This document shows, piece after piece, positions 1-64,000 of a stretch of DNA of 64,000 nucleotides (the first letter of the stretch is position 1; every line of letters begins with the position of its first letter). Origin of the DNA: Deltaproteobacteria bacterium HGW-Deltaproteobacteria-13. Its GTDB lineage: Bacteria > Desulfobacterota > Syntrophia > Syntrophales > Smithellaceae. The position numbers and the translations under genes are program-made. The stretch is taken from positions 1-64,000 of the forward strand of contig PHBJ01000003.1 of NCBI GenBank assembly GCA_002840555.1, read 5' to 3'. A model generated the notes under the pieces. That model did no database searches and had not been told where the DNA came from. It was given only the letters and a program-made list of their open reading frames with translations.

Positions 1-149
1 AGGAAATTCGTCTCTTATTGTATTTACAGGGTTCTTCAAAATTAAATGAATACATTCAGAAATTAAACAGAGATGAGAAGCTGGTTGTTTACCTTCCTAA
101 AATTGAAAATTATTCATTTATCACGCGGAATTGTTTCAATATGAATTAA
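1..149 (+). CDS. C-terminal tail of a gene cut by the window edge (weak)
   Basis: The frame whose first full codon starts at base 3 is open from the window edge for 48 codons and stops with TAA at 147-149. The peptide mixes hydrophobic and charged residues like a real protein end, but no family can be recognised. Its stop overlaps the end of the convergent gene at 146 by 4 bases, a common arrangement for tail-to-tail genes. A chance open frame is possible in this AT-rich stretch. Confidence 0.3.
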   Translation, partial: EIRLLLYLQGSSKLNEYIQKLNRDEKLVVYLPKIENYSFITRNCFNMN

Positions 150-1660
150 TGCTCTTTTTGCAGTTCCATCTCCTGTGCTGATTTTAGCAATCTGCGGGTT
201 CTTTCTTCATCCGGTTTCAGGCGAATCGCCTCATTGAAATCATCGACGGCCAGACGATATTGACCCAGCTTAACGTAAGCAAATCCCCGATTAAAGTAGG
301 CTTCCATGTAATCTTGTTTGAAGCCGACAGCCTTATTGAAGTCTTCAATGACCATTTGATACTGTCCCATTTCACCATAAGTAATTCCCCTGGCATTGTA
401 CGCCAGATAATTATTCTTTGTAACATGCAAAGCATGATTAAAAAGTTCTACACTGTTTTTCCAGTAGCCGCATTGCTCCCATGTTAAAATTGCCATGATG
501 GCCAAATAGGTTATTCCTGCAGGAAATAAGATTTTTTTGCGCATCTCTTCTCTTTGAAAGAAAAGCGAAATCCCCCAGACCAGCATAATGGTAATGCCAA
601 TGGAAGGAAGATAAGTATAGCGGTCGGCCATGGCTTGTTTACCGACCTGAACTAAACCGATAACGGGAACCAGAGTTCCCAGATACCAAAACCATCCCAC
701 AAATAAAAAAGGGAATTTTTTCATAGCATAAAGAACAACAATAGTAATTCCGATTAAAATGAAGAAAGAAGTCGTTACTTGCCATAATGGAAATAAATGT
801 TCATAAGGATAAAATACAGCCAAATCAATCGGCGAAATAATTTTTCTTAAATAGGAGATGTAAGAAACAACGGCATTGGTAATACGCGCGAAAAAAGACA
901 GATTTCCTATGGAAACCACTGCGCCGCCTTTATTCTGAACCCAGAAAGTTACTATACTCGATCCAATTGCCAGGCAAAGAAACGGTACTTTTTCCCACAG
1001 AAGACTGCCGATCAAAAAACTGCGACGTTGGGGAGGGGTGATTATTTCTTTTGGCCAACGTCCCAGCGGCCAATAATCAAGAAGCAGCAAGACAAAAGGC
1101 AGTGTAACCAGCATGGATTTGGCCATTAAGCTCAAGGCGAATAAGATTAAACACAAAAGATATTGATAGAATTGATGCTTTTCAACATAAACAGCATAAG
1201 CATATAAAACCGACATTCCGAAAAACATACTTAAAACGTCTTTGCGTTCGGCTGCCCAAGCCACGGATTCCACTCGTAAAGGATGCAGAGCAAAGAAAGC
1301 TGCGGCAAAAGCAGAAAGCCAGAGACTTTTTGTCGTCCTGTTTAAAAATAAAAATAAAAGTAAAGCAGTTCCGATATGGAACAATAAACTAATGAAGTGG
1401 TGTCCGCCCGCATTATCCTTGAACAAACTCCAATCCAACATATGTGAAACCCAGGTGAGCGGATGCCAGTTTTTGGAAACAACAGCGCTAAACGCCCACT
1501 TAATACTTTCCGCATTAATGCCTGATTTAATATGATTGTTCTCGATAATGTATTGGTGATCATCAAAACTAACAAAACCGTTTCCCAGGATCCGGCCATA
1601 AGCTATAAAAGAGGAAATAATTAAAATTATTAAGATAATATAAACTAATTTATTATTCAC
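146..1660 (-). CDS. Polytopic membrane protein with C-terminal TPRs (TMTC/GT-C glycosyltransferase-like)
   Basis: A 504-residue inner-membrane protein. About ten hydrophobic segments run to residue ~395, and two to three TPR units follow (~415-490, e.g. AYFNRGFAYVKLGQYRLA). The first periplasmic loop has an FDDHQYI segment and a later NWHPLTWVSHMLD, and HPLRVESVAWAAERKD follows the third hydrophobic segment. These patterns are typical of bacterial relatives of TMTC O-mannosyltransferases (GT-C fold plus TPR). Family knowledge suggests transfer of a sugar from a lipid-linked donor to an exported protein; the substrate is unknown. It lies downstream of the pilin gene on the same strand but is separated from it by a strong terminator, so it probably has its own promoter in 1661-1760. 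Pilin glycosylation is an attractive but unproven role. The ATG start is followed directly by a membrane segment. Confidence 0.75.
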   Translation of the reverse strand: MNNKLVYIILIILIISSFIAYGRILGNGFVSFDDHQYIIENNHIKSGINAESIKWAFSAVVSKNWHPLTWVSHMLDWSLFKDNAGGHHFISLLFHIGTALLLFLFLNRTTKSLWLSAFAAAFFALHPLRVESVAWAAERKDVLSMFFGMSVLYAYAVYVEKHQFYQYLLCLILFALSLMAKSMLVTLPFVLLLLDYWPLGRWPKEIITPPQRRSFLIGSLLWEKVPFLCLAIGSSIVTFWVQNKGGAVVSIGNLSFFARITNAVVSYISYLRKIISPIDLAVFYPYEHLFPLWQVTTSFFILIGITIVVLYAMKKFPFLFVGWFWYLGTLVPVIGLVQVGKQAMADRYTYLPSIGITIMLVWGISLFFQREEMRKKILFPAGITYLAIMAILTWEQCGYWKNSVELFNHALHVTKNNYLAYNARGITYGEMGQYQMVIEDFNKAVGFKQDYMEAYFNRGFAYVKLGQYRLAVDDFNEAIRLKPDEERTRRLLKSAQEMELQKEH

Positions 1661-1763
1661 TAATAAAAAATCCCCGTAATCATTAAATAAATTAAAACAC
1701 CCCCTGGCTAAATCCAGAGGTGGAGATGACGATTTTTTAATAATTTATCTTATGATATTGCAT

Positions 1764-1796
1764 AAAAAAATAGCGTGAGTCTACACTCACGCTATT
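1764..1796 (-). terminator. Rho-independent terminator after the pilin gene
   Basis: A perfect 12-bp stem (1769-1780 with 1785-1796) closes a 4-base loop. On the minus strand it is followed by seven U (the A-run at 1764-1770). It lies 34 bases past the pilin stop, so it ends the pilin transcript and separates it from the TPR membrane gene. Confidence 0.9.
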
Positions 1797-1829
1797 TCTT
1801 TCTAAATATATTTCTTTTCGATCATTATC

Positions 1830-2201
1830 TTACGTGGTCGGATAATACCAAGTTCCGCTTGTGCTGGGTATTGTATTACCCTTTACCGAAGTTACAGTAA
1901 CTAGAATATTGCTGCCGGAAGCCGCCGCTGTAAGCACATAATCAGAACCGACATCAGAGTTTGCAGCAACAGAAGCCTGAACAGCACCAGCTGTAGTGGC
2001 TCCACTTCCTGACAGCATTTGAGATGCATAATAATTACTGGCGCGAGCTTTTACTTCCGCAATTGCCGCCTGTGCTGCAGAAATTCTTGACTGTTCCATC
2101 ATGCTGATGTATCTCGGAATAGCCACTGCTGCCAAAATTCCCAAAATTACCAAGACCGCAATGATTTCAATCAACGTAAAACCTTTTTCATTCCTTAACA
2201 T
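1830..2201 (-). CDS. Type IV prepilin (major-pilin candidate, MSHA-like)
   Basis: A 123-residue prepilin with a short basic leader ending in Gly and then the class-III signal (KGFTLIEIIAVLVILGIL). Cleavage before Phe and the conserved Glu at mature position 5 are both present. The hydrophobic helix runs into AAVAIPRY, and a small Ala/Ser/Thr/Val-rich globular part ends in WYYPTT with no Cys pair. It is the last gene of the pilus locus, preceded by its own sigma-54 promoter and followed by a strong terminator, which suits a highly expressed major subunit. The ribosome site AGGAG sits just upstream of ATG. No minor pilins, PilT or prepilin peptidase occur in the window, so processing must depend on genes elsewhere. 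Confidence 0.92.
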   Translation of the reverse strand: MLRNEKGFTLIEIIAVLVILGILAAVAIPRYISMMEQSRISAAQAAIAEVKARASNYYASQMLSGSGATTAGAVQASVAANSDVGSDYVLTAAASGSNILVTVTSVKGNTIPSTSGTWYYPTT

Positions 2202-2267
2202 ATTCCTCTCCTTTCTTTAATATAGTTAATTGTTTATTATTACTTTATACACTCTCAACAATTATAA

Positions 2268-2283
2268 AGCAAATGCTATGCCA
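2268..2283 (-). promoter_or_regulatory. Sigma-54 (-24/-12) promoter of the pilin gene
   Basis: Read on the minus strand the site is TGGCATAGCATTTGCT. It matches every fixed position of the RpoN consensus (TGGCAYR, 4 bases, TTGCW). Transcription should start about 12 bases past the TTGC element, near 2257, leaving a ~55-base leader before the pilin ATG. The next gene upstream encodes a sigma-54 activator, the obvious candidate to drive it. Confidence 0.88.
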
Positions 2284-2440
2284 TTATCAGGAAACATAAT
2301 AACGATATTTCTTTAACAAGTACTATAATTACTTATATCAATAAAATAACTTATTTTTTTCAATTTTTCAACAAAATTATTTTATAAAATATTTAATTCA
2401 TTCAACTTTAAAGATGACTTTTTTGTTGACTCATCTACAA

Positions 2441-3802
2441 TTATTGTAGATTTCTGATGCTATCCACATCAATTTGCAGCTTCTTAATCCTGTGCCAAAG
2501 ACTCCTTTGATTAATCCCTAAAATATTTGCCGCTTTTACTTGAATTCCTCCGGTTTGTCTTAAAGTCTCCGTAATGATCTCTTTCTCTATTAACTCAAGT
2601 CTATGATCAAGAGTTATATCATCTGATTCATTCACTGCGTTTGTTGTATTTTTCAATAGCGCGGGCAAATGATGCAATTCAATAATACCATTTTCAGATA
2701 ATATTGAAGCCTGCTCCAGAACATTTTTTAATTCTCTGACATTTCCCGGCCAGTTGTATCCAATTAATTCCTGCAGAGAGGTCGTGGACAACTTTGCAGG
2801 TTTGGGCAGAGACTCTAAAAAATAATTTGCTATGAGTAGAATATCCTCTTTTCTTTCCCTCAGCGCGGGCAGAAAGATGGGGAAAACATTTAAACGAAAA
2901 TAGAGGTCTTCTCTGAATGTTCCGTTTTTAATCATTTCCTGTAAATTTTTATTGGTGGCCGCGATAAAACGGATATTTACCTTGATTGGTTTTGTTCCGC
3001 CTACTCTTTCGAATTCCTTTTCCTGTAAAACCCGCAGGAGCTTCGCTTGAGTGGCCAAAGGCATATCTCCGATTTCATCCAGAAAAACCGTGCCTTTGTC
3101 AGCTATTTCAAATTTTCCTTTTTTCTGTTCCGTAGCTCCGGTAAATGAACCTTTTTCATGTCCGAAAAGCTCACTTTCCAATAATCCCTCCGGAATGGCC
3201 ACACAATTAATTTTTATAAAAGGTTTGCCATACCTCGCGCTATGTTCGTAAACACTGGAAGCTATCAATTCCTTGCCTGTTCCGCTTTCACCGCAAAGAA
3301 GAACCGTGGAATCGGTGGCAGCGACTTTAATAATTTGTGTAAAAATATTGCGCATGGAGGCGCTAGAACCGATAATACTGGGAAATAATTCTTTTGCCTC
3401 AACATGACTCAAAATATTCGCTATATTATCAAATATCTTATTAATTTGATTTAAATCGCGCGTTATGATTTTCTCTGATGTCGATTTGGCAAGAATCGGC
3501 ATCTTTTGCGTTTTATTAACGAATTGTATGAGTGGCCTGAAAAAAAAATGGAGAAAAAGAAAACTTATAATAAAAGTAATAACGGTTATGAAAGCAATTA
3601 AGTAAAAAAAACGGGCGGAATGCATCTGATTGATTTTATCGCTATATTGAAACAGTTGAAATGTCAGAAGGACACCGATGATTGATATTCCGGTATAAAT
3701 TGCCGGAATCAATACGAACAAACTTATATAAATATTTTTCTTCTTTATAATTTTATTTATTATTGTTGAATCAGTAAAAAGATTTCTAGCTGTTTTATTC
3801 AT
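2441..3802 (-). CDS. Membrane-anchored sigma-54-dependent transcriptional activator
   Basis: A 453-residue bacterial enhancer-binding protein. Two membrane helices (~26-51 and 65-88) replace the usual response-regulator domain. The AAA+ domain has Walker A GESGTGKE (171-178), a sigma-54 contact loop GSFTGA (218-223, a tolerated variant of GAFTGA), Walker B VFLDEI (239-244) and an arginine-finger region [13 protein letters not shown] Fis-type helix-turn-helix ends the protein ([19 protein letters not shown]). It starts 31 bases after the platform-protein gene and so probably belongs to the pilus operon. The pilin gene ahead has a perfect sigma-54 promoter, so activation of pilin transcription is the likely job. 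No histidine kinase partner is adjacent; the short loop between the two helices may sense a membrane or envelope state directly. Confidence 0.9.
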
Positions 3803-3833
3803 TTTCGCTTGCCAGTTTTTTATGATTTTCCCA

Positions 3834-5051
3834 TCAATGTTTTGTTGCCAGTTGAGTAAGATCCCACATGGGCATAAATATGGCTAAAGCGAAAAATCCT
3901 ACCACTACAGCTAAACCAACAATAAGAACCGGGCCAATTGCATCGGAAAGACCTTTGACTGCATACTCAACTTCGCTATCATAATGTATTGCCACTGCGC
4001 GCATCATTTCATCAATCTTTCCTGATTCTTCACCAATAGCGATCATATCAATAACCATCGGTGTAAAATATTTTGACGATTTTAAAGGGGCTGAAATTCC
4101 AGCGCCTTCCTTAATACGCTCACGGATATTATCAAAAGTTCTCGTAAGCGCCTCATTACCCATTGTAGCTGAGAGAATGGTTAATGATTGCATGATAGGC
4201 ACGCCGCTGGTTTGTAAGATAGCAAAAATACTTGCAAAACGTGATAAAGCTGCTTTTTTGAATAATGGACCCACGATCGGCATTTCTAATAAAAAAGAGT
4301 CTTTTACAAATTTGCCGTTACTTGTTTTAAAATATAAACGCAAACCCAAAACAATTGCTATGATGATAACGAGAAGCACATACCAGTAGTTATGAAGCAT
4401 AGAGTATAGAGACATGGCCACTCTTGTCGGCCACGGCAAAACCAAACCCGCGCTGGTAAAAATAGAAACAAATTGCGGAATCACAAAAGTTAAAAGAGCG
4501 ATAAACGCGCCGACCAGAGCGATAAGAACTATCATGGGGTATCTCAATGCCGATTTTATATCTCCCCTGACTTTTGCTTCATGTTCAATAATGTAAATCA
4601 ATCTTTCCAAAACAATTGGCAAATTTCCGCTGATTTCACCCGCCTTCACCATGTCACAGTAAAGGCGTTCAAATATTCTGGGAAATTTCTGCAATGCATC
4701 GGAAAGAGAAGAACCTTGATGGATATCTTTGATCACTGACGATATGGCCTGCTTTAAACCTTTGTTTTCTGTCTGATCCTCCAGAATAGACAAAATTCTT
4801 AATATGGGTATTCCGGCAACTAACATGGAATGGAACTGTTTCGTAAACATTATCAGATCCACCGTCTTAATTTTGCTTATTCCCGCCAAAGCATTCAACC
4901 AACTATTTGTTTCTGATTGCTCTTTTACTTGTGAAGGAATAAGTTCACGGGAAACCAGTATGAAATTTGCAATCTCAATCGATTCCGCCTCTACAGTGCC
5001 GGAAACCTCCTCTCCATTTTGGTTAATGGCTTGATAAAAATATTTAGGCAT
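3834..5051 (-). CDS. Pilus assembly platform protein, PilC/GspF family (MshG-like)
   Basis: A 405-residue polytopic protein with two copies of the GspF (T2SSF) domain, roughly 70-195 and 270-395. The N-terminus MPKYFYQAINQNGEEVSG is the usual start of the family. Conserved stretches include FTKQFHSMLVAGIPI in the first repeat and ALSRFASIFAILQTSGVPI in the second. Three to four membrane helices are visible, the last near the C-terminus. Family role: an inner-membrane platform that couples the motor ATPase to pilin extraction. It follows the PilB/MshE gene by 19 bases and precedes the sigma-54 activator. Length and motifs are complete. Confidence 0.93.
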   Translation of the reverse strand: MPKYFYQAINQNGEEVSGTVEAESIEIANFILVSRELIPSQVKEQSETNSWLNALAGISKIKTVDLIMFTKQFHSMLVAGIPILRILSILEDQTENKGLKQAISSVIKDIHQGSSLSDALQKFPRIFERLYCDMVKAGEISGNLPIVLERLIYIIEHEAKVRGDIKSALRYPMIVLIALVGAFIALLTFVIPQFVSIFTSAGLVLPWPTRVAMSLYSMLHNYWYVLLVIIIAIVLGLRLYFKTSNGKFVKDSFLLEMPIVGPLFKKAALSRFASIFAILQTSGVPIMQSLTILSATMGNEALTRTFDNIRERIKEGAGISAPLKSSKYFTPMVIDMIAIGEESGKIDEMMRAVAIHYDSEVEYAVKGLSDAIGPVLIVGLAVVVGFFALAIFMPMWDLTQLATKH

Positions 5052-5070
5052 CTTCTATCCTTATCGACAC

Positions 5071-6774
5071 TTAAGTCATGACGGCGGAAGCGGCTTCTTC
5101 CAGCGTAGTAATCCCCTGGAGGACTTTCTGGGCCGCCCCTTTTTGCAGTGTTTTCAATTTTCCGGCAGCCACAGCCGCACGTGTAATTTCGGGGCTTGAC
5201 CTTTGATCAACAATCATATCCTGAATCATCTCATCAACAGCTAAAACCTCAAAAACACCTGTTCTTCCCTTATAACCGGTATTCTTGCATTGACTGCAAC
5301 CTTTACCGCGTTGAAAGTTAGCGTTTTGGGCTTCTATTGCCGTTATTCCAAAAAGAGTAAGGGCATTCGCCGAAGGATGGTAAGGTTCTTTACAATAGGG
5401 ACAAACCGTACGCACTAACCTTTGAGCGAAAGAAACAATCAAAACAGATGAAATTAAGAAAGGTTCAATACCCATATCTATAAATCGTGTGATCACGCCC
5501 GCGGCATCATTAGTATGAACCGTGCTCAAGACCCTATGCCCCGTTTGTGCCGCTTGAACAGATACCGCGGCAGTTTCCGCATCTCTGATTTCACCAACCA
5601 TAATCACATCCGGATCCTGACGAAGAATTGAACGCAAACCGCCGGCAAAAGTCATTCCCGCCTTAGTGTTTAACTGCACCTGGCGAATATCATTTACTCT
5701 ATATTCGACGGGATCTTCCAGAGTAATGATATTGATGTCCGGCTTGTTTATGGAATTCAAAATTGCGTAAAGGCTGGTGCTTTTACCGCTTCCAGTTGGT
5801 CCGGTACTTAAAATCATTCCATAAGGTTTATTGCACATCCTCTCGATTTTGGCCATGTCTTCCGGATCCATCCCCAAACTATCCAGTGTATAAATACCCG
5901 CACTCATATCCAACAGACGCATGACAATATTTTCTCCGTGAATTGTGGGGATGGAGGAAACCCTGACATTAATTTCCTTTTTTTCTATTTTCAGGGTAAA
6001 CCGGCCGTCCTGAGGAACTCTGGAAACAGTAATATCCATATTGGCGATAATCTTAACACGGGCAATGACGGATAAAAATATAGATTTGGGAGGTGACGGC
6101 ATTTCGATCAATTTACCGTCAATGCGAAAACGTAACTGCACACTATTTTGTTGCGGACTGATATGGATATCACTTGCTCTGCTGCGAACAGCCTGGGCAA
6201 AAATAGAATTGGTCAAACGAACAACCAGCGCCTCTCCCGCCTGATCCTGTAAAGATGTAATTTGGACTTCTTCCTGGGCCTCCGATTCTTCTTCATCCTT
6301 AGATTCTATCTCCATGTCTTCCATGATCTCGCCCAGATCGGATTGCATGCCATACATACTATTGATGAGCTGATTGATTTCCATTTCCGAACAAATGACA
6401 GGTTCAACTTCCATGTTCGTTAATTTTTCAATCTGATCGAAGATTTTTACCTCCAGGGGGTCAACAATACCGACTGTCAAAAGATTCCCCTTGATGCTTA
6501 AAGGAACCACTTGATGTTTTTGTGCTATTTCAATGGGGATATAACGTATCAAATCCAGATCCAAGGGGAAATCATTGATATGATATTTCTTAAGATTGAG
6601 TTGTTCACATAATAAATCGATTATTTGTTTCTCCTGCAGAATGCCCTGGCGTATTAAGAACTGACCAAGTTTTAAATTGGTTTTCTTTTGATCATCCAGG
6701 GTTTTGACAAGCATTTCTTCGGTCAAAATACCTTTTTTCACCAGTATTTCACCAAGACGTTGTTTGATTCTCAT
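5071..6774 (-). CDS. Pilus extension ATPase, PilB/GspE family with c-di-GMP-binding MshEN domain
   Basis: A 567-residue hexameric motor ATPase. Residues 6-29 (RLGEIL...DDQ) and 35-58 (KLGQFL...CEQ) form two 24-residue motifs separated by five residues, the exact layout described for the c-di-GMP-binding MshEN domain. The catalytic core has Walker A GPTGSGKS (325-332), the Asp box TLEDPVEY (351-358), Walker B DPDVIMVGEIRD (387-398) and the His box HTND (420-423). A tetracysteine metal site is formed by C458, C461, C493 and C496. Role: powers pilin polymerisation from the cytoplasmic face of the platform protein. The MshEN match predicts activation by c-di-GMP. The second motif starts with Lys instead of Arg, which may change affinity. 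No PilT-type retraction ATPase is nearby. Confidence 0.94.
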   Translation of the reverse strand: MRIKQRLGEILVKKGILTEEMLVKTLDDQKKTNLKLGQFLIRQGILQEKQIIDLLCEQLNLKKYHINDFPLDLDLIRYIPIEIAQKHQVVPLSIKGNLLTVGIVDPLEVKIFDQIEKLTNMEVEPVICSEMEINQLINSMYGMQSDLGEIMEDMEIESKDEEESEAQEEVQITSLQDQAGEALVVRLTNSIFAQAVRSRASDIHISPQQNSVQLRFRIDGKLIEMPSPPKSIFLSVIARVKIIANMDITVSRVPQDGRFTLKIEKKEINVRVSSIPTIHGENIVMRLLDMSAGIYTLDSLGMDPEDMAKIERMCNKPYGMILSTGPTGSGKSTSLYAILNSINKPDINIITLEDPVEYRVNDIRQVQLNTKAGMTFAGGLRSILRQDPDVIMVGEIRDAETAAVSVQAAQTGHRVLSTVHTNDAAGVITRFIDMGIEPFLISSVLIVSFAQRLVRTVCPYCKEPYHPSANALTLFGITAIEAQNANFQRGKGCSQCKNTGYKGRTGVFEVLAVDEMIQDMIVDQRSSPEITRAAVAAGKLKTLQKGAAQKVLQGITTLEEAASAVMT

Positions 6775-6792
6775 TTATCCTCCACTATAAAT

Positions 6793-8343
6793 TCAATGAG
6801 GCAAAACGCGGCTGTTGAAAAAAACTGTATCTGTCTCCCATTGAGATAAAATTTTTGCTTCGGCGGCAATGACCGGTGGTAATTTACCGACGGCTTCCTC
6901 GGCTAAGCTTTTATTCTTGAAAGATTTATCAATAACAATCATAAATTCCATTCCGTCTTTTTTGTTCCAAAAAGAAAGGAATGCCCGTGCCGGCATTTTT
7001 CGTTCATCAGGATTATTCCGGAAAATATTATACATCGTTTCTAAATCTTTTCCACTTTTTAAAGCAACGATTATTTCGCCTTCTTTTACCGGTTTTATGT
7101 TCGCGGGTATCGACGGGATAGTTATTACAGTTCCTTCTGTTACTCTATCCTTATTCTTTATATGAGGATTAGCGGCAAGCACTGCATTCAAAATATCGGG
7201 ATTTATCCCGCCGTATATATTATACAGTGTCCACCAAATTCTTCTTTTTCCCGTCATCGTTATCTTTCCAATACGATCGGGCATTTTAATATTCTGCTTA
7301 TTATTTTCCTGATTCATTAAAGAATTTGCGCCGACACCGGCGGATTCAACCGGTTTAATTTCAGAAACAACGGGGATTGCCGGAATCACCGCCGATGGCT
7401 TACGCGCATCGGGATTGCGGCTCTGTAACGCAATTGTACTGATTGAAATTCCCAGAATCATCATAATTAAAAAACTTGCCAGTGCCCATCTTAACCTTAT
7501 GAATAAAGGCGCTGCCGTCTCATTGACGCAGCTTCTGACTAAAAACCAGCCTCCTTTTTCCCTGCCGCGAACGATCATTTTCAGAACAACCTGATGACAA
7601 AGCAAAACGACTTTGCGCGGATAGCCTCCGGTCGCAAGATAAATAGCCGCGAATCCCCAAAAGTTAAACAGAGAAGGAACTGGTTCAAAATCTCTGGCGA
7701 CACTTAAACGATAATTTATCATCGCCCGCATTTGTTTAAAGTTAAGCGGCTTAAGATGATAAAGAAGATTAACCCTGTCAAAGAGATTGGCTTTCTCTTT
7801 GAGAATTTTCTCGAATTCTTTTTGCGCAAATATTATTATTTGCAGCAGTTTAAATTTATTTGTTTCGTAATTAAGAAATTCCCGCAAAATTTCCAGACAA
7901 TTCCCGGGAATTTTCTGGCCTTCGTCAATGATCAGAACAACTATTCTTTTTTCATCCACACCTTTGTCAAAGAGATAATTCTTAATTCTCTCTTTTAAAT
8001 GCCATTCACTTTGGCAATCATTCAAATCTTTAATTCCGAGCATTAAGGCAACAGTTTGCAGAAATTCAACAGCGCTGTTAAATGCGGGATCAAGCAGGAG
8101 ATGCGTTTCGATTTCCGTTGCATCCGCCGATGTGGAAGAAAAGCTCTGAATAAGTTTTCGGCATAAAGTGGTTTTTCCTGTACCGATGTCTCCGATGACA
8201 ATGTTAATTCCGCGGCGCAGGCGAACAGCCAGCTCCAACTTTTGCAAACAATCACTATGCTGTGGCAATTGAAAAAGAAATTCCGGTTCCGGTGAGTTGG
8301 AAAATGGCTCTTTTTTAAAATTGAGAATATTGTAATAATTCAT
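6793..8343 (-). CDS. ExeA/MshM-like AAA ATPase with membrane anchor and periplasmic LysM/SPOR-like tail
   Basis: A 516-residue protein. The N-terminal ATPase (~1-270) starts with the ExeA signature YYNILNFKKEPFSNSPEPEF and has Walker A GDIGTGKTT (51-59) and Walker B VVLIIDEGQ. One membrane helix lies at ~281-303. The periplasmic part contains a LysM-like stretch (~350-410, WWTLYNIYGGINPDIL...ANPHI) and a final ~100 residues with a SPOR-like pattern. ExeA proteins bind peptidoglycan and help insert the secretin; MshM is the MSHA counterpart. Its place directly after the secretin gene matches MSHA order. A peptidoglycan-binding tail fits that role. The LysM and SPOR assignments are by eye and less certain than the ATPase. 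Confidence 0.82.
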   Translation of the reverse strand: MNYYNILNFKKEPFSNSPEPEFLFQLPQHSDCLQKLELAVRLRRGINIVIGDIGTGKTTLCRKLIQSFSSTSADATEIETHLLLDPAFNSAVEFLQTVALMLGIKDLNDCQSEWHLKERIKNYLFDKGVDEKRIVVLIIDEGQKIPGNCLEILREFLNYETNKFKLLQIIIFAQKEFEKILKEKANLFDRVNLLYHLKPLNFKQMRAMINYRLSVARDFEPVPSLFNFWGFAAIYLATGGYPRKVVLLCHQVVLKMIVRGREKGGWFLVRSCVNETAAPLFIRLRWALASFLIMMILGISISTIALQSRNPDARKPSAVIPAIPVVSEIKPVESAGVGANSLMNQENNKQNIKMPDRIGKITMTGKRRIWWTLYNIYGGINPDILNAVLAANPHIKNKDRVTEGTVITIPSIPANIKPVKEGEIIVALKSGKDLETMYNIFRNNPDERKMPARAFLSFWNKKDGMEFMIVIDKSFKNKSLAEEAVGKLPPVIAAEAKILSQWETDTVFFNSRVLPH

Positions 8344-8438
8344 TTTTAAATGCCATTTTACTGCTTGAACATCTGCTATGATTCAGAGTCCAACTCCGTT
8401 TTTTGTGTAATTCCTATTTTATCTTAATTTCGTGAAGT

Positions 8439-10001
8439 TTAATTCTTTCCCGTATTGTTTTCCATAACCCCGGATGAAGTCCTGTTGTCGCTGACCTGTA
8501 ATATATGCGGTGTAATAAATATGAGCACTTCTTCCATCTGATCGCTTTTGCTATCGGATTTGAAAGCCCAGCCCAAAAGGGGAATGTCCTTTAACCAGGG
8601 CACTCCATTTCCCGCTGCTGATTTGGTCTGTTTTGTCAGGCCGGAAATAACAATAGTCTCTCCATCTTGAACAATCAATGATGTTTCCGTTCTCTTTTTG
8701 ATGATATACGGATCGCCGATAGAGTCTTTCCGTGTCGGATCCAATTCATCTTTTTTCACTAATATTGTCATTTTCAGATTTTTACCGTCAATGACGTGCG
8801 GCGTAATTTCCAAACGCAAAACAACATCTTCAAACACGGTTGTTTGAGTCGTTGTACCGCCGCTTGTCTGGTTAGTGACATAAGGTATCTTTTCACCATT
8901 TTCTGTAAATGCCTTCTGATTGTCCAACGTCGTGATTGAGGGGCTGGATAGAATATTCAACTTATTATCCTGTTGCAGCGCCTGCAATTGTACTTCCAGC
9001 AGGTTTCCTCCAATCTTTCCGAATAACAACCCTAAAGAACCAAGAGGAGTCGTTGTCCCCGTCGATAAAAATTGGGACACCGGGAAATTCGCGCCCAATC
9101 CCTTTCCACCGATGCTGCCGGCAGGAGAACCGCTGCCGCCGGTTACAATCAGATCGTTGTTTCCGGAAATATTGGTACCCTTATTATATCCTCCCCACAT
9201 AATTCCCAAATCCCTGGCCACGCCTTTTGTTGTTTCCACGATATTTGCCTTAATTAAGATCTGAGCCGTAGGTTTATCCAATTTTTCAATAATGGGCAGT
9301 ATCTTGGCCAAATCATCGCGCATGGCGGAAATAATAAGAGAATTGGTGTGTTCATCCGTTGTAACCGATCCACGCGCTTTCCCGTCCTTGTCTTTTGTGA
9401 GGAAATCCTGAAGCGTCTTCTCCAATTTCCTGGGATCAGCATAATCAATGCTGATCACGACAGGCTCTAAAAGCGGTTCAACCCATTGGATGTCGCGTAA
9501 TTGCACTTTTCTTTTTAATTCCTGTTCAGCATCGTCAATCGTCATCACTCTGATGATATTGCCTTCCCAAACATAAGACAAACCATATGTCCGCAATAAT
9601 CCTGTAAATGCTTTGTCCCAGGTAACTCCACGAAAATCTACACTGATATCACCCTTAAGTTCGTTTTTTACCAGTATATTTAAACCGACGGACTTGGCCA
9701 TTGCCCTCAAGACTGCTTTTATATCCGCCTGACGCATTGTTAAATTGATTGGCCCGTCAGGCAATTTTCTTGCCTCGGTTTCCACGACAGGAGTATATAA
9801 TGATTGTTTCTTGTTCAAAATTGCTGATGCATTAACTTCTTTTGCTCTGGGAGAATGCCCTTGAGAATTTTCGGCAAGCGTTGTCCATTTATCAAAAAAA
9901 GGATCTTTTTTCTCAGCCTTAAATCCATCGGCGCACCCTAAGAAAAACATCAGCACGATAAAACCAAAAAATAACTTTTTGATATTTTTAGAGTATTTCA
10001 A
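8439..10001 (-). CDS. Outer-membrane secretin lipoprotein, PilQ/MshL family
   Basis: About 520 residues. I place the start at TTG 10001-9999, not at the in-frame ATG at 10022, because GGAGG (10010-10014) lies 8 bases before this TTG and inside the longer frame. The shorter form begins MKYSKNIKKLFFGFIV and ends its signal at the lipobox LGC. An STN/AMIN-like segment (~70-160, INLTMRQADIKAVLRAMAKS), an N1 domain and the secretin beta-domain follow (~270-495, with VPWLKDIPLLGWAFKSDSK and the C-terminal VLIFITPHIL). Role: the gated outer-membrane pore for the pilus. It follows the PilP-like gene closely and precedes ExeA/MshM, as in MSHA loci. The lipoprotein signal suggests self-piloting without a separate pilotin. 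Confidence 0.92.
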   Translation of the reverse strand: MKYSKNIKKLFFGFIVLMFFLGCADGFKAEKKDPFFDKWTTLAENSQGHSPRAKEVNASAILNKKQSLYTPVVETEARKLPDGPINLTMRQADIKAVLRAMAKSVGLNILVKNELKGDISVDFRGVTWDKAFTGLLRTYGLSYVWEGNIIRVMTIDDAEQELKRKVQLRDIQWVEPLLEPVVISIDYADPRKLEKTLQDFLTKDKDGKARGSVTTDEHTNSLIISAMRDDLAKILPIIEKLDKPTAQILIKANIVETTKGVARDLGIMWGGYNKGTNISGNNDLIVTGGSGSPAGSIGGKGLGANFPVSQFLSTGTTTPLGSLGLLFGKIGGNLLEVQLQALQQDNKLNILSSPSITTLDNQKAFTENGEKIPYVTNQTSGGTTTQTTVFEDVVLRLEITPHVIDGKNLKMTILVKKDELDPTRKDSIGDPYIIKKRTETSLIVQDGETIVISGLTKQTKSAAGNGVPWLKDIPLLGWAFKSDSKSDQMEEVLIFITPHILQVSDNRTSSGVMENNTGKN

Positions 10002-10009
10002 ATCGACAA

Positions 10010-10014
10010 CCTCC
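10010..10014 (-). promoter_or_regulatory. Shine-Dalgarno GGAGG that fixes a TTG start for the secretin
   Basis: GGAGG on the minus strand sits 8 bases before TTG at 10001. The upstream ATG at 10022 has no comparable site, and its seven extra codons would contain this sequence. The TTG start also gives a compact lipoprotein signal peptide. Confidence 0.75.
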
Positions 10015-10025
10015 AATTGCATTTT

Positions 10026-10517
10026 TTATTCTTGTATGGGAATTTCCACATTGCTTCCCGCACGTTTATCGTAAATCAAAACTTTCGAAGGCGTAATCTG
10101 TTTTAATACATAGCCTTCCTCTGCCAATTGCTCCCCTGTTCTATATTCCAGACCGTTAATGACAGCCATTCTATTTTTACCTGAATCTACATAGCCGGAA
10201 TAAATTATTTTAGATAATATGCTATTGCCTTTACTGTCCTTCTCCAACCATGCTCTATATATATCTTTTTTTAAAAAAGGATTATTCCCACTATTCACTC
10301 CCGTTCGTATGGCAACATATTTATCAAAATCTGATAAATTGTTTTTACTCAAATCATTTGTTAGATCGCTTTTAAATGTTTCGATTTTTACGGAATCTGC
10401 GCTGGTTTTAACTTTTTTACTTGCAGGACCGGCAATCAAGTATGCATAAACCGCATACAAAACAAATAAAGCGGCTATCACTAAAATGATAATTTCTCTT
10501 TTTTTTAAATTAGCCAT
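10026..10517 (-). CDS. PilP-like pilus alignment protein (MshK position)
   Basis: A 163-residue single-pass protein with a basic N-terminus and one membrane helix (~8-29). A ~60-residue charged linker is followed by a small C-terminal domain (~95-163) with the PilP/GspC-like pattern INGLEYRTGEQLAEEGYVLK then VLIYDKR. Sequence similarity to PilP is only at the pattern level. The assignment rests mostly on position, between the PilO-like and secretin genes, where PilP (type IVa) or MshK (MSHA) lies. Role by analogy: connects the inner-membrane PilN/O complex to the secretin. The gene ends only 24 bases before the secretin start codon, so the two are surely co-transcribed. Confidence 0.65.
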   Translation of the reverse strand: MANLKKREIIILVIAALFVLYAVYAYLIAGPASKKVKTSADSVKIETFKSDLTNDLSKNNLSDFDKYVAIRTGVNSGNNPFLKKDIYRAWLEKDSKGNSILSKIIYSGYVDSGKNRMAVINGLEYRTGEQLAEEGYVLKQITPSKVLIYDKRAGSNVEIPIQE

Positions 10518-10535
10518 AAATACCTTTTTTATTGA

Positions 10536-11072
10536 CTATTTAAGAGCTATCCAGACTTTCATTCTAAATTCCATGGAATCGGTACCCTGCTGAATATTGA
10601 TTTCCTCTATTTTATCCAGGTATGGAACAGCTCCCAATCCTATCAGCATTTTTCGAAAATCAGAAAATTCTCCCCTCAAGACAATCTGATGCAAAAACGA
10701 TGTGGAAGAGGCCGCCGATGTGTTCAAATCCGGCGTAAATGATAAAATCTTTAACCCTGTTTTCTTCACGATCACCTGAAAATCATCCTGGAACTTCCCT
10801 GCTTCGGAACGGGCCAATGATGTTTTCTCCGGGTGGGGCAAAGTAAGCAAATTCTTATTTTTCATAGCGTTTAATAAAGATGCATAAACAGGTCCCAACT
10901 CCTTTTGTTCTTTAATTTTATAACTTAATTCTTCATTTTGCTTTATATTCTTGGAAATACTCCAGGATAAAGGAAGTATTCCCACTAAAATAACAACAAA
11001 TATAATTCCAAGGTATACTCCTAAATACAAAATACTTTTTTTATTTATATTAAAATTAATTTTTTTCATCAC
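10536..11072 (-). CDS. PilO-like pilus assembly protein (MshJ position)
   Basis: A 178-residue bitopic protein: a short cytoplasmic N-terminus, one membrane helix (~15-36), a coiled-coil stretch (~38-65, KNIKQNEELSYKIKEQKEL) and a ferredoxin-like periplasmic domain (~90-178). The domain contains the PilO-type segment LRGEFSDFRKMLIGLGAVPYL. PilO pairs with PilN in the periplasm to align the motor with the secretin. The gene lies 2 bases after the PilM-PilN fusion and 18 before the PilP-like gene, the standard M-N-O-P order. Length and topology match the family; pairwise identity is probably low. Confidence 0.78.
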   Translation of the reverse strand: MMKKINFNINKKSILYLGVYLGIIFVVILVGILPLSWSISKNIKQNEELSYKIKEQKELGPVYASLLNAMKNKNLLTLPHPEKTSLARSEAGKFQDDFQVIVKKTGLKILSFTPDLNTSAASSTSFLHQIVLRGEFSDFRKMLIGLGAVPYLDKIEEINIQQGTDSMEFRMKVWIALK

Positions 11073-11074
11073 GA

Positions 11075-12916
11075 CTAACCCGTTTTAGCGCTCAAAGTAA
11101 AATAAAGAACTTCACTTTTCTTTAAAGTTGTAATGCTGTTTTTCTGCACCGATACATTTTTAAACATTGGTGAATTTTCCAGCTTCATCACGTATTGCGT
11201 CAAGGCTGAATCAAGCTTGTCCCTTTTGTCAATAATGATTCCCTCTATGGAAACACCATCACTTGCTTCTTTTTGGGTTTTGTCGGCATCCGTTTTTGCC
11301 GTACTACTTCCCTCTGTCATTTTAACACTAAGCAGCCGTATATTTTGCGGTGTCAAATCAGAAATCTCTCCCGTCGCCGCAGTCGTCCAATACCGTTGCG
11401 CGTATTGATGAGCAATTGTTTTTTGCATTTTTACTTCGTTAGCGGCTTGAAGTACTTTATCCATAGATAGTAACGGACTATAAAGCGCTAATTCTTTTTC
11501 TAATTTTACCCCTTCTTCCTTAAGGTTTCTCCATTTCGAGCCTTGATAAAATAACGCAACCAGACAAATAATTAAAACCGCCAGAAAAGAGAAGAAAAAC
11601 AATCTATCGATTCGTTTTATGTTTATTTGTCTGTTTTTTTCGGAATAAGTAAAAATTACATTGGGAGTGCGCCTGTTATCCGACAAGGAAATACCCAGGG
11701 CAGGAGACAGCAAAATTCCCTCCTGAATGCTTAAAGATCCCGCAGAAGGATAAGATTTCTGCAGGTTGAAAGGATTAAAGAATTCTGTTTTTGTCCCTAA
11801 CTGATCACTCATGTAATCCAGCATGGAGTCATCAACATTTACTGAAGATATAATGTATATCTTTTCAACTTTCTGGTACCCGATGGAAGATGTTTTTAAA
11901 GTAAGATCCACCTGACGGGCTAATCTTTCCCAAACAGGAGAAATCATCTCCAGAATTTCTTCTTTTTTAAAATCGTGACCCGCGTCTTTATCACTTAATT
12001 TTTGCGAATCAGAACCAAGACTGAAAAGAATTTTTTTCGCCTCATCCTGCTTCAGTCTTACCTTGCCTGTTTTCTCAAGGACAGATGTAACGATTGCTTC
12101 CGCCATGCTGTTGCCGCTGCCGGTTTTGATGCCCCGGGTCATCACCAGATTATCTTTATGATAAACATCGATCCGGGAAAAATTACTGCCTATAAACAAA
12201 CTGGCGAATATTTCTTCAGTTACCGGCATCCATTTTGACCGGAAAACATTCTGAATAGCAAACGGAAAGGTTGTAATTCCGGCAAGCGTTATCCCCATAT
12301 CAGAAAACAATGCTTTAATTTTTTCAATTTCCGCTTTGGAGGCCGTGTAAGCCATGACTGAATATTTGGCATTGCCCTGATCAATAACCTCGCCGTGCAG
12401 TTCAAAATCAAAAATGTTTTTTTCTTCATCAAGGAAACCTTCTTTTTTTGCCGTCCAATAAATGACATTTTCCAGTTTATTTTTAGGCACGCGGGGAACT
12501 TTCAGAAAATGAACGTTCACTTCGCTCGATGATATTTTCGTCCAAATGTTACAATTGGCAACAGAACCGCAAAAGTCAACAATAGAAGATTTTAAAAAGG
12601 TAATGAATTCCGGCGAATCGTTAGAGATCCGCGGATCATATTTGATAATTTTCTTATCAACAAGTATCGGCCTTCCGTCAGAATGATTATCCGTCTTAAC
12701 CAGACAAATAAATTCCCGGCCGACATCAACCCCCACGGTATATTTTTTTTTATTGAAGAAACGTTTAGGCGGGATGATATTGATATTTTTTGTCTGCTTG
12801 TTTGCAGACAAAGAACTTTGTTGTTTTCCCAATGCGTTGAAAGATCCTTCATCTTCCCCGCGTATAACATTAAGAAGTTTTTCTGTTGAGTTTATGTCAT
12901 TCTTTAGATCGGGCAA
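11075..12916 (-). CDS. PilM-PilN fusion protein of the pilus inner-membrane complex
   Basis: A single 613-residue chain combining two proteins that are normally separate. Residues ~58-412 have the actin-like PilM fold: VGVDVGREFICLVK (phosphate-1 type loop), RGIKTGSGNSMAEAI and the SIQEGILLSPALGISL end. A membrane helix (~439-457) follows, then a PilN-like part with a coiled coil (LKEEGVKLEKELALY) and an ~120-residue periplasmic domain. The PilN segment that normally binds PilM in trans appears replaced by the covalent link around 413-435. MshI in some MSHA systems also joins these functions. The start is TTG at 12916-12914, supported by GAGGAG six bases upstream. First gene of the pilus operon. 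Confidence 0.85.
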   Translation of the reverse strand: MPDLKNDINSTEKLLNVIRGEDEGSFNALGKQQSSLSANKQTKNINIIPPKRFFNKKKYTVGVDVGREFICLVKTDNHSDGRPILVDKKIIKYDPRISNDSPEFITFLKSSIVDFCGSVANCNIWTKISSSEVNVHFLKVPRVPKNKLENVIYWTAKKEGFLDEEKNIFDFELHGEVIDQGNAKYSVMAYTASKAEIEKIKALFSDMGITLAGITTFPFAIQNVFRSKWMPVTEEIFASLFIGSNFSRIDVYHKDNLVMTRGIKTGSGNSMAEAIVTSVLEKTGKVRLKQDEAKKILFSLGSDSQKLSDKDAGHDFKKEEILEMISPVWERLARQVDLTLKTSSIGYQKVEKIYIISSVNVDDSMLDYMSDQLGTKTEFFNPFNLQKSYPSAGSLSIQEGILLSPALGISLSDNRRTPNVIFTYSEKNRQINIKRIDRLFFFSFLAVLIICLVALFYQGSKWRNLKEEGVKLEKELALYSPLLSMDKVLQAANEVKMQKTIAHQYAQRYWTTAATGEISDLTPQNIRLLSVKMTEGSSTAKTDADKTQKEASDGVSIEGIIIDKRDKLDSALTQYVMKLENSPMFKNVSVQKNSITTLKKSEVLYFTLSAKTG

Positions 12917-12953
12917 GAAAATCTCCTCAGCTTTTGTTATATCTTTTATAAAT

Positions 12954-12981
12954 ATTATATCATTTTTTAGATGGGCTACAA
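12954..12981 (-). promoter_or_regulatory. Candidate promoter of the pilus assembly operon
   Basis: On the minus strand a perfect TATAAT (12959-12954) is preceded at 16 bases by a weak -35 (TTGTAG, 12981-12976), giving a start near 12947, about 30 bases before the PilMN TTG. The whole interval 12917-13235 separates divergent genes. Apart from this box it is very AT-rich, with no sigma-54 consensus and no obvious operator. Confidence 0.4.
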
Positions 12982-13235
12982 TGCAACTTTTATCAATGTT
13001 TTTAAATTATTGCAATAATTATTTTTTTATCATTGCTGTTAATTAACTCTTTTTTACAATGGTTATTTTCTTGTGAATATATAATTTTTAAGAAATTCTG
13101 TTTTCAAAAACGATCCTTAAACGAGTGCATAAGATTATGGGTCTCACGGTTTTGATTAAAGTACTTGAATGATTATTAAGTTTTTGCTATGGGAATTTTA
13201 CTTTTTTACTAAAACAATCGAGGTTATTGATCAGT

Positions 13236-14681
13236 ATGCTGATTAAAAAAAATGTTATTGTTTATTGTATCATTTTGTTATCATTTATTTTTTTCTACAA
13301 TCCCGATAAGGCGCATTCAATAGTTTCGACCGATTCCGAGAAAACAACTGATTCGATAGTTTCCCCTGATGACGAAAAAGTGCCGGATTCGGCAGTTTCT
13401 CCGGATTCTCAGGAAACATCCGATTTTATATCATCTCCCGATTCCGGAAGAATATCGAATTTGGCAATTTCTCCCAATGCCAGGAAAATACCGGATTCGA
13501 TCGTTTCTCTATCTTCCGGTTACATTATCGTCGTTGATAAGAAATATCAGAAAATATATGTTTTTCATAAAGAGGGGACTTTTTCCAAAGTATTTGAAGC
13601 GACCTGTTCGACAGGGAAAAATTCAGGATCAAAACGAGTTGCCGGCGACGCAAAAACTCCCAATGGAATTTTTTTTACGACAAAAATTCTGCGCAATCCC
13701 GGTCCTCCGGAAATTTACGGATCAATGGCCTTTCCTCTGGATTACCCGACAATCTCCGACAAAAGAGCAGGACGCAACGGCAATAACATCTGGATTCACG
13801 GCACCACAAAATCACTGCTGCCCAAACAATCCAATGGTTGTGTCGTTTTACATGACAGCGATCTGAAGCATCTTGCCAATTTTATCTATTTAAACAGAAC
13901 ACCTGTCGTTATTTCCGAATCCATAAAATGGGTCCCTCAAAGTTATGTTCTTCCTTCAAGAAATGAATTGGAAAAAATTTTAATATCCTGGAATAAGGCT
14001 TTTATTGAAAAGGATCTTAAAAAGATTGACTCTTTATACATGCAGGGTTCTGAAATCAAGGGCAAGAGACGTGAAGACCTCCATAACAAAATAAAACAAT
14101 TAAAATTTTCAAACAAACATTTTGCCTTACAGCCAAGGGATATATCCATTTTACAGGAAGATAATAATGCCGTTATTATTTTTGATCAAATCTTTGCCGC
14201 CAACGACAGTCAGTTTCAGGGATTTTATAATAAACTGATTTTAGAAAAGGCTAATAACAAATGGTATGTTGTTGATGACGCGACGACGCCCCGTGTCAGC
14301 AGTAAGAGCATCGCTTGGGTTAAGAACGAACAAAAAGAAACAAACCACAACGGCCAAAAAGAGATGCGAAATCTGGTAACGAAATGGTTAACCAGCTGGC
14401 GGTCAGGTGACATGGAAACTTACCGTAACTGTTATGCGTCAGATTTCAAGTCAAGAGAAATGGATTTGGATGCCTGGATATCTCATAAATCCGATGTCCG
14501 CCAAAACAGTAAAAATATAAAAATCAGTATTGATAATTTACAAATATCCGCAAATGAAGATATGGCCACGGCGATGTTTACTCAGCATTACAGTTCTTCG
14601 AAACTCAATAGTAAGGGCAAGAAAACACTGGAACTGAAAAAAACAGACGACGGCTGGAAAATATATCGGGAAATTATGTAA
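13236..14681 (+). CDS. Secreted L,D-transpeptidase (YkuD) with two C-terminal NTF2-like domains
   Basis: About 481 residues from ATG 13236; a TTG three codons earlier is less likely because only AGG at 13221-13223 can serve as ribosome site and it would be 3 bases away. A signal peptide (~1-28) is followed by five 12-residue repeats (31-90). The YkuD domain (~95-225) has GIFFTTKILRNPGPP, the His of IWIHGTTKS (~188) and the catalytic Cys of QSNGCVVLHDSDL (~202). Two NTF2/SnoaL-like domains follow (~240-350 and ~370-481). Family role: forms L,D-crosslinks in peptidoglycan or attaches proteins to it. The last domain is nearly duplicated in the TPR protein at 27756. The gene stands alone, divergent from the pilus operon. 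Confidence 0.87.
   Translation: MLIKKNVIVYCIILLSFIFFYNPDKAHSIVSTDSEKTTDSIVSPDDEKVPDSAVSPDSQETSDFISSPDSGRISNLAISPNARKIPDSIVSLSSGYIIVVDKKYQKIYVFHKEGTFSKVFEATCSTGKNSGSKRVAGDAKTPNGIFFTTKILRNPGPPEIYGSMAFPLDYPTISDKRAGRNGNNIWIHGTTKSLLPKQSNGCVVLHDSDLKHLANFIYLNRTPVVISESIKWVPQSYVLPSRNELEKILISWNKAFIEKDLKKIDSLYMQGSEIKGKRREDLHNKIKQLKFSNKHFALQPRDISILQEDNNAVIIFDQIFAANDSQFQGFYNKLILEKANNKWYVVDDATTPRVSSKSIAWVKNEQKETNHNGQKEMRNLVTKWLTSWRSGDMETYRNCYASDFKSREMDLDAWISHKSDVRQNSKNIKISIDNLQISANEDMATAMFTQHYSSSKLNSKGKKTLELKKTDDGWKIYREIM
13326..13505 (+). repeat. Five degenerate 36-bp tandem repeats inside the L,D-transpeptidase gene
   Basis: The encoded units follow the pattern S-P-D-S-x-K-x-P-D-S-I-V (STDSEKTTDSIV, SPDDEKVPDSAV, SPDSQETSDFIS, SPDSGRISNLAI, SPNARKIPDSIV). 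They lie between signal peptide and catalytic domain and probably form a flexible periplasmic linker whose copy number can change. Confidence 0.8.
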
Positions 14682-14761
14682 TGACGATAATCACAGCAAC
14701 AAAATATATTTTAACTCATGATTAAATGGCCGGCCGGGCAGACAGGATATCTCCTTAAAAA

Positions 14762-14804
14762 AATCCCGGCAATTTTTAACGGTTCTGACCCAATTGCCGG
14801 GATT
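14762..14804 (-). terminator. Bidirectional terminator between convergent genes
   Basis: A perfect 13-bp stem (14762-14774 with 14792-14804) encloses a 17-base loop. An A-run at 14757-14763 provides a U-tract for the minus-strand ferredoxin operon, and an AT-rich tail follows on the plus strand. It can end both the transpeptidase and the ferredoxin transcripts. Confidence 0.8.
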
Positions 14805-14902
14805 ATATTTTAAATTACATGTTTGCGTTTTTTTCGTCTGTTGCGAAACAAACCGGTTCAATTCCATGCTGCCCGGGATCATGTGGTTTCGCCCGAACCG
14901 GT

Positions 14903-15352
14903 TTACGCAACTTCAGAAGATGCTTTTTTCTCTTTTACCGGTTTTAGCATGGCAATGACATCCATCGGACAATCAGCACGGCAGAACCCGCAACCAATAC
15001 AGGCTTTGGCGTCCTTCAGATAGGGAAAAGCGTCCACTCCTTTATTCCGGGGACGTTCCGACATGGCCAGACAACCAACAGGGCAGGCATCAACGCATAT
15101 GCCGCAGGCGATGCACGTTTCCACCGTTATCTCCGGTTTAGGCCATTCGGATCGCTTGATCATCGTACAAGCAATCCCATTGCCGTCCAGGATGCCCGAC
15201 TGTGGGCACACCTTTCCGCAGGCGCCGCATTCGATGCATAAATTTGCATCGATCGCATGAGCTTTCTTTTTTTCTCCGGTAATGGCGTCCGCCGGACAGA
15301 CTCTCATGCATGCGCCGCAGCCATTACATTTTTCTGAAATTGTATATGACAT
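14903..15352 (-). CDS. Ferredoxin-type protein with four [4Fe-4S] motifs
   Basis: A 149-residue cytoplasmic iron-sulfur protein with four CxxCxxCxxxCP motifs: CNGCGACMRVCP, CIECGACGKVCP, CIACGICVDACP and CIGCGFCRADCP. It thus carries two back-to-back two-cluster units. No other domain is present and the tail is short and charged. It lies 9 bases after the AOR gene and ends the module, so it is the likely electron partner of that AOR, passing electrons between tungstopterin and the ferredoxin or hydrogenase pool. Resemblance to the HycB/CooF-type electron-transfer subunits is by motif count only. Confidence 0.88.
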   Translation of the reverse strand: MSYTISEKCNGCGACMRVCPADAITGEKKKAHAIDANLCIECGACGKVCPQSGILDGNGIACTMIKRSEWPKPEITVETCIACGICVDACPVGCLAMSERPRNKGVDAFPYLKDAKACIGCGFCRADCPMDVIAMLKPVKEKKASSEVA

Positions 15353-15361
15353 TTTTGCCCC

Positions 15362-17317
15362 TTACTTTATTCCCAGTCTTTTCAAAGTTTCTGCCTTGGG
15401 CTTTCCCGTGGCTCTGTCCCATCCGAACTGTTCCCAGTAATCCGCTGCAAGTTTTTCCACATCCACGACTCTGCCTTTATTAGCTCCTTCCTTCTGCGGA
15501 GGATTGCCCTGCGCCCTGCGGCTGATGAAATTATTTTTCGGTTCAATCCTGTGTTTTACATTGAAATCCTGTTTTATGGTCTGAATCCGTTCACCGATCG
15601 TCATATATTCTTCAGGCGAGAACTTCCAGCCGGTCGCGGCATTAAGCCAGTCAAAAGTGGGAATCCTTTTCGCTCCGATAAAAAGGCCGAACATACACAT
15701 GCCCGCACCATTCCCCATGCTCATAAACTTGCTGCATGCGGCGGAAGCCTGGGCCTTCTCCTTGTTGACTTTGTACTTGCTTCCCTTCATAAAAAGGAGA
15801 CTTGGCCTTGGCAGGCCTTTCACGCGTTTCCAGAGCTGGAACATTTCGTAATACAAATGAGCACCGATCGTATGCCGTCCCGGTGTCGGTTCCACGCTGT
15901 AATGGACATTAAAGCCGGGATCGCCACGTCCGTCATGCATGGCCGGCTCCTGCCCTCCCGCATGAACGGTGCATGCTTCAGCTCCTCTGCCGATTTTTGC
16001 CGCGGCAACTTTCGATCCATCAGCCAGGATATCGCCAATTCCGTCCCTGTTGACCATTTTCCTGATCAGGGCAACAACAGCTTCCGTATTGCCCCATTTT
16101 AACTCCAAACCATCCGTATCTTTGTTTGTCAGAATGCCTTTTTCGTAGCATTCAATGGCGAAGGCCGCCGTCGCGCCCGCGGAAATGGTATCCATGCCCG
16201 CTCGGTTAAGAAGTTCATTTAAGTAAAAGAGACTGTCCAGATCTTCGTTCATACATAGACCGCCCAGCGCCAGGATGCTTTCATATTCGGGTTTATGGGT
16301 ATGTGAATACTTTCCTTTGGTGGCGCAGATGCCGCCGCATCCCAGCGGACACGAGTAGCAGTGATATTTTACGATTTCCGCCTTTCTAATGATGTCGGGA
16401 TTGATGGTTTTGGATTTACTCAAAGGAAAATCCTTACTGGAACCAACCCAGTTTTTAAGCGGTGAATCGCCCATCTCTGCTGACATTTGATTCATGCCGC
16501 CCGTACCCCATGTTCTCAAAATGGTCTTGTACAGGAGACCGTCCTGAGCAAACATGACCGGGGTCGCCCCCATGAAGGTTCCCATAAGAGCCAGCCCGAC
16601 ACCCGGAAGCAGGCTGAGCGGCATGGGGAAGTTGGTCCACTTGACACATTTCAGGCTCAGGCGTTTCATTTCTTCCGGATCCTGAACATTGATGCGTTGC
16701 ACTCCGTCAAGGACCACCGCTTTGAGTTTCTTCACTCCCATCACGGCGCCTAAGCCCGATCGGGCGGCGATTCTGCCCTTGTCGGTGCAGACACCTGATA
16801 TAAGAGACACCTTCTCTCCGGCCGGACCGATGACAGCCACGCCCGCCTTCTCACCGTACTGTTTTTTGAGTTTCTCTTCGGTTTCGACGGCATCTTTTCC
16901 CCAAAGATCCGCTGCATCCTTCAGGACGGCCTTACCGTTTTTTACATACAAATAAACGGGTTTGGGGCTGATGCCTTTGAAGAAAACCGCGTCATAACCG
17001 CAATGCTTGATGGCAGGGGAAAACGTGCCGCCGCAATTCGCATCGCCCCATCCTCCGGTCAGCGGTGATTTGCCGACAAGCGTCCATCGTCCGGAAAATA
17101 GACTGCCCGTACCGGTCAGAAGACCGGAACAAAAGCCCAGGATGTTTTCCGGCCCAAGCGGATCGGCGCCGGCCGGTATGCGGTTGTATAGGATATATGC
17201 TCCCAGCCCCATCCCTGACAGATATTGCTCATACACACTATCCGGTATCGCTTCCTCCGTCATGGTTCCGCTGGACAGATCCACCATGAGGATTTTTCCC
17301 ATATAAGCTTTTGTCAT
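15362..17317 (-). CDS. Aldehyde:ferredoxin oxidoreductase (tungstopterin enzyme), complete
   Basis: A 651-residue AOR that interconverts aldehydes and carboxylates using ferredoxin. The N-terminal domain has the tungstopterin-binding stretch SGRWTLVGKSPLTGGWGDAN (~76-94). The [4Fe-4S] ligands lie in HCYSCPLGCGGIC (C320, C323, C327), with the fourth Cys likely in GAGMCMFG near 546. Other family blocks include GLGAVMGVKKLKAVVLDG and ERIQTIKQDFN. All expected motifs are present, unlike the paralogue at 22985. It is 21 bases downstream of an intact Fe-alcohol dehydrogenase and 9 upstream of the ferredoxin, which suggests a path alcohol-aldehyde-acid. Substrate is not deducible; the neighbouring SCP2-like genes hint at hydrophobic substrates. 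Confidence 0.93.
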   Translation of the reverse strand: MTKAYMGKILMVDLSSGTMTEEAIPDSVYEQYLSGMGLGAYILYNRIPAGADPLGPENILGFCSGLLTGTGSLFSGRWTLVGKSPLTGGWGDANCGGTFSPAIKHCGYDAVFFKGISPKPVYLYVKNGKAVLKDAADLWGKDAVETEEKLKKQYGEKAGVAVIGPAGEKVSLISGVCTDKGRIAARSGLGAVMGVKKLKAVVLDGVQRINVQDPEEMKRLSLKCVKWTNFPMPLSLLPGVGLALMGTFMGATPVMFAQDGLLYKTILRTWGTGGMNQMSAEMGDSPLKNWVGSSKDFPLSKSKTINPDIIRKAEIVKYHCYSCPLGCGGICATKGKYSHTHKPEYESILALGGLCMNEDLDSLFYLNELLNRAGMDTISAGATAAFAIECYEKGILTNKDTDGLELKWGNTEAVVALIRKMVNRDGIGDILADGSKVAAAKIGRGAEACTVHAGGQEPAMHDGRGDPGFNVHYSVEPTPGRHTIGAHLYYEMFQLWKRVKGLPRPSLLFMKGSKYKVNKEKAQASAACSKFMSMGNGAGMCMFGLFIGAKRIPTFDWLNAATGWKFSPEEYMTIGERIQTIKQDFNVKHRIEPKNNFISRRAQGNPPQKEGANKGRVVDVEKLAADYWEQFGWDRATGKPKAETLKRLGIK

Positions 17318-17338
17318 ATAAACTCTCTCTTGAAGTAT

Positions 17339-18586
17339 TTATCCTTTTTTTATTTTGCTCCGGTCCAGAGGCTTGCCTTCCCATGCCGCCTCCAGAACCA
17401 ATAAATTATCTTCGTAGTCCGAATCCTCGGGATTATAAATGGTTGCCCCGTCAAACAGGGCCGCTTTGGCAATTTCAGGAAGAACGTCACGCGGGACCAT
17501 CTGCTTCCCATCGCGGTCTTTGACTTCCGAGAAGTACCGGGCATGTCTTCCGCCGGTGATGACGTTGAGATCCTGATTCATCTGCCGGATCAGGGAAACG
17601 ACTTTATCCGCCCGTTCCGCCCTGGGTGTTTTGAGATAGACATCCTCGCCCGCCATGGGCAGCAACAGTTCCGCGATGATGTCCCTGCGCTTATGCATAT
17701 TATATTCGAGACCGTACGGTAACAAAACCGCCATGCAGATTCCGTGGGGAACGCCGCAGACGGCGCCGGTGGCATGACCGAGATTGTGAACGATTCCGAC
17801 CATGGAATTGGAGAAAGAAATGCCGGCAAGACACGCGCCTACGGCCATGGCCAGACGCCCCTCTTTATCCGCGGGATTTTTCGTCACCATGGACAGATAT
17901 TGGTGAATCATATTGACGGCCGCCAGAGAATGAGCGTCGCTCAGCGGATTCTTCTGAAGGCAGTAATATCCTTCAACGGCGTGACTCAAGGCGTCCATGC
18001 CGGTCATGGCCGTAATGAAAGGCGGCATGGTCATGGTCATGCGGGAATCGAGAATGGAGACATTGGGTAATAAGAAATAACTGGTAAAAAGCATTTTCTG
18101 ATGCTTTTCATGATCTTTGATTACGGCAACCAGTGTTACTTCCGAACCCGTTCCCGCCGTGGTCGGTATGGCAACGAGCGGTTTCAGTCGGCGATTCAGG
18201 GCGCCGGCGCCGCTGAAAGCCATCAGGTCAGTGGCATTTTCGGAAACAACGATATTAACCCCTTTGGCCGTATCCATGACGGAACCGCCGCCGACGGCGA
18301 TAATGGCGTCACAGGCGTTATCCCGGTAAAGACCAGCCAGCTGGTTGACCACCTTTAAATCAGAGTCGGGGGGAACATTGTCGGCAATACCTCCGATCGT
18401 AACACCTTCTTTAAGTGCATTGACGACGATATCCACTAGACCGGCGGCGGCAACACCTTTATCCGTAACGATCAGCGGTTTTTTTGCTCCCATTTCGGCA
18501 AGCAGCGCCGGTATCTTTTCCAGTGCGTCGTGTCCCGCAACAATCTGGACACGGCAGCAGAATTCGTAATAATCCGGTAATATCAT
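17339..18586 (-). CDS. Iron-containing alcohol dehydrogenase, metal ligands intact
   Basis: A 415-residue member of the Fe-ADH (group III) family. The nucleotide motif GGGSVMDTAKG is present, as is PTTAGTGSE. The metal site is complete: Asp and His in TGMDALSHAVE, His in GIVHNLGHATG and His in GVPHGICMAVLLPYG. Role: NAD(P)-dependent interconversion of an alcohol and aldehyde, in the cytoplasm. It is slightly longer than the ~385-residue norm, with an insertion near the C-terminus (RHARYFSEVKDRDGKQM). It lies 18 bases after the degenerate paralogue and 21 before AOR. Confidence 0.92.
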   Translation of the reverse strand: MILPDYYEFCCRVQIVAGHDALEKIPALLAEMGAKKPLIVTDKGVAAAGLVDIVVNALKEGVTIGGIADNVPPDSDLKVVNQLAGLYRDNACDAIIAVGGGSVMDTAKGVNIVVSENATDLMAFSGAGALNRRLKPLVAIPTTAGTGSEVTLVAVIKDHEKHQKMLFTSYFLLPNVSILDSRMTMTMPPFITAMTGMDALSHAVEGYYCLQKNPLSDAHSLAAVNMIHQYLSMVTKNPADKEGRLAMAVGACLAGISFSNSMVGIVHNLGHATGAVCGVPHGICMAVLLPYGLEYNMHKRRDIIAELLLPMAGEDVYLKTPRAERADKVVSLIRQMNQDLNVITGGRHARYFSEVKDRDGKQMVPRDVLPEIAKAALFDGATIYNPEDSDYEDNLLVLEAAWEGKPLDRSKIKKG

Positions 18587-18604
18587 GGGTTACATCCTTT
18601 CCGT

Positions 18605-19765
18605 TTATGCCTTGATTGAGCTGCCGCCGACACGATCGATGATCGTGCGCAGGTAAGCCCCGTCTGGTTCCTGGTTGATGACTTCCAATACGTCGTCCAT
18701 CAGGTATTGCTGAATGCCCGCTTCCCTGATGGTTGGCGGCATTTTGCCCTTCAGCGCGGCGTAAATCTCATACGAAAATTCGTATATCTCTCTCAGAGCC
18801 GCTCCTGGCCTTCCGTCTTCCGGCATGAATACATATTTGTCGTCTCCGCCCAGTGTAAGGAGAAGGTTGGATAGGAGAGAGCGGTCCTTCTTTATTTGAT
18901 CGTCAAGAAAAGGATAAAGACACATTCCGATGATCATGCCCGGATGAACATGGACGATATTCTGAAATACTTTGCCGAGTCTGTGAAGAACGGTTTGATC
19001 TGTATTGGAAATAACACATCCCGACATCGCCACAGCATTGGCAACGGCAAGCGACGCTTTTTTATTGCAGCGTTTAGTTACGGCTTCGGCGAGATTCTCC
19101 CGGAGAAAACGCAGTGCGGTAAAAGCATAGGCATGCATGAGAGGATTTTTGCCGGGGGCAACGTCGGCCTCGAGTATGCGGCCGAATGCGGCAAAACCTG
19201 CTTCAGCAACTGCTTTTCCGTCTTTTGCCCGGGTCAGTCGCGGATCAAGAATAACGAGATCGGGCATTAAATGAACGGCGACAAATGATATTCCGTGCAG
19301 AGAGGCGTATTTCGACGTTTCCATTCCGGTTGCAGCCGCCGTCGGAATCACTACAAAAGGCCCCAGGGGATCGCGAATGGCCGTTGCCGTCGACAGTTGA
19401 CGCGCATCGGCAACTTTTTGCGAGACCGCCAGATTTACTATTTTCGCCACATCAACAATCACACCGCCGCCCAGCGCGATGATGGAATCGTATTGTCCCT
19501 TGATAAATATATCTCTGATCTGTTCGACAACATTCAGATCGGCTGTTTCCGTGACTTCATCAAAAACACCAAAGGTCATTCCCGAATCGCCGAACGCGTT
19601 TTTCAATGTCCCGATAGCACTCCCCCCCGCCAACTTGCGGCTCGTGATGATCAGGGGCTTGCAAGCGTTGAGGCCTGCTAATTCTACGGGAAGATTTTCC
19701 AGAGCTTTATTCCCGGAATTCGTCTTGAACGGACAGATAAATGCAAAACCGTTTGTAAGATCCAT
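18605..19765 (-). CDS. Degenerate iron-ADH paralogue lacking most metal ligands
   Basis: A 386-residue protein with the overall Fe-ADH fold and normal length. The nucleotide site survives in altered form (LGGGVIVDVAKIVN; the usual Ser after GGG is Val). The metal site does not: the block TGMDALSHAVE of its neighbour reads AGFAAFGRILE here, so Asp becomes Ala and His becomes Arg. The third block is VLHRLGKVFQ, and VPHG becomes VHPG. At most one of four ligands remains. The reading frame is intact and codon use is unremarkable, so it is maintained rather than decaying. It may be a structural or regulatory partner of the adjacent intact enzyme, or a binder of nucleotide and substrate. Activity as a classical Fe-ADH is unlikely. 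Confidence 0.8.
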   Translation of the reverse strand: MDLTNGFAFICPFKTNSGNKALENLPVELAGLNACKPLIITSRKLAGGSAIGTLKNAFGDSGMTFGVFDEVTETADLNVVEQIRDIFIKGQYDSIIALGGGVIVDVAKIVNLAVSQKVADARQLSTATAIRDPLGPFVVIPTAAATGMETSKYASLHGISFVAVHLMPDLVILDPRLTRAKDGKAVAEAGFAAFGRILEADVAPGKNPLMHAYAFTALRFLRENLAEAVTKRCNKKASLAVANAVAMSGCVISNTDQTVLHRLGKVFQNIVHVHPGMIIGMCLYPFLDDQIKKDRSLLSNLLLTLGGDDKYVFMPEDGRPGAALREIYEFSYEIYAALKGKMPPTIREAGIQQYLMDDVLEVINQEPDGAYLRTIIDRVGGSSIKA

Positions 19766-19780
19766 TTTATATTCCTTTCA

Positions 19781-20302
19781 TTAAATTCCCAGCAAGGTGC
19801 GTGTATAGACACCGATCCGTCCCGCGAGTTTATGGCCGAACGGCCACCATGAGGGATAACGTTTTACGGCCAGAGACGCGATGAGTTTTGGAAGAAGATA
19901 AACTTCCACGATATCAAGAATCCGGATGACCGACAGAGCATAAGGAACTTCGCCGTCCGTCATCAGGCGATTGCGGGTTGTCGCCAGAGCCGTGCTTTCC
20001 TGAAAAGACAATATTAAAAATGCGGCTTCTATATTTTTAATGACGAGACGAAGATGAATAGGACGGCATTTGAGATTGCCGCCGAAATATTTTACCTTGC
20101 CTTTTTCCTTGCCGACGACCATCCACGGACCGTTGGGAAGGGAACCCAGGGCAAATGTAAATTCATCGGGAAGCGTGTCGAATTCCTTTTTAACTTCTTT
20201 ATCGACCTTGGCCGCCGCCTGGATGGCTCTGCCTGTAAACCACAGAAATATAGCCACGTAGGCCTTCTTCAGGGGTTTCCCTCCCGCATGAATTTCCTGC
20301 AT
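19781..20302 (-). CDS. SCP2-like lipid-binding protein (probable)
   Basis: A 173-residue protein without signal peptide. A hydrophobic stretch near the N-terminus (AYVAIFLWFTGRAIQAAAKV) is followed by an SCP2-like pattern: charged beta segments (EFTFALGSLPNGPWMVVGKEKGKV is the core), then RNRLMTDGEVPYALSVIRIL and a basic end (KRYPSWWPFG). Recognition as SCP2-like is by eye and moderate. SCP2 domains hold lipids, fatty acyl chains or sterols in a hydrophobic tunnel. It opens the second AOR module, 15 bases before the degenerate Fe-ADH. The context suggests it presents a hydrophobic alcohol, aldehyde or acid to the enzymes. Confidence 0.55.
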   Translation of the reverse strand: MQEIHAGGKPLKKAYVAIFLWFTGRAIQAAAKVDKEVKKEFDTLPDEFTFALGSLPNGPWMVVGKEKGKVKYFGGNLKCRPIHLRLVIKNIEAAFLILSFQESTALATTRNRLMTDGEVPYALSVIRILDIVEVYLLPKLIASLAVKRYPSWWPFGHKLAGRIGVYTRTLLGI

Positions 20303-20602
20303 GATAAAATCCTCCCGTCATCTTCTCTTGAGAAAACAGCTCGATGGATACTGCTTTTTGAACACTGCTCATAAGGATATGACTCTAATTTGATAAGAAC
20401 TTTTTTCTTGAGATTGTTACATTATAATTGATTTGTAATTGTATGTCAAATGACTTTTATTATTTTGTGTAAAATTATCTTTTAAAGAATGACGCAACAT
20501 GAAAAATCCCGACACAAACAGAAATTTGAAGGAACCCATGAGCAATCAAGTTATACTCAAAAGTTTGATCACTCATGGGTTTCAAACAAACCGGACCCCT
20601 TC
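20303..20602 (-). other. Intergenic region between the two AOR modules, with a hairpin
   Basis: A 10-bp perfect stem (20533-20542 with 20572-20581) extended by a further imperfect 5 bp lies ~20 bases past the stop of the SCP2-like gene at 20603. It probably marks the end of the upstream module, though it lacks a good U-tract. The AT-rich 20360-20480 should hold the promoter of the downstream module; no consensus box stands out and no sigma-54 site is present. Confidence 0.5.
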
Positions 20603-21028
20603 TCACCGGCATGACATGAGTTTTGTAAATCTGGTCAGCATGATCGGGTGCGTAAACAAACCTGATAATTTAAGTTCCCTTGTTACAAACAATTTTTTTA
20701 ATACTCCCAGACCCACCTTGTCAAAATAAAAGGGCAATCCGAATTTGACATCAAGATTGGCAAGGTCAAGGAGGGTTCCCGAATCAGTCGATATGGATAC
20801 CTTTGGCTCGCCGACTTTGCCTCCGTGCACGGTCAGTTTTCCTTTTTCAAAGACCATGGTCATATCGACTTCCGCATCATGAGCATGCATATAGATATTA
20901 CCGTTTAAGGCATTAAAGTCATTTTGCCTGTAAGGCTTGGCATTCAGATTCCCTTTGATGATGTCGGCAATCATTACAGGCAGACCTCCTTCATCCTCAA
21001 TCCCGGGTGAATAATTGATTTGAGCCAT
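20603..21028 (-). CDS. SCP2-like sterol/lipid carrier domain protein
   Basis: A 141-residue soluble protein. The order of elements is that of a free-standing SCP2-like domain: an N-terminal helix, then beta strands (NGNIYMHAHDAEVDMTMVFE, KGKLTVHGGKV), then STDSGTLLDLANLDVKFG and a hydrophobic C-terminal helix (VLKKLFVTRELKLSGLFTHP). No catalytic motif is visible. It is the last gene of the first AOR module, 44 bases after an intact Fe-ADH. Likely role is binding or delivery of a hydrophobic intermediate. It resembles the 173-residue protein at 19781 in outline, which suggests that both modules carry such a carrier. Confidence 0.68.
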   Translation of the reverse strand: MAQINYSPGIEDEGGLPVMIADIIKGNLNAKPYRQNDFNALNGNIYMHAHDAEVDMTMVFEKGKLTVHGGKVGEPKVSISTDSGTLLDLANLDVKFGLPFYFDKVGLGVLKKLFVTRELKLSGLFTHPIMLTRFTKLMSCR

Positions 21029-21072
21029 AGCTCCTCCTTTATTTTTCTCAGTTTAAGATATCTAAATCCAAA

Positions 21073-22236
21073 TTACCATGCCTGCTTGATGACGCCGAGA
21101 ACCTCTTCCGCGTCGAAAACCGGCTTGGGATTATAGACAATCGCCCCATCAGATAAACTATTTTCAGCCACTTGAGCCAGACTGTCTTCCGGAACACCAA
21201 CCTCACTCAGTTTCTGCGGCACTCCCATTTTCCTGGTCAATGCGGTTATGGCCGCGGCCACGGCCTCTCCCGAATTTTCATCGTTGATGTCTTTCATATC
21301 CAGACCCATGGCTTTAGCAATCAGCGTGTACCGGTCCCCGCAAACATCCGCGTTGAACCGGACGACATGCGGCAGAAAAATGCTGTTGGCCAATCCGTGC
21401 GGCACTTTGAACATGCCTCCCACCGTATGGGCCAACGCATGCACCATGGCCACCTGACCATTGTTAAAAGCTATTCCGGCCATCGTGGATGCCAACAACT
21501 GCTGCCCGCGGGCAAAAAGGTCTTTCCCGTTTTCCACGCATTTCGGGAGATATTCCGTAATCAATTGGATAGCGCTAATCGCCATCGCATCGGCCACCGG
21601 CTGACACTGCGTTGCGTGCATCGATTCCAGGGCATGACTGAAAGCATCCATGCCGGTTGTGGCTGTCAACATGGGCGGCAAGCCTTCCGTCATGGTCGGA
21701 TCGAGAATGCCGACATTCGGTATAATATTATCATCGCAGTAAGGGTGCTTTTGGTGGTTGACCTGGTCTTTGATCACCGCAAAGTAAGTGACCTCGCTTC
21801 CCGTTCCCGCTGTCGTGGGAATAACGATGTGAGGCGTTTGCGGACGAGAAAGACATTGCTGCCCTTTATAGTCCTCAATTTTTCCCCCTTCTTTCAGAAC
21901 AATGGCAATGCCTTTGGTCGTATCGATTACGCTTCCGCCGCCGACACTGACCAGCACATCGGCGCCCTTGCTCTTTGCGATCCCGGACACTTCGTTGATG
22001 ATGCGAAGATCGGAATCCTGAATACATCCGTCAAACGTTCCCACCAGTTTTTTCCCAAGCACCTTTTCCACTCGTTCAGCCAGTCCGGCATTAACCACTC
22101 CCTTGTCCGTAACCAAAAAGGCCTTGCTGCATTTAAGACTGACTATTTCCTGTTCCACTTCGTTTATCGAGTTTTCTCCATATACCAATCTCGTCGGATT
22201 ACGATAGATGAAGTTGAGATCCCTGTCGTACGCCAT
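21073..22236 (-). CDS. Iron-containing alcohol dehydrogenase, metal ligands intact
   Basis: A 387-residue Fe-ADH from ATG 22236. A longer frame reaches 22326, but GGGGAGG lies 6 bases before 22236 and the extra 30 residues are basic and unlike the family, so I reject the longer start. The protein has GGGSVIDTTKG, PTTAGTGSE, TGMDAFSHALE, MVHALAHTVGG and KVPHGLANSIFLPHVV, so nucleotide site and all four metal ligands are present. Family members oxidise or reduce primary alcohols and aldehydes with NAD(P). It lies between the SCP2 gene (22333) and the SCP2-like gene (20603), downstream of the shortened AOR. Confidence 0.92.
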   Translation of the reverse strand: MAYDRDLNFIYRNPTRLVYGENSINEVEQEIVSLKCSKAFLVTDKGVVNAGLAERVEKVLGKKLVGTFDGCIQDSDLRIINEVSGIAKSKGADVLVSVGGGSVIDTTKGIAIVLKEGGKIEDYKGQQCLSRPQTPHIVIPTTAGTGSEVTYFAVIKDQVNHQKHPYCDDNIIPNVGILDPTMTEGLPPMLTATTGMDAFSHALESMHATQCQPVADAMAISAIQLITEYLPKCVENGKDLFARGQQLLASTMAGIAFNNGQVAMVHALAHTVGGMFKVPHGLANSIFLPHVVRFNADVCGDRYTLIAKAMGLDMKDINDENSGEAVAAAITALTRKMGVPQKLSEVGVPEDSLAQVAENSLSDGAIVYNPKPVFDAEEVLGVIKQAW

Positions 22237-22283
22237 ATGATGCCTCCCCTTCCGAATTAATTTCTTTGTTTTTCTTAAATATG

Positions 22284-22317
22284 AGCAAGGCGGCCCATTG
22301 ATACAAGCCGCCTTGCT
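22284..22317 (-). terminator. Intercistronic hairpin upstream of the Fe-ADH
   Basis: A perfect 11-bp GC-rich stem (22284-22294 with 22307-22317) encloses 12 bases. It sits between the SCP2 gene and the Fe-ADH ribosome site. The minus-strand side lacks a continuous U-tract, so it may be a partial terminator or an RNA-processing/stability element that sets expression between the genes. Confidence 0.5.
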
Positions 22318-22332
22318 TGATTGCACTGATTT

Positions 22333-22908
22333 TTACGTGATATTGAATTCCTTGACCAAATCCTGAACCACCTTCCTGAAGGATTCAATTTGTTCGGGAG
22401 TCAGTTCATCCTGATAGACACCTCCCACTTCGCCGACGGTTTCCACAATACGTACGGCGGCCTTCACAGCCTTGACAATCGTGGGAAGGTCTCCTTTCAG
22501 TTTGAGTTTCCCCTGCATCATACCTTTAACCACATCCAGCTGTTTTCTACTCACCGCTAACCAGCGCTCAATGGTGCCGCCAATGATAAAATTACCCGGA
22601 TCCCCTGCTGCCGTGGACGGAATGTATCGTATGGACTTGCATTCGCCATCGTGCCAGAGATCCATTTTTACATAAATATCCTGATCGACGCCGAAGGCAG
22701 GGTTCTTGAGTAAATGGATGACGATCGGATTTTCCCAGTTCGGCAGCGCCAATGCTTTGTATTTTTCATCATTTTGAAGCTTTTTTTCCCACTCTCCCAC
22801 CCATTCAGGTGAAAAAAGAACGAAAGGCCTGGGCGAGTTCGCAATTCTCTCCTGCGTTACTTTTTTAAAGGCCTCTTCCCACTCCGGTGTTCCATACGTA
22901 TACGGCAT
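22333..22908 (-). CDS. SCP2 sterol-binding domain protein
   Basis: A 191-residue soluble protein. The C-terminal ~110 residues follow the SCP2 pattern: DIYVKMDLWHDGECKSIRYI, then NFIIGGTIERWLAVSRKQLD, then GMMQGKLKLKGDLPTIVKAV with the characteristic low-complexity KLKLKGD strand before the last helix. The N-terminal 70 residues (RPFVLFSPEWVGEWEKKLQN) are a helical extension. SCP2 domains bind fatty acyl or sterol-like molecules without catalysis. It sits between the shortened AOR and an intact Fe-ADH, so handling of a hydrophobic substrate for them is the simplest reading. This is the clearest of the three SCP2-type proteins in the window. Confidence 0.8.
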   Translation of the reverse strand: MPYTYGTPEWEEAFKKVTQERIANSPRPFVLFSPEWVGEWEKKLQNDEKYKALALPNWENPIVIHLLKNPAFGVDQDIYVKMDLWHDGECKSIRYIPSTAAGDPGNFIIGGTIERWLAVSRKQLDVVKGMMQGKLKLKGDLPTIVKAVKAAVRIVETVGEVGGVYQDELTPEQIESFRKVVQDLVKEFNIT

Positions 22909-22984
22909 CTTTCTTTCTCCTTTTCTAATTTATTTTATTCTTATGTCGTCAGATTAAAATCTTTCCGACAAAAAAATCATCAGA

Positions 22985-24772
22985 TCACACAGCACCATGA
23001 AGTTTTTGGGCAAGCTCATTAAGACCCGCGCCTTCCAGCACGTCTTTCCTGGGCCAACCGTTCGAATCAATGCCTCTGATCTCATAATACTCTTTCAACA
23101 TTCTATCGATTTCCGGAACCGATCCGACGGCACCGCCCTCTTCCAGCGGTTTCATGACATTAGGCGGCAGCCGGTCATCGGCCGCCCTTGAACCGAGGAG
23201 ATTGGTTATGCCGCGCATCAGAAGCCATATTTTTGCGCCCATTTTTATCAGATCGTCCTGCGTGAAATCCCAACCGGTAACCACATGAATCATCTCCGCG
23301 AATTCCTTGACTGAGATACAATCATACACAAAGACACATAAACAGGCCGACGTGCACGGCGCCCCTATATTTTGGGACAGAACGGCCATTTCCGCCTTGC
23401 CGTCGCTGGAGGGTCCTTCATAATCCGCTTTAAACCCGGCGTCTTCATGATCGGTCAGGCCCTGCTCGATCATATGGCTCATATGCTGAAGATGGCAGGC
23501 GCCGCGGTAGCCCACTGCGTATTCCAATCCCATGCCATGAAATCCACGGGGATCATGAGCCGGCAGTTCAAGACCCTTGACCGCCACGACATATTCTTCA
23601 GCCCCTTTACCGATCTTCTGCGCGGCCTTGGCGGAGCCCTCCGCCAGCACATTTCCAATTCCCTCACGCTTCGCGATTTTCTCAACCATCTTGAGAGCCG
23701 CTTCAATATTACCCCAGGTCAGTTCGATTCCATCCGTATCCGCCGTGGTAAGAATACCCTGGTCGAAGCACTGCATGGCAAAGGCAATCGTCGAACCGCA
23801 GGAAATCGTATCGACACCATACTGGTTGCAGATTTCGTTGGCTTTGATGATACCCTCGAAATTATCGTTTTCCATGAACGTGCCGAAAGTACAGCAGGTC
23901 TCGTATTCCGGCCCCGGTCCCTCGTCTGTCTTGTACGGGCCGTCGTCCACCTTGACCACCCGCTTGCAGGCAATCGGACACGCATAGCAGGCATGCACCT
24001 TGGTCAGGTATTGCTCGGTCATGGCCGGACCGCCGATTTTTGTATAGCCGTCAAATTCACCCCTGGTCCAGTTGCGGATCGGCACATCTCCGGTCATCAT
24101 GCCCGGATCCATGGAAGAGGCGGTGCCCATGCTCTTCATGACCTGGGCAAACTGGTTGTCCTTGATTTTCTCCAGCAGACTCGCTCTGAGCGCTTTGTAT
24201 TCTTCAGGCAATGCCGGCAATACCTTGCCTGTACCGGTAACCACAACAGCTTTGAGCATTTTGGAGCCCATGACCGCGCCCATGCCGGTTCTGCCGATGT
24301 AGTGAGCTTTATCGTTGGCAATCGCCGCAAAACGCACCAGGTTCTCTCCGGCGGGTCCGATCACCAGAACTTTTGGCTTGCGTTTATCCCCGTGCCGTTC
24401 TTTCAATATGTCGGTTACCTCGTAAACCGGCTTGCCCCACAGATCCGAGGCATCAAGAAGCTCCACGCTGTCATCATTGATCAAAAGATAAACCGGTTTA
24501 TCCGATTTGCCTTCGATAAAAATTCCGTCATATCCGGCAAATTTAAGTTCCGGACCAAAATCCAACGGACCGGTCATAATAATCAGTGGATTTTCAGCCG
24601 ATAGGGCATCTGATTCAGGTGAGAAACGGTTGAGAAAGAGATATGCAGCCAAACCGCCTCCGCCCAAATAATTTTTCAGAAGAGCATCGTCCAGAGGAAT
24701 CTTTTGAATCTTTCCTTCGGAAAGATTAACTTCAAGCATCCTTTTCGCATATCCTGACTCACAATTTTCCAT
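22985..24772 (-). CDS. AOR-family protein with the tungstopterin-binding segment missing
   Basis: A 595-residue AOR paralogue with most family blocks: MLEVNLSEGKIQKIPLD, GRTGMGAVMGSKMLKAVVV, the [4Fe-4S] motif ACYACPIACK and HDPRGFHGMGLEYAVGYRG. Near the N-terminus TGPL (67-70) runs directly into DFGPELKFAGYDG (71-83). The complete AOR at 15362 has 31 residues at this place, including the SGR...KSPLTG pterin-binding stretch, where this protein has one. The frame is intact across the junction, and the hexamer GGTCCG occurs on both sides of it. Either the protein no longer binds tungstopterin normally, or ~90 bases were lost in assembly or recent deletion. It opens the first module; a 687-base gap precedes it. 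Confidence 0.85.
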   Translation of the reverse strand: MENCESGYAKRMLEVNLSEGKIQKIPLDDALLKNYLGGGGLAAYLFLNRFSPESDALSAENPLIIMTGPLDFGPELKFAGYDGIFIEGKSDKPVYLLINDDSVELLDASDLWGKPVYEVTDILKERHGDKRKPKVLVIGPAGENLVRFAAIANDKAHYIGRTGMGAVMGSKMLKAVVVTGTGKVLPALPEEYKALRASLLEKIKDNQFAQVMKSMGTASSMDPGMMTGDVPIRNWTRGEFDGYTKIGGPAMTEQYLTKVHACYACPIACKRVVKVDDGPYKTDEGPGPEYETCCTFGTFMENDNFEGIIKANEICNQYGVDTISCGSTIAFAMQCFDQGILTTADTDGIELTWGNIEAALKMVEKIAKREGIGNVLAEGSAKAAQKIGKGAEEYVVAVKGLELPAHDPRGFHGMGLEYAVGYRGACHLQHMSHMIEQGLTDHEDAGFKADYEGPSSDGKAEMAVLSQNIGAPCTSACLCVFVYDCISVKEFAEMIHVVTGWDFTQDDLIKMGAKIWLLMRGITNLLGSRAADDRLPPNVMKPLEEGGAVGSVPEIDRMLKEYYEIRGIDSNGWPRKDVLEGAGLNELAQKLHGAV

Positions 24773-25459
24773 AGAATCTCCTTAATGAGGTATTTATCCG
24801 ACAGCCTCATATCCGACATTGGAATAGCTGTTGAAAAATAAAAAGGTTCCATGTGTGGCAAGTATCCCGCACAGTTTTTCACAAGAAAAAAAACTTTTTT
24901 AGAGTCTTTCTTTTTTTCATAATCCCCCCGATTATGAATAACACTGTAATGGACGTACTGATGCAATAGACGTACTGAAAGGAATGGAGCGCTTTTAGCA
25001 CAATTAAAATCATTGCACAAGCCTAATGTTGAAAAAACTTTCATCTTTCCCCTCGTCATTATGAATAACGTTTATTGAACTCGATATAGACAAATGGGAT
25101 CATTATGATTCAGCCTATTCGTGATCATTGCAAACAGGGTGTATCAAATTTTCCTTTCAACTTTACGCGGAATTAATGTCCGGCAAGACTGAACTGAAAC
25201 AAAAAAAGATTGAAAACCACTATCATTTCTGGTAAGCGTTCATAAATACAAAAGTATCATCTGTACGCTTAAAATATACAAAGAACGTAAAATAAAGCTC
25301 CTTGTCCACAGCTTCGCGGAATTCGTTCCTTACAAGTTTACATATTAGTGAACATAACAAAGAGGAGTGGTTAAATTTTCGCCAATACGAGAAGGAATTA
25401 ATGATCCTGCAAAACTGAAGTGTAAAAAATATCATCTGTACTCTTAAAAGGAGAGCAAC
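24773..25459. other. Divergent intergenic region with operator-like direct repeats
   Basis: No convincing gene lies here. ATTATGAATAAC occurs twice (24931-24942 and 25058-25069), each time after a C-rich run, and GACGTACTGA occurs twice in 24950-24981. Both pairs lie upstream of the AOR-family gene on the minus strand and could be regulator sites. Nearer the lipoprotein gene, a 20-base word with one mismatch is repeated at 25255-25274 and 25430-25449, and a related GGAATTAATG segment occurs at 25169 and 25394. These look like remnants of a local duplication in the leader. No sigma-54 or strong sigma-70 promoter was found. Confidence 0.55.
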
Positions 25460-27511
25460 ATGGTAAAATCGATCAAGGCAAAATTTTCAAGGCTGTTATT
25501 TCTGTTTATTTCTTTTGTCTTATTTTGTTGTCTTATCGGATGCGGCAATAGTGGAGACACAGGAACGGGTACCGGAAGTAATACAACAACCCTAACGCCT
25601 TCTCTTACTTTAAGCGTTCCATCCAGTGTTAAGTTCGGAACGCCTGTAACCGCAACCGCGACACTTCGGGATGCCGGCGGCTCGCTAGTTAACGGCGCAG
25701 TCGTAACTTTCTCGGCAACGAGCAGTCTTGTCACGTTTACTCCAATCTCCGCCTCTGCCTTGACAACCACGGGCATTGCCTCTGTCAACTTAAATGCCGC
25801 AGGTCCAGATTCCGCAGGCGCTACGAGCATTGTCGCATCAGCCACATTTTCATCAGGTGGAACCTCTACAACAATAACCAGTGCACCGGTGGGCATAACG
25901 GTTAACGGGGCAATTGTCACCCTGGGCGCGATCACCCTGGGTCAGCCATCCATTTCCGCTTACGGCACCAGCAGCGTAAACGTGCCGGTGCTTATCGATG
26001 GCTTAGCGGCCACGGTGCCCATCTCTGTCACCTTTGCGTCTTCTTGCGTTACCAGCGGTAAGGCAACACTTACAAGCCCGGTTACAAATAACATCGGCAC
26101 AGGCATAGCCACTTCCACCTATAAGGATAATAACTGTAATTCCGGAACAGACGTGATCACGGCATCTGTATCAGGGGGGGCTCATGCCAGCGCGACAATA
26201 ACCGTTATTCCTCCGGCCACAAACAACATACAATTTGTATCCGCAACACCTTCCATCATCGGCACGTCAACGGCGAGTTCTTCATCGTTGCCGACCAGTT
26301 CTCTTGTAAAATTCAGAGTGGTAGACAGCAGTAACAACGGCAAATCGGGAGTCGGTGTCACTTTCAGTGTAATACCCAATAGCTATGCATCGTTAGGGAT
26401 CTCTTTTACCCCTGAATCGGCAACATCCGATGCTGACGGATACGTGACCACGGCTCTTTCTTCCGGAACGATACCCACGCCTGTATGGGTGGTAGCAACC
26501 GTGGATGGAACATCCCTGAAAAGTCAGTCCAACACGTTAACAATTACGACCGGATTGCCAACGCAGGACTTTTTCTCACTGAGCGTCCAGACATACAATA
26601 TTGAAGGTTGGAATTACGACGGAACTAAATCCAATTTAATGATTATCGCTTCTGATCGCCTGGGCAATCCGGTGCCTGACGGAACAGCGATCAACTTTAT
26701 CACCGAAGGCGCACAAATCACCCCGGCTTCCTGCACAACATCAGCGGGAACCTGTTCTGTTATATTCACGAGCGCTGAATCAAGACCGGCAGACGGCAGG
26801 GTAACCCTATTGGCTTATGCCATAGGTGAAAAAAGTTTTGTTGATACAACCATCAACAACAGTTACGATTCGGGAGAAACGTTCTACGACATCGGCGATC
26901 CTTACATTGACGCCAATGAAAATGGTGTATGGGATTCGGGTGAATTTACCATTCCTTCCACGACTTCGGGTTCCTTGCCCTGCCGGACTCAACCCGGCAA
27001 TACGGCTCTGCCATCGAGTTACGGAAGGTTTCCTAATGGTTGGTCCAATTATGTACCCTCAGCACCCAGCAAAGAAAATACCTGCACCGGCACGTGGGGA
27101 CAGAACTATGTGCGGCGCAGCGTTGTCGTGGTTCTTTCAGGATCGAAGGCCTATATATCTCCAAGCACCGTGGATATGGCTTCGACATGCTCGCAAACTT
27201 TTCCCCTGATATTGACGGATGTAAACGGCAATCCCATGCCCGCCGGAACAACAATAGCGGTCAGCAGCAGTAATGTAAATTACATAGCTAACGGAGCCAC
27301 TTCACAATCCGCGGCATCGTCAAGTATCCCCGGCGGTACGCCTGTAATTAATACCAACCATGCCGGAGGTACGATATTTGGTTTAACCGTACAGGCTGAT
27401 TGCTCGGCGGGATTTCCTGTGAGCTATCCGACAGGATCTTTATATCTGGACGTTACGACTCCTAATGGTATTGGCACGACAATTCCAGTGACGGTAATTT
27501 CCACTCCATAA
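25460..27511 (+). CDS. Surface lipoprotein with bacterial Ig-like (Big_1/invasin-type) domains
   Basis: A 683-residue lipoprotein. The signal peptide ends at the lipobox LIGC (Cys ~28), and a short Gly/Thr/Ser linker follows. Ser/Thr/Val-rich Ig-like domains occur at ~45-140, ~150-250, ~255-360, ~370-470 and ~560-680, with Big_1-type phrases such as VTFSATSSLVTFTP and DRLGNPVPDGTAINFITEGA. Between 475 and 495 DIGDPYIDANENGVWDSGE has the spacing of a Ca-binding EF-hand-like loop. Paired Cys in the later domains suggest disulfides. It should be anchored in the outer membrane; function (adhesion or envelope structure) is not determined. AGGAG precedes the ATG and a terminator follows, so it is monocistronic. 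Confidence 0.82.
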   Translation: MVKSIKAKFSRLLFLFISFVLFCCLIGCGNSGDTGTGTGSNTTTLTPSLTLSVPSSVKFGTPVTATATLRDAGGSLVNGAVVTFSATSSLVTFTPISASALTTTGIASVNLNAAGPDSAGATSIVASATFSSGGTSTTITSAPVGITVNGAIVTLGAITLGQPSISAYGTSSVNVPVLIDGLAATVPISVTFASSCVTSGKATLTSPVTNNIGTGIATSTYKDNNCNSGTDVITASVSGGAHASATITVIPPATNNIQFVSATPSIIGTSTASSSSLPTSSLVKFRVVDSSNNGKSGVGVTFSVIPNSYASLGISFTPESATSDADGYVTTALSSGTIPTPVWVVATVDGTSLKSQSNTLTITTGLPTQDFFSLSVQTYNIEGWNYDGTKSNLMIIASDRLGNPVPDGTAINFITEGAQITPASCTTSAGTCSVIFTSAESRPADGRVTLLAYAIGEKSFVDTTINNSYDSGETFYDIGDPYIDANENGVWDSGEFTIPSTTSGSLPCRTQPGNTALPSSYGRFPNGWSNYVPSAPSKENTCTGTWGQNYVRRSVVVVLSGSKAYISPSTVDMASTCSQTFPLILTDVNGNPMPAGTTIAVSSSNVNYIANGATSQSAASSSIPGGTPVINTNHAGGTIFGLTVQADCSAGFPVSYPTGSLYLDVTTPNGIGTTIPVTVISTP

Positions 27512-27543
27512 CTGCAATGGTTGATGAATAAATTTATTTCAGG

Positions 27544-27566
27544 AAGCCGGCGCAAAGCCGGCTTTT
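27544..27566 (+). terminator. Terminator of the Ig-like lipoprotein gene
   Basis: An 8-bp GC-rich stem (27544-27551 with 27557-27564) and 5-base loop are followed by TTTT. It lies 33 bases past the stop codon. Confidence 0.8.
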
Positions 27567-27672
27567 CCTTTTCTTCCCAACCTCTGATTGTGGAACGCGC
27601 CCGCTCCGGATTCAATTCTTCAAGAAATCATCAAAACCAATTCGGCTTCATAAAAATCCGGCAAGAATTAAC

Positions 27673-27702
27673 TTGACAATGTTAATGATTTTTGTTTTAT
27701 TT
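27673..27702 (+). promoter_or_regulatory. Candidate promoter of the TPR gene
   Basis: A perfect -35 TTGACA (27673-27678) is followed after 18 bases by a weak -10 (TTTATT). The position, ~50 bases upstream of the ATG, is right, but the -10 is poor. Confidence 0.4.
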
Positions 27703-27755
27703 TCCACACTTTCCAAGAATATCATAAAATTTAATTTTAAAGAGAGGCAATAATT

Positions 27756-29162
27756 ATGAAGAAATTCTTATTTACTTTATCGCTGATACTTTTATTATTT
27801 GCTCCATCAGTTTTTGCTGAAACTGTTGCCGACATCCCTGCCGGAACGGCGGAAGAATATTACAACCGCGGCAATGCTTTTGAGAAACAAGGCAACCTGA
27901 CCCAGGCCATCTCTGATTATACCAACGCCATCAGAGTATATTCCAAACATGCAAAAGCCTATTACAACCGCGGGAAAGCCAACGCAAAACAGGGCAACCT
28001 CTCTCAGGCCATTGCCGACTATAATAAAGCGATCGAGATCAATCCTAAATATACAGAAGCTTATTATAACCTTGGAAATGCCTATGAAAAACAGAATAAC
28101 CTCGCGCAAGCCATAGCCAGCTACAACAAAGCCATTGAGAATAACCCCAAATATGCGGCAGCCTATTGCAACCGCGGAAATGCTTATCAAGCTTTGGGCA
28201 ATCTTCAGCAAGCCGTCGCTGATTATAATAAGGCGATAGAAATAAAACCCGACTTCGCAGGAGCCTACTCCAATAGAGGAAATGCCTACCAGACCCAGGG
28301 CAATCTTGGGCAGGCTATTGCCGATTACAATAAAGCCATAACCCTGAAACCTGACTTCGCGGGATTCTATGCCAACAGAGGGAATATCTATCAGACGCAA
28401 GGCAATCTTGGGCAAGCAATCGCCGATTACAATAAAGCCATAGAAAAAAATCCTAATGACAGTTCATCTATTTACAACAGGGGCCTCGCTTATTACGGCA
28501 TAGAACAATACGGAAATTCTTTGGCGGATTACTCAAAAGCCATCAAACAAAATCCCAGTAAGGAAGCTTATGACGATTTTATCAAATATTTCCCCGCGAA
28601 GAAAAACTCCGACACGGGAAATGTCAGAAACGCAATCGTTCTGGCCTTCGAAGAAAAAATAGGCAGGAAAACACCTGTTGCCGTCGCGGCTCCCGCTGCG
28701 CCATCTGTTGATGTTGCAGCCCCTGTTGCCGCGCCTGTTGCCGCAACTGTTGCCGCCCCTGCCGCCGCCGCTGTCAGCATTACGAATTTAGCCCGGGCGG
28801 ACGCTAAACAAAACGAGACAAAATCATCCCCGAAAGAGGAAGTGCGGAATCTGGTAACAAAATGGCTGACCAGCTGGCGATCAGGCGATATGAAAACTTA
28901 TCGCAATTGTTATGATGAATCAGAATTCCAGTCAAAAGGAATGAACCTGGACGCTTGGATATCCTATAAAGCCAATGTGCGCAAGAACAGTAAAAATATA
29001 CAAATCAAAATTGACAATCTGCAAATTTCAGCGGATGAAAGTATTGCCAAGGCAGTATTTACTCAGGAGTACAAATCTTCCATGTTACAGGATAAAGGCA
29101 AAAAAACACTGGAGCTGAGAAAAATAGGCGGCGAATGGAAAATATATAAAGAATATATGTAG
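27756..29162 (+). CDS. Exported TPR protein with C-terminal NTF2-like domain
   Basis: A 468-residue protein with a cleavable signal peptide (~1-21, ending VFA). About seven TPR units (~30-270) share the repeat core YYNRGNAxxxQGNLxQAIADYNKAI, and the middle units are almost identical at the DNA level. A Val/Ala/Pro-rich linker (~305-345) leads to a ~105-residue NTF2-like domain that is about two-thirds identical to the C-terminal domain of the L,D-transpeptidase at 13236. It should act in the periplasm as a protein-protein scaffold. The shared domain suggests that both proteins bind the same partner or site. The gene is flanked by terminators on both sides and so is a single unit. Confidence 0.85.
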   Translation: MKKFLFTLSLILLLFAPSVFAETVADIPAGTAEEYYNRGNAFEKQGNLTQAISDYTNAIRVYSKHAKAYYNRGKANAKQGNLSQAIADYNKAIEINPKYTEAYYNLGNAYEKQNNLAQAIASYNKAIENNPKYAAAYCNRGNAYQALGNLQQAVADYNKAIEIKPDFAGAYSNRGNAYQTQGNLGQAIADYNKAITLKPDFAGFYANRGNIYQTQGNLGQAIADYNKAIEKNPNDSSSIYNRGLAYYGIEQYGNSLADYSKAIKQNPSKEAYDDFIKYFPAKKNSDTGNVRNAIVLAFEEKIGRKTPVAVAAPAAPSVDVAAPVAAPVAATVAAPAAAAVSITNLARADAKQNETKSSPKEEVRNLVTKWLTSWRSGDMKTYRNCYDESEFQSKGMNLDAWISYKANVRKNSKNIQIKIDNLQISADESIAKAVFTQEYKSSMLQDKGKKTLELRKIGGEWKIYKEYM

Positions 29163-29194
29163 CCGTAAGCGTTACAGACAAGATTGTTTTTCTT

Positions 29195-29228
29195 AAGGGC
29201 AATTGCTTCCATAAGCAATTGCCCTTTT
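29195..29228 (+). terminator. Terminator of the TPR gene
   Basis: A perfect 14-bp stem (29195-29208 with 29213-29226) with a 4-base loop is preceded and followed by short T runs. It lies 33 bases past the stop codon. Confidence 0.85.
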
Positions 29229-29325
29229 CATTGATGGATTGAAATACCGGCGTCATTTCATAAATCTTGATTTTTGCCGCAATGCGGTTTATGAAATGGC
29301 AAACAAATTTTGCAGGATTTCAGAG

Positions 29326-29940
29326 ATGAAAATAAACAAAGAAAAAATAGATAACGTCAAAGGGTTTTTAGATGAGCGTGAAGCGTATCGCCTTTACGAG
29401 CTGGCTTTGGAAGCCGGCAAAAACGGCCCCTGCCTGGAAATCGGCAGTTACTGCGGCAAGTCATCCGTTTATCTTGGCATGGCCTGTAAAGAAAGTTCCA
29501 CAGTTCTTTTTTCCATTGATCATCACGGCGGTTCAGAAGAACAGCAGCCCGGAGAAGAATACTTTGATCCCGATTTGCTGGATAAGGAAATGGGAAAAGT
29601 AGACACCTTGAAACATTTCCGCAAAACAATAACTGCTTTTGATCTGGACGACGTCGTCATTCCCGTCATCGGGCGTTCGGCAACAATCGGTTTAATATGG
29701 AAAACGCCCCTCAGCCTGATTTTCATTGACGGAAGTCACGCTTATGAATCCGTGTTGAGCGACTATAATCTCTGGGCAAATAATCTGATCCCCGGCGGCT
29801 ATCTTTTATTCCACGATATCTTTTCCGATCCGGCCAAAGGCGGACAGGCGCCCTATCTTGTTTACCGGAAAGCGGTTGCTTCCGGACTTTATAAAGAAAT
29901 GCCCATGTGCGAATCACTGGGTATATTGATCCGCAAGTAA
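29326..29940 (+). CDS. Class I SAM-dependent methyltransferase (Methyltransf_24-like)
   Basis: About 204 residues from ATG 29326, chosen because AGGA lies 8 bases upstream; the frame can be extended to a TTG at 29239, but that stretch overlaps the preceding terminator region. The SAM-binding motif I is CLEIGSYCGKSSVYLG, with the acidic SIDHHGG after strand 2 and LIFIDGSHAYESVLSDYNLW as the motif IV region. This subgroup often methylates sugars or small molecules in surface-glycan loci. It faces the minus-strand glycan cluster tail to tail. The target is unknown. Confidence 0.8.
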   Translation: MKINKEKIDNVKGFLDEREAYRLYELALEAGKNGPCLEIGSYCGKSSVYLGMACKESSTVLFSIDHHGGSEEQQPGEEYFDPDLLDKEMGKVDTLKHFRKTITAFDLDDVVIPVIGRSATIGLIWKTPLSLIFIDGSHAYESVLSDYNLWANNLIPGGYLLFHDIFSDPAKGGQAPYLVYRKAVASGLYKEMPMCESLGILIRK

Positions 29941-29961
29941 AATAATTTTAAACTGGTATCA

Positions 29962-31533
29962 TCAAGCCCAGGACCACTGACATCCCTTTTCGGTGATATC
30001 GGCGTTAAGATAACCGCGGCCCGCAAAATCAGTGATCGTATTGATAACCACTTTAGAATCCGCATTGGTGCAGCTTATTATTTTCCGGCAAAGTTCCTGC
30101 AAAGCGCTGTCTTTCGTTCCCTGAAATGAAGCAGGTTCAATCAATCCGCATTTTTCGATCAGGTCGTCTTTTAAGATCTGATAAGTTAAATTCATGCGCC
30201 AGTGACCTTCAATATGCATGGTATCTTCTGTTGAACCTGTGCCATCCTGGTATCTTTTGAACATTTTATCCCAGTCGTCCTGCATTTCCTTATCATAACG
30301 AGCGCCGAATTCCCGCATTTCCTGCGGCAGCAACGATGACGTCTTGACAATAGCATCATTGGCATCATAAAGGGTCCAATTGTCCGTCAAGATTTCCAGA
30401 TCATAATCCTTGATTTTTTCCCATACGGTCGTGCCGGGAAACGGCGCCAGAAAATGGTATCCGTAAATAGCTTTTGTGCTTTTGGCAAATCTGTCCGATT
30501 CCTCCAGGGTCTCTTTTGTTTCTCCCGGCAAACCGATAATAAAAGACTCATGAGCGATCATGCCCGCCTGCTGACACATTTTGACCGCCGCCTCGACCTG
30601 TTCCAGGTTGATTCCCTTTTTTATTCGTTTGAGCATCTCCGGATTGCCCGTTTCCACCCCGAAACTGACGCTGTCGCATCCGGCTTGGGCCATGAGATCA
30701 AATATCTCCTGATTGACAGTATCCACGCGGGCAAAGGCGCTCCATGGGAACTTTAAAGAACGTTCCTTGATTCCTTTACATATTTCGCGAACGCGTTCTT
30801 TATCGGCGGTAAAGAGATCATCGGCAATATTTATGCGCTCAAAACCGTAACCGATAATCTCTTCAATTTCGTCCAGAACCAGATTGGATTTTCTCTTACG
30901 TACCTTGGAACCGACCATTTTGCGCCCTAAACAAAAAATGCAGGAATAGGGACACCCCCTGCCGGTAATGATGCTCACCGGAAATCCCAACGCGCGGTAA
31001 CGTGAAATAGGCAGTAAGTACCGCGCCGGCGAATGAATTCTGTCGATATCGGTAATAAAATCTCTTTTGCCGGTGACAACAATTTCATCACCGACCCGGA
31101 AAGCGATTCCGCGGATATCGCGCCATTTGCTCTTCTGCTTTAATACAGGAGTCAGTTCGGCAATGGTATCTTCCCCTTCTCCGATAGCAATCAAATCTAT
31201 TTCCGGATACTGCTTTAAAGTCTCTATTGCCGTAAAGGAAACATGAGGCCCGCCCATCATCGTGACTATTTCCGGATCGTAATCTTTCACATCGCGCAAA
31301 ATCTTTTGCGCTTCATAGAAATTCATCGTGACGGATGTGGCGCCAACCGCATCCGGCCGAAAAGACTCCAATTGTTTTTGCAAATTTTCCTTTGTGTAGG
31401 CGGATACAATATAATCGAATATTTTTACTTCAGCGCCCGCGGCCTGAAAGGCCGAGGCAACATAAGTTACGCCCAGCGGCGGAGAAGGAATTTCCTCCAA
31501 GGGATAGGGCGGGGCAATGATAGCAATACGCAT
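29962..31533 (-). CDS. B12-binding radical SAM protein
   Basis: A 523-residue class B radical SAM enzyme. The N-terminal cobalamin-binding domain (~1-140) starts MRIAIIAPPYPLEEIPSPPL and contains TMMGGPHVSF and IDLIAIGEGED. The radical SAM core (~185-400) has the cluster motif GCPYSCIFC (CxxxCxxC), FVETG-type SFGVETGNPEM and IIGLPGETKETLEE. The C-terminal ~120 residues are unassigned. Such enzymes methylate or rearrange unactivated carbons in lipids, sugars or cofactors, and some family members occur in glycan and hopanoid loci. It is the last gene of the cluster, 3 bases after the acyltransferase gene. Substrate unknown. Confidence 0.85.
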   Translation of the reverse strand: MRIAIIAPPYPLEEIPSPPLGVTYVASAFQAAGAEVKIFDYIVSAYTKENLQKQLESFRPDAVGATSVTMNFYEAQKILRDVKDYDPEIVTMMGGPHVSFTAIETLKQYPEIDLIAIGEGEDTIAELTPVLKQKSKWRDIRGIAFRVGDEIVVTGKRDFITDIDRIHSPARYLLPISRYRALGFPVSIITGRGCPYSCIFCLGRKMVGSKVRKRKSNLVLDEIEEIIGYGFERINIADDLFTADKERVREICKGIKERSLKFPWSAFARVDTVNQEIFDLMAQAGCDSVSFGVETGNPEMLKRIKKGINLEQVEAAVKMCQQAGMIAHESFIIGLPGETKETLEESDRFAKSTKAIYGYHFLAPFPGTTVWEKIKDYDLEILTDNWTLYDANDAIVKTSSLLPQEMREFGARYDKEMQDDWDKMFKRYQDGTGSTEDTMHIEGHWRMNLTYQILKDDLIEKCGLIEPASFQGTKDSALQELCRKIISCTNADSKVVINTITDFAGRGYLNADITEKGCQWSWA

Positions 31534-31536
31534 TTA

Positions 31537-32259
31537 TCAATCTCCTTTGCGGGGGAAAAGCAATGATCTGAACCAGCCGGTCAGTGTGTTGCCTTTCATA
31601 ATGGCGCGATCAATAACTTCAAAATCCGCGGCCAGTTTTGCGGGATCGGAAAGCCACTGTGTTCTGGTTTTCATGGGTTTAGCCGGATCAAGATATTTTA
31701 TAACAGTTGCCGGATTGCCGGCGGCAATGGCATTGGCCGGAATATCCTTTACAACGATCGAACCTGCGCCGATAATGGCGTTATCTCCGATCGTCACTCC
31801 CTTGCAGACAATAGAGCTGTCCCCAATCCATACATTATTGCCGATCGTAACGGCTTTTGTGTTGCCGACAGGCAAACTGCGATCGTACAAATCATGCCAG
31901 TCGGCATCGCTGATGCTGACATTTTGAGCCGTCATGCAGCCCTCGCCGAGAGTGACTGAAGTGGCGGACATTATTCTTGTGCCCGGACAAATCAGGCAGC
32001 AACGGCCTATTTCAATTTTTCCCGAACCCAGCCAGACAGGCCAGACGGTAAACCTTACTTTTCTATCAGGGGTGCCGATAACGGTTGAGCAATCTCCTAA
32101 AAAAACCGGCCCGCCGAATATTTCCACGTGCCAGGGCTTCATAAAAACCAGTCCCCGTCCGAAATATTCGAATTGAGGCGCCAGAAAATATCGCGCATAC
32201 CACCTCTGGAATTTATTATAAAAGCGCTTAACGTAATATGGACGATAATCCTTTCTCAA
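31537..32259 (-). CDS. Left-handed beta-helix acyltransferase (hexapeptide repeat)
   Basis: A 240-residue protein whose middle (~60-185) consists of hexapeptide turns (TIGNNVWIGDSSIVCKGVTI, IGDNAIIGAGSIVVKDIP, AIAAGNPATVIKYL), the signature of maltose/galactoside-type O-acetyltransferases. The end AGNPA is the conserved last turn, and a His in ISDADWHDLYDR may be the catalytic base. The start is TTG at 32259. It probably acetylates a sugar in a surface glycan made by the adjacent enzymes. Confidence 0.82.
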   Translation of the reverse strand: MRKDYRPYYVKRFYNKFQRWYARYFLAPQFEYFGRGLVFMKPWHVEIFGGPVFLGDCSTVIGTPDRKVRFTVWPVWLGSGKIEIGRCCLICPGTRIMSATSVTLGEGCMTAQNVSISDADWHDLYDRSLPVGNTKAVTIGNNVWIGDSSIVCKGVTIGDNAIIGAGSIVVKDIPANAIAAGNPATVIKYLDPAKPMKTRTQWLSDPAKLAADFEVIDRAIMKGNTLTGWFRSLLFPRKGD

Positions 32260-32364
32260 TGCCTTGCCTTTTTATAAAGTGGATTTTTTTAAAGCCGAGT
32301 CAACTTTTGCTGCAGATATTGATCGTGAGCGCAACCCGAAAACACCGCCACATCGGAGGGATCT

Positions 32365-33399
32365 TCACTTGTTTAATGAAGCCCAAAACTTATGATTAAA
32401 GAGTTTCCCCGCCGGAGTTATTTCATTCAAAGCGTCGCAGGCCAGCATGACCGCCGCCGCCGTCCATCCTGTTTTTTCTTCCGGCCAGATAACGCCGTCG
32501 GGAAATGTTACGCCCATCCAGAAAGAGCCGTCGGAAAATCTTTTATCGTTTAACCAGCTGAATATCGCTTTAGCCCGGGGAATATCTTCAATGGCCGTTA
32601 AGCTTAAAATAAATTCCGCCGTCTCCGCCATGGTCACCCACGGCCGGTCGCTGACGCAGCGCACTCCCCAATCGGGTACGACAAATTTTTCCCATAAATG
32701 GGTTATCCGCTTTCTAGCATCTTCACCGGTTATGGCCCCGCACAAAACAGGATAATACCAATCCATCGAATATCGCGATTTAATCATATTAAAAAGATCC
32801 GGTCTGGTTCTTATGGCCACACCGAGGGCATCCATGGCCTTCCGCCAGCTCGGCCGTTTCTTGCCCAGCAGCCCGGCGATCGCCAAAGCGCATTTAATGC
32901 TCATGTAGACAGAACTGGAACCTGTCAGCAAAGTCATTTTATCGATTGCGCCGTTTTTATTTCTTGCCCAGTAAATCCCCCCTTCGGGCGCCTGCAAGTC
33001 GATTGCGTATTGAATGCCCGAAGAAATTGTAGGCCACATCGTTTTTAAAAATTTCATATCACCGGTAATCAGATAATAATGGAACGCGCCCACCGCGACA
33101 TAGGAAGAAAAGTTAGATTCTTTGCAGGAATTAATAATCTTTCCATCCTGAATTTCCGACCACCAGCTTCCGTCTTCCAGCTGAGAATTTGCCAGCCATT
33201 CATAAGCGTTTCTCGCTTCGGCATAAAAGCCGCCGACACTTAGGCCCATGGCGCTTTCAACATGATCCCACGGATCGGTCTTCCCACCCGCCGACCAGGG
33301 AATTTCGCCGTTTTCTTTTTGAATTGAAGCAATGAAAGCCGCAATTTTTTCCATGGAAATCGGATTTAACTTTTCGCTTATGGAAAGTTTCAGTTCCAT
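32365..33399 (-). CDS. Alpha/alpha-toroid (prenyltransferase/glucosidase-like) protein of a glycan cluster
   Basis: A 344-residue soluble protein with repeated helical hairpins and Trp/Asp/Gly-rich turns (PWSAGGKTDPWDHVESAMGL, EDGSWWSEIQDG, DGSFWMGVTFPDGVIWPE). This is the pattern of the six-hairpin/alpha-alpha toroid superfamily, often labelled prenyltransferase-like in polysaccharide loci. No unique catalytic motif can be named. It overlaps no neighbour: 5 bases separate it from the methyltransferase upstream and 105 bases from the acyltransferase downstream. A role in trimming or modifying a glycan is plausible but not shown. Confidence 0.65.
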   Translation of the reverse strand: MELKLSISEKLNPISMEKIAAFIASIQKENGEIPWSAGGKTDPWDHVESAMGLSVGGFYAEARNAYEWLANSQLEDGSWWSEIQDGKIINSCKESNFSSYVAVGAFHYYLITGDMKFLKTMWPTISSGIQYAIDLQAPEGGIYWARNKNGAIDKMTLLTGSSSVYMSIKCALAIAGLLGKKRPSWRKAMDALGVAIRTRPDLFNMIKSRYSMDWYYPVLCGAITGEDARKRITHLWEKFVVPDWGVRCVSDRPWVTMAETAEFILSLTAIEDIPRAKAIFSWLNDKRFSDGSFWMGVTFPDGVIWPEEKTGWTAAAVMLACDALNEITPAGKLFNHKFWASLNK

Positions 33400-33404
33400 T
33401 AAAA

Positions 33405-34106
33405 TTATCCTTTTTTAAGATAATAGACAATGCTTTTGCCCATTATCGGATTTAAAAATTCTTCCAGCATCCGCACGAAGCGCGGTTTTTTCATAATATC
33501 CCATTCCAGAAACTTTTTGTAATACTGAACCAGAAGGTTTTCTTCATTTTTCAGCCCAACCAGACACTTAAGCCACCAGTAAGGCGAATGAAGCGCGTGC
33601 TTGTAATTAATCTTCCAGCACTTAAACCCCTGCCCTGTTAACATTTCCCGGAGTTGTTTCTTTTTGTAAATGCGTATATGACCGCCCTCTTCATTATAAT
33701 ACTCCCGTGAAATAAACCAGCAAATTCTCTCCGCAAAAAAACGGGGCACGCTGACCACAAGAGTTCCCTGAGGTTTCAATATCCGGTCCAGTTCCTTGAG
33801 CGCTTGCTCATGCCGGGGAATATGCTCAAAAACTTCCGAACAAATTATGCAATCAAAGGCGGCATCAGCAAAAGGCAGCCGGGTGATATCGGCACTGGAA
33901 AGCAGATAATCTTTCGATTGCGAGTCGGGCATTGTTTCCAAAGATTTATACGATTCGCTAAGCGCCGCGGCGCTTTTATCGATGCCGAAAATTTTCAATC
34001 CAGGCACTCTGGCCAGCTGACGCAAGTGCCTGCCCAGCCCGCAGCCGGCATCGAGAACAACGTCATTTGGCTTTAAATTCAACTCATGCAGGTCTACGGT
34101 AACCAT
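33405..34106 (-). CDS. Class I SAM-dependent methyltransferase
   Basis: About 233 residues from ATG 34106. This start is supported by AGAGG 6 bases upstream and overlaps the glycosyltransferase gene by 23 bases; the frame extends to 34172, but that start would overlap by 89. Motif I is VVLDAGCGLGRHLRQLA, motif II region FGIDKSAAALSESY, and CIICSEVFEHIPRHEQALKE is the post-motif typical of UbiE/type 11 methyltransferases. The C-terminal part has a hydrophobic WWLKCLVGL segment that may touch the membrane. It probably methylates a lipid-linked or glycan intermediate. Confidence 0.83.
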   Translation of the reverse strand: MVTVDLHELNLKPNDVVLDAGCGLGRHLRQLARVPGLKIFGIDKSAAALSESYKSLETMPDSQSKDYLLSSADITRLPFADAAFDCIICSEVFEHIPRHEQALKELDRILKPQGTLVVSVPRFFAERICWFISREYYNEEGGHIRIYKKKQLREMLTGQGFKCWKINYKHALHSPYWWLKCLVGLKNEENLLVQYYKKFLEWDIMKKPRFVRMLEEFLNPIMGKSIVYYLKKG

Positions 34107-35346
34107 CAATCGCCTCTCTGTAAACGTCCACCATGTCACTGGCGACTTTTGGCCAGTTGAAAATTGAAGCAACCCGCTTGATGCCCGCCTGAGCCATCTT
34201 TTTTCTCTGTTCGGGATTATTAAACAAAAATATTATTTCTCTGGCCAAAGCACCCGAATCCGCCGGAGGCACTATGATTCCCGTATCTCCAACAACTTCC
34301 GGCAACGCACCGCCGCTCGTGCTGATGACAGGAACGCCGCAAGCCATCGCTTCAGACGCGGGCATGCCAAACCCTTCATATAAAGATGGGACGACAGCTA
34401 TGGTGGCTCTTGAGTAATAACCGGCAAATTCTTCATTATCGATACGTCCGGTGAAATGAACGATGTCGCCTATTCCCAGCTCCGCGACAAGCTTTTTTAT
34501 GATTCCATTCTTTTTGGGTTCGCCGATGACCGTTAATTTCACGGACTGTTTCTTTCTCACCTCAGAAACAGCTTCCAGCAAATAACGTAAACCTTTTAAT
34601 GGTGTGTCCGCGCTGTTGGTTACGATAATGGCATTCTCCGGCCGCGATTCATTGTGGACAGGATAAAATATTTCATTATTAACGCCGTTAGGCACGACGC
34701 GGAATTTAGATAAATTGATGGAAAATTCCTCGGCAATATCTATTTTGGAACATTCCGACACGGTGACAATATGCGACAACTGTCTGGCGACTTCCTTCTG
34801 CATTTTAATAAAAGAATACCAGCGTTTTATTTTTCTTATTTTTCCGGAAGAGGTTGCCGCTTTAAATTCTTCCGTTCGATCCACGGTTATAGGATGATGA
34901 ATGGTCGCTATCGTCGGAACAACATTTTGCGCTATTTTGCCGATGCCGTAGGCAAGACATTGATTATCATGAACAATGTCATATTTCATTTTATGTTTCT
35001 GCAAATAGTTGTAAGCCCGCGCGCCAAAAGTATAGGGTTCGGGAAATCTGCCGGCGCACATCGTTATAAATTCATACATATTGAGAGGATTAACCAAAGC
35101 GCTTACTTTTTTTAACCGGAAGGGATGCTCAGCATTATATAGATCAAGACTGGGAAGTTTATGCAGATGCACCTTGGGATCAAGATGCGGATACGGCGGC
35201 CCCGATAAAACATCAACCTCATGACCAAGATCACTGAGCGCTTTGCTTAAATGTTTAATGTAGACGCCCTGCCCGCCGCAAGTCGGATTCCCTCGATAGG
35301 TTAGCAGACAAATTTTCAACGGTTGGGATTTGGATTTTCTTTTCAT
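34084..35346 (-). CDS. GT4-family glycosyltransferase
   Basis: A 420-residue GT-B enzyme. The acceptor domain begins KICLLTYRGNPTCGGQGVYI (Gly-rich loop), and the donor domain has TPLKGLRYLLEAVSEVRKK and the EX7E block SLYEGFGMPASEAMACGVPV followed by STSGGALPEVVGD. It uses a nucleotide sugar to extend a surface glycan or glycolipid on the cytoplasmic face. Translationally coupled to both neighbours: its start overlaps the PHP gene by 4 bases and its end overlaps the methyltransferase. Confidence 0.9.
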   Translation of the reverse strand: MKRKSKSQPLKICLLTYRGNPTCGGQGVYIKHLSKALSDLGHEVDVLSGPPYPHLDPKVHLHKLPSLDLYNAEHPFRLKKVSALVNPLNMYEFITMCAGRFPEPYTFGARAYNYLQKHKMKYDIVHDNQCLAYGIGKIAQNVVPTIATIHHPITVDRTEEFKAATSSGKIRKIKRWYSFIKMQKEVARQLSHIVTVSECSKIDIAEEFSINLSKFRVVPNGVNNEIFYPVHNESRPENAIIVTNSADTPLKGLRYLLEAVSEVRKKQSVKLTVIGEPKKNGIIKKLVAELGIGDIVHFTGRIDNEEFAGYYSRATIAVVPSLYEGFGMPASEAMACGVPVISTSGGALPEVVGDTGIIVPPADSGALAREIIFLFNNPEQRKKMAQAGIKRVASIFNWPKVASDMVDVYREAIDGYRRPA

Positions 35347-35993
35347 AACTGTAACTTTTTTACCATCCTTCGCGAATTCTCAAACATGACGGATATTTCG
35401 TCATCGGTTAGCCCTGCCCCACGGGCAATATTTGTCGCCCTTTCACTGCCTGCAAAATCAGCCGGCGAGTGGGCATCATTATTTAAAATAAGATCCGCTT
35501 TAAATTTTCTGGCCATCTGCGCGACATGCCCATTACTGAAACTGTGGCCTCTACGCGTTGTAATCTCCAGACAAATTCCTTTTTCCGCAGCCAGACGGGC
35601 TTCTTCTTCCGTCAGCAGTCCGGGATGCGCCAGAATATCTATGGACGATTTAAGCGCAGCCAGATTGGTTCCGGCGGGAACAGGTTCAACAATGGTCTCT
35701 CCATGCACAATGACTATCTTTGCACCCAACTTCCTGGCTTCTTCAGCGATATCGGCTATCTGGGCGGGAGCGACATGCGTGATTTCAACACCGGGCAGAA
35801 CTTTTATTTTTCCGTCTTGAGTTATTTTGGAACAAACTTTGATAATCCTGGGAATAATAAAATCAATATTGGAATGATCAACGTGATCGGTAATGGCTAA
35901 AACTTTATAACCGGCGGCATAGGCGCGCTGAGCCAATTCCGCAGGTATTAGCTCACCATCACTGAAAATGGAATGAGTATGCAGATCTATCAC
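35343..35993 (-). CDS. PHP-domain metal-dependent phosphoesterase
   Basis: A 216-residue PHP protein. The N-terminal motif MIDLHTHSIFSDGEL supplies the first metal ligands, and ITDHVDH, VLPGVEITHV, IVHGETIVEPV, DILAHPGLL and LNNDAHSPADF the rest. All expected His/Asp/Glu blocks are present. Family members hydrolyse phosphate mono- or diesters; small PHP proteins of this type are usually annotated as histidinol-phosphatase-like without proof. It is the first gene of the glycan cluster and its stop overlaps the glycosyltransferase start (ATGA), so it is probably part of that pathway. Confidence 0.85.
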   Translation of the reverse strand: MIDLHTHSIFSDGELIPAELAQRAYAAGYKVLAITDHVDHSNIDFIIPRIIKVCSKITQDGKIKVLPGVEITHVAPAQIADIAEEARKLGAKIVIVHGETIVEPVPAGTNLAALKSSIDILAHPGLLTEEEARLAAEKGICLEITTRRGHSFSNGHVAQMARKFKADLILNNDAHSPADFAGSERATNIARGAGLTDDEISVMFENSRRMVKKLQL

Positions 35994-36102
35994 TTAAAAC
36001 ATCCTGTGTATCAATTATTTCAAATTTGTCAGAAATAATAGGATTACTTAGCAAATTTACGACTGGGAGTCAATAAGGATAAATAGACTTGACCATTGTT
36101 AA

Positions 36103-36531
36103 TTATTTTTGTTTTTTCCTCAATAATAAAAAGGTTGCTGAAACACGGCAGACATTTTTTTCTTTATTATCAGTAACTAAACAATCTCCGATCATCAGGC
36201 TCTGTCCTTTTTTGAAGACTGTGGCAGTGGCGATAAGGTCTCCATCGCTGACCCCCGCCAGAAAATTACTTTTAAGCTCGATCGTCGTTAAACCTTCTTC
36301 AGGATTCAATTCGGTCATCATTGCATGGGCGATCGTCTCATCAGCCAGCGCTACAATCAGTCCGCCCTGCATGGTTTTGGCTCCCTGTAAATATTCCGGA
36401 CGCACCGGCATCCGGAACCGGGCGTAACCCTTCTTTAATTCAACGAAAGTTACTCCCAGGAAATCCAGAAAAGGATTTATTCCCTTTTGGCCGGCTTTTA
36501 CTTTTTCCAGATAAAGATCGTAATTAAAAAT
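36103..36531 (-). CDS. PaaI-family hotdog thioesterase, probable ATT start
   Basis: The first ATG (36411) would give a 102-residue protein lacking the N-terminal helix of the hotdog fold. The frame stays open upstream and encodes normal family sequence (FLDFLGVTFVELKKGYARF) before that ATG. No ATG, GTG or TTG occurs in the added stretch, but a perfect GGAGG (36538-36542) lies 6 bases before ATT at 36531, giving 142 residues, the usual PaaI length. A CTG at 36510 is the other option. The core AKTMQGGLIVALADETIAHA carries the family's GG...D pattern. Family role: hydrolysis of acyl- or aryl-CoA thioesters in the cytoplasm. It stands alone between the glycan cluster and a HEPN-like gene. Confidence 0.8.
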   Translation of the reverse strand: MFNYDLYLEKVKAGQKGINPFLDFLGVTFVELKKGYARFRMPVRPEYLQGAKTMQGGLIVALADETIAHAMMTELNPEEGLTTIELKSNFLAGVSDGDLIATATVFKKGQSLMIGDCLVTDNKEKNVCRVSATFLLLRKKQK

Positions 36532-36537
36532 ATCAGG

Positions 36538-36542
36538 CCTCC
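36538..36542 (-). promoter_or_regulatory. Shine-Dalgarno GGAGG supporting an ATT start
   Basis: On the minus strand GGAGG is followed by 6 bases and then ATT, in frame with the conserved N-terminal part of the thioesterase. No standard start codon lies within 100 bases in this frame. Confidence 0.65.
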
Positions 36543-36703
36543 TTCGGCAGTTTCGCTGCTGAAGCTTTATAATTTATTTTTACAGATTTTCCAACCTTTT
36601 TCGGGGATTGAAGCCCTCCGGGGCAAACCACGGATAATCTTCAATTCTTAAGGAACAATATAATTCTAAAGCAAGGCATGATAGGTTTTTAAATAAATTT
36701 AAA

Positions 36704-36733
36704 ATCGCAATTTATTAGTTGCATAATTGCGAT
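36704..36733. repeat. Inverted repeat upstream of the HEPN-like gene
   Basis: ATCGCAATT (36704-36712) and its exact complement AATTGCGAT (36725-36733) are separated by 12 AT-rich bases, ~50 bases before the gene at 36786. Symmetry and spacing fit a dimeric repressor site; as an RNA hairpin it has no U-tract. Confidence 0.55.
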
Positions 36734-36785
36734 GTTCGGGTTATGAAGCACTACCGTTGTTAAAATTGTTAGGATTCGTTCTATA

Positions 36786-37313
36786 ATGATAAACATGACT
36801 TCCAAATCCTGGAAATCAAAACAATTCGATGTTATCGGCAACGATCACCTCTCATGGATGACATCGGCAGACGAACTACTCGCTGTCGCCCGCACATTGA
36901 AGCGTCAGCGGGAAGCAACCAACGTCAGTGACATCAAAAATGGCGACCTCTTCCCGGACGAAGGCAGAGGAGGAGCGGTCGAGAGGATGTTACAGGGCTT
37001 TGCCGTGGAATGCCTGCTGAAAGGCTTATGGGTAAAAAAAGGTCATAAGATCGTATCCCGAGGAAAGCATCTCGGCATCCCCGGCTTTAAGGGACTGCAC
37101 GATCTGCCAAAACTGGCAAAGGCCGTTGGCTTCTCCATTACCGACGAACAGAAAGATCTGCTTAAACGTCTTACCTTTTTCGTAAAAGTAGCCGGCCGTT
37201 ATCCGATCCCGACTCGGGAAGGCGACGGTTCCGGAGTCTTGTGGAAATCTCCGGCCGATGATCAAGTACTCAAGAAAATAGTGACGGAGATGATGGGCAA
37301 GCTCACAGCTTAA
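36786..37313 (+). CDS. HEPN-like small protein
   Basis: A 175-residue soluble, mostly helical protein. The segment GGAVERMLQGFAVECLLKGLWV followed by GHKIVSR...GLHDLPKLAK recalls HEPN-domain proteins, which show A-x-E-x-L-L-K-A and then H-D-L. The canonical Rx4-6H RNase motif is not clear, so it may be a binding rather than nuclease version. No MNT nucleotidyltransferase partner is adjacent. A perfect TATAAT (36782-36787) overlaps the first ATG, so transcription could begin at the second ATG (36795) as a leaderless message; AGGA at 36771 alternatively supports the first. A lone defence or toxin role is possible but unproven. Confidence 0.55.
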   Translation: MINMTSKSWKSKQFDVIGNDHLSWMTSADELLAVARTLKRQREATNVSDIKNGDLFPDEGRGGAVERMLQGFAVECLLKGLWVKKGHKIVSRGKHLGIPGFKGLHDLPKLAKAVGFSITDEQKDLLKRLTFFVKVAGRYPIPTREGDGSGVLWKSPADDQVLKKIVTEMMGKLTA

Positions 37314-37388
37314 AACTTCTGAACAAATTAATATATTTACCTTTTCCTCTGATATAATCAGTTTTTTATTTCAATCACTATGTATTTC

Positions 37389-37416
37389 TTGACATGTCGG
37401 ATTAATTTATTATAGC
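37389..37416 (+). promoter_or_regulatory. Candidate promoter of the SPFH gene
   Basis: TTGACA (37389-37394), 16 bases, then TATAGC. It lies ~205 bases before the ATG in the 307-base gap 37314-37620. The rest of the gap shows no repeat or hairpin that I can support. Confidence 0.4.
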
Positions 37417-37620
37417 TAAATAAAGTAACATCGTTTCAATTTTCATCATCACAGAACAATAAGTTGCAAATCATAAATAATTTCGGGGATTATGCCGCAA
37501 ATTTTGCGCGTCGTGTTATTACACAAGATACGTATAAAAATTGTTGGTTGGCTTTCAATCCCTCAGAATCAAGCACTCTTGGCCCCAGGGGCAAACTAAA
37601 TAATAAGGAGAAATACAATC

Positions 37621-39528
37621 ATGATGGAATGGCTGGCATGGATGGGATGGACTTCTTTAGGTATCGTTGTTTTTTTTATTGTTCTGTTGTTTATTCTTCG
37701 CGGTTTTTGTTTGATCGCGGCCAACCAGGTGGGCATCCTTACTAAAAACATGTTCGGCAAAAAAATGCCCGAAGGACAAATCATCGCGCGTAACGGTGAA
37801 ATAGGAATCCAGGCAAGAACGCTGATGCCGGGACTCTACTGGAAGATGCCTATCATTTGGTCATTTACAAAAATTCCGGTCGTGACGATAGATATTGCCA
37901 GTGTCGGCGTCGTCGAATCGATCGATGGCGAACCGCTGCCCAAAGGCAGGGTGTTAGCCGATGAAGTCGAGTGTAATCAGTTTCAGGACGCGGAGATGTT
38001 CCTGGCCAACCACGGAAAGAAGGGACCGCAGGTTGGAATTCTTCGTCCGGGCACCTACCGGATCAATTCCATCCTGTTCAATATTACCAAAGCGCCGGCG
38101 GTAAAAATAGCTGAGAATACAATCGGTGTCGCCGTTGCCAAAGACGGCATTCCTTTACCGACAGGCTATATCATCGCCCCGAAAGCTCAAAGTGATGACG
38201 GCACTGAAGCCGATCACAAATCTTATCAAAACGGGCAGCTCTTTATTGACAGCAAAGGATACCGGGGACCGCAGCTCAATACCCTGCAGCCGGGAATATA
38301 TTATATCAATCCGAGCTTATTTGATATCAAAGTTGAAGAGGTTGCCGAGGTTCTTCCCGGATATGTGGCGGTTATCAGATCCAACGTGGGGTTGGAATTG
38401 GAAAGGACGTCCGGAAGACCCAGCGAAACGACCGGCGAAGGAAAGCTCTGTGGTCCGATCCATGAGGATGTCGAGAAAATACTGATCGCCGACAAAAATA
38501 CCCGCGGTATCTGGAGAGAACCGATAGCGCCCGGGAAATACAATCTGAACGCGATTGCTTTCACAGCCTATCAAGTGCCAACCTCCGCTATTACAATCGA
38601 TTGGGCAACCGAGGGAAGAATCGGGACAGAGGTAAAGGGAATTAAACCGACGGAGGCCATGGCCGCGGGAGTCCTCTATAGTTTTGATCCCCTGAAGGTA
38701 ACTTCCAAAGACGGCTTTCAACTGGAAGTGAATGTTCGAATGGTGATTCGAATTCAACCGGGCAACGCGGCCTACATCATCGCCCGGTTCGGGTCCGTGG
38801 CCAATCTGATTGATCAAATTGTACATCCCTTGATTGATTCCTCCTTCAGAAATAAAGCCGGCGAGAAGAAAGCGATTGATTTTTTCCAAAGCCGGACGGA
38901 CTTGCAGACCGAAGCGCTGGCACACGCCAAGGAAAGATTTTCCGAGTACAACGTAGAGGCGCAAAACCTGCTCATTGCTTATATCGATATACCGAAGGAT
39001 TTGCTGGACACTCAAACCAAGAAGGAAATTGCCAATCAGCAGCAGGCCCAGTATGACCAGGAAGCGCTGGCTCAGGAAAAACGTATTGCGGTCATGGAAA
39101 AATCGTCCCGGGCCGATAAACAGAAAGATGTTATTGACGCCAAATTATCAATTGACATCAACAATGATCGGGCGGAGGCTAAGGTCAAGGAAGCTGACGG
39201 CAACAGGCGCTCCGCGATTCTCCAGGCCCAGGGAACTAAAGAATCCACCATCCTGGTGGCCGACGGCAATTCTTACAAAAGTAAGATTGAAGGCGACGGC
39301 GTTGCCGCTGCTTACAATGCCCAGAAAGAGGCCATTGGTCAGCAGAATGTAGCGATCATCAAACTCATTCAGGAGATAGCGGCAGGTCATATTCAGATTG
39401 TGCCGCAGATTCTGGTCGGGGGTGGTGAAGGCGCCGCGAGCGGCAACCTGTTCAATGCCTGGATGTCGCAAATGCTTTCTCAAAATCTACCGAAAAACGA
39501 GGAGAAGCAGACGAAAGGAATTGAATAA
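37621..39528 (+). CDS. Large SPFH/Band-7 (flotillin-like) membrane protein with repeated N-terminal module
   Basis: A 635-residue protein with one N-terminal membrane helix (~8-31). Residues ~33-330 hold several imperfect copies of a ~70-residue beta module ending PG-x-Y-x-I-N-x-x-L-F-x-I (ILRPGTYRINSILFNI, TLQPGIYYINPSLFDI, PIAPGKYNLNAIAF). The SPFH core (~340-470) includes SKDGFQLEVNVRMVIRIQPG and RNKAGEKKAIDFFQSRTDLQ. A long coiled coil follows (~465-590, rich in EAxA and KQKDVIDAK). Flotillin-type proteins form membrane-bound rings or cages that organise lipids or protect proteases. The extra repeated modules make this longer than usual. The gene is alone and followed by an imperfect hairpin. 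Confidence 0.8.
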   Translation: MMEWLAWMGWTSLGIVVFFIVLLFILRGFCLIAANQVGILTKNMFGKKMPEGQIIARNGEIGIQARTLMPGLYWKMPIIWSFTKIPVVTIDIASVGVVESIDGEPLPKGRVLADEVECNQFQDAEMFLANHGKKGPQVGILRPGTYRINSILFNITKAPAVKIAENTIGVAVAKDGIPLPTGYIIAPKAQSDDGTEADHKSYQNGQLFIDSKGYRGPQLNTLQPGIYYINPSLFDIKVEEVAEVLPGYVAVIRSNVGLELERTSGRPSETTGEGKLCGPIHEDVEKILIADKNTRGIWREPIAPGKYNLNAIAFTAYQVPTSAITIDWATEGRIGTEVKGIKPTEAMAAGVLYSFDPLKVTSKDGFQLEVNVRMVIRIQPGNAAYIIARFGSVANLIDQIVHPLIDSSFRNKAGEKKAIDFFQSRTDLQTEALAHAKERFSEYNVEAQNLLIAYIDIPKDLLDTQTKKEIANQQQAQYDQEALAQEKRIAVMEKSSRADKQKDVIDAKLSIDINNDRAEAKVKEADGNRRSAILQAQGTKESTILVADGNSYKSKIEGDGVAAAYNAQKEAIGQQNVAIIKLIQEIAAGHIQIVPQILVGGGEGAASGNLFNAWMSQMLSQNLPKNEEKQTKGIE

Positions 39529-39564
39529 TCTGCAACGGCGAAGAAACAGGCTTCGTTCAATAGA

Positions 39565-39620
39565 GTCTTTTTGACTTGATCGTTTTGCACAAAAGATCAT
39601 GTGGCCGCGTCAAAAAAGAC
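39565..39620. terminator. Imperfect terminator-like inverted repeat between convergent genes
   Basis: GTCTTTTTGAC (39565-39575) can pair with GTCAAAAAAGAC (39609-39620) with one bulged A, around an inner GATC pair. It lies between the SPFH gene and the glycyl radical fusion gene and could end either transcript weakly. Confidence 0.4.
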
Positions 39621-39655
39621 CTGGCTGAACTTATTCCCTTTTGGAAAGCCACGCA

Positions 39656-42600
39656 TTAAGAATAACAGGTTCTGTTGATGATAACCTTCTTTAAATCATC
39701 GGACAGGTGATTAAAGTACGCGCAGTAACCGGCGACGCGTACCAATAGATACGGATATTTTTCCGGATGATTGTAGGCGTCCAGCAATATTTCCCGGTTA
39801 ATGACGTTGGGCTGAAATTGCATCCCGCCTTTCTTGAAATACGTGCTGAAAATGCCGGAAAGATTTTTTACACCGTCCGGACCCTGGAATAACGCGGAAT
39901 CGATGCTAAACGTAACGGTTGTGCCGTTGGGAGCGTATTTTTCAAAATCAACACCGGCTACGGAATTGAGCGATGACAACAAATCCGACATCTGCATTCC
40001 GTAATGAGGGGCCACACTATTGGCCAGAGGCACGCCCTTGAGTCTGCCGGATGGCAGGGAGGGTGTTTTCTTTCCGTAAACATCACTGACGTTCAGGGCG
40101 TAATAACCGGCGGTATATATGCCGCCTCGCGGACAGTTCGGAACCTGTTTCAGAGCATTGCAATAGATCTCTAATGTTTTATTGACCCATTGAACGGCTT
40201 CCTGGGATTCATCCTGGCCTAATTTGGGAACCGCGAGCAGCGCCGCCTGGATTTCCTGATAGTAATCTCCCTCAAAATCCTTGTCGATCGCGTTGATGAT
40301 ATCATTAATGGAATAGAGCTTTTCCTTGTAGACGACTTCATTAATGGCGTGCAGGGAATCCGCAGCGTCCGTGATGCCCACCGCCTGGATGCCGCTGCTG
40401 TTGAACTGGCAGCCGCCTTCGTTTACATCTTTTCCTTTTTCGATACAACTTCTGGAGAGTGACGACGCCAGCGGTGTTGTAAAGTTTTTGCAAATTTCTT
40501 TTTCAATTTTTTGATGGTCAGCTAATATGGATGACGCCAGGCAATTCAGACGTCTCTGATAACGCTCCAGCAGTTCATCCATATTAGCAGGAGGGTTGGG
40601 ATGGGATGTTCTTTTCTTTTTATATCTGTCGCGGGCCTTGTGATATCCGGAAGAAATAAATCTGGAAAATTTATTGCCGCCGCGGAAGTTGTATTCGATA
40701 ACTTTTGTGGTCATCTTCTCCATCTGATCGGAAAAGCCGAAATTCCACAAATCGTCTTCTTCACCTCTGAGCGCCTGCAGAAGAGGCAAAACAACATTCA
40801 TGTTGGCGCAGTCGGTATTGCCGAAATGATCATTTGAAGCTTTGGGCTCAACGCATCCCACTATCGCGTAATCCCGCGCGTCCTGCACGGTGGTCGGATA
40901 ATGTCTTTGCAAAGTTTTAACGTAAATATCGTCATTGAACAATTCCGGCATGGGCGCGCCGTTGATATAGACCTCGGCGAGCCGGTCCAGATATTTAGCC
41001 GGACTGTCCTGATGAATTCTTGCCGTCATATTTACGGCAAGCGGCTGGAGTTCGCAAATGTCCACCAGCATATACGTCAGGTCATTGGTGGCATCCTGAC
41101 CGTCCCTGCCGATGCCGCCGAATGTCAAGGCCTGATCCGTGGACTGCGTTTCAAAAAGTCTGCCGAGCCCCAGATAAGTATCGCCGTCATTGACCAGAAT
41201 CGCTTCGTCCATTTTGAGGACAAATAAAGCCAGCAGTTCTTTTGCTTTTTCGTACGTGATGATTCCCGCCTCTTTATCCTTTTTATAGTATGGATATAAT
41301 ATCTGGTCGACACGCCCTAACGAAATCGCGTTTTCAAAGGACTCTATACAAAGAGCGATTTGTAAAAACATCATGGATTGAAGCGCTTCATGATATGTAC
41401 GGGCGGGATATTTAGGAACGTGTCTGCAATTTTCCGCCATTTCTTCCAGTTCTTTGCGTCGCGCGGGGTCTGTTTCTTTTTGACTTAAGTCTGACAGCGC
41501 ATCCGCGTATCTTTCGGCAAAAGCCTCCAGCGCTTTAAGGGCAATAATAGCGCTGTTATAAAAGTCCTGATTATTTTCCGGATTTTCTTTTCGCTTTAAT
41601 TCAATTTCTTTGATGATTCCTGTGGTGCCAAGTTCCAGCATGCGTTCGAAGTTGACAGTAAAATGTGCGATTGCCGCCATGTTATTGTTGAATCCGGCAT
41701 TCATTTCCGAGCATCGCGCAATGGTTAACGCCAGATCTTTTAAGGACGGATTTACCTTTGTTAAAAGAGAGTGTTTCCACCAGAAGGGGAATATTTTAAA
41801 ATAAAAATCAAGCTTGTCCTTCCAGGAGCACTTGAAGGAAACCGGTGTCTGGCGATGCATTTGATGGAGAATGGAGATGAAGAGAACGCCGTAGTGTTCT
41901 TCCCAAACCTGGCCGCCTACTCTCTTGGAAGTGAAATTACCGACGAGCAGTTCCTCGGGATAGATGATGACTTGCTTGTTATTCAATACGTAATCAAGAC
42001 GCTCCGCTCTATGAATATGAGTCGGTTTATTAAAACCATTCTTCTTGTAGAAATCTGTTTTCAATTTAGAGACTTCAAAACAGAGATGATAATCACTTTC
42101 CCTGATATCGTTTTGTATATCGTAAACGCGCTTGCTGAAGGCAGCTTGATTCCGGGATGCGTCCAAGTCGGAACATTCGGCATGGATGTCAAGCGATTTG
42201 AATAATTCAACGGCGTTTTTAATCGAGGCAAGACTTTGTTCCGGCGTAATATTCAAGGACTCCCGCACCAGCCCCAGACGCTTGGCTTTATCTTCGTACA
42301 TGTTGTGGTACTTCAACAATTCAATTGAATCGTAATGAACAGACTTTAAAAAATCAGCCGTCGCTTTTATGCGGTCTTCCCCGTCGTTATAACCGGGAAC
42401 CATCACCATGCGGAATTTTACTTTGGCTTTTGAATCAAGCAGCTTTTTAATATTGCCCTGGATTAAAAGGCTGTCCTGTTTCGTATATTTCATATGAAGC
42501 TCATCATCGCCGACAACCTTCAGATCAACTAAAAACAAATCAATATACGGCGCTATCCTGCTTATATTTTCCCAGGGCACGTGAAGAGACGTTTCCGCAG

Positions 42601-42961
42601 CCACATGAATATTTTCTTTTAATAATAATTCCAATAAAAGGATCAGGCTATGCGGGTCCTGCAACAGGGGATCGCCGCCGCTGAGTGTCACCCCGCCGCC
42701 GGTTTTTAAATAATAATCTTTATCCCGCAGGACAACTTCCAGGATATCGGAAATCGAATAATTGCTGTCAGAAACGAGGCCAGCCTTAAAAGACAGGGCT
42801 TCAGGATTCTGGCACCATAAACATCTCAGCCGGCAGCCCTGAAAGAAAATGGTCGTGCGAATACCGGGACCGTCATGAACACAGGTACGTTGTATTTTTA
42901 AAACGTTTAGTTTTTCGGCATTTTCGATCGGGTATTTATCAAGATTTCTGGCTGTCTGCAT
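39656..42961 (-). CDS. Single-chain fusion: glycyl radical enzyme activase + glycyl radical enzyme
   Basis: One uninterrupted 1101-residue frame. Residues ~15-270 are a radical SAM activase: QRTCVHDGPGIRTTIFFQGC, cluster Cys 43, 47 and 50 (CRLRCLWC), TLSGGDPLLQ, AAETSLHVP and RMVMVPGYND. It lacks the Cys-rich ferredoxin insert usual in activases of non-PFL enzymes. From ~278 the chain is a complete ~820-residue glycyl radical enzyme: start region HRAERLDYVL...GNFTSKRVGG, active-site thiyl Cys703 with Glu705 (VGCVEPKAS), and the glycyl loop VRVAGYCAYFNHLS with Gly1078. GCVEP resembles choline-lyase/diol-dehydratase-type lyases more than pyruvate formate-lyase, but the substrate cannot be named. 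Upstream by 27 bases is a FadR-type regulator. AGGAG precedes the ATG. Confidence 0.93.
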   Translation of the reverse strand: MQTARNLDKYPIENAEKLNVLKIQRTCVHDGPGIRTTIFFQGCRLRCLWCQNPEALSFKAGLVSDSNYSISDILEVVLRDKDYYLKTGGGVTLSGGDPLLQDPHSLILLLELLLKENIHVAAETSLHVPWENISRIAPYIDLFLVDLKVVGDDELHMKYTKQDSLLIQGNIKKLLDSKAKVKFRMVMVPGYNDGEDRIKATADFLKSVHYDSIELLKYHNMYEDKAKRLGLVRESLNITPEQSLASIKNAVELFKSLDIHAECSDLDASRNQAAFSKRVYDIQNDIRESDYHLCFEVSKLKTDFYKKNGFNKPTHIHRAERLDYVLNNKQVIIYPEELLVGNFTSKRVGGQVWEEHYGVLFISILHQMHRQTPVSFKCSWKDKLDFYFKIFPFWWKHSLLTKVNPSLKDLALTIARCSEMNAGFNNNMAAIAHFTVNFERMLELGTTGIIKEIELKRKENPENNQDFYNSAIIALKALEAFAERYADALSDLSQKETDPARRKELEEMAENCRHVPKYPARTYHEALQSMMFLQIALCIESFENAISLGRVDQILYPYYKKDKEAGIITYEKAKELLALFVLKMDEAILVNDGDTYLGLGRLFETQSTDQALTFGGIGRDGQDATNDLTYMLVDICELQPLAVNMTARIHQDSPAKYLDRLAEVYINGAPMPELFNDDIYVKTLQRHYPTTVQDARDYAIVGCVEPKASNDHFGNTDCANMNVVLPLLQALRGEEDDLWNFGFSDQMEKMTTKVIEYNFRGGNKFSRFISSGYHKARDRYKKKRTSHPNPPANMDELLERYQRRLNCLASSILADHQKIEKEICKNFTTPLASSLSRSCIEKGKDVNEGGCQFNSSGIQAVGITDAADSLHAINEVVYKEKLYSINDIINAIDKDFEGDYYQEIQAALLAVPKLGQDESQEAVQWVNKTLEIYCNALKQVPNCPRGGIYTAGYYALNVSDVYGKKTPSLPSGRLKGVPLANSVAPHYGMQMSDLLSSLNSVAGVDFEKYAPNGTTVTFSIDSALFQGPDGVKNLSGIFSTYFKKGGMQFQPNVINREILLDAYNHPEKYPYLLVRVAGYCAYFNHLSDDLKKVIINRTCYS

Positions 42962-42988
42962 TCTTTACTCCTTTGAATTTATCTTTAT

Positions 42989-43693
42989 CTAAACGGACTT
43001 TAAAAATTTAAGCAACTCCATGCCAACCTGCAAAAATTTCTGAGCTTTGCGGGCCGCTTTTTTCTCATCTCTGTTGATTACCGCCTCTAATATTTCCTGT
43101 TGTATTGATGTATTGATATTCGTGGCTAACGGCTGAAACAAATTTAAGTGCTTGTCATGGATTATTTTGATGGTATTCATCAGAAGAATATAAACCATAT
43201 TTTTGCTGGCTAATGCGAGCTGCCGGAAAAATTCAAAATCCAGCTGCTGCAGCGTTGCCGGATCAGTTGTTTTAACCAATTTTTCCATCAGGATTTTCAT
43301 TTGCTCAATATCTTTTTCATCGGCGCGCCTTGCAGCGAGTTTGGCCACATCGGTCCCGAAAAGTTCTCTTGCCTCCAGAATATTTTCCAGAATTTTCAGA
43401 TCAATTTCACCGTTTACAACCAGCAGCGAAAATATTAAATCTATGGAGGCCTTGTGAAAATCCTCAACAATGATGCCTTTGCCCTGATGGATAACAATCA
43501 ATTTTAACTGTTCAAGTTTCTTCAGAGCTTCACGCAGAGTTGCCCGGGTCACGTTGAGTTGCGTGGCCAGGGTTCTCTCCGGCGGCAATTTTTCTCCGGG
43601 ACTTACCCCGCCCTGCAGAATATATTTCAGCAGCATTTCGGCGATCTGCTCTGGAGCTTTCATTTTTTCCACAGGGATCAATTCAGTTTTCAT
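42989..43693 (-). CDS. GntR-family (FadR/FCD) transcriptional regulator
   Basis: A 234-residue repressor/activator. The N-terminal winged helix (~10-75) has the GntR signature GEKLPPERTLATQLNVTRAT, then LREALKKLEQLKLIVIHQGKG. The C-terminal FCD domain (~95-230) has the metal/effector-binding pattern (LEARELFGTDVAKLAARR, QLDFEFFRQLALAS, LNLFQPL, ILEAVINRDEKKAARKAQKF). FCD regulators respond to organic acids such as lactate, pyruvate or acyl-CoA. It lies directly upstream of the glycyl radical fusion in the same operon, so it very likely controls it. A TGGTACTACCA operator sits 130 bases before its start. Confidence 0.9.
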   Translation of the reverse strand: MKTELIPVEKMKAPEQIAEMLLKYILQGGVSPGEKLPPERTLATQLNVTRATLREALKKLEQLKLIVIHQGKGIIVEDFHKASIDLIFSLLVVNGEIDLKILENILEARELFGTDVAKLAARRADEKDIEQMKILMEKLVKTTDPATLQQLDFEFFRQLALASKNMVYILLMNTIKIIHDKHLNLFQPLATNINTSIQQEILEAVINRDEKKAARKAQKFLQVGMELLKFLKSV

Positions 43694-43824
43694 GACAACT
43701 CCTTAATGGAAGTTCTCCGCGGAAAGCCGCGGAGAATCCTCGTTTCTTAAGAACAATATCATTTGATATTCGCTCACTTACCCCACAGCGAGCCTGCGGT
43801 TCATGCGCGCACCACCAAATTCTT

Positions 43825-43848
43825 ATTGGTACTACCATTGGACCAATT
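43825..43848. promoter_or_regulatory. FadR-type operator upstream of the regulator/glycyl radical operon
   Basis: TGGT-ACT-ACCA (43827-43837) is the exact TGGTnnnACCA pattern of FadR-subfamily operators. It merges into a second palindrome ATTGGACCAAT (43838-43848). The two sites lie in the 535-base divergent gap 43694-44228, on the side of the regulator gene, and suggest autoregulation of the operon. Confidence 0.65.
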
Positions 43849-44068
43849 ATGGCTTAATGCTCATTTAAATGCAAGTTTTTTTTGTTATAGCCTTCTAAGT
43901 TACATAAATTCGATAACATAGGCGTTATTGAATGATACCGCCGCCACAAAAGCCGGTCTTTTTAATAATACTCAGTGATGGGTGCATTGTAATTTTTCCC
44001 GACTGTCAAATTCACGCATAGGGAGATATTCTGACGCGGCATATCAATTTTTACAGTCATTATTTCCT

Positions 44069-44097
44069 TTGACATTCAAGATACTTATCTGTATATT
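44069..44097 (+). promoter_or_regulatory. Sigma-70-type promoter of the diguanylate cyclase gene
   Basis: A perfect TTGACA (44069-44074), 17-base spacer and TATATT (44092-44097) predict a start near 44104 and a ~125-base leader. The remaining gap sequence (43850-44060) shows nothing else I can support. Confidence 0.7.
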
Positions 44098-44228
44098 TAG
44101 TCAGAAGAAATATTTTCAAATCATATTGATGGATTCATGCGAGGATCATTAAGAACCATCAATTCGTCATGACAGTAACTGGTTAACGTTCAAATCATCT
44201 CATCATTCCAACATGCAGGGGCAACCCT

Positions 44229-45941
44229 ATGAATGATAAATCACTTCGTGCATTAATTGTCGATGATTCGGAAGATGATGTATTGCTTCTTATCCGCGAG
44301 CTTAAGAAAGGCGGATACAATCCGGTATATGAACGGATAGATACCGCCGCCGCAATGGAAAAAGTCCTCAAAGAGAAGCAATGGGACATTATCCTTTGCG
44401 ATTATAAGATGCCGAATTTCAGTGCTCCCTCGGCCATTGCCCTGTTCAAGAAAACAAATATCAATATCCCTATCATCATTATATCCGGAGCTATCGGCGA
44501 AGAAACAGCCGTGGAGTGTCTGCATTTAGGCGCTCAGGATTATATCATGAAGGGTAAATTTTCCCGTTTATGCCCGGCCATAGCCAGAGCAATTGAAGAC
44601 GTAAAAGTTAGAGATATGCAAAAGCAGGCGGAGGAGGCTCTGCTGAAGAGCGAACGACTGTTCAGGGAAATTACAGAGAACTCTTCAGATATCCTTGTCA
44701 TTACGGATCAAAACGGAAATATAAAATACTGCAGCCGTTCTATTGAACGTTTTACCGGATATAAACCTGCGGAAATAACCGGCCAGAGTGTTTTCACATT
44801 CATTCATCCGGAGGAACGCCAACGTGCTGTCGATGATTTCAGCAAGGCCGTACTGACAAACGACAACGTACTCATCCACAACGGATTTCGCATAATCCAT
44901 AAGGACGGATCGGAAGTTTATCTGGATGGCATAGGAAGAAATCTCCTGAGCAATCAGGATATCGCCGGCTTTGTCATGAATGTCCGTGATATTACAACAA
45001 ACAAAAGGATGGAGGAAAAGATACGGAGAGAGGAAGAGCGGTTCCGGGCTCTTGCCGAGCTATCTTCAGATATTATTCTTCTCGTAAATCAGGAAGGAAT
45101 TATTCTTTATGAAAACCCGGCCGTGGAGAAAATTCTAGAATTCAAAGTTGAGGAAAGGATTGGCGGCAATGTATTTGAAAATCTTCATCCTGACGACTTG
45201 CCCCTTGTAACCGATGCATTCCGTAAATTAATGAGTGATCAAAATTACTCTGCTCAGCAATCTGAAATACGCGTTCGTCACCGGAATGGAAACTGGCGTA
45301 TTTTTGAAGTTGTGGCCAGCGGTCTGAAAAAGGGAAATGCTGTTGAAGCGCTGATTGTTAATCTTCGCGATATCACTGAACGCAAGAAGGCGGAAAATGC
45401 TTTGCGGGCAAGCAAGCAGAAATACCGGGAACTGAGCATTTTGGACGACCTCACCCAGCTTTATAATTCCAGGTATTTTTACACCCAGCTTAAAAAAGAA
45501 ATAGAGCGATCCAACCGCTACGATCAGCCTTTGACCCTTTTGCTGATGGATATTGACAAATTCAAGGAGTTCAATGATTCATACGGTCATGTTGAGGGAG
45601 ACAATGCACTGTCGCGACTCGGCCAGGTCATCAAACGATGCCTGCGCGAAAATGATTCCGCCTATCGTTACGGCGGCGAGGAATTTACGATTATGCTGCC
45701 GATGACCTCAAGCGATGAGGGAATTGCCACGGCAAAAAGAATTCAGGCGGAATTAAAGAAAGAGACTTTTTCACCCGTGGCGGGTCAAAAAGTTTATATG
45801 ACGGTCAGTATCGGGATCTCGCAATACAAACCGAAGGAAGAGATCAAGGCGTTTGTTCACCGTGTAGATCAACTCATGTATAAGGTAAAGAAGGACGAAA
45901 GAGGAGGAATTTGTTCCGATAACGGGATATGTAATAAATAA
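44229..45941 (+). CDS. Diguanylate cyclase: receiver-PAS-PAS-GGDEF
   Basis: A 570-residue cytoplasmic signalling protein. The receiver domain (~8-125) has DDSEDD near the start and the phospho-acceptor Asp in IILCDYKMPNF. Two PAS domains follow (~142-262, ENSSDILVITDQNGNIKYCS; ~270-390, SSDIILLVNQEGIILYENP). The GGDEF domain (~400-565) has the active motif GGEEF and an inhibitory I-site RxxD five residues ahead of it (RENDSAYRYGGEEF). It should make c-di-GMP with feedback inhibition. The first PAS is closely related to one in the phosphodiesterase encoded 39 bases downstream, so the two form a matched pair under one promoter. AGGGG lies 7 bases before the ATG. Confidence 0.93.
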   Translation: MNDKSLRALIVDDSEDDVLLLIRELKKGGYNPVYERIDTAAAMEKVLKEKQWDIILCDYKMPNFSAPSAIALFKKTNINIPIIIISGAIGEETAVECLHLGAQDYIMKGKFSRLCPAIARAIEDVKVRDMQKQAEEALLKSERLFREITENSSDILVITDQNGNIKYCSRSIERFTGYKPAEITGQSVFTFIHPEERQRAVDDFSKAVLTNDNVLIHNGFRIIHKDGSEVYLDGIGRNLLSNQDIAGFVMNVRDITTNKRMEEKIRREEERFRALAELSSDIILLVNQEGIILYENPAVEKILEFKVEERIGGNVFENLHPDDLPLVTDAFRKLMSDQNYSAQQSEIRVRHRNGNWRIFEVVASGLKKGNAVEALIVNLRDITERKKAENALRASKQKYRELSILDDLTQLYNSRYFYTQLKKEIERSNRYDQPLTLLLMDIDKFKEFNDSYGHVEGDNALSRLGQVIKRCLRENDSAYRYGGEEFTIMLPMTSSDEGIATAKRIQAELKKETFSPVAGQKVYMTVSIGISQYKPKEEIKAFVHRVDQLMYKVKKDERGGICSDNGICNK

Positions 45942-45980
45942 TATTGTCATCCGCAACCGATCACAAGGGAAAATATCTCT

Positions 45981-48218
45981 ATGAAAAACAAAACCACCTC
46001 CGTAAGCAAGAAACAGGTTAAAGTGGTAAAGAAAAAAACGACATCCCCCAAAAAACATTTATCATCAAAGAAAATGAAAGACGAAAAAAAGCCTCAAACG
46101 AAATCCGGATTAAAAATTTCCGCTGCTTTGAAAAAACGTACAGCGAAAAAGCAAAACAGCGAAAACGTGAAAAAATATCAAAACATCATTAAAAATATTC
46201 ACGATGGATATTTTGAATTAGACCTTGCCGGTAACTTTACTGTTTTTAACGATTCAGTATGCCGTGTTCTCGGATATTCCAGAAGAGAATTGATGGGAAT
46301 GAATTATCGGTGCTATACGGATAAAGAAAACGTAAATAGAGTTTTTCAGGTATATAACAAAGTTTATAAAACAGGGAAACCCTTCAAAGCATTTGGTTGG
46401 CAGGTTACAAGAAAAGACGGCTCTGAAAGATACATTGAAGAATCCATATCGTTACTGAAAAATTCATCAGGCAAGGCAACAGGATTCCTGGGAATTGTAA
46501 ACGACATAACAGAAAAGCGCAAGGCGGAGCAGGATTACCAGACACTCTTTAGGGAAATGCTGGACGGATTCTCGTTACATGAGATCATTCGCGACACGCA
46601 GGGACAACCGGTGGACTACCGTTTCCTTACAGTGAATCCGGCCTTTGAGCGCATGACCGGTTTGAAAGCCGAACGGATCATCGGCAGGACAGTCCTTGAA
46701 GTTTTACCAGGCACCGAACAGCGCTGGATCGAAACCTATGGACGTGTGGTCATTACCGGAGAGCCGGCTTTCTTTGAAGATTATTCGGGGACTCTGGATA
46801 AATACTTTCAGGTAACGGCCTTTCGATCCTCATCTAACCTGTTCGCCTGCATTTTCGCTGATATCACTGAACGTAAACGGGTGGAAGACGAGTTGCGGAA
46901 AAGCGAAAAATACTTTAAGGAGCTTACCGAAAACTCTTCGGATATCATTATTATTACAGATGAGAACGGAAATATAAAATATTGCAGCCGTTCCGTGGAA
47001 CGTTTCCTCGGATACAAACCGGAGGAAATGATCGGGGAAAGTGCATACTCATTCATTCATCCGGATGAAATCAAACGTGCTGTCGACGATTTCAGCAAAG
47101 CTATCCTGGCAAAAGATACTATGATCATCCCCAATGGATTCCGCGTACTGCATAAAAACGGCTCGGAAATTTATCTGGATGGGATAGGGAAAAATCTCCT
47201 GGATAATCCGGATATCGCAGGTTTTGTCATGAATGTCCGCGACATCACCGAACGTAAGCTGGCTGAAGAAAAATACCGAAACATCTTTGAGAACGCCCAG
47301 GAAGGCATTTACCAGTCAACGCCTGAAGGAAGATTCATCATGGCGAATCATTCCATGGCACGAATACTGGGATACGATTCCCCTGAAGAGCTTATCACCA
47401 GTATAACTGATATCGCCAGCCAGGTATATGTCGATCCCGAGGAACGCACAAAGTTCATCGAAACGATAGAACAGCAAGGCTTTGTCAGGAAATATGAAGT
47501 CCGGTTCTACAGAAAAGATGGCCGTATTATCTGGGTTTCCCGGGCTACGCGAGTGGTTCGTGATAAAAAAGGGGAAATTCTATATCATGAGGGGATTATT
47601 GAGGACACCACGGACAGGAAAGAGAGTATTGATCGGTTGAGAAATGCCCTTGGCGGAACCATCCGGGCGATTGCCTCCATGGTGGAAACGAGAGACCCCT
47701 ATACTGCCGGGCATCAGCGCCGTGTGTCTGATCTTGCCCGTGCCATTGCCACAGAGATGGGTCTCTCGAATGATCGGGTCGAAGGTCTCCGTGTGGCAGC
47801 CATAATACACGATATAGGAAAGCTATCTATTCCGGCGGAGATTCTGAGCAAGTCGAGTAAACTTACGAATATCGAATTCAATTTAATAAAATACCATTCT
47901 CAGTCAGGCTATGACATCTTGAAGGATATCGAATTCCCCTGGCCCATCGCAAGGATGGTTATTGAGCATCATGAACGGATGGATGGATCAGGCTATCCCA
48001 ATGGCATCACCGGTGACAATCTTCTATTGGAATCCCGGATTCTGTCAGTCGCCGATGTGGTGGAAGCCATGGTATCACACCGTCCTTATCGACCCGCTTT
48101 GGGACCGAATAAGGCATTGGAGGAAATCGTAAGGAACAAGGGTACTCTTTATGATCCGGATGTAGTCAATATATGTTTAAGGCTCTTCAATGAAAAGGGC
48201 TATCGGATAACAGAATGA
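45981..48218 (+). CDS. Multi-PAS HD-GYP cyclic-di-GMP phosphodiesterase
   Basis: A 745-residue protein. The first 60 residues are extremely Lys-rich, possibly binding nucleic acid or membrane. Four PAS domains follow (~65-185, 190-300, 305-425, 430-550). The HD-GYP domain (~560-740) has ETRDPYTAGHQRRVSDLA, HDIGK, HHERMDGSGYP and the late ADVVEAMVSHRPYRPA, so both the HD dyad and GYP motif are intact. It should hydrolyse c-di-GMP. Its third PAS (ENSSDIIIITDENGNIKYCS onward) is nearly the same as the first PAS of the upstream cyclase. Gene order and the 39-base gap indicate co-transcription, so one signal may set synthesis against breakdown. Confidence 0.93.
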   Translation: MKNKTTSVSKKQVKVVKKKTTSPKKHLSSKKMKDEKKPQTKSGLKISAALKKRTAKKQNSENVKKYQNIIKNIHDGYFELDLAGNFTVFNDSVCRVLGYSRRELMGMNYRCYTDKENVNRVFQVYNKVYKTGKPFKAFGWQVTRKDGSERYIEESISLLKNSSGKATGFLGIVNDITEKRKAEQDYQTLFREMLDGFSLHEIIRDTQGQPVDYRFLTVNPAFERMTGLKAERIIGRTVLEVLPGTEQRWIETYGRVVITGEPAFFEDYSGTLDKYFQVTAFRSSSNLFACIFADITERKRVEDELRKSEKYFKELTENSSDIIIITDENGNIKYCSRSVERFLGYKPEEMIGESAYSFIHPDEIKRAVDDFSKAILAKDTMIIPNGFRVLHKNGSEIYLDGIGKNLLDNPDIAGFVMNVRDITERKLAEEKYRNIFENAQEGIYQSTPEGRFIMANHSMARILGYDSPEELITSITDIASQVYVDPEERTKFIETIEQQGFVRKYEVRFYRKDGRIIWVSRATRVVRDKKGEILYHEGIIEDTTDRKESIDRLRNALGGTIRAIASMVETRDPYTAGHQRRVSDLARAIATEMGLSNDRVEGLRVAAIIHDIGKLSIPAEILSKSSKLTNIEFNLIKYHSQSGYDILKDIEFPWPIARMVIEHHERMDGSGYPNGITGDNLLLESRILSVADVVEAMVSHRPYRPALGPNKALEEIVRNKGTLYDPDVVNICLRLFNEKGYRITE

Positions 48219-48473
48219 CGGCTACAATCACTGACCTTCGGCCGGCAACAGAATTTTACTCCATGCAATAAATCAGACCGGTAACCGCCGGATATTTTTG
48301 TCAAACAATATATTTATTTCTCCATTCAACGCCGATTGTCCTGATGACGTTATGAATAAAATACAATTCCGGCAGTCATCATGATTAAAATATTTACCTT
48401 CCTGTGCCGCCTCTGCGCATTATACAATAATATATTCTCCGGCTCTCCCTTTTTCTCAAAATAAAAAAATAAC

Positions 48474-48521
48474 TTGACGGATATTAAAAATGTGTGCTAC
48501 GAATTTTTAACTTGTAGCACA
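48474..48521 (+). promoter_or_regulatory. NikR-type operator over the promoter of the nickel transport operon
   Basis: TGTGCTAC (48493-48500) and its exact complement GTAGCACA (48514-48521) are 13 bases apart, the GTG...TAC-N13-GTA...CAC layout of NikR sites in delta-proteobacteria. A second overlapping palindrome (GTAGCA, 6 bases, TGCTAC) ends at 48531. A -35-like TTGACG (48474-48479) puts the operator over the -10 region, as expected for nickel-dependent repression. nikR itself is at 52081. The rest of the gap 48219-48470 is unremarkable. Confidence 0.8.
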
Positions 48522-48583
48522 ATCATGCTACCAATTCAACAAAAGTGACACTGTAATCGAGATTCAAGATGAGAAGGACGCGG

Positions 48584-49360
48584 ATGCGGAATGGATTTAT
48601 AAAACTTTTGGCAGGTATGGTAGGGTTGCTCATCGCCTGCCCTTCCTGGGCGGCACATCCGTTGATTACCGATGACACGGGCACACAGGGCAAGGGGAAA
48701 TTTCAGCTGGAATTAAACGGTCAGTATGACTGGGACGAAGACGATGAAGATTTAACCGTTAAAAGCACGGGGGGACAGGCTTCAGCAACGCTTTCCTACG
48801 GCGTCGCGGAAAACGTCGACCTGGTTTTGAGCCTGCCCTATATCTGGGGGAAAGCGGAGGTCAATGAAGAAACCGTATATGACGAAAAAGGATTCGGCGA
48901 CGTCACGCTGGAGACGAAATTGCGTTTGCTGGAAAAAAACGGCTTCAGTCTTGCCATCAAGCCGGGAATCAGTTTTCCCACCGGCAATGAAGAAAAAGGC
49001 CTGGGCGCGGGGCTGGTGGGAGGCCATATTTTTCTAATCGCCTCTCAGGAACTGGGGGAATGGGCGTTTCACGGTAATTTCGGCTACATTAGAAATGAAA
49101 ATAATGTTGACGAACGCAGGGATCTTTGGCATGCCTCATTTGCCGCCACATGGGAAGTCATTAAGAATTTAAAGCTGGCCGCCAATGCAGGAATCGAAAA
49201 GAATCCCGATGAAGATGCAAATAACGATCCCGCTTTTCTCGTCGGCGGTGTCATTTATTCCATAAAGGAAAATATTGATGTTGATTGCGGCGTTAAGTTC
49301 GGTTTAAGTAAATCAGAGACGGATATTTCCGCCCTGGCCGGAATGACTTTCAGATTTTAA
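48584..49360 (+). CDS. Outer-membrane beta-barrel protein of the nickel operon
   Basis: About 258 residues from ATG 48584, chosen over 48569 because AAGGA (48574-48578) lies 5 bases ahead. The signal peptide ends ...CPSWA-AHP. The mature part is made of alternating amphipathic strands (SATLSYGVAENVDLVLSLPY, DVTLETKLRLLEKNGFSLAI, FLIASQELGEWAFHGNFGYI) and ends in Phe (MTFRF), typical of outer-membrane barrels; it resembles the transporter group annotated with the phenol-degradation MetA family. As first gene after a NikR operator and directly before NikM it probably lets nickel complexes cross the outer membrane. That role is an inference. Confidence 0.78.
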   Translation: MRNGFIKLLAGMVGLLIACPSWAAHPLITDDTGTQGKGKFQLELNGQYDWDEDDEDLTVKSTGGQASATLSYGVAENVDLVLSLPYIWGKAEVNEETVYDEKGFGDVTLETKLRLLEKNGFSLAIKPGISFPTGNEEKGLGAGLVGGHIFLIASQELGEWAFHGNFGYIRNENNVDERRDLWHASFAATWEVIKNLKLAANAGIEKNPDEDANNDPAFLVGGVIYSIKENIDVDCGVKFGLSKSETDISALAGMTFRF

Positions 49361-49374
49361 AGGAGATGGATATC

Positions 49375-50409
49375 ATGCATATGGCAGACGCTTTACTCTC
49401 GCCTGCGGTGGGAGCGACAATGTGGGCCGGTTCCGTGGCGGCCATCGGATATTCATCCAAAAAACTCAAAGAGAATATCGACAACAAAACCATCCCGTTG
49501 ATGGGTGTCATGGGCGCTTTTATTTTTGCGGCTCAGATGATCAACTTCACCATCCCCGGCACGGGTTCGAGCGGACACATCGGCGGCGGCATGATACTGG
49601 CCGTTATTCTTGGTCCATACGCGGCTTTTCTTGCCATGGCTTCGATCCTGACGGTGCAAGCCCTTTTCTTTGCCGATGGAGGACTGCTCGCCCTCGGCTG
49701 TAATATCTGGAATCTGGGGATCTATCCCTGTTTCCTTGTCTACCCGCTGATATATAAACCCATCGCCGGAGACGGCAAAAGCACCCGGCGGATATCCGCA
49801 GCCGCCATGATAAGCGTGATCATCGCGCTGCAACTTGGCGCCTTCTCGGTTGTTATGGAAACTCTTTTATCCGGTAAAAGCGAACTGCCCTTCAATACAT
49901 TTGTTTTGCTCATGCAACCGATTCATCTGGCTATCGGTCTTGTGGAAGGAATCGTTACAGCCGGAATGATCAACTATGTCAGAAAAGCTCAGCCGGAAAT
50001 TCTTGAAGCCAATTCATTTTCCCGTCCTCTCGATGCAGGCATTTCCATCAAAAATATTCTGATCGCCTTTGTCATCCTGGCCGTTGTCACGGGTGGCGCT
50101 CTCTCCTGGTTTGCCTCCACCCATCCCGATGGTCTTGAATGGTCTATTGAGAAAGTTACCGGAAAGGGAGAGCTGAAGGAAGCAACGCAGGGAATTGCTC
50201 CCTTTCTGAAAGGTATTCAGGAAAAAACGGCCTTTCTTCCTGACTATAATTTCAAACCGGCAGACAAGGAAGAACCAAAAGGAAATGAAACTCCCGCCTG
50301 GCCGGGTATTGAAACCGGCACTTCTTTTGCCGGTATTCTCGGGGGATCAATTGTTCTGATGTTTATTTTGTTGATCGGTTTCGGAATACGGTTTTTCAAA
50401 AAGCGATGA
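49375..50409 (+). CDS. Fused NikMN/CbiMN substrate-binding membrane component of an ECF-type nickel transporter
   Basis: About 344 residues. I choose ATG 49375: the ribosome site AGGAG (49361-49365) abuts the earlier ATG at 49366 with no spacing, and only the later start gives MHMADALLSP, whose second-position His coordinates the metal in this family. The CbiM/NikM domain (~1-205) has six or seven helices and the GTGSSGHIGGGMILAVILGP block. A CbiN/NikN-like PDGLE domain follows (~220-344, HPDGLEWSIEKV) with a final helix. Control by a NikR operator points to Ni rather than Co. It is followed by CbiQ and CbiO. Confidence 0.87.
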   Translation: MHMADALLSPAVGATMWAGSVAAIGYSSKKLKENIDNKTIPLMGVMGAFIFAAQMINFTIPGTGSSGHIGGGMILAVILGPYAAFLAMASILTVQALFFADGGLLALGCNIWNLGIYPCFLVYPLIYKPIAGDGKSTRRISAAAMISVIIALQLGAFSVVMETLLSGKSELPFNTFVLLMQPIHLAIGLVEGIVTAGMINYVRKAQPEILEANSFSRPLDAGISIKNILIAFVILAVVTGGALSWFASTHPDGLEWSIEKVTGKGELKEATQGIAPFLKGIQEKTAFLPDYNFKPADKEEPKGNETPAWPGIETGTSFAGILGGSIVLMFILLIGFGIRFFKKR

Positions 50410-50487
50410 CGCTAAAAAGAATTTGAGTTATTGCCCGGGCGTATGATATTTGACAGCTATGCTTGTTGAAACACACTGGATTGAACC

Positions 50488-51297
50488 ATGACATTTGATG
50501 AAAAATATTACAACATTGGATTTCTCGACCAGTTATCCTACAAGAACACCATTGTTCATCGGCTGGATCCGCGGGCCAAAGTGATCATTACACTCCTCTT
50601 TCTCTTTACAGTTATCTCCTTTCCCAAGTATGAAATTGTCGCCCTGCTGCCGTTTTTTCTCTATCCGGTGCTGTTAATGACTCTGGGCGAAATTCCGTTT
50701 ATGTTTATTTTCAAAAAAGTGGTTTTTGTCTCGCCTTTCGCTGTCTTTATCGGTATTTTTAATCCTCTTCTGGATTCAGGGCAGGTCTCTATTTTTCATG
50801 GATTTATGATTTCGGCGGGTTGGTTCTCTTTTTTTTCGATCCTGATTAAGTTCACGCTCACCGTCAGCACGGCGCTGCTGCTTATCGCCACAACTTCTTT
50901 TCCGAACGTCTGCCACGCACTAAGGCAACTGGGACTCCCTTCCCTTTTTGTTTCACAGCTTCTTTTTCTCTACCGTTATATTTTTGTTCTCATGGAAGAA
51001 ACCATGCGAATCGTCCGGGCAAGGAATATGCGCTCTTACGAAAAGCGCGGTCACGGCATCCGGGTCTTTGTCCGCATCATCGGAATTCTTTTCCTCAGGA
51101 CCGTCGAAAGAGCGGAACGTATTTACTTCGCCATGTTGTCCCGGGGATTTCAGGGAGATATGCCGACGCTCAAACGTTTCCATTTCTCTAGGGGCGATCT
51201 TGGTTTCGCGGTATTCTTTATCGTATTTCTATTCATATTCCGGTTCTATCCGGCAACGGAAATATTAGGCAGATTCGTTCAAGGAGTGTTTTCATGA
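50488..51297 (+). CDS. cbiQ: CbiQ/NikQ transmembrane coupling protein
   Basis: A 269-residue ECF T-component with five to six helices. Family blocks are DQLSYKNTIVHRLDPRAKVI near the start, the LPSLFVSQLLFLYRYIFVL region and the coupling-helix motifs ARNMRSYEKRG and AERIYFAMLSRGFQG (the A-R-G pattern that docks to the ATPase). It links the substrate-binding NikMN to the ATPase. The stop overlaps the ATPase start by 4 bases (ATGA). Confidence 0.9.
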   Translation: MTFDEKYYNIGFLDQLSYKNTIVHRLDPRAKVIITLLFLFTVISFPKYEIVALLPFFLYPVLLMTLGEIPFMFIFKKVVFVSPFAVFIGIFNPLLDSGQVSIFHGFMISAGWFSFFSILIKFTLTVSTALLLIATTSFPNVCHALRQLGLPSLFVSQLLFLYRYIFVLMEETMRIVRARNMRSYEKRGHGIRVFVRIIGILFLRTVERAERIYFAMLSRGFQGDMPTLKRFHFSRGDLGFAVFFIVFLFIFRFYPATEILGRFVQGVFS

Positions 51298-52028
51298 GCC
51301 ATCATATTGTGGAGTTTAAAAATGTTTCATTCCGCTATCCGGACGGCACCGACGCTTTGCGGGATATCTCTTTCCGTATCACACACGGCGAATCGGTCGG
51401 CATCATCGGCGCGAACGGTGCCGGCAAGTCCACTCTTTTGCTGCACATGAACGGCTACCTGATGCCAACTTCGGGAACAGTCAATATCGGCGATCTTTAT
51501 CTCACGCGGCAAACCCGGCAGGAAATCCGCAGAAAAGTCGGCGTTGTTTTTCAAAACCCGGATGATCAGCTCTTCATGCCGACGGTTTATGAAGATGTCG
51601 CCTTCGGCCCGCTCAATCTGGGCATGGATGAAAAATCCGTCCGCGAAAGAGTGGAGTACGCTCTGAATCTGGTCAGCAGTCTGGAACTGCAAAATAAACC
51701 GCCGCATCATCTTTCCTGCGGCCAGAAAAGCTCGGTGGCCATAGCGGCAGTCATGGCTGTAGAGCCGGATATTCTGGCTATGGACGAACCGGCGGCTAAT
51801 CTTGATCCAAGATCAAGACGATTGCTTATCAATCTACTCAAAACATTCGAACATTCAAAAATAATCGCCTCGCATGATCTCGATCTGATTATGGATGTCT
51901 GTCAGCGCTGCATCGTGATCAGGGAAGGAACTGTTGTCGCCGACGGCCCTGTTATGGAAATACTCACCAACAAGCAAATATTGGAAGAAAATCATCTGGA
52001 GCTTCCCCTCTCACTTCAAAGAAACTGA
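51294..52028 (+). CDS. cbiO: CbiO/NikO ATP-binding subunit
   Basis: A 244-residue ABC ATPase. Walker A is GANGAGKST, the Q-loop VVFQNPDDQLFMPTVYEDVA, Walker B ILAMDEPAANLDP and the switch His in IIASHDLDLIMD. The signature is LSCGQKS, with Cys in place of the first Gly of LSGGQ, a small oddity worth noting but within the tolerated range. It energises nickel uptake with CbiQ and NikMN. A 52-base gap follows before the convergent nikR; no clear terminator is visible there. Confidence 0.9.
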   Translation: MSHHIVEFKNVSFRYPDGTDALRDISFRITHGESVGIIGANGAGKSTLLLHMNGYLMPTSGTVNIGDLYLTRQTRQEIRRKVGVVFQNPDDQLFMPTVYEDVAFGPLNLGMDEKSVRERVEYALNLVSSLELQNKPPHHLSCGQKSSVAIAAVMAVEPDILAMDEPAANLDPRSRRLLINLLKTFEHSKIIASHDLDLIMDVCQRCIVIREGTVVADGPVMEILTNKQILEENHLELPLSLQRN

Positions 52029-52080
52029 TTCATTTATTGATGACTGCGCGATTGGGAAAATTCAAGAAGGCACTTCGTCA

Positions 52081-52497
52081 TTAGAGCAAATCTTTCCCCT
52101 TCGTCGCCATCATAAATCCCGCGTGTTTCACGCTCTTGATGGACTTTAATTTTTGAAAAAGCTCTTCAATTTGTTTTGATCTTCCCCGGGTCACAATAAT
52201 TTCGAAACAATTATGATGATCCAGGTGAATATGCTGAGTCGACAGGATGCAATCATGATAATCATGCTGGACATCAAGCACCTTGGTAACGAGTTCCCTG
52301 GTATGGTGATCGTAAACCAGTGTTATGGCGCCGGTCACTTCCTGATTTTCCGTCCATTCCTTCTTGACCAGCTCTTCACGAATCATATCGCGGAGAGCTT
52401 CAGAGCGGTTGGTGTATTTCTTTTTCTTAATCAGGCGGTCGAATTTAATCAGCAAATCTTCTTCCAGCGAAACACCGAAACGAACCAGCTTGGACAT
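52081..52497 (-). CDS. nikR: Nickel-responsive regulator NikR
   Basis: A 138-residue ribbon-helix-helix repressor. The DNA-binding N-terminus is VRFGVSLEEDLLIKFDRLI followed by NRSEALRDMIREEL. The C-terminal ACT-like domain has the square-planar Ni ligands: His of VQHDYHD, HIHLDHHNC (HxH and Cys). All four are present. It should bind the palindrome at 48493-48521 and shut off nickel uptake when Ni is ample. It is convergent with the transporter genes it likely controls and divergent from larE. AGGAG precedes the ATG. Confidence 0.95.
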   Translation of the reverse strand: MSKLVRFGVSLEEDLLIKFDRLIKKKKYTNRSEALRDMIREELVKKEWTENQEVTGAITLVYDHHTRELVTKVLDVQHDYHDCILSTQHIHLDHHNCFEIIVTRGRSKQIEELFQKLKSIKSVKHAGFMMATKGKDLL

Positions 52498-52600
52498 AAA
52501 ATATTCTCCTTTTCATATTTGTATCATCAATATATAGAGAAAGTATTACACTGACGTCAAGAAAATTTTAATGATATAAAAAACATTCAAACTTTAAAAA

Positions 52601-52609
52601 TGGTATAAT
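52601..52609 (+). promoter_or_regulatory. Extended -10 promoter of larE, predicting a leaderless mRNA
   Basis: TGGTATAAT is a perfect extended -10 (TGn then TATAAT). It ends 8 bases before the larE ATG, so transcription would begin at or within 2 bases of the start codon. No Shine-Dalgarno sequence precedes that ATG. The -35 region is weak, as allowed for extended -10 promoters. Confidence 0.6.
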
Positions 52610-52617
52610 TAAACTAT

Positions 52618-53445
52618 ATGGAAATACAGGAAAAACTGGAAAATTTAAAACGTCTCCTTGAACAGATGAACAGTCTTGCCGTGGCTTATTCCGGCGGCGT
52701 GGACAGCACCTTTCTTTTAAAGGTTGCTCATGATGTTCTGCACGACCGCGTTATTGCCGTAACGGCAACTTCCGCGACTTATCCGGAAAGAGAACTTAAA
52801 GAAGCCGAAGCCTTTGCCCTGAATGTCGGAATCAGACACATTATTATTCATTCGGAAGAACTGGACATCGAAGGATTTGCCGGTAATCCCACGAACAGAT
52901 GTTATTTGTGTAAAAAAGAACTGTTTTCCAGGATCAGGGAAGTTGCCGGTCAAAACGGCATTCAGTATGTTGCGGAGGGTTCGAACATCGATGATCTTGG
53001 CGACTACCGGCCGGGGATGCAGGCAATCAAAGAATTAAATATCGTCAGCCCCCTGAAAGAGGCGCAGCTGAGCAAAGACGACATCAGAGAGTTATCCAAA
53101 CAGATGGGACTGCCGACCTGGGATAAGCCGGCCTTTGCCTGTTTATCCTCCCGATTTCCCTACGGCCAGCAAATTACCCCCGAAAAGCTGGCGATGGTGG
53201 ATAGAGCCGAGCAGTATTTGCTGGATTTGGGTTTTCGCCAGGTGAGAGTTCGCCATCACGGTGATATCGCCCGAATCGAAGTGTCCGCCACAGAACGGAA
53301 ACGGTTTTTTGATGTTGAATTGATGGAAAAGATTCACGCAAAATTCAAAGATATCGGTTTTGCTTATACGGCTCTTGATCTTCAGGGTTATAGAACCGGC
53401 AGCATGAATGAGGTGATTGATACAAACAACCCTCCTTCAATCTGA
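52618..53445 (+). CDS. larE: LarE, ATP-dependent sacrificial sulfur transferase of nickel-pincer cofactor synthesis
   Basis: A 275-residue PP-loop enzyme. The ATP motif is AYSGGVDSTFLL, and NRCYLCKKELF and EGSNIDDLGDYRPGMQAI are family blocks. The conserved Cys of PAFACLSSRFPYG matches the sulfur-donating Cys of single-Cys LarE enzymes. It adenylates pyridinium-3,5-biscarboxylate mononucleotide and replaces carboxylate oxygen with sulfur, turning its own Cys into dehydroalanine. It faces larB/larC tail to tail. The start has no ribosome site and a promoter directly upstream (leaderless candidate). Confidence 0.93.
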   Translation: MEIQEKLENLKRLLEQMNSLAVAYSGGVDSTFLLKVAHDVLHDRVIAVTATSATYPERELKEAEAFALNVGIRHIIIHSEELDIEGFAGNPTNRCYLCKKELFSRIREVAGQNGIQYVAEGSNIDDLGDYRPGMQAIKELNIVSPLKEAQLSKDDIRELSKQMGLPTWDKPAFACLSSRFPYGQQITPEKLAMVDRAEQYLLDLGFRQVRVRHHGDIARIEVSATERKRFFDVELMEKIHAKFKDIGFAYTALDLQGYRTGSMNEVIDTNNPPSI

Positions 53446-53499
53446 AGTCTTCTTCGAAAACAAATAGATTTGATAACATGGGTTCTCTCGTGTTTCGGG

Positions 53500-53605
53500 G
53501 CTGTTCAAAAATGTTCAGCGGCAAGGCGCGCAAGGAACCGAACCGCGAGGCGTATATTTACATACGTTGAGCGGTGCGGTTTGCAGCGCAACGCAGCAGA
53601 TGAGC
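53500..53605. repeat. Dispersed palindromic repeat (MITE/REP-like)
   Basis: This GC-rich ~105-base block between larE and larB has the layout of a small palindromic element common in delta-proteobacterial genomes: a GCTGTTCAAAAATGTTCAG end, GCAAGGCGCGC, a central GTATATTTACATAC and a right half with GCAGCGCAACGCAGCAGATG. The halves are only partly complementary. Only one copy is seen in this window, and the family match is from memory. Confidence 0.5.
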
Positions 53606-53612
53606 GCATTGT

Positions 53613-53629
53613 AAAGCCTTCGGCTTTTT
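53613..53629 (+). terminator. Small terminator after larE
   Basis: AAAGCC-TTC-GGCTTT forms a 6-bp stem with a tight 3-base loop followed by further T residues, ~170 bases past the larE stop and beyond the palindromic repeat. Confidence 0.5.
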
Positions 53630-53699
53630 CCGGCAAGGAAGGTTTCTCGTTATGATTGCGCCTCCCTACGGGAATGCGCTCCCGGTCAACAGCACCAAC

Positions 53700-54449
53700 T
53701 TAACCGGGCTTATTGATCATACTCGCCATATAACCGGCGCCGAAACCATTATCAATGTTGACAACGGATACGCCTCCCGCGCAGCTGTTGAGCATCGCCA
53801 GCAGTGCGGCCAGACCATGAAAACTTGCTCCGTAGCCTACGGAAGTAGGAACGGCGATTACGGGTTTGTCGACCAGCCCTGCGACAACACTGGGCAGGGC
53901 GCCTTCCATGCCGGCCACCACAACGATCACCCGCGCGCCCCGGATTAAAGCCAGTTTGTCAAACAGGCGGTGAACGCCGGCCACACCGACATCGACAATC
54001 CTCTCCACGCGGTTGCCGAAAATTTCGGCGGTAACGGCCGCTTCCTCGGCAACAGGAAGATCAGACGTTCCGGCCGTGACAATAGCGATATAACTTTCGG
54101 GAGGAGACATTATTTTTTTTGTAATCGCAATTGTCCGGGCCAGAGGATTGTATACGGCGCCGGAACAAATTTCTTTAACCGCGGTAAAATACTCCTCACC
54201 CGCGCGTGTGGCCAGAATATTCGCGTCGCCTTTCATCATAGCGGCAATAATCGTTCTCACTTGCGCTATTGTCTTTCCCTGACAGAAAATAACCTCCGGA
54301 TAACCGACGCGTAATTCCCGGTGGTTGTCAAGCTTGGCGCAACCCAGATCGGTATAGGATAAATTTTGCAGACGGGAGATGCCGTCTTCCACATCTATTT
54401 TTCCCGCATGGATATCTTCCAATAAAATCCTCAACGCGTCCTTGTTCAC
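53700..54449 (-). CDS. larB: LarB, pyridinium-3,5-biscarboxylic acid mononucleotide synthase
   Basis: A 249-residue member of the PurE-like LarB family. The start is GTG. The family-specific N-terminus (IHAGKIDVEDGISRLQNLSY) and a C-terminal PurE-type domain (~120-249; IVTAGTSDLPVAEEAAVTAE, VVVAGMEGALPSVVAGLVDK, PVIAVPTSVGYGASFHGLAA) are complete. It carboxylates and hydrolyses nicotinic acid adenine dinucleotide to give the pincer precursor. Its start overlaps the larC stop by 4 bases, so larC-larB are translationally coupled. Confidence 0.94.
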   Translation of the reverse strand: MNKDALRILLEDIHAGKIDVEDGISRLQNLSYTDLGCAKLDNHRELRVGYPEVIFCQGKTIAQVRTIIAAMMKGDANILATRAGEEYFTAVKEICSGAVYNPLARTIAITKKIMSPPESYIAIVTAGTSDLPVAEEAAVTAEIFGNRVERIVDVGVAGVHRLFDKLALIRGARVIVVVAGMEGALPSVVAGLVDKPVIAVPTSVGYGASFHGLAALLAMLNSCAGGVSVVNIDNGFGAGYMASMINKPG

Positions 54450-55657
54450 TTCTTCAACCTTCCTTTCGATGCTATACCGGCATAAATATCCTGAAGGCTC
54501 AGACCTTTTTCTTTGGCCAGGCGTTTACAATCTTCATATTCAGGTTTGGATTTGATCATGCGGCCGTTAAGATATCCTTTTTTCACCGAAACTTCGCCAT
54601 ACGGCGTTTTTACCTTTACCATTTCGCGCTTCAACATGGTTTTGGAAACCTTGTAGGAGCGGAGGCCAAAGCTCGTGGAGTGCAGTAACAGGACTTCTTC
54701 AATCTCTTTTTGCCGGGCCTCGCCGCAAAGAACGGAAATCGTTACCGCGGGACGCGATTTCTTCATAACAATGGGTGTTAAAAATGCGTCATGAGCTCCC
54801 TTGGCAAAAAGTTGATCCATCATGAAATCATAAAACTCGGGATTCATGTCATCAACATTGCATTCGACCATGACGGCTTCCCCTTCTTCCAGATCGGATT
54901 TTGAAATTTTTTCATCGGGCATTCCGCCAAGATAGACCCTCAGGACATTGGGAATTTCCGTATCCCGCTTTCCAATTCCATAGCCGATTTTTTGGGGTGT
55001 AAAGCCTATGGTTTCTGTAAAAGCCGAGACCGTAGCCGCCAGGATAGCCGCGCCTGTCGGCGTTGTCGTTTCAAAAGGAACAAGACCGGCTTTAACCGGA
55101 ATCCCCCGGAGAATTTCCACCGTTGCCGGCGCCGGGACAGGCAGCGCACCGTGGCGGCATTTGACAAAACCGCCTCCGACCTGCACGGGAGATGCCAGCA
55201 CTTTATCCACCTTCAAGTCATCAAGACAGATCGCGGAACCTACAATATCGACAATGGAATCGATTGCGCCAACTTCATGAAAATGAACATCATCGATTGC
55301 CTGGGAATGAATTTTTGCTTCCGCACGGGCAACTCGTTGAAAAATATCCAGGCTGATGTTCTTCACGGCGGCTGTCAGATCGCTTTTTTTAATCATGGCG
55401 GCGATGTTCCGGAAATTACCCGTATGATGGGCATCGTCATGATGCGCGGAGGCCGCTTTGGTGTTTACGATTATATCTACCCGTGTGCCTGTGATGCCCT
55501 GCCGCTTATCCTTGCATATCTTGATTTCGTAAGATTTTAAGTGAAGCTTCTTGAGTTCCCGCTTCAGATAATTTTGGTCTACACCCAGATCAATGAGCGC
55601 TCCCAGATTCATATCGCCACTGATCCCGGAGAAACAGTCGTAATATAATATTTTCAT
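54446..55657 (-). CDS. larC: LarC, nickel insertion enzyme of the pincer cofactor, single intact frame
   Basis: A 403-residue CTP-dependent cyclometallase. Conserved blocks are YYDCFSGISGDMNLGALIDL, HFHEVGAIDSIVDIVGSAIC, PVPAPATVEILRGIPVKAG, TPTGAAILA and VECNVDDMNPEFYDFMMDQL. A His/Asp-rich loop (HHDDAHHTGN, ~73-82) may hold nickel. In Lactobacillus plantarum the protein is made by a programmed frameshift between larC1 and larC2; here one frame covers both parts. It is the first gene of the larC-larB pair, with its promoter in 55658-55745. Confidence 0.94.
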   Translation of the reverse strand: MKILYYDCFSGISGDMNLGALIDLGVDQNYLKRELKKLHLKSYEIKICKDKRQGITGTRVDIIVNTKAASAHHDDAHHTGNFRNIAAMIKKSDLTAAVKNISLDIFQRVARAEAKIHSQAIDDVHFHEVGAIDSIVDIVGSAICLDDLKVDKVLASPVQVGGGFVKCRHGALPVPAPATVEILRGIPVKAGLVPFETTTPTGAAILAATVSAFTETIGFTPQKIGYGIGKRDTEIPNVLRVYLGGMPDEKISKSDLEEGEAVMVECNVDDMNPEFYDFMMDQLFAKGAHDAFLTPIVMKKSRPAVTISVLCGEARQKEIEEVLLLHSTSFGLRSYKVSKTMLKREMVKVKTPYGEVSVKKGYLNGRMIKSKPEYEDCKRLAKEKGLSLQDIYAGIASKGRLKK

Positions 55658-55745
55658 CGCATAATCCTTTCGTAATAATACTTTATATCATGAACAGACC
55701 ATAAACTAAAAATATATTTTGTCATGGAACCGGATGATTTGTGTA

Positions 55746-55775
55746 TTGACAAAACCGTGTAAATGAAGATATAAG
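55746..55775 (+). promoter_or_regulatory. Promoter of the TM1266-hydG-hydE unit
   Basis: A perfect TTGACA (55746-55751), an 18-base spacer and TATAAG (55770-55775) predict a start near 55782. It faces away from larC and lies ~185 bases before the first gene. Confidence 0.65.
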
Positions 55776-55781
55776 ACTCTC

Positions 55782-55890
55782 CGTTAAAGTTGTTGCCTGA
55801 GAGGGAGGAATTTTCTGATCTTGAGGGAAGTCTGAAGTCTTTTAATACGAAAGGTTTGATTCTTCCGGGATCAAACCTTTTTTGTTTTTG
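55782..55890 (+). ncRNA. Attenuated leader RNA ahead of hydrogenase-maturation genes
   Basis: About 68 bases after the predicted transcription start an intrinsic terminator forms: an 11-bp stem (55850-55860 with 55870-55880) followed by a T-rich run interrupted by one G. It lies before the first gene, so transcripts must either stop as a ~110-base RNA or read through. The part before it is purine-rich (GAGAGGGAGG, GAGGGAAG) and contains words found in thi-box RNAs (CTGAGA, CTGATC, GGGAAGT) in the right order, but the central binding loop of a TPP riboswitch is absent. Ligand or mechanism unknown. Confidence 0.55.
55850..55889 (+). terminator. Intrinsic terminator inside the hyd leader
   Basis: AAAGGTTTGAT pairs perfectly with ATCAAACCTTT around a 9-base loop; nine T in an 11-base tail follow. 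Its position between promoter and first gene marks it as an attenuator rather than an operon end. Confidence 0.8.
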
Positions 55891-55960
55891 CGCACTTTCT
55901 ATCCCCCCTCTCCCCCAATCTCCTCCCACAAGGGGCGGAAAGGTTTATAAGGAAATGCAA

Positions 55961-56209
55961 ATGGATAAGCGAATTGGAACGATTACGATTATTATTACAA
56001 ACAGGGCCCGTCAGTCGGAAAATGTAAACAGAATTTTGAGCGAATTCGGCGATGCCATCATCGGCCGCATGGGCATTCCCTATGCGCCTGAAGGTCTTCA
56101 TATCATTGCTCTGATTGTACATGCATCCACGGATGTCATCGGAGCTCTGACGGGGAAACTCGGATTGCTAGAAGGCGTTCAGGTCAAATCAGCTCTAACA
56201 AAAGCATAA
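55961..56209 (+). CDS. TM1266-like small regulator of [FeFe] hydrogenase systems
   Basis: An 82-residue ACT/ferredoxin-fold protein resembling the C-terminal domain of NikR without a DNA-binding part. Family phrases are RIGTITIIITNRARQSENVN, ILSEFGDAIIGRMGIPYAPE and ALTGKLGLLEGVQVKSAL. AAGGA lies 7 bases before ATG 55961, which I prefer to the ATG two codons earlier. Such proteins are commonly encoded beside HydG/HydE and annotated as iron-only hydrogenase system regulators; their effector is not established. It precedes hydG by 20 bases. Confidence 0.85.
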   Translation: MDKRIGTITIIITNRARQSENVNRILSEFGDAIIGRMGIPYAPEGLHIIALIVHASTDVIGALTGKLGLLEGVQVKSALTKA

Positions 56210-56229
56210 AGGATTATTGGATTATTCAA

Positions 56230-57627
56230 ATGATTAAAGATTTTATTGATGACACCAGGATCGAAAACATACTGGAACAGGCAAAGAATCCCGCGCCGCA
56301 AAGGGTCCGGGAAATTATCACCAAAGCATTGGAACTCAAGGGTCTCTCTCCTGAAGAAGTCGCTGTATTGCTCCAAACAGAAGATGACGAACTCATCGGC
56401 ATGATCTTGCAGACCGCGCATAAGATAAAGGAAGATATTTACGGCAACCGGCTTGTATTGTTTGCCCCGCTTTATATCGCCAATCTTTGCGCCAACAACT
56501 GCCTGTATTGCGGGTTCCGGCGCGACAATAAGGAACTCAACCGCGTCGCTTTAACGATGGAACAAATTGCCAGGGAAGTGCAGGTGCTGGAGCGCGAAGG
56601 CCATAAGCGGCTGCTCATGCTTTGCGGCGAGCACCCTACCCGCTCTTCTCTGGAATATTTTATGGAAGCCATTGAAACGGCTTATTCCGTCAAAACCGAA
56701 AAAGGCGGCGAGATCCGGCGGATCAATGTGGAAATCGCTCCGCTGGAAGTTGCCGAATATAAAGAATTGAAGAAAACGGGCATCGGCACGGTTGTCCTGT
56801 TTCAGGAAACTTATCATCACGAAACATACAAAACCATGCATCCCAGCGGACCCAAGAAAGATTTTGCCAACAGGCTTACCGCCATGCACCGCGCGCAGGA
56901 AGGCGGCGTTAATGATGTGGGCATCGGCGCGCTCTTCGGACTCTATGATTACAAATATGAAGTCATGGGACTGCTTTTGCATGCTCTGCAACTGGAGCAG
57001 GATTGCGGCGTAGGCCCCCATACGATTTCCATCCCCCGTCTGGAACCGGCCTTCAACGCGCCGGCGGCCATTACCCCGCCGCATCCGGTCAGCGATCATG
57101 ACTTCAAAAAGCTTGTGGCAATCATTCGCATGGCTGTTCCCTACACGGGGATGATTCTTTCCACCAGAGAAACTCCGGAAATGCGTGATGAAGTTTTCGC
57201 TCTGGGCATTTCCCAGATCAGCGCCGGTTCGCGCACCAATCCCGGCGGTTATCAGGAAGACAACAGCGACGCCTTCCGCGCCGCGCAATTTAATCTGGGC
57301 GATACGCGCACACTCGACGAAGTCATTCTCGATATTACCGAACGCGGCCATATTCCCAGTTTCTGCACGGCCTGTTATCGTCTGGGACGAACGGGCAAGG
57401 ATTTTATGGATCTGGCCAAGCCGGGACTGATTCAGAAATTCTGCCAGACCAATGCCGTCTTCTCTTTTAAGGAATATCTGCTTGATTACGCCAGCCCCGC
57501 AACCCGCGCAGCCGGTGACAAACTGATCAGGAAGATGATTGACGAAACATTCAAAACCAGGCGTAAAAAATTTGTCATGGATAAACTCCGGGAAATTGAA
57601 GACGGGAGAAGAGATGCCTATATCTAA
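56230..57627 (+). CDS. hydG: HydG, radical SAM tyrosine lyase for H-cluster CO/CN ligands
   Basis: A 465-residue enzyme. The SAM cluster motif is CANNCLYC, and the C-terminal auxiliary cluster ligands lie in CTACYRLGRTG and the later KFCQTN. Blocks such as GEHPTRSSLEYFMEAIETAY, QETYHHETYKTMHPSGPKKD and SAGSRTNPGGYQ are diagnostic for HydG against ThiH. It splits tyrosine into p-cresol, CO and cyanide to build the iron synthon of [FeFe] hydrogenase. Its end overlaps hydE by 14 bases. HydF and the hydrogenase itself are not in the window. Confidence 0.95.
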   Translation: MIKDFIDDTRIENILEQAKNPAPQRVREIITKALELKGLSPEEVAVLLQTEDDELIGMILQTAHKIKEDIYGNRLVLFAPLYIANLCANNCLYCGFRRDNKELNRVALTMEQIAREVQVLEREGHKRLLMLCGEHPTRSSLEYFMEAIETAYSVKTEKGGEIRRINVEIAPLEVAEYKELKKTGIGTVVLFQETYHHETYKTMHPSGPKKDFANRLTAMHRAQEGGVNDVGIGALFGLYDYKYEVMGLLLHALQLEQDCGVGPHTISIPRLEPAFNAPAAITPPHPVSDHDFKKLVAIIRMAVPYTGMILSTRETPEMRDEVFALGISQISAGSRTNPGGYQEDNSDAFRAAQFNLGDTRTLDEVILDITERGHIPSFCTACYRLGRTGKDFMDLAKPGLIQKFCQTNAVFSFKEYLLDYASPATRAAGDKLIRKMIDETFKTRRKKFVMDKLREIEDGRRDAYI

Positions 57628-58690
57628 ATACAGCGCCAATATTCAAAACCTGATCGACAAGGCCAAGGGCGGCAAAGATTTACACCGGGAAGACATCATT
57701 AAACTTCTGAAAATTCCCGCTGATTTTTCACCGTATCTTTTCGCGGCGGCCGACCGGGTGAGACATGAGCAGGTTGGAGATGAAATTTATCTGCGCGGCA
57801 TCATCGAATTCTCCAACTACTGCGAACGTAACTGTCTTTATTGCGGCTTGCGCAAAAGTAATTCCAGCCTGAGCCGCTACCGGATGTCTGAAGATGAAAT
57901 TATCGCTACGGCAAAAAAAATTAAGCAAACAGGCGTTCCCACAGTGGTGCTGCAATCGGGAGAAGATTCTTTTTATTCGCAGGATATCGTCTGCCGCCTG
58001 ATCGAACGAATCAGAAAAGAAACGGATTTGATCATCACCTTATCCATCGGCGAACGCGCTTTAAACGATTATAAAGCGTTTCAGCAGGCGGGCGCCAACC
58101 GTTATCTGCTCAAACATGAAACGGCCTCAAGGGAACTTTACAAATATCTGCGTCCCGGCTCCGATTGGGAAAACCGTCTGCAATGCCTGCGCTCACTTAA
58201 ACATCTGGGCTTTGAAACCGGCACCGGAAACATGGTGGGATTGCCGGGTCAGACACCGGAAATATTAGCCGACGATCTGCTGGTCATGAAACTATTGGAT
58301 GCCGACATGCTGGGAATCGGCCCCTTTATCGCTCATCCCGGAACACCGCTTGCCGGCCTTGAAAATGATGATCTGGAAATCACCCTGCGTGTTTTAGCCG
58401 TCGCGCGATTACTGACACGCAACACCAATATTCCGGCAACGACCGCTCTCGCCACACTTCATCCGCAGGGACGCCTTCAGGCGCTGCAGGCCGGCGCCAA
58501 CGTTGTTATGCCGGACTTCACGCCGGAAATTTACAAATCCCGCTACGATATTTATCCGGGCAGAAAAGATGTCGGCGAGGCTTCGGAAATCATCAGCCAT
58601 TTGGAAAGAGATTTCCAAACCATCGGCAGGACAATGCTGTATTCCGTGGGCAACCGGCCAATAGAAAACTATAATGGAATCAGGCATTAA
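57614..58690 (+). CDS. hydE: HydE, radical SAM maturase of [FeFe] hydrogenase
   Basis: About 358 residues from ATG 57614. A longer frame from 57539 lies wholly inside hydG, and GGGAG just upstream supports the shorter start. The cluster motif is CERNCLYCGLRK, followed by VLQSGEDSFYSQD, HETASRELYKYLRPGSDWE, MVGLPGQTPEILADDLL and GPFIAHPGTPL, all typical of HydE. It acts with HydG and HydF to assemble the diiron site. The stop is followed by a 396-base gap without an evident terminator. Confidence 0.94.
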   Translation: MPISKYSANIQNLIDKAKGGKDLHREDIIKLLKIPADFSPYLFAAADRVRHEQVGDEIYLRGIIEFSNYCERNCLYCGLRKSNSSLSRYRMSEDEIIATAKKIKQTGVPTVVLQSGEDSFYSQDIVCRLIERIRKETDLIITLSIGERALNDYKAFQQAGANRYLLKHETASRELYKYLRPGSDWENRLQCLRSLKHLGFETGTGNMVGLPGQTPEILADDLLVMKLLDADMLGIGPFIAHPGTPLAGLENDDLEITLRVLAVARLLTRNTNIPATTALATLHPQGRLQALQAGANVVMPDFTPEIYKSRYDIYPGRKDVGEASEIISHLERDFQTIGRTMLYSVGNRPIENYNGIRH

Positions 58691-58868
58691 AAATCGGGCG
58701 GACCGGGGCTGAAAAATCATTTTTTCATTACTTCGGTATAATTCTTTCTTTTTTCAGATAAAACAATTGAATCGAATACTTATTTTTAAACAATTGACGA
58801 CATAAGTTATTGAAGTTATTTATGACTCGCAGTCTCTTGAATTATCTTAAGAAAACAAGCCTTTATGT

Positions 58869-58897
58869 TTGACAAAATAACAAATTACGTTTATAAG
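58869..58897 (+). promoter_or_regulatory. Promoter of the OFA transporter gene
   Basis: A perfect TTGACA (58869-58874), 17-base spacer and TATAAG (58892-58897) predict a start near 58904 and a ~180-base leader. The rest of the gap 58691-59086 is AT-rich with a run of eight G at 58948-58955, and shows no stable hairpin. Confidence 0.65.
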
Positions 58898-59086
58898 TCA
58901 CTCGTTTGAATTAAATGCTGTTTACAAGTTTTTTAACAAAAGCATCGGGGGGGGAATCCTTTAAATGCCAAGAAAAAAGATGGAAAAAAAGATTACTGTA
59001 ATATAAGGTTTGCGCCTCATACTTGAAGCAGCTTAATTTATAACTGAAGTTATATTAATATTAAAACGAAGAGAGGGAAGGAATTT

Positions 59087-60382
59087 ATGGCAAATGAAAA
59101 TTTAGAAAGCAAGAGATGGTTGATTGCCGGTGCGGCTGTTATCATTCAGTTGTGTCTCGGCACTGTTTACGCATGGTCGGTTTTTAAGAACCCGTTAATG
59201 AAAATGCACGGATGGGATGGAAAATCAGTCCAATACACTTTCATGATCCTCATGGGTATTCTCGGACTGGCAGCTGCTTTCGGCGGCACCTTGGTGGATA
59301 AAAAAGGTCCCCGTTTCGTGGCTACGATTGGCGGTATCCTTTTTGGTATTGGCACACTGGTCGCCGGTTACGCTGATCAGACCGGAAGCTTAGCTTTGCT
59401 TTACCTTGGGTTCGGTGTAATTTGCGCATTGGGAAATGGTTTCGGTTATGTTACTCCGATCGCCACTCTGATTCGCTGGTTCCCGGATAAAAGAGGCCTT
59501 GTAACCGGTCTGGCCGTTATGGGCTTCGGCGCCGGCGCTTTTTTCATGGGTAAAATTGCTCCTGTTATGATCAAATCTTTCCAGCAGATAGACCCCGCTA
59601 CCGGAAAAATCATCGCTTCCGGTGTAGCTAACACATGGTACATCTGGGGTGTAATATTCCTTATTCTTGTAACCGGTTCCGCTCAGTTGTTTAAAAATCC
59701 TCCCGCCGGCTGGCTGCCGAAAGGATTCAAACCCGCAGCGACTTCTGTTTCCGCGGCCGATTCTTTCACCTTGGGTGAAGCAGTAAAAACCCCGCAGTGG
59801 TGGATGCTCTGGTCCATGCTGTGCCTTAACGTTTCCGCCGGTCTTGGTTTAATTTCCCAGCACTCTCCGCTGGCTCAGGATATTTACAAAAAAACCTTTG
59901 GCCTGACCGGTGACTTAACTCCAGAACAAGTGGCCATTGTAGCGGCAGCCGGTGGAGCTGTTGTTGCTTACGCTGCTATATTCAATGGTCTGGGAAGACT
60001 TTTCTGGGCAAAAATTTCCGATAATATCGGCCGCAAAATGGTTTTCCTGATCATGTTTGCAACTCAGGCGGTTTTGTATGTGCTTGTTGCCAAGGGAATC
60101 ATCGCGACATACTGGCCTTTCATTTTTGTTTCCTGTTATCTATTGGCCTGTTACGGCGGCGGCTTCGCTACCATGCCCGCATTTGCCGCTGATTCATTCG
60201 GTCCCGCCAATATCGGTAAAGTATACGGTTTCATGCTGACCGCATGGAGTGTCGCCGGTATTGTAGGCCCATTTGCCTTTGAAGCATTCAAACCTCAGGC
60301 TTTGTATATTGCCGCCGGTCTTTTAGTCGTCGGCTTCTGCATCACTTTGGTTTTTAAAGCGCCTAAAGGTAAAAAAGCTTAA
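59087..60382 (+). CDS. OFA-family major facilitator (oxalate/formate antiporter-like)
   Basis: A 431-residue transporter with twelve helices. The OFA signature appears in RWLIAGAAVIIQLCLGTVYA at the start, GNGFGYVTPIATLIRWFPDK in the first half, and FNGLGRLFWAKISDNIGRK in the loop before helix 9. Family members exchange oxalate/formate or import small monocarboxylates. A strong promoter and terminator frame it as a single gene. The substrate cannot be fixed; formate or another short acid would suit the fermentative gene set here. Confidence 0.88.
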   Translation: MANENLESKRWLIAGAAVIIQLCLGTVYAWSVFKNPLMKMHGWDGKSVQYTFMILMGILGLAAAFGGTLVDKKGPRFVATIGGILFGIGTLVAGYADQTGSLALLYLGFGVICALGNGFGYVTPIATLIRWFPDKRGLVTGLAVMGFGAGAFFMGKIAPVMIKSFQQIDPATGKIIASGVANTWYIWGVIFLILVTGSAQLFKNPPAGWLPKGFKPAATSVSAADSFTLGEAVKTPQWWMLWSMLCLNVSAGLGLISQHSPLAQDIYKKTFGLTGDLTPEQVAIVAAAGGAVVAYAAIFNGLGRLFWAKISDNIGRKMVFLIMFATQAVLYVLVAKGIIATYWPFIFVSCYLLACYGGGFATMPAFAADSFGPANIGKVYGFMLTAWSVAGIVGPFAFEAFKPQALYIAAGLLVVGFCITLVFKAPKGKKA

Positions 60383-60406
60383 ATAAATATTTTCTGATCT
60401 GAAAAC

Positions 60407-60444
60407 AAAAGCCCCTTCAGTTAAAAAACTGAAGGGGCTTTTTT
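60407..60444 (+). terminator. Strong terminator of the OFA transporter gene
   Basis: A perfect 16-bp stem (60407-60422 with 60427-60442) with an AAAA loop ends in a run of T. One of the strongest hairpins in the window. Confidence 0.95.
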
Positions 60445-60575
60445 GCAACTTATCGTTCAAGTTTAATTAATGCTATTATTAACTTCATTGACATACCTGC
60501 AACTTTTCCTTATAGTTCAATTAAGGAAAAGTAATTCTTAAAAAATTTTCACACACCTGACGCAAGGGGAACAGT

Positions 60576-62831
60576 ATGTTAACCGCATTTGTTTTAACTT
60601 GTTCAGTCCTGTTGCAATTTCTTGCAGTGATATATGCTTTGCGGCTTATCAAGCTAACCGGCAAGGCGTTTTCCTGGATACTCATTTCTCTTGCCCTTGT
60701 TCTGATGATGGTCAGGCGAATCATCCCCTTATATTATTTGATTTTTACCAATAATCCTTACCCTACCGATTTGGCCAATGAATTAGTCGGCCTGCTTTTA
60801 TCGTGCTTCATGTTTTTGGGAATTGTGGGGATTAAACAGATATTTCTCGCGCGCGAGAAAGCGGAGGAAGAGGCCAAGCTCTCGGCAAAACATATAAATT
60901 ATTTATCAAAGTACGCTAATGATCTCATTATCCTGCTCGATGAAAATTTTTATTTTCTTGAAGTGAATGAGCGCGTGGTAGATTTTTACGGATACACCCA
61001 CGAAGAGTTGATTGGAATGCATGCCTCCCAATTGCGCGCACCTGAGACAAAGGATCAATTTATTGATCAGATAAAACTTGCGCAGGTTTCGGGTAAGGCA
61101 ATCTATGAAACAATGCATCAGCGCAAAGATGGAAGCCTCTTCCCGGTTGAGATCAGTATACGCGTCATTGACAATGAAGGTAAGAAATTTTATCAGGCTA
61201 TTATTCGGGACATCACCGAGCGCAAAAAAGCGGAAAAAGAATTGCAGAACGCTCACCAGCAACTACTCGACATTATTGAGTTCATTCCGGACGCCACATT
61301 CGTTATTGACAGGGACAAGAAAGTCATTGCATGGAACCGCGCCCTGGAGGAAATGACGGCTATACGGAAACAGGATATCATCGGAAAGGGTGATTACGCT
61401 TATGCCATTCCATTTTACGGAAAACATCGTCCCATCATTATTGATCTCATCGGCAAGGACGATCCGGAGACTCAAGCCCTGTACGAGAAATGCGAAAGAC
61501 GCGGCAATAATATCTACGGTGAAGTCTTTGTTCCCGGATTATATCATGGCAAGGGGGCCTATGTCTTGGTAACGGCAGCGCCGCTTCTTGATCCGAATGG
61601 AAACAGGTACGGCGCCATTGAAACCGTGCGAGACATCACCGCGTACAAAGAGGCTGAAAAAACCCTGCAGGAAAGTGAACGAAAGTATCGCGAACTGGTG
61701 GAACATGCCCATAGCATCATTCTGCACTGGACGTACGACGGGCGGATCACATTTCTCAATGAGTTCGGACAGCGGTTCTTTGGTTACTCCGCCAAAGAAA
61801 TTATCGGGCGTCATGTTATCGGTACCATCGTACCCTCGACAGATAGTGACGGACAGGACCTGCGCCGGCTCATAGAACGGATTTGCGATGACCCTCTTTC
61901 GTTGGAACAAAACATTAATGAAAATATGCGCCGCAATGGTGAGCGGGTTTGGGTTACATGGACCAACAGAATTGTGCGAAATGAGCAGGACCAGGTTGCC
62001 GAGATTCTAAGTATCGGCACGGATATCACGGAACTCAAACATGCAGGGGAAGCGATCCGGGAGTTGAATGCCGGTCTGGAGCAACGCGTGGCCGAACGGA
62101 CCGCCGAGCTGGCCGCAGCCATGGAACAGGCTGAATCTGCCGATCGTCTTAAATCAGCTTTCCTTGCCTCTATGTCTCACGAACTGCGCACGCCTCTTAA
62201 CTCGATTATCGGTTTCACGGGAATGATTCTGCAAGGTCTTTCCGGCCCTTTAAATGAAGAACAAACGAAGCAATTAGGAATGGTACGCGGAAGCGCCTCT
62301 CATCTGCTCGATCTTATCAACGACATTCTGGATATCTCCAAGATTGAAGCCGGACAACTCAATATCATGTCGGAAAACTTTGACCTGAGAAAATCCATCG
62401 AGAAGACAGTGCAAATCATGTCGCCCCTGGCCGGTAAAAAAAATATTCATTTCCATTCGAAGATCGCAGAGGAGGTATCCGAAATCCGCGGAGATCAGCG
62501 AAGAGTGGAACAAATCATTATCAATCTTCTCAGCAACGCCGTAAAATTTACCGAGCGTGGGGAAATCAAACTCAACTGTTCTACAGATAACGATTCGATT
62601 ACACTGTCTGTTGAGGATACGGGAATCGGCATTAAAGCGGAAAATATCCATATGATTTTTGAAGCCTTTCGCCAGGTAGATACTGGTATTGCCAGGGTAC
62701 AGGAAGGAACCGGACTGGGACTCAACATCACCAAGAAACTTGTGGAAATGATGGGCGGCTCCATCCATGTCCGAAGCGAGATGGGTAAAGGATCGACTTT
62801 TACAGTCAGCTTGCCGAAAGCACCGAAGTAA
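60576..62831 (+). CDS. Membrane-bound multi-PAS sensor histidine kinase
   Basis: A 751-residue kinase. Three N-terminal helices (~3-92) are followed by three PAS domains with PAC ends (~100-220, NDLIILLDENFYFLEVNERV; ~225-365, FIPDATFVIDRDKKVIAWNR; ~370-490, HAHSIILHWTYDGRITFLNE). A coiled coil (~490-520) leads to the HisKA box FLASMSHELRTPLNSI (phospho-His ~530) and an HATPase domain with N-box NLLSNAVKFTERG, DTGIGI and GTGLGLNITKKLVEMMGG. No receiver domain is attached and no response regulator is adjacent in the window. The signal is unknown. Confidence 0.92.
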   Translation: MLTAFVLTCSVLLQFLAVIYALRLIKLTGKAFSWILISLALVLMMVRRIIPLYYLIFTNNPYPTDLANELVGLLLSCFMFLGIVGIKQIFLAREKAEEEAKLSAKHINYLSKYANDLIILLDENFYFLEVNERVVDFYGYTHEELIGMHASQLRAPETKDQFIDQIKLAQVSGKAIYETMHQRKDGSLFPVEISIRVIDNEGKKFYQAIIRDITERKKAEKELQNAHQQLLDIIEFIPDATFVIDRDKKVIAWNRALEEMTAIRKQDIIGKGDYAYAIPFYGKHRPIIIDLIGKDDPETQALYEKCERRGNNIYGEVFVPGLYHGKGAYVLVTAAPLLDPNGNRYGAIETVRDITAYKEAEKTLQESERKYRELVEHAHSIILHWTYDGRITFLNEFGQRFFGYSAKEIIGRHVIGTIVPSTDSDGQDLRRLIERICDDPLSLEQNINENMRRNGERVWVTWTNRIVRNEQDQVAEILSIGTDITELKHAGEAIRELNAGLEQRVAERTAELAAAMEQAESADRLKSAFLASMSHELRTPLNSIIGFTGMILQGLSGPLNEEQTKQLGMVRGSASHLLDLINDILDISKIEAGQLNIMSENFDLRKSIEKTVQIMSPLAGKKNIHFHSKIAEEVSEIRGDQRRVEQIIINLLSNAVKFTERGEIKLNCSTDNDSITLSVEDTGIGIKAENIHMIFEAFRQVDTGIARVQEGTGLGLNITKKLVEMMGGSIHVRSEMGKGSTFTVSLPKAPK

Positions 62832-62899
62832 AAAATCAGGTTGATCGTCACAGAGGCGAAGGATTAATAGTAACTTATAACAAACGACGAGATATCATT

Positions 62900-64000
62900 A
62901 TGATGATCCATCCCCGGTACCGCTCTTTGCTGGTAGCAGCCGCATATTTTGCCGGTGGCTATCTGGGTTTGTCGATACCCTATGTGGGCAGCCATATCAC
63001 GCTTATCTGGCCGCCGACGGGAATCGCCCTGGCCGCGTTGATACACTGGGGATATGGAACCATCCCCGGGATCTGGCTGGGGGCATTTCTCGTCAATCTG
63101 GCCACAGGTGCTTCGTGGGAGGCATCGCTGGGCATTTCCGTCGGCAACGTTCTTGGTCCGTTCGTCGCGTGGCTGTTATTGCGCCGAGCGGGATTTGACC
63201 GCCGGATGGATAAACGCAGTGACGTCCTCTCTTTTGTTTTTGCCGGTGCCGTCCTGCCCATGATCATCAGCGCCACGATCGGTACTCTGACCCTGACCAT
63301 CACTAAACTGTTACCTTTAACAAATTGGTCAACCGCGTGGTTTGCATGGTGGTGGGGAGATCTTTTAGGTGTTCTTCTCTTCACACCGCCTTTGATCAGT
63401 TTTGACCGCAAGGCTGTACGTGCCGTGTGGACGGATATCCGGACGGGAGGGGAAACTTTGCTGGCCGCGGTGTTGTTGATCGCCAGCGGTATCATAATAT
63501 TCTTCTCGTCTCTTCCTTTGGGTTTGCCCAGGCAAATGGACCTCTTACCGGCGATATTCCTTATTTGGATCGCTGCCATCGGGGACATCTGGTTTACCAG
63601 TCTGTGCATCCTGCTCGTCGGAGCCATGGCCGCTTTGAGCACAGCTTTGGGAAGCGGCCCTTTTACCAGAGGGAACGTTAATGACAACCTGGTATGGCTT
63701 TGGATATATCTGGCCGGTTTTACCGTCATCGGTTTGATTGTAGCCGCAATCAGCTCCGGCTACCGACGCGCGCAACGGGAACTGACACTGGGAAAGAGGC
63801 GTCTGGAACTTGCACTCCAGGGAGGCGACCTGGGTTACTGGGATGTGGATTTTCTTACCAATCACATGATGGTGAATGACAGATGGGCACAGATGCTGGA
63901 AACCTCTCTGACGGAATTAACTCCCTCGCCCCGCGACGTCTGGCTCGCAGCGCTCTATCCCGAGGACCGCAATCATGTTCTCGCTGCCGAAGAAGCCTAC
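62900..64000 (+). CDS. MASE1-PAS sensor protein, 3' end beyond the window
   Basis: The frame from ATG 62900 is open for 367 codons to the window end. Residues ~1-290 form a MASE1-type sensory domain with about eight helices, including SHITLIWPPTGIALAALIHW and the repeated WxWWWGDLLGVL motif. A PAS fold starts near 300 (RRLELALQGGDLGYWDVDF). MASE1 proteins usually end in a histidine kinase or GGDEF/EAL output, which here is missing with the sequence beyond 64000. It follows the histidine kinase by 68 bases and may be co-transcribed. The ribosome site is weak. Confidence 0.85.
   Translation, partial: MMIHPRYRSLLVAAAYFAGGYLGLSIPYVGSHITLIWPPTGIALAALIHWGYGTIPGIWLGAFLVNLATGASWEASLGISVGNVLGPFVAWLLLRRAGFDRRMDKRSDVLSFVFAGAVLPMIISATIGTLTLTITKLLPLTNWSTAWFAWWWGDLLGVLLFTPPLISFDRKAVRAVWTDIRTGGETLLAAVLLIASGIIIFFSSLPLGLPRQMDLLPAIFLIWIAAIGDIWFTSLCILLVGAMAALSTALGSGPFTRGNVNDNLVWLWIYLAGFTVIGLIVAAISSGYRRAQRELTLGKRRLELALQGGDLGYWDVDFLTNHMMVNDRWAQMLETSLTELTPSPRDVWLAALYPEDRNHVLAAEEAY

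Follow-up and report, generated by a model that had tools for sequence, protein, structure and literature searches.

Why would genes for putative lipid carriers stand next to genes for tungsten-type aldehyde:ferredoxin oxidoreductases (AORs) and iron-dependent alcohol dehydrogenases (Fe-ADHs), and would two such sets lying side by side work together? These questions are raised by a locus in a Smithella-like genome of 3.5 Mb (29 contigs), the nearest named loci of which come from Smithella sp. and Syntrophaceae bins. Within the window, the whole 64,000-nucleotide stretch that was analysed, nine genes follow one another on the minus strand from 24772 to 14903, in two groups with 300 bp between them. 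An earlier note on this DNA had read them as two same-strand modules of AOR, Fe-ADH and SCP2-like genes, one with a four-cluster ferredoxin, and this description agrees with our analysis: all nine open reading frames are present on that strand, and Pfam backs every gene call except that of protein X, with two AORs (AFOR_N plus AFOR_C), three Fe-ADHs, two SCP2 proteins and one ferredoxin.

The two modules and their proteins

Module 1 (24772-20603) runs in the order AOR1, SCP2-A, Fe-ADH (ADH1), SCP2-B, and module 2 (20302-14903) in the order protein X, ADH2a, ADH2b, AOR2, ferredoxin. Module 2 is preceded by a perfect match to a sigma-70-like promoter (TTGACA-17-TATAAT, 20421..20449, minus strand), identified by its consensus only, and the two modules are therefore probably separate transcription units; the sigma-54 promoter consensus showed no enrichment, with no match close to the modules. 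Beside the modules lie type IV pilus/type II secretion genes (T2SSE ATPase, secretin and PilM-like; window positions 5071-12916), and the proteins encoded on the two flanks (13227-14681 and 27756-29162) have in common a Cds6 C-terminal NTF2-like domain, joined in one of them to an L,D-transpeptidase and in the other to TPR repeats.

AOR1 (595 aa; 22985..24772) and AOR2 (15362..17317) both match AFOR_N and AFOR_C with E below 1e-59, and both keep the 4Fe-4S ligands CxxCxxxC...C (CYACPIAC...C in AOR1, CYSCPLGC...C in AOR2) and the PEYE motif, which holds the Tyr-Glu pair of aldehyde-oxidising AORs. They fall in different subclades (33% between the two), and the nearest solved structure to AOR1 is the AOR of P. 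furiosus; both presumably carry a tungsten cofactor. In the DxxGxC cofactor motif Asn or Thr replaces Asp in both proteins, so that they may not be broad-range AORs. A Class II benzoyl-CoA reductase (BamB-like) identity was considered and rejected, since both score higher against P. furiosus AOR than against BamB and the Tyr-Glu pair is retained. AOR2, which is intact, shares with its relatives a hydrophobic insertion (about residues 228-270) that is absent from AOR1 and from the aligned solved AORs, and that is a candidate lipid- or carrier-docking element. The partner of AOR2 is a conserved four-[4Fe-4S] ferredoxin (14903..15352), whose four CxxCxxCxxxC motifs are found in 14 of 14 relatives and whose gene adjoins AOR2 in most close relatives.

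The three remaining small proteins bear on the lipid-carrier part of the proposal. SCP2 protein A (scpA, 191 aa; 22333..22908), a putative lipid carrier, and SCP2 protein B (scpB, 141 aa; 20603..21028) score 24.5 and 24.7 bits against PF02036, modestly above its gathering score of 21.3; the assignment is robust, in that the same family is matched by 35 of 35 scpA relatives and 29 of 33 scpB relatives, and the scpB model (mean pLDDT 87) has UbiJ-SCP2 as its best fold match. Protein X (173 aa; 19781..20302) has no Pfam match, and its AlphaFold2 model (mean pLDDT 76) matches almost exclusively SCP2 structures in Foldseek (E from 1.8e-5), among them the dodecanol-bound SCP2 domain of the alkylsulfatase SdsA1 (2cfz). 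Protein X is thus predicted to have an SCP2 fold; its relatives give weak SCP2/Alkyl_sulf_C matches, its terminal helices are long and it contains hydrophobic segments. Profile-profile comparison with hhalign gave low probabilities both for protein X against scpB and for scpA against scpB. The SCP2-like genes of the earlier note are accordingly borne out, A and B by PF02036 and protein X by its predicted fold, and a mismatch with SCP2, which the note had named as one of two refuting outcomes, did not arise.

Recurrence of the gene set and its neighbours

AOR, Fe-ADH and SCP2 genes form a recurrent genomic unit, linked far beyond chance. A scan of named genomes with the AOR1 alignment gave 80 loci, in which an SCP2 gene lies no more than 5 kb from the AOR1 relative in 58, an Fe-ADH gene in 56 and both in 55; the order AOR-scpA-ADH-scpB is found in 41 of the 80, and several of the remaining loci stop at contig edges. 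The linkage extends over Desulfobacterota, Spirochaetes (L087, L127), Nitrospirae (L099) and Actinomycetota-type bins (L161 and, by inference, L160); SCP2 genes are missing from the surroundings of many AOR1 relatives, among them relatives in Chloroflexota. The association that the earlier note had proposed is therefore not peculiar to the source genome, and the other refuting outcome named in the note did not arise either.

Other lineages carry the same ingredients in other forms. In three loci from other families (L066, L067, L082), ADH and AOR flank an SCP2 gene of a different subtype, which makes an independent ADH-SCP2-AOR arrangement. Across 24 other genomes of the class, with about 81 AORs and the source genome left out, 5 of 36 SCP2 matches have an AOR at a distance of about 5 kb or less, as against 0.5 expected (P about 1e-4). 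Of 395 genomes of the phylum, 24 encode protein X, and in 23 of these 24 loci an ADH2b-type Fe-ADH gene comes after it, either directly or, in Syntrophales, past ADH2a; an AOR from one of three subclades is often nearby, and the SCP2 subtypes each go with an ADH/AOR partner of their own. At two loci of a distant family (L250:6205-9912 and L251:5614-9977) AOR, protein X and Fe-ADH genes are directly adjacent on one strand, and long mechanical open reading frames run across the AOR and X genes there, a possible fusion.

The genes that surround these units fit lipid-like substrates. On contig C13 (L043:329-6475 and L043:10997-12586), a second module-1 copy has downstream of it, on the same strand, genes for a CoA-transferase, an SDR, an AMP-binding ligase and a second SDR, and at L056 an AMP-ligase gene also comes after module 1. 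The C13 copy has in addition a divergent sigma-54 activator gene upstream of its AOR. In a related genus (L125:5434-8857 and L061:3398-4375), genes for a UbiA prenyltransferase, a cyclopropane-fatty-acid synthase and a metallo-beta-lactamase-fold protein directly precede module 1. Three stand-alone X-ADH pairs (L261:2275-9433, L255:3231-8035 and L256:2948-10824) lie near isoprenoid-type genes, namely FPP synthase, DXS and IspH-UbiA; HMG-CoA reductase; and geranylgeranyl-reductase-like and CrtI-like proteins. An exclusively isoprenoid role was set aside, as other X-ADH loci have no isoprenoid genes and the count was made post hoc; we keep it as a lead.

Altered enzymes and the relation between the modules

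The earlier note had observed that each module contains one altered enzyme, and had taken this as a sign that the two modules may work as one complex. The observation is literally correct, but these are two different kinds of alteration, the defect of AOR1 being specific to one assembly and that of ADH2a being conserved. Alignment with FucO shows the Asp, His, His, His metal ligands intact in ADH1 (21073..22236, with a probable ATG start at 22236 rather than the listed GTG at 22326) and in ADH2b (17339..18586), both assigned as Fe-dependent alcohol dehydrogenases (PF00465/PF25137 for ADH1, Pfam likewise for ADH2b). ADH2a (18605..19765) has lost three of the four ligands, the equivalents of Asp196, His200 and His277 in FucO numbering. 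This loss is common to all aligned module-2 loci (five loci plus FucO in the alignment), L085 has a comparable degenerate ADH, and dN/dS is 0.15-0.20 (0.20 against the Smithella orthologue). Judged by its sequence, ADH2a is a conserved, maintained pseudo-enzyme: it is an Fe-ADH homologue that would not be expected to count among the active group III enzymes.

In AOR1, 30 residues are missing from the cofactor-binding AFOR_N domain. The gap covers the segment VGTLLPGTSRFAVCARSPQTGFWGIGTCGGT, which every aligned relative has; it is confined to the source assembly, with the same gap in no aligned relative, and AOR1 is intact in the Smithella locus L083, which has the same nine-gene order. Abutting the gap is a 79-bp stretch (24483..24561, minus strand) that is 100% identical to the paralogue on contig C13, while outside this stretch the two copies are about 78-79% identical. 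The C13 paralogue, in turn, has 42 bp perfectly duplicated in tandem within its AOR gene (L043:10448-10531), at the site that corresponds to the AOR1 gap, and the duplicated unit is the first 42 bp of the shared 79-bp stretch. Because both AOR copies are abnormal at one shared sequence, the gap is probably the scar of recombination between the copies or of mis-assembly. That the shortened AOR1 is instead a genuinely repurposed, cofactor-poor subunit partnering AOR2 would agree with its in-frame reading frame and with a dN/dS of 0.07, which gives no sign of relaxed selection or of excess amino-acid change. We nevertheless regard such a subunit as highly improbable: the gap occurs in the source genome only, the 42-bp duplication and the identical 79 bp are a signature of recombination or mis-assembly, and the lost segment aligns with Arg75, Asn92 and Gly94 of the Aromatoleum AOR, which bind the tungsten cofactor (PMC10413684).

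With AOR1 intact in L083 and its gap specific to one assembly, the argument from altered enzymes to a single complex of modules 1 and 2 falls away, and neither the promoter match nor the occurrence of each module alone elsewhere favours one complex. A looser relation between the modules is supported by their shared chromosomal setting. L083, from another Smithella, repeats the nine genes without a change in their order; L084 and L085 combine module 1 with an X-ADH-AOR set, arranged differently, and in L066/L069 an AOR2-ferredoxin pair stands beside an ADH-SCP2-AOR set. Five genomes of the genus use one chromosomal slot for varying combinations of modules (modules 1 and 2, x-adh-AOR' with module 1, or x-adh-AOR' alone) between constant flanks, with L,D-transpeptidase/pilM genes on one side and TPR/methyltransferase/radical-SAM genes on the other. 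This shared slot supports a functional relation, and simple exchange of modules is also possible. The modules could also be unrelated AOR/ADH operons that came to share the slot by insertion or duplication and have no joint pathway, a serious contender to which we give somewhat less credence; it is compatible with our best explanation for each module taken separately. It draws on the solitary occurrences of each module, on the promoter match and gap between them and on the differing contents of the slot in congeners, and it has to contend with side-by-side pairing in L083, L084, L085 and, with other parts, L066/L069, which is above what independent insertion would be expected to produce.

A proposed pathway for hydrophobic substrates and its known counterparts

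The reading that we favour, with some confidence, is that the modules encode AOR-ADH couples for hydrophobic substrates, the intermediates of which are held by SCP2 carriers; we infer the carrier role, the substrate class, the direction and any complex from the genes. The Fe-ADH would interconvert alcohol and aldehyde with NAD(H), and the tungsten-type AOR aldehyde and free acid with ferredoxin, module 2 having a dedicated four-cluster ferredoxin for this. The SCP2-fold proteins would hold the alcohol, aldehyde or acid, which is poorly soluble and might otherwise be membrane-bound or aggregated, and pass it between ADH and AOR, by analogy with UbiJ. Run in the oxidative direction in a syntroph, which seems likelier than acid-to-alcohol reduction, the couple would deliver NADH together with reduced ferredoxin, and conversion of the acid to a CoA thioester could follow, as the CoA-transferase and AMP-ligase genes after the paralogous module would allow. 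ADH2a would probably serve ADH2b as a structural or regulatory partner. Because the unit is recurrent and its carriers have genuine SCP2 folds, the pathway for poorly soluble alcohols, aldehydes and acids that the earlier note had suggested is the most economical reading. A bacterial AOR is known to oxidise C9-C10 aldehydes (PMC10816221). Against the carrier model stand the modest SCP2 scores in the window, the many aldehydes that known AORs convert with no carrier, the Asn or Thr in place of Asp in the DxxGxC motif and the many AOR1 relatives that lack an SCP2 gene nearby.

The SCP2-fold proteins may instead be structural subunits or membrane adaptors of the AOR and ADH, the substrates of which could then be ordinary. 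The long terminal helices and hydrophobic segments of protein X, the hydrophobic insertion of AOR2 and the pairing of each SCP2 subtype with its own ADH/AOR partner, as for subunits, would suit such a role. We think it unlikely, as the SCP2 fold is typically lipid-binding, the use of several SCP2 subtypes in such operons favours the binding property, and lipid and acyl-CoA genes lie nearby. General aldehyde detoxification by a broad-range AOR and an ADH, with no special hydrophobic substrate, has in its favour the broad substrate ranges of AORs and the detoxification role proposed for them (PMC10816221); it leaves the conserved SCP2 genes unexplained and seems to us improbable. An extended form of the carrier pathway is more speculative, and we put it forward tentatively: a soluble metabolon of AOR, an active/inactive Fe-ADH pair, polyferredoxin and lipid carriers that would oxidise or synthesise long-chain or prenyl alcohols with the aldehyde unreleased, as a family widespread in anaerobic syntrophs and sulfate reducers.

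We know of no substrate for many clades of the tungsten AOR family, and the link to lipid carriers would point to a class of substrates that can be tested (long-chain or isoprenoid alcohols, aldehydes and acids) for AOR clades of uncultured anaerobes. If the carrier pathway is correct, SCP2 proteins serve anaerobic redox enzymes, and the modules may supply enzymes for reducing fatty substrates from acid to alcohol. The conserved degenerate Fe-ADH beside an active one, a pseudo-enzyme pair, is of interest on its own.

The enzyme families and the AOR-ADH couple are known, and the systematic SCP2 carriers and the degenerate ADH appear to be undescribed; in line with the earlier note, which had not recognised the arrangement, no description of AOR with SCP2 was found in the open-licence papers searched. 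The closest precedent is the AOR-ADH pathway by which acetogens and Thermoanaerobacter reduce carboxylic acids (PMC10816221): there, too, acid, aldehyde and alcohol are interconverted in consecutive steps by an AOR and an alcohol dehydrogenase that draw on ferredoxin and NAD(P)H, but we found no description of SCP2 in it, whereas here SCP2 genes lie in conserved operons and module 2 adds a degenerate ADH. AorABC of Aromatoleum aromaticum (PMC6365974, PMC10413684) likewise combines an AOR catalytic subunit with a small ferredoxin-like subunit of four [4Fe-4S] clusters; in contrast, module 2 has no gene for an FAD subunit (AorC), AorA is absent among the best 60 solved-structure matches of the module-2 ferredoxin, and AOR2 is closer by score to P. 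furiosus AOR than to AorB. For the carriers, the nearest parallel is UbiJ, the SCP2 protein proposed to hold hydrophobic ubiquinone intermediates in the Ubi metabolon (PMC9499169), which serves an enzyme set and is the best fold match of scpB; its enzymes and pathway are unrelated to those of the modules, in which no UbiK-like partner was seen. Finally, the alkylsulfatases SdsA1 and Pisa1 also place an SCP2-like domain, matched in fold here, beside an enzyme for long alkyl chains, but there the domain is fused to a hydrolase, whereas in the two modules separate SCP2 proteins accompany redox enzymes.
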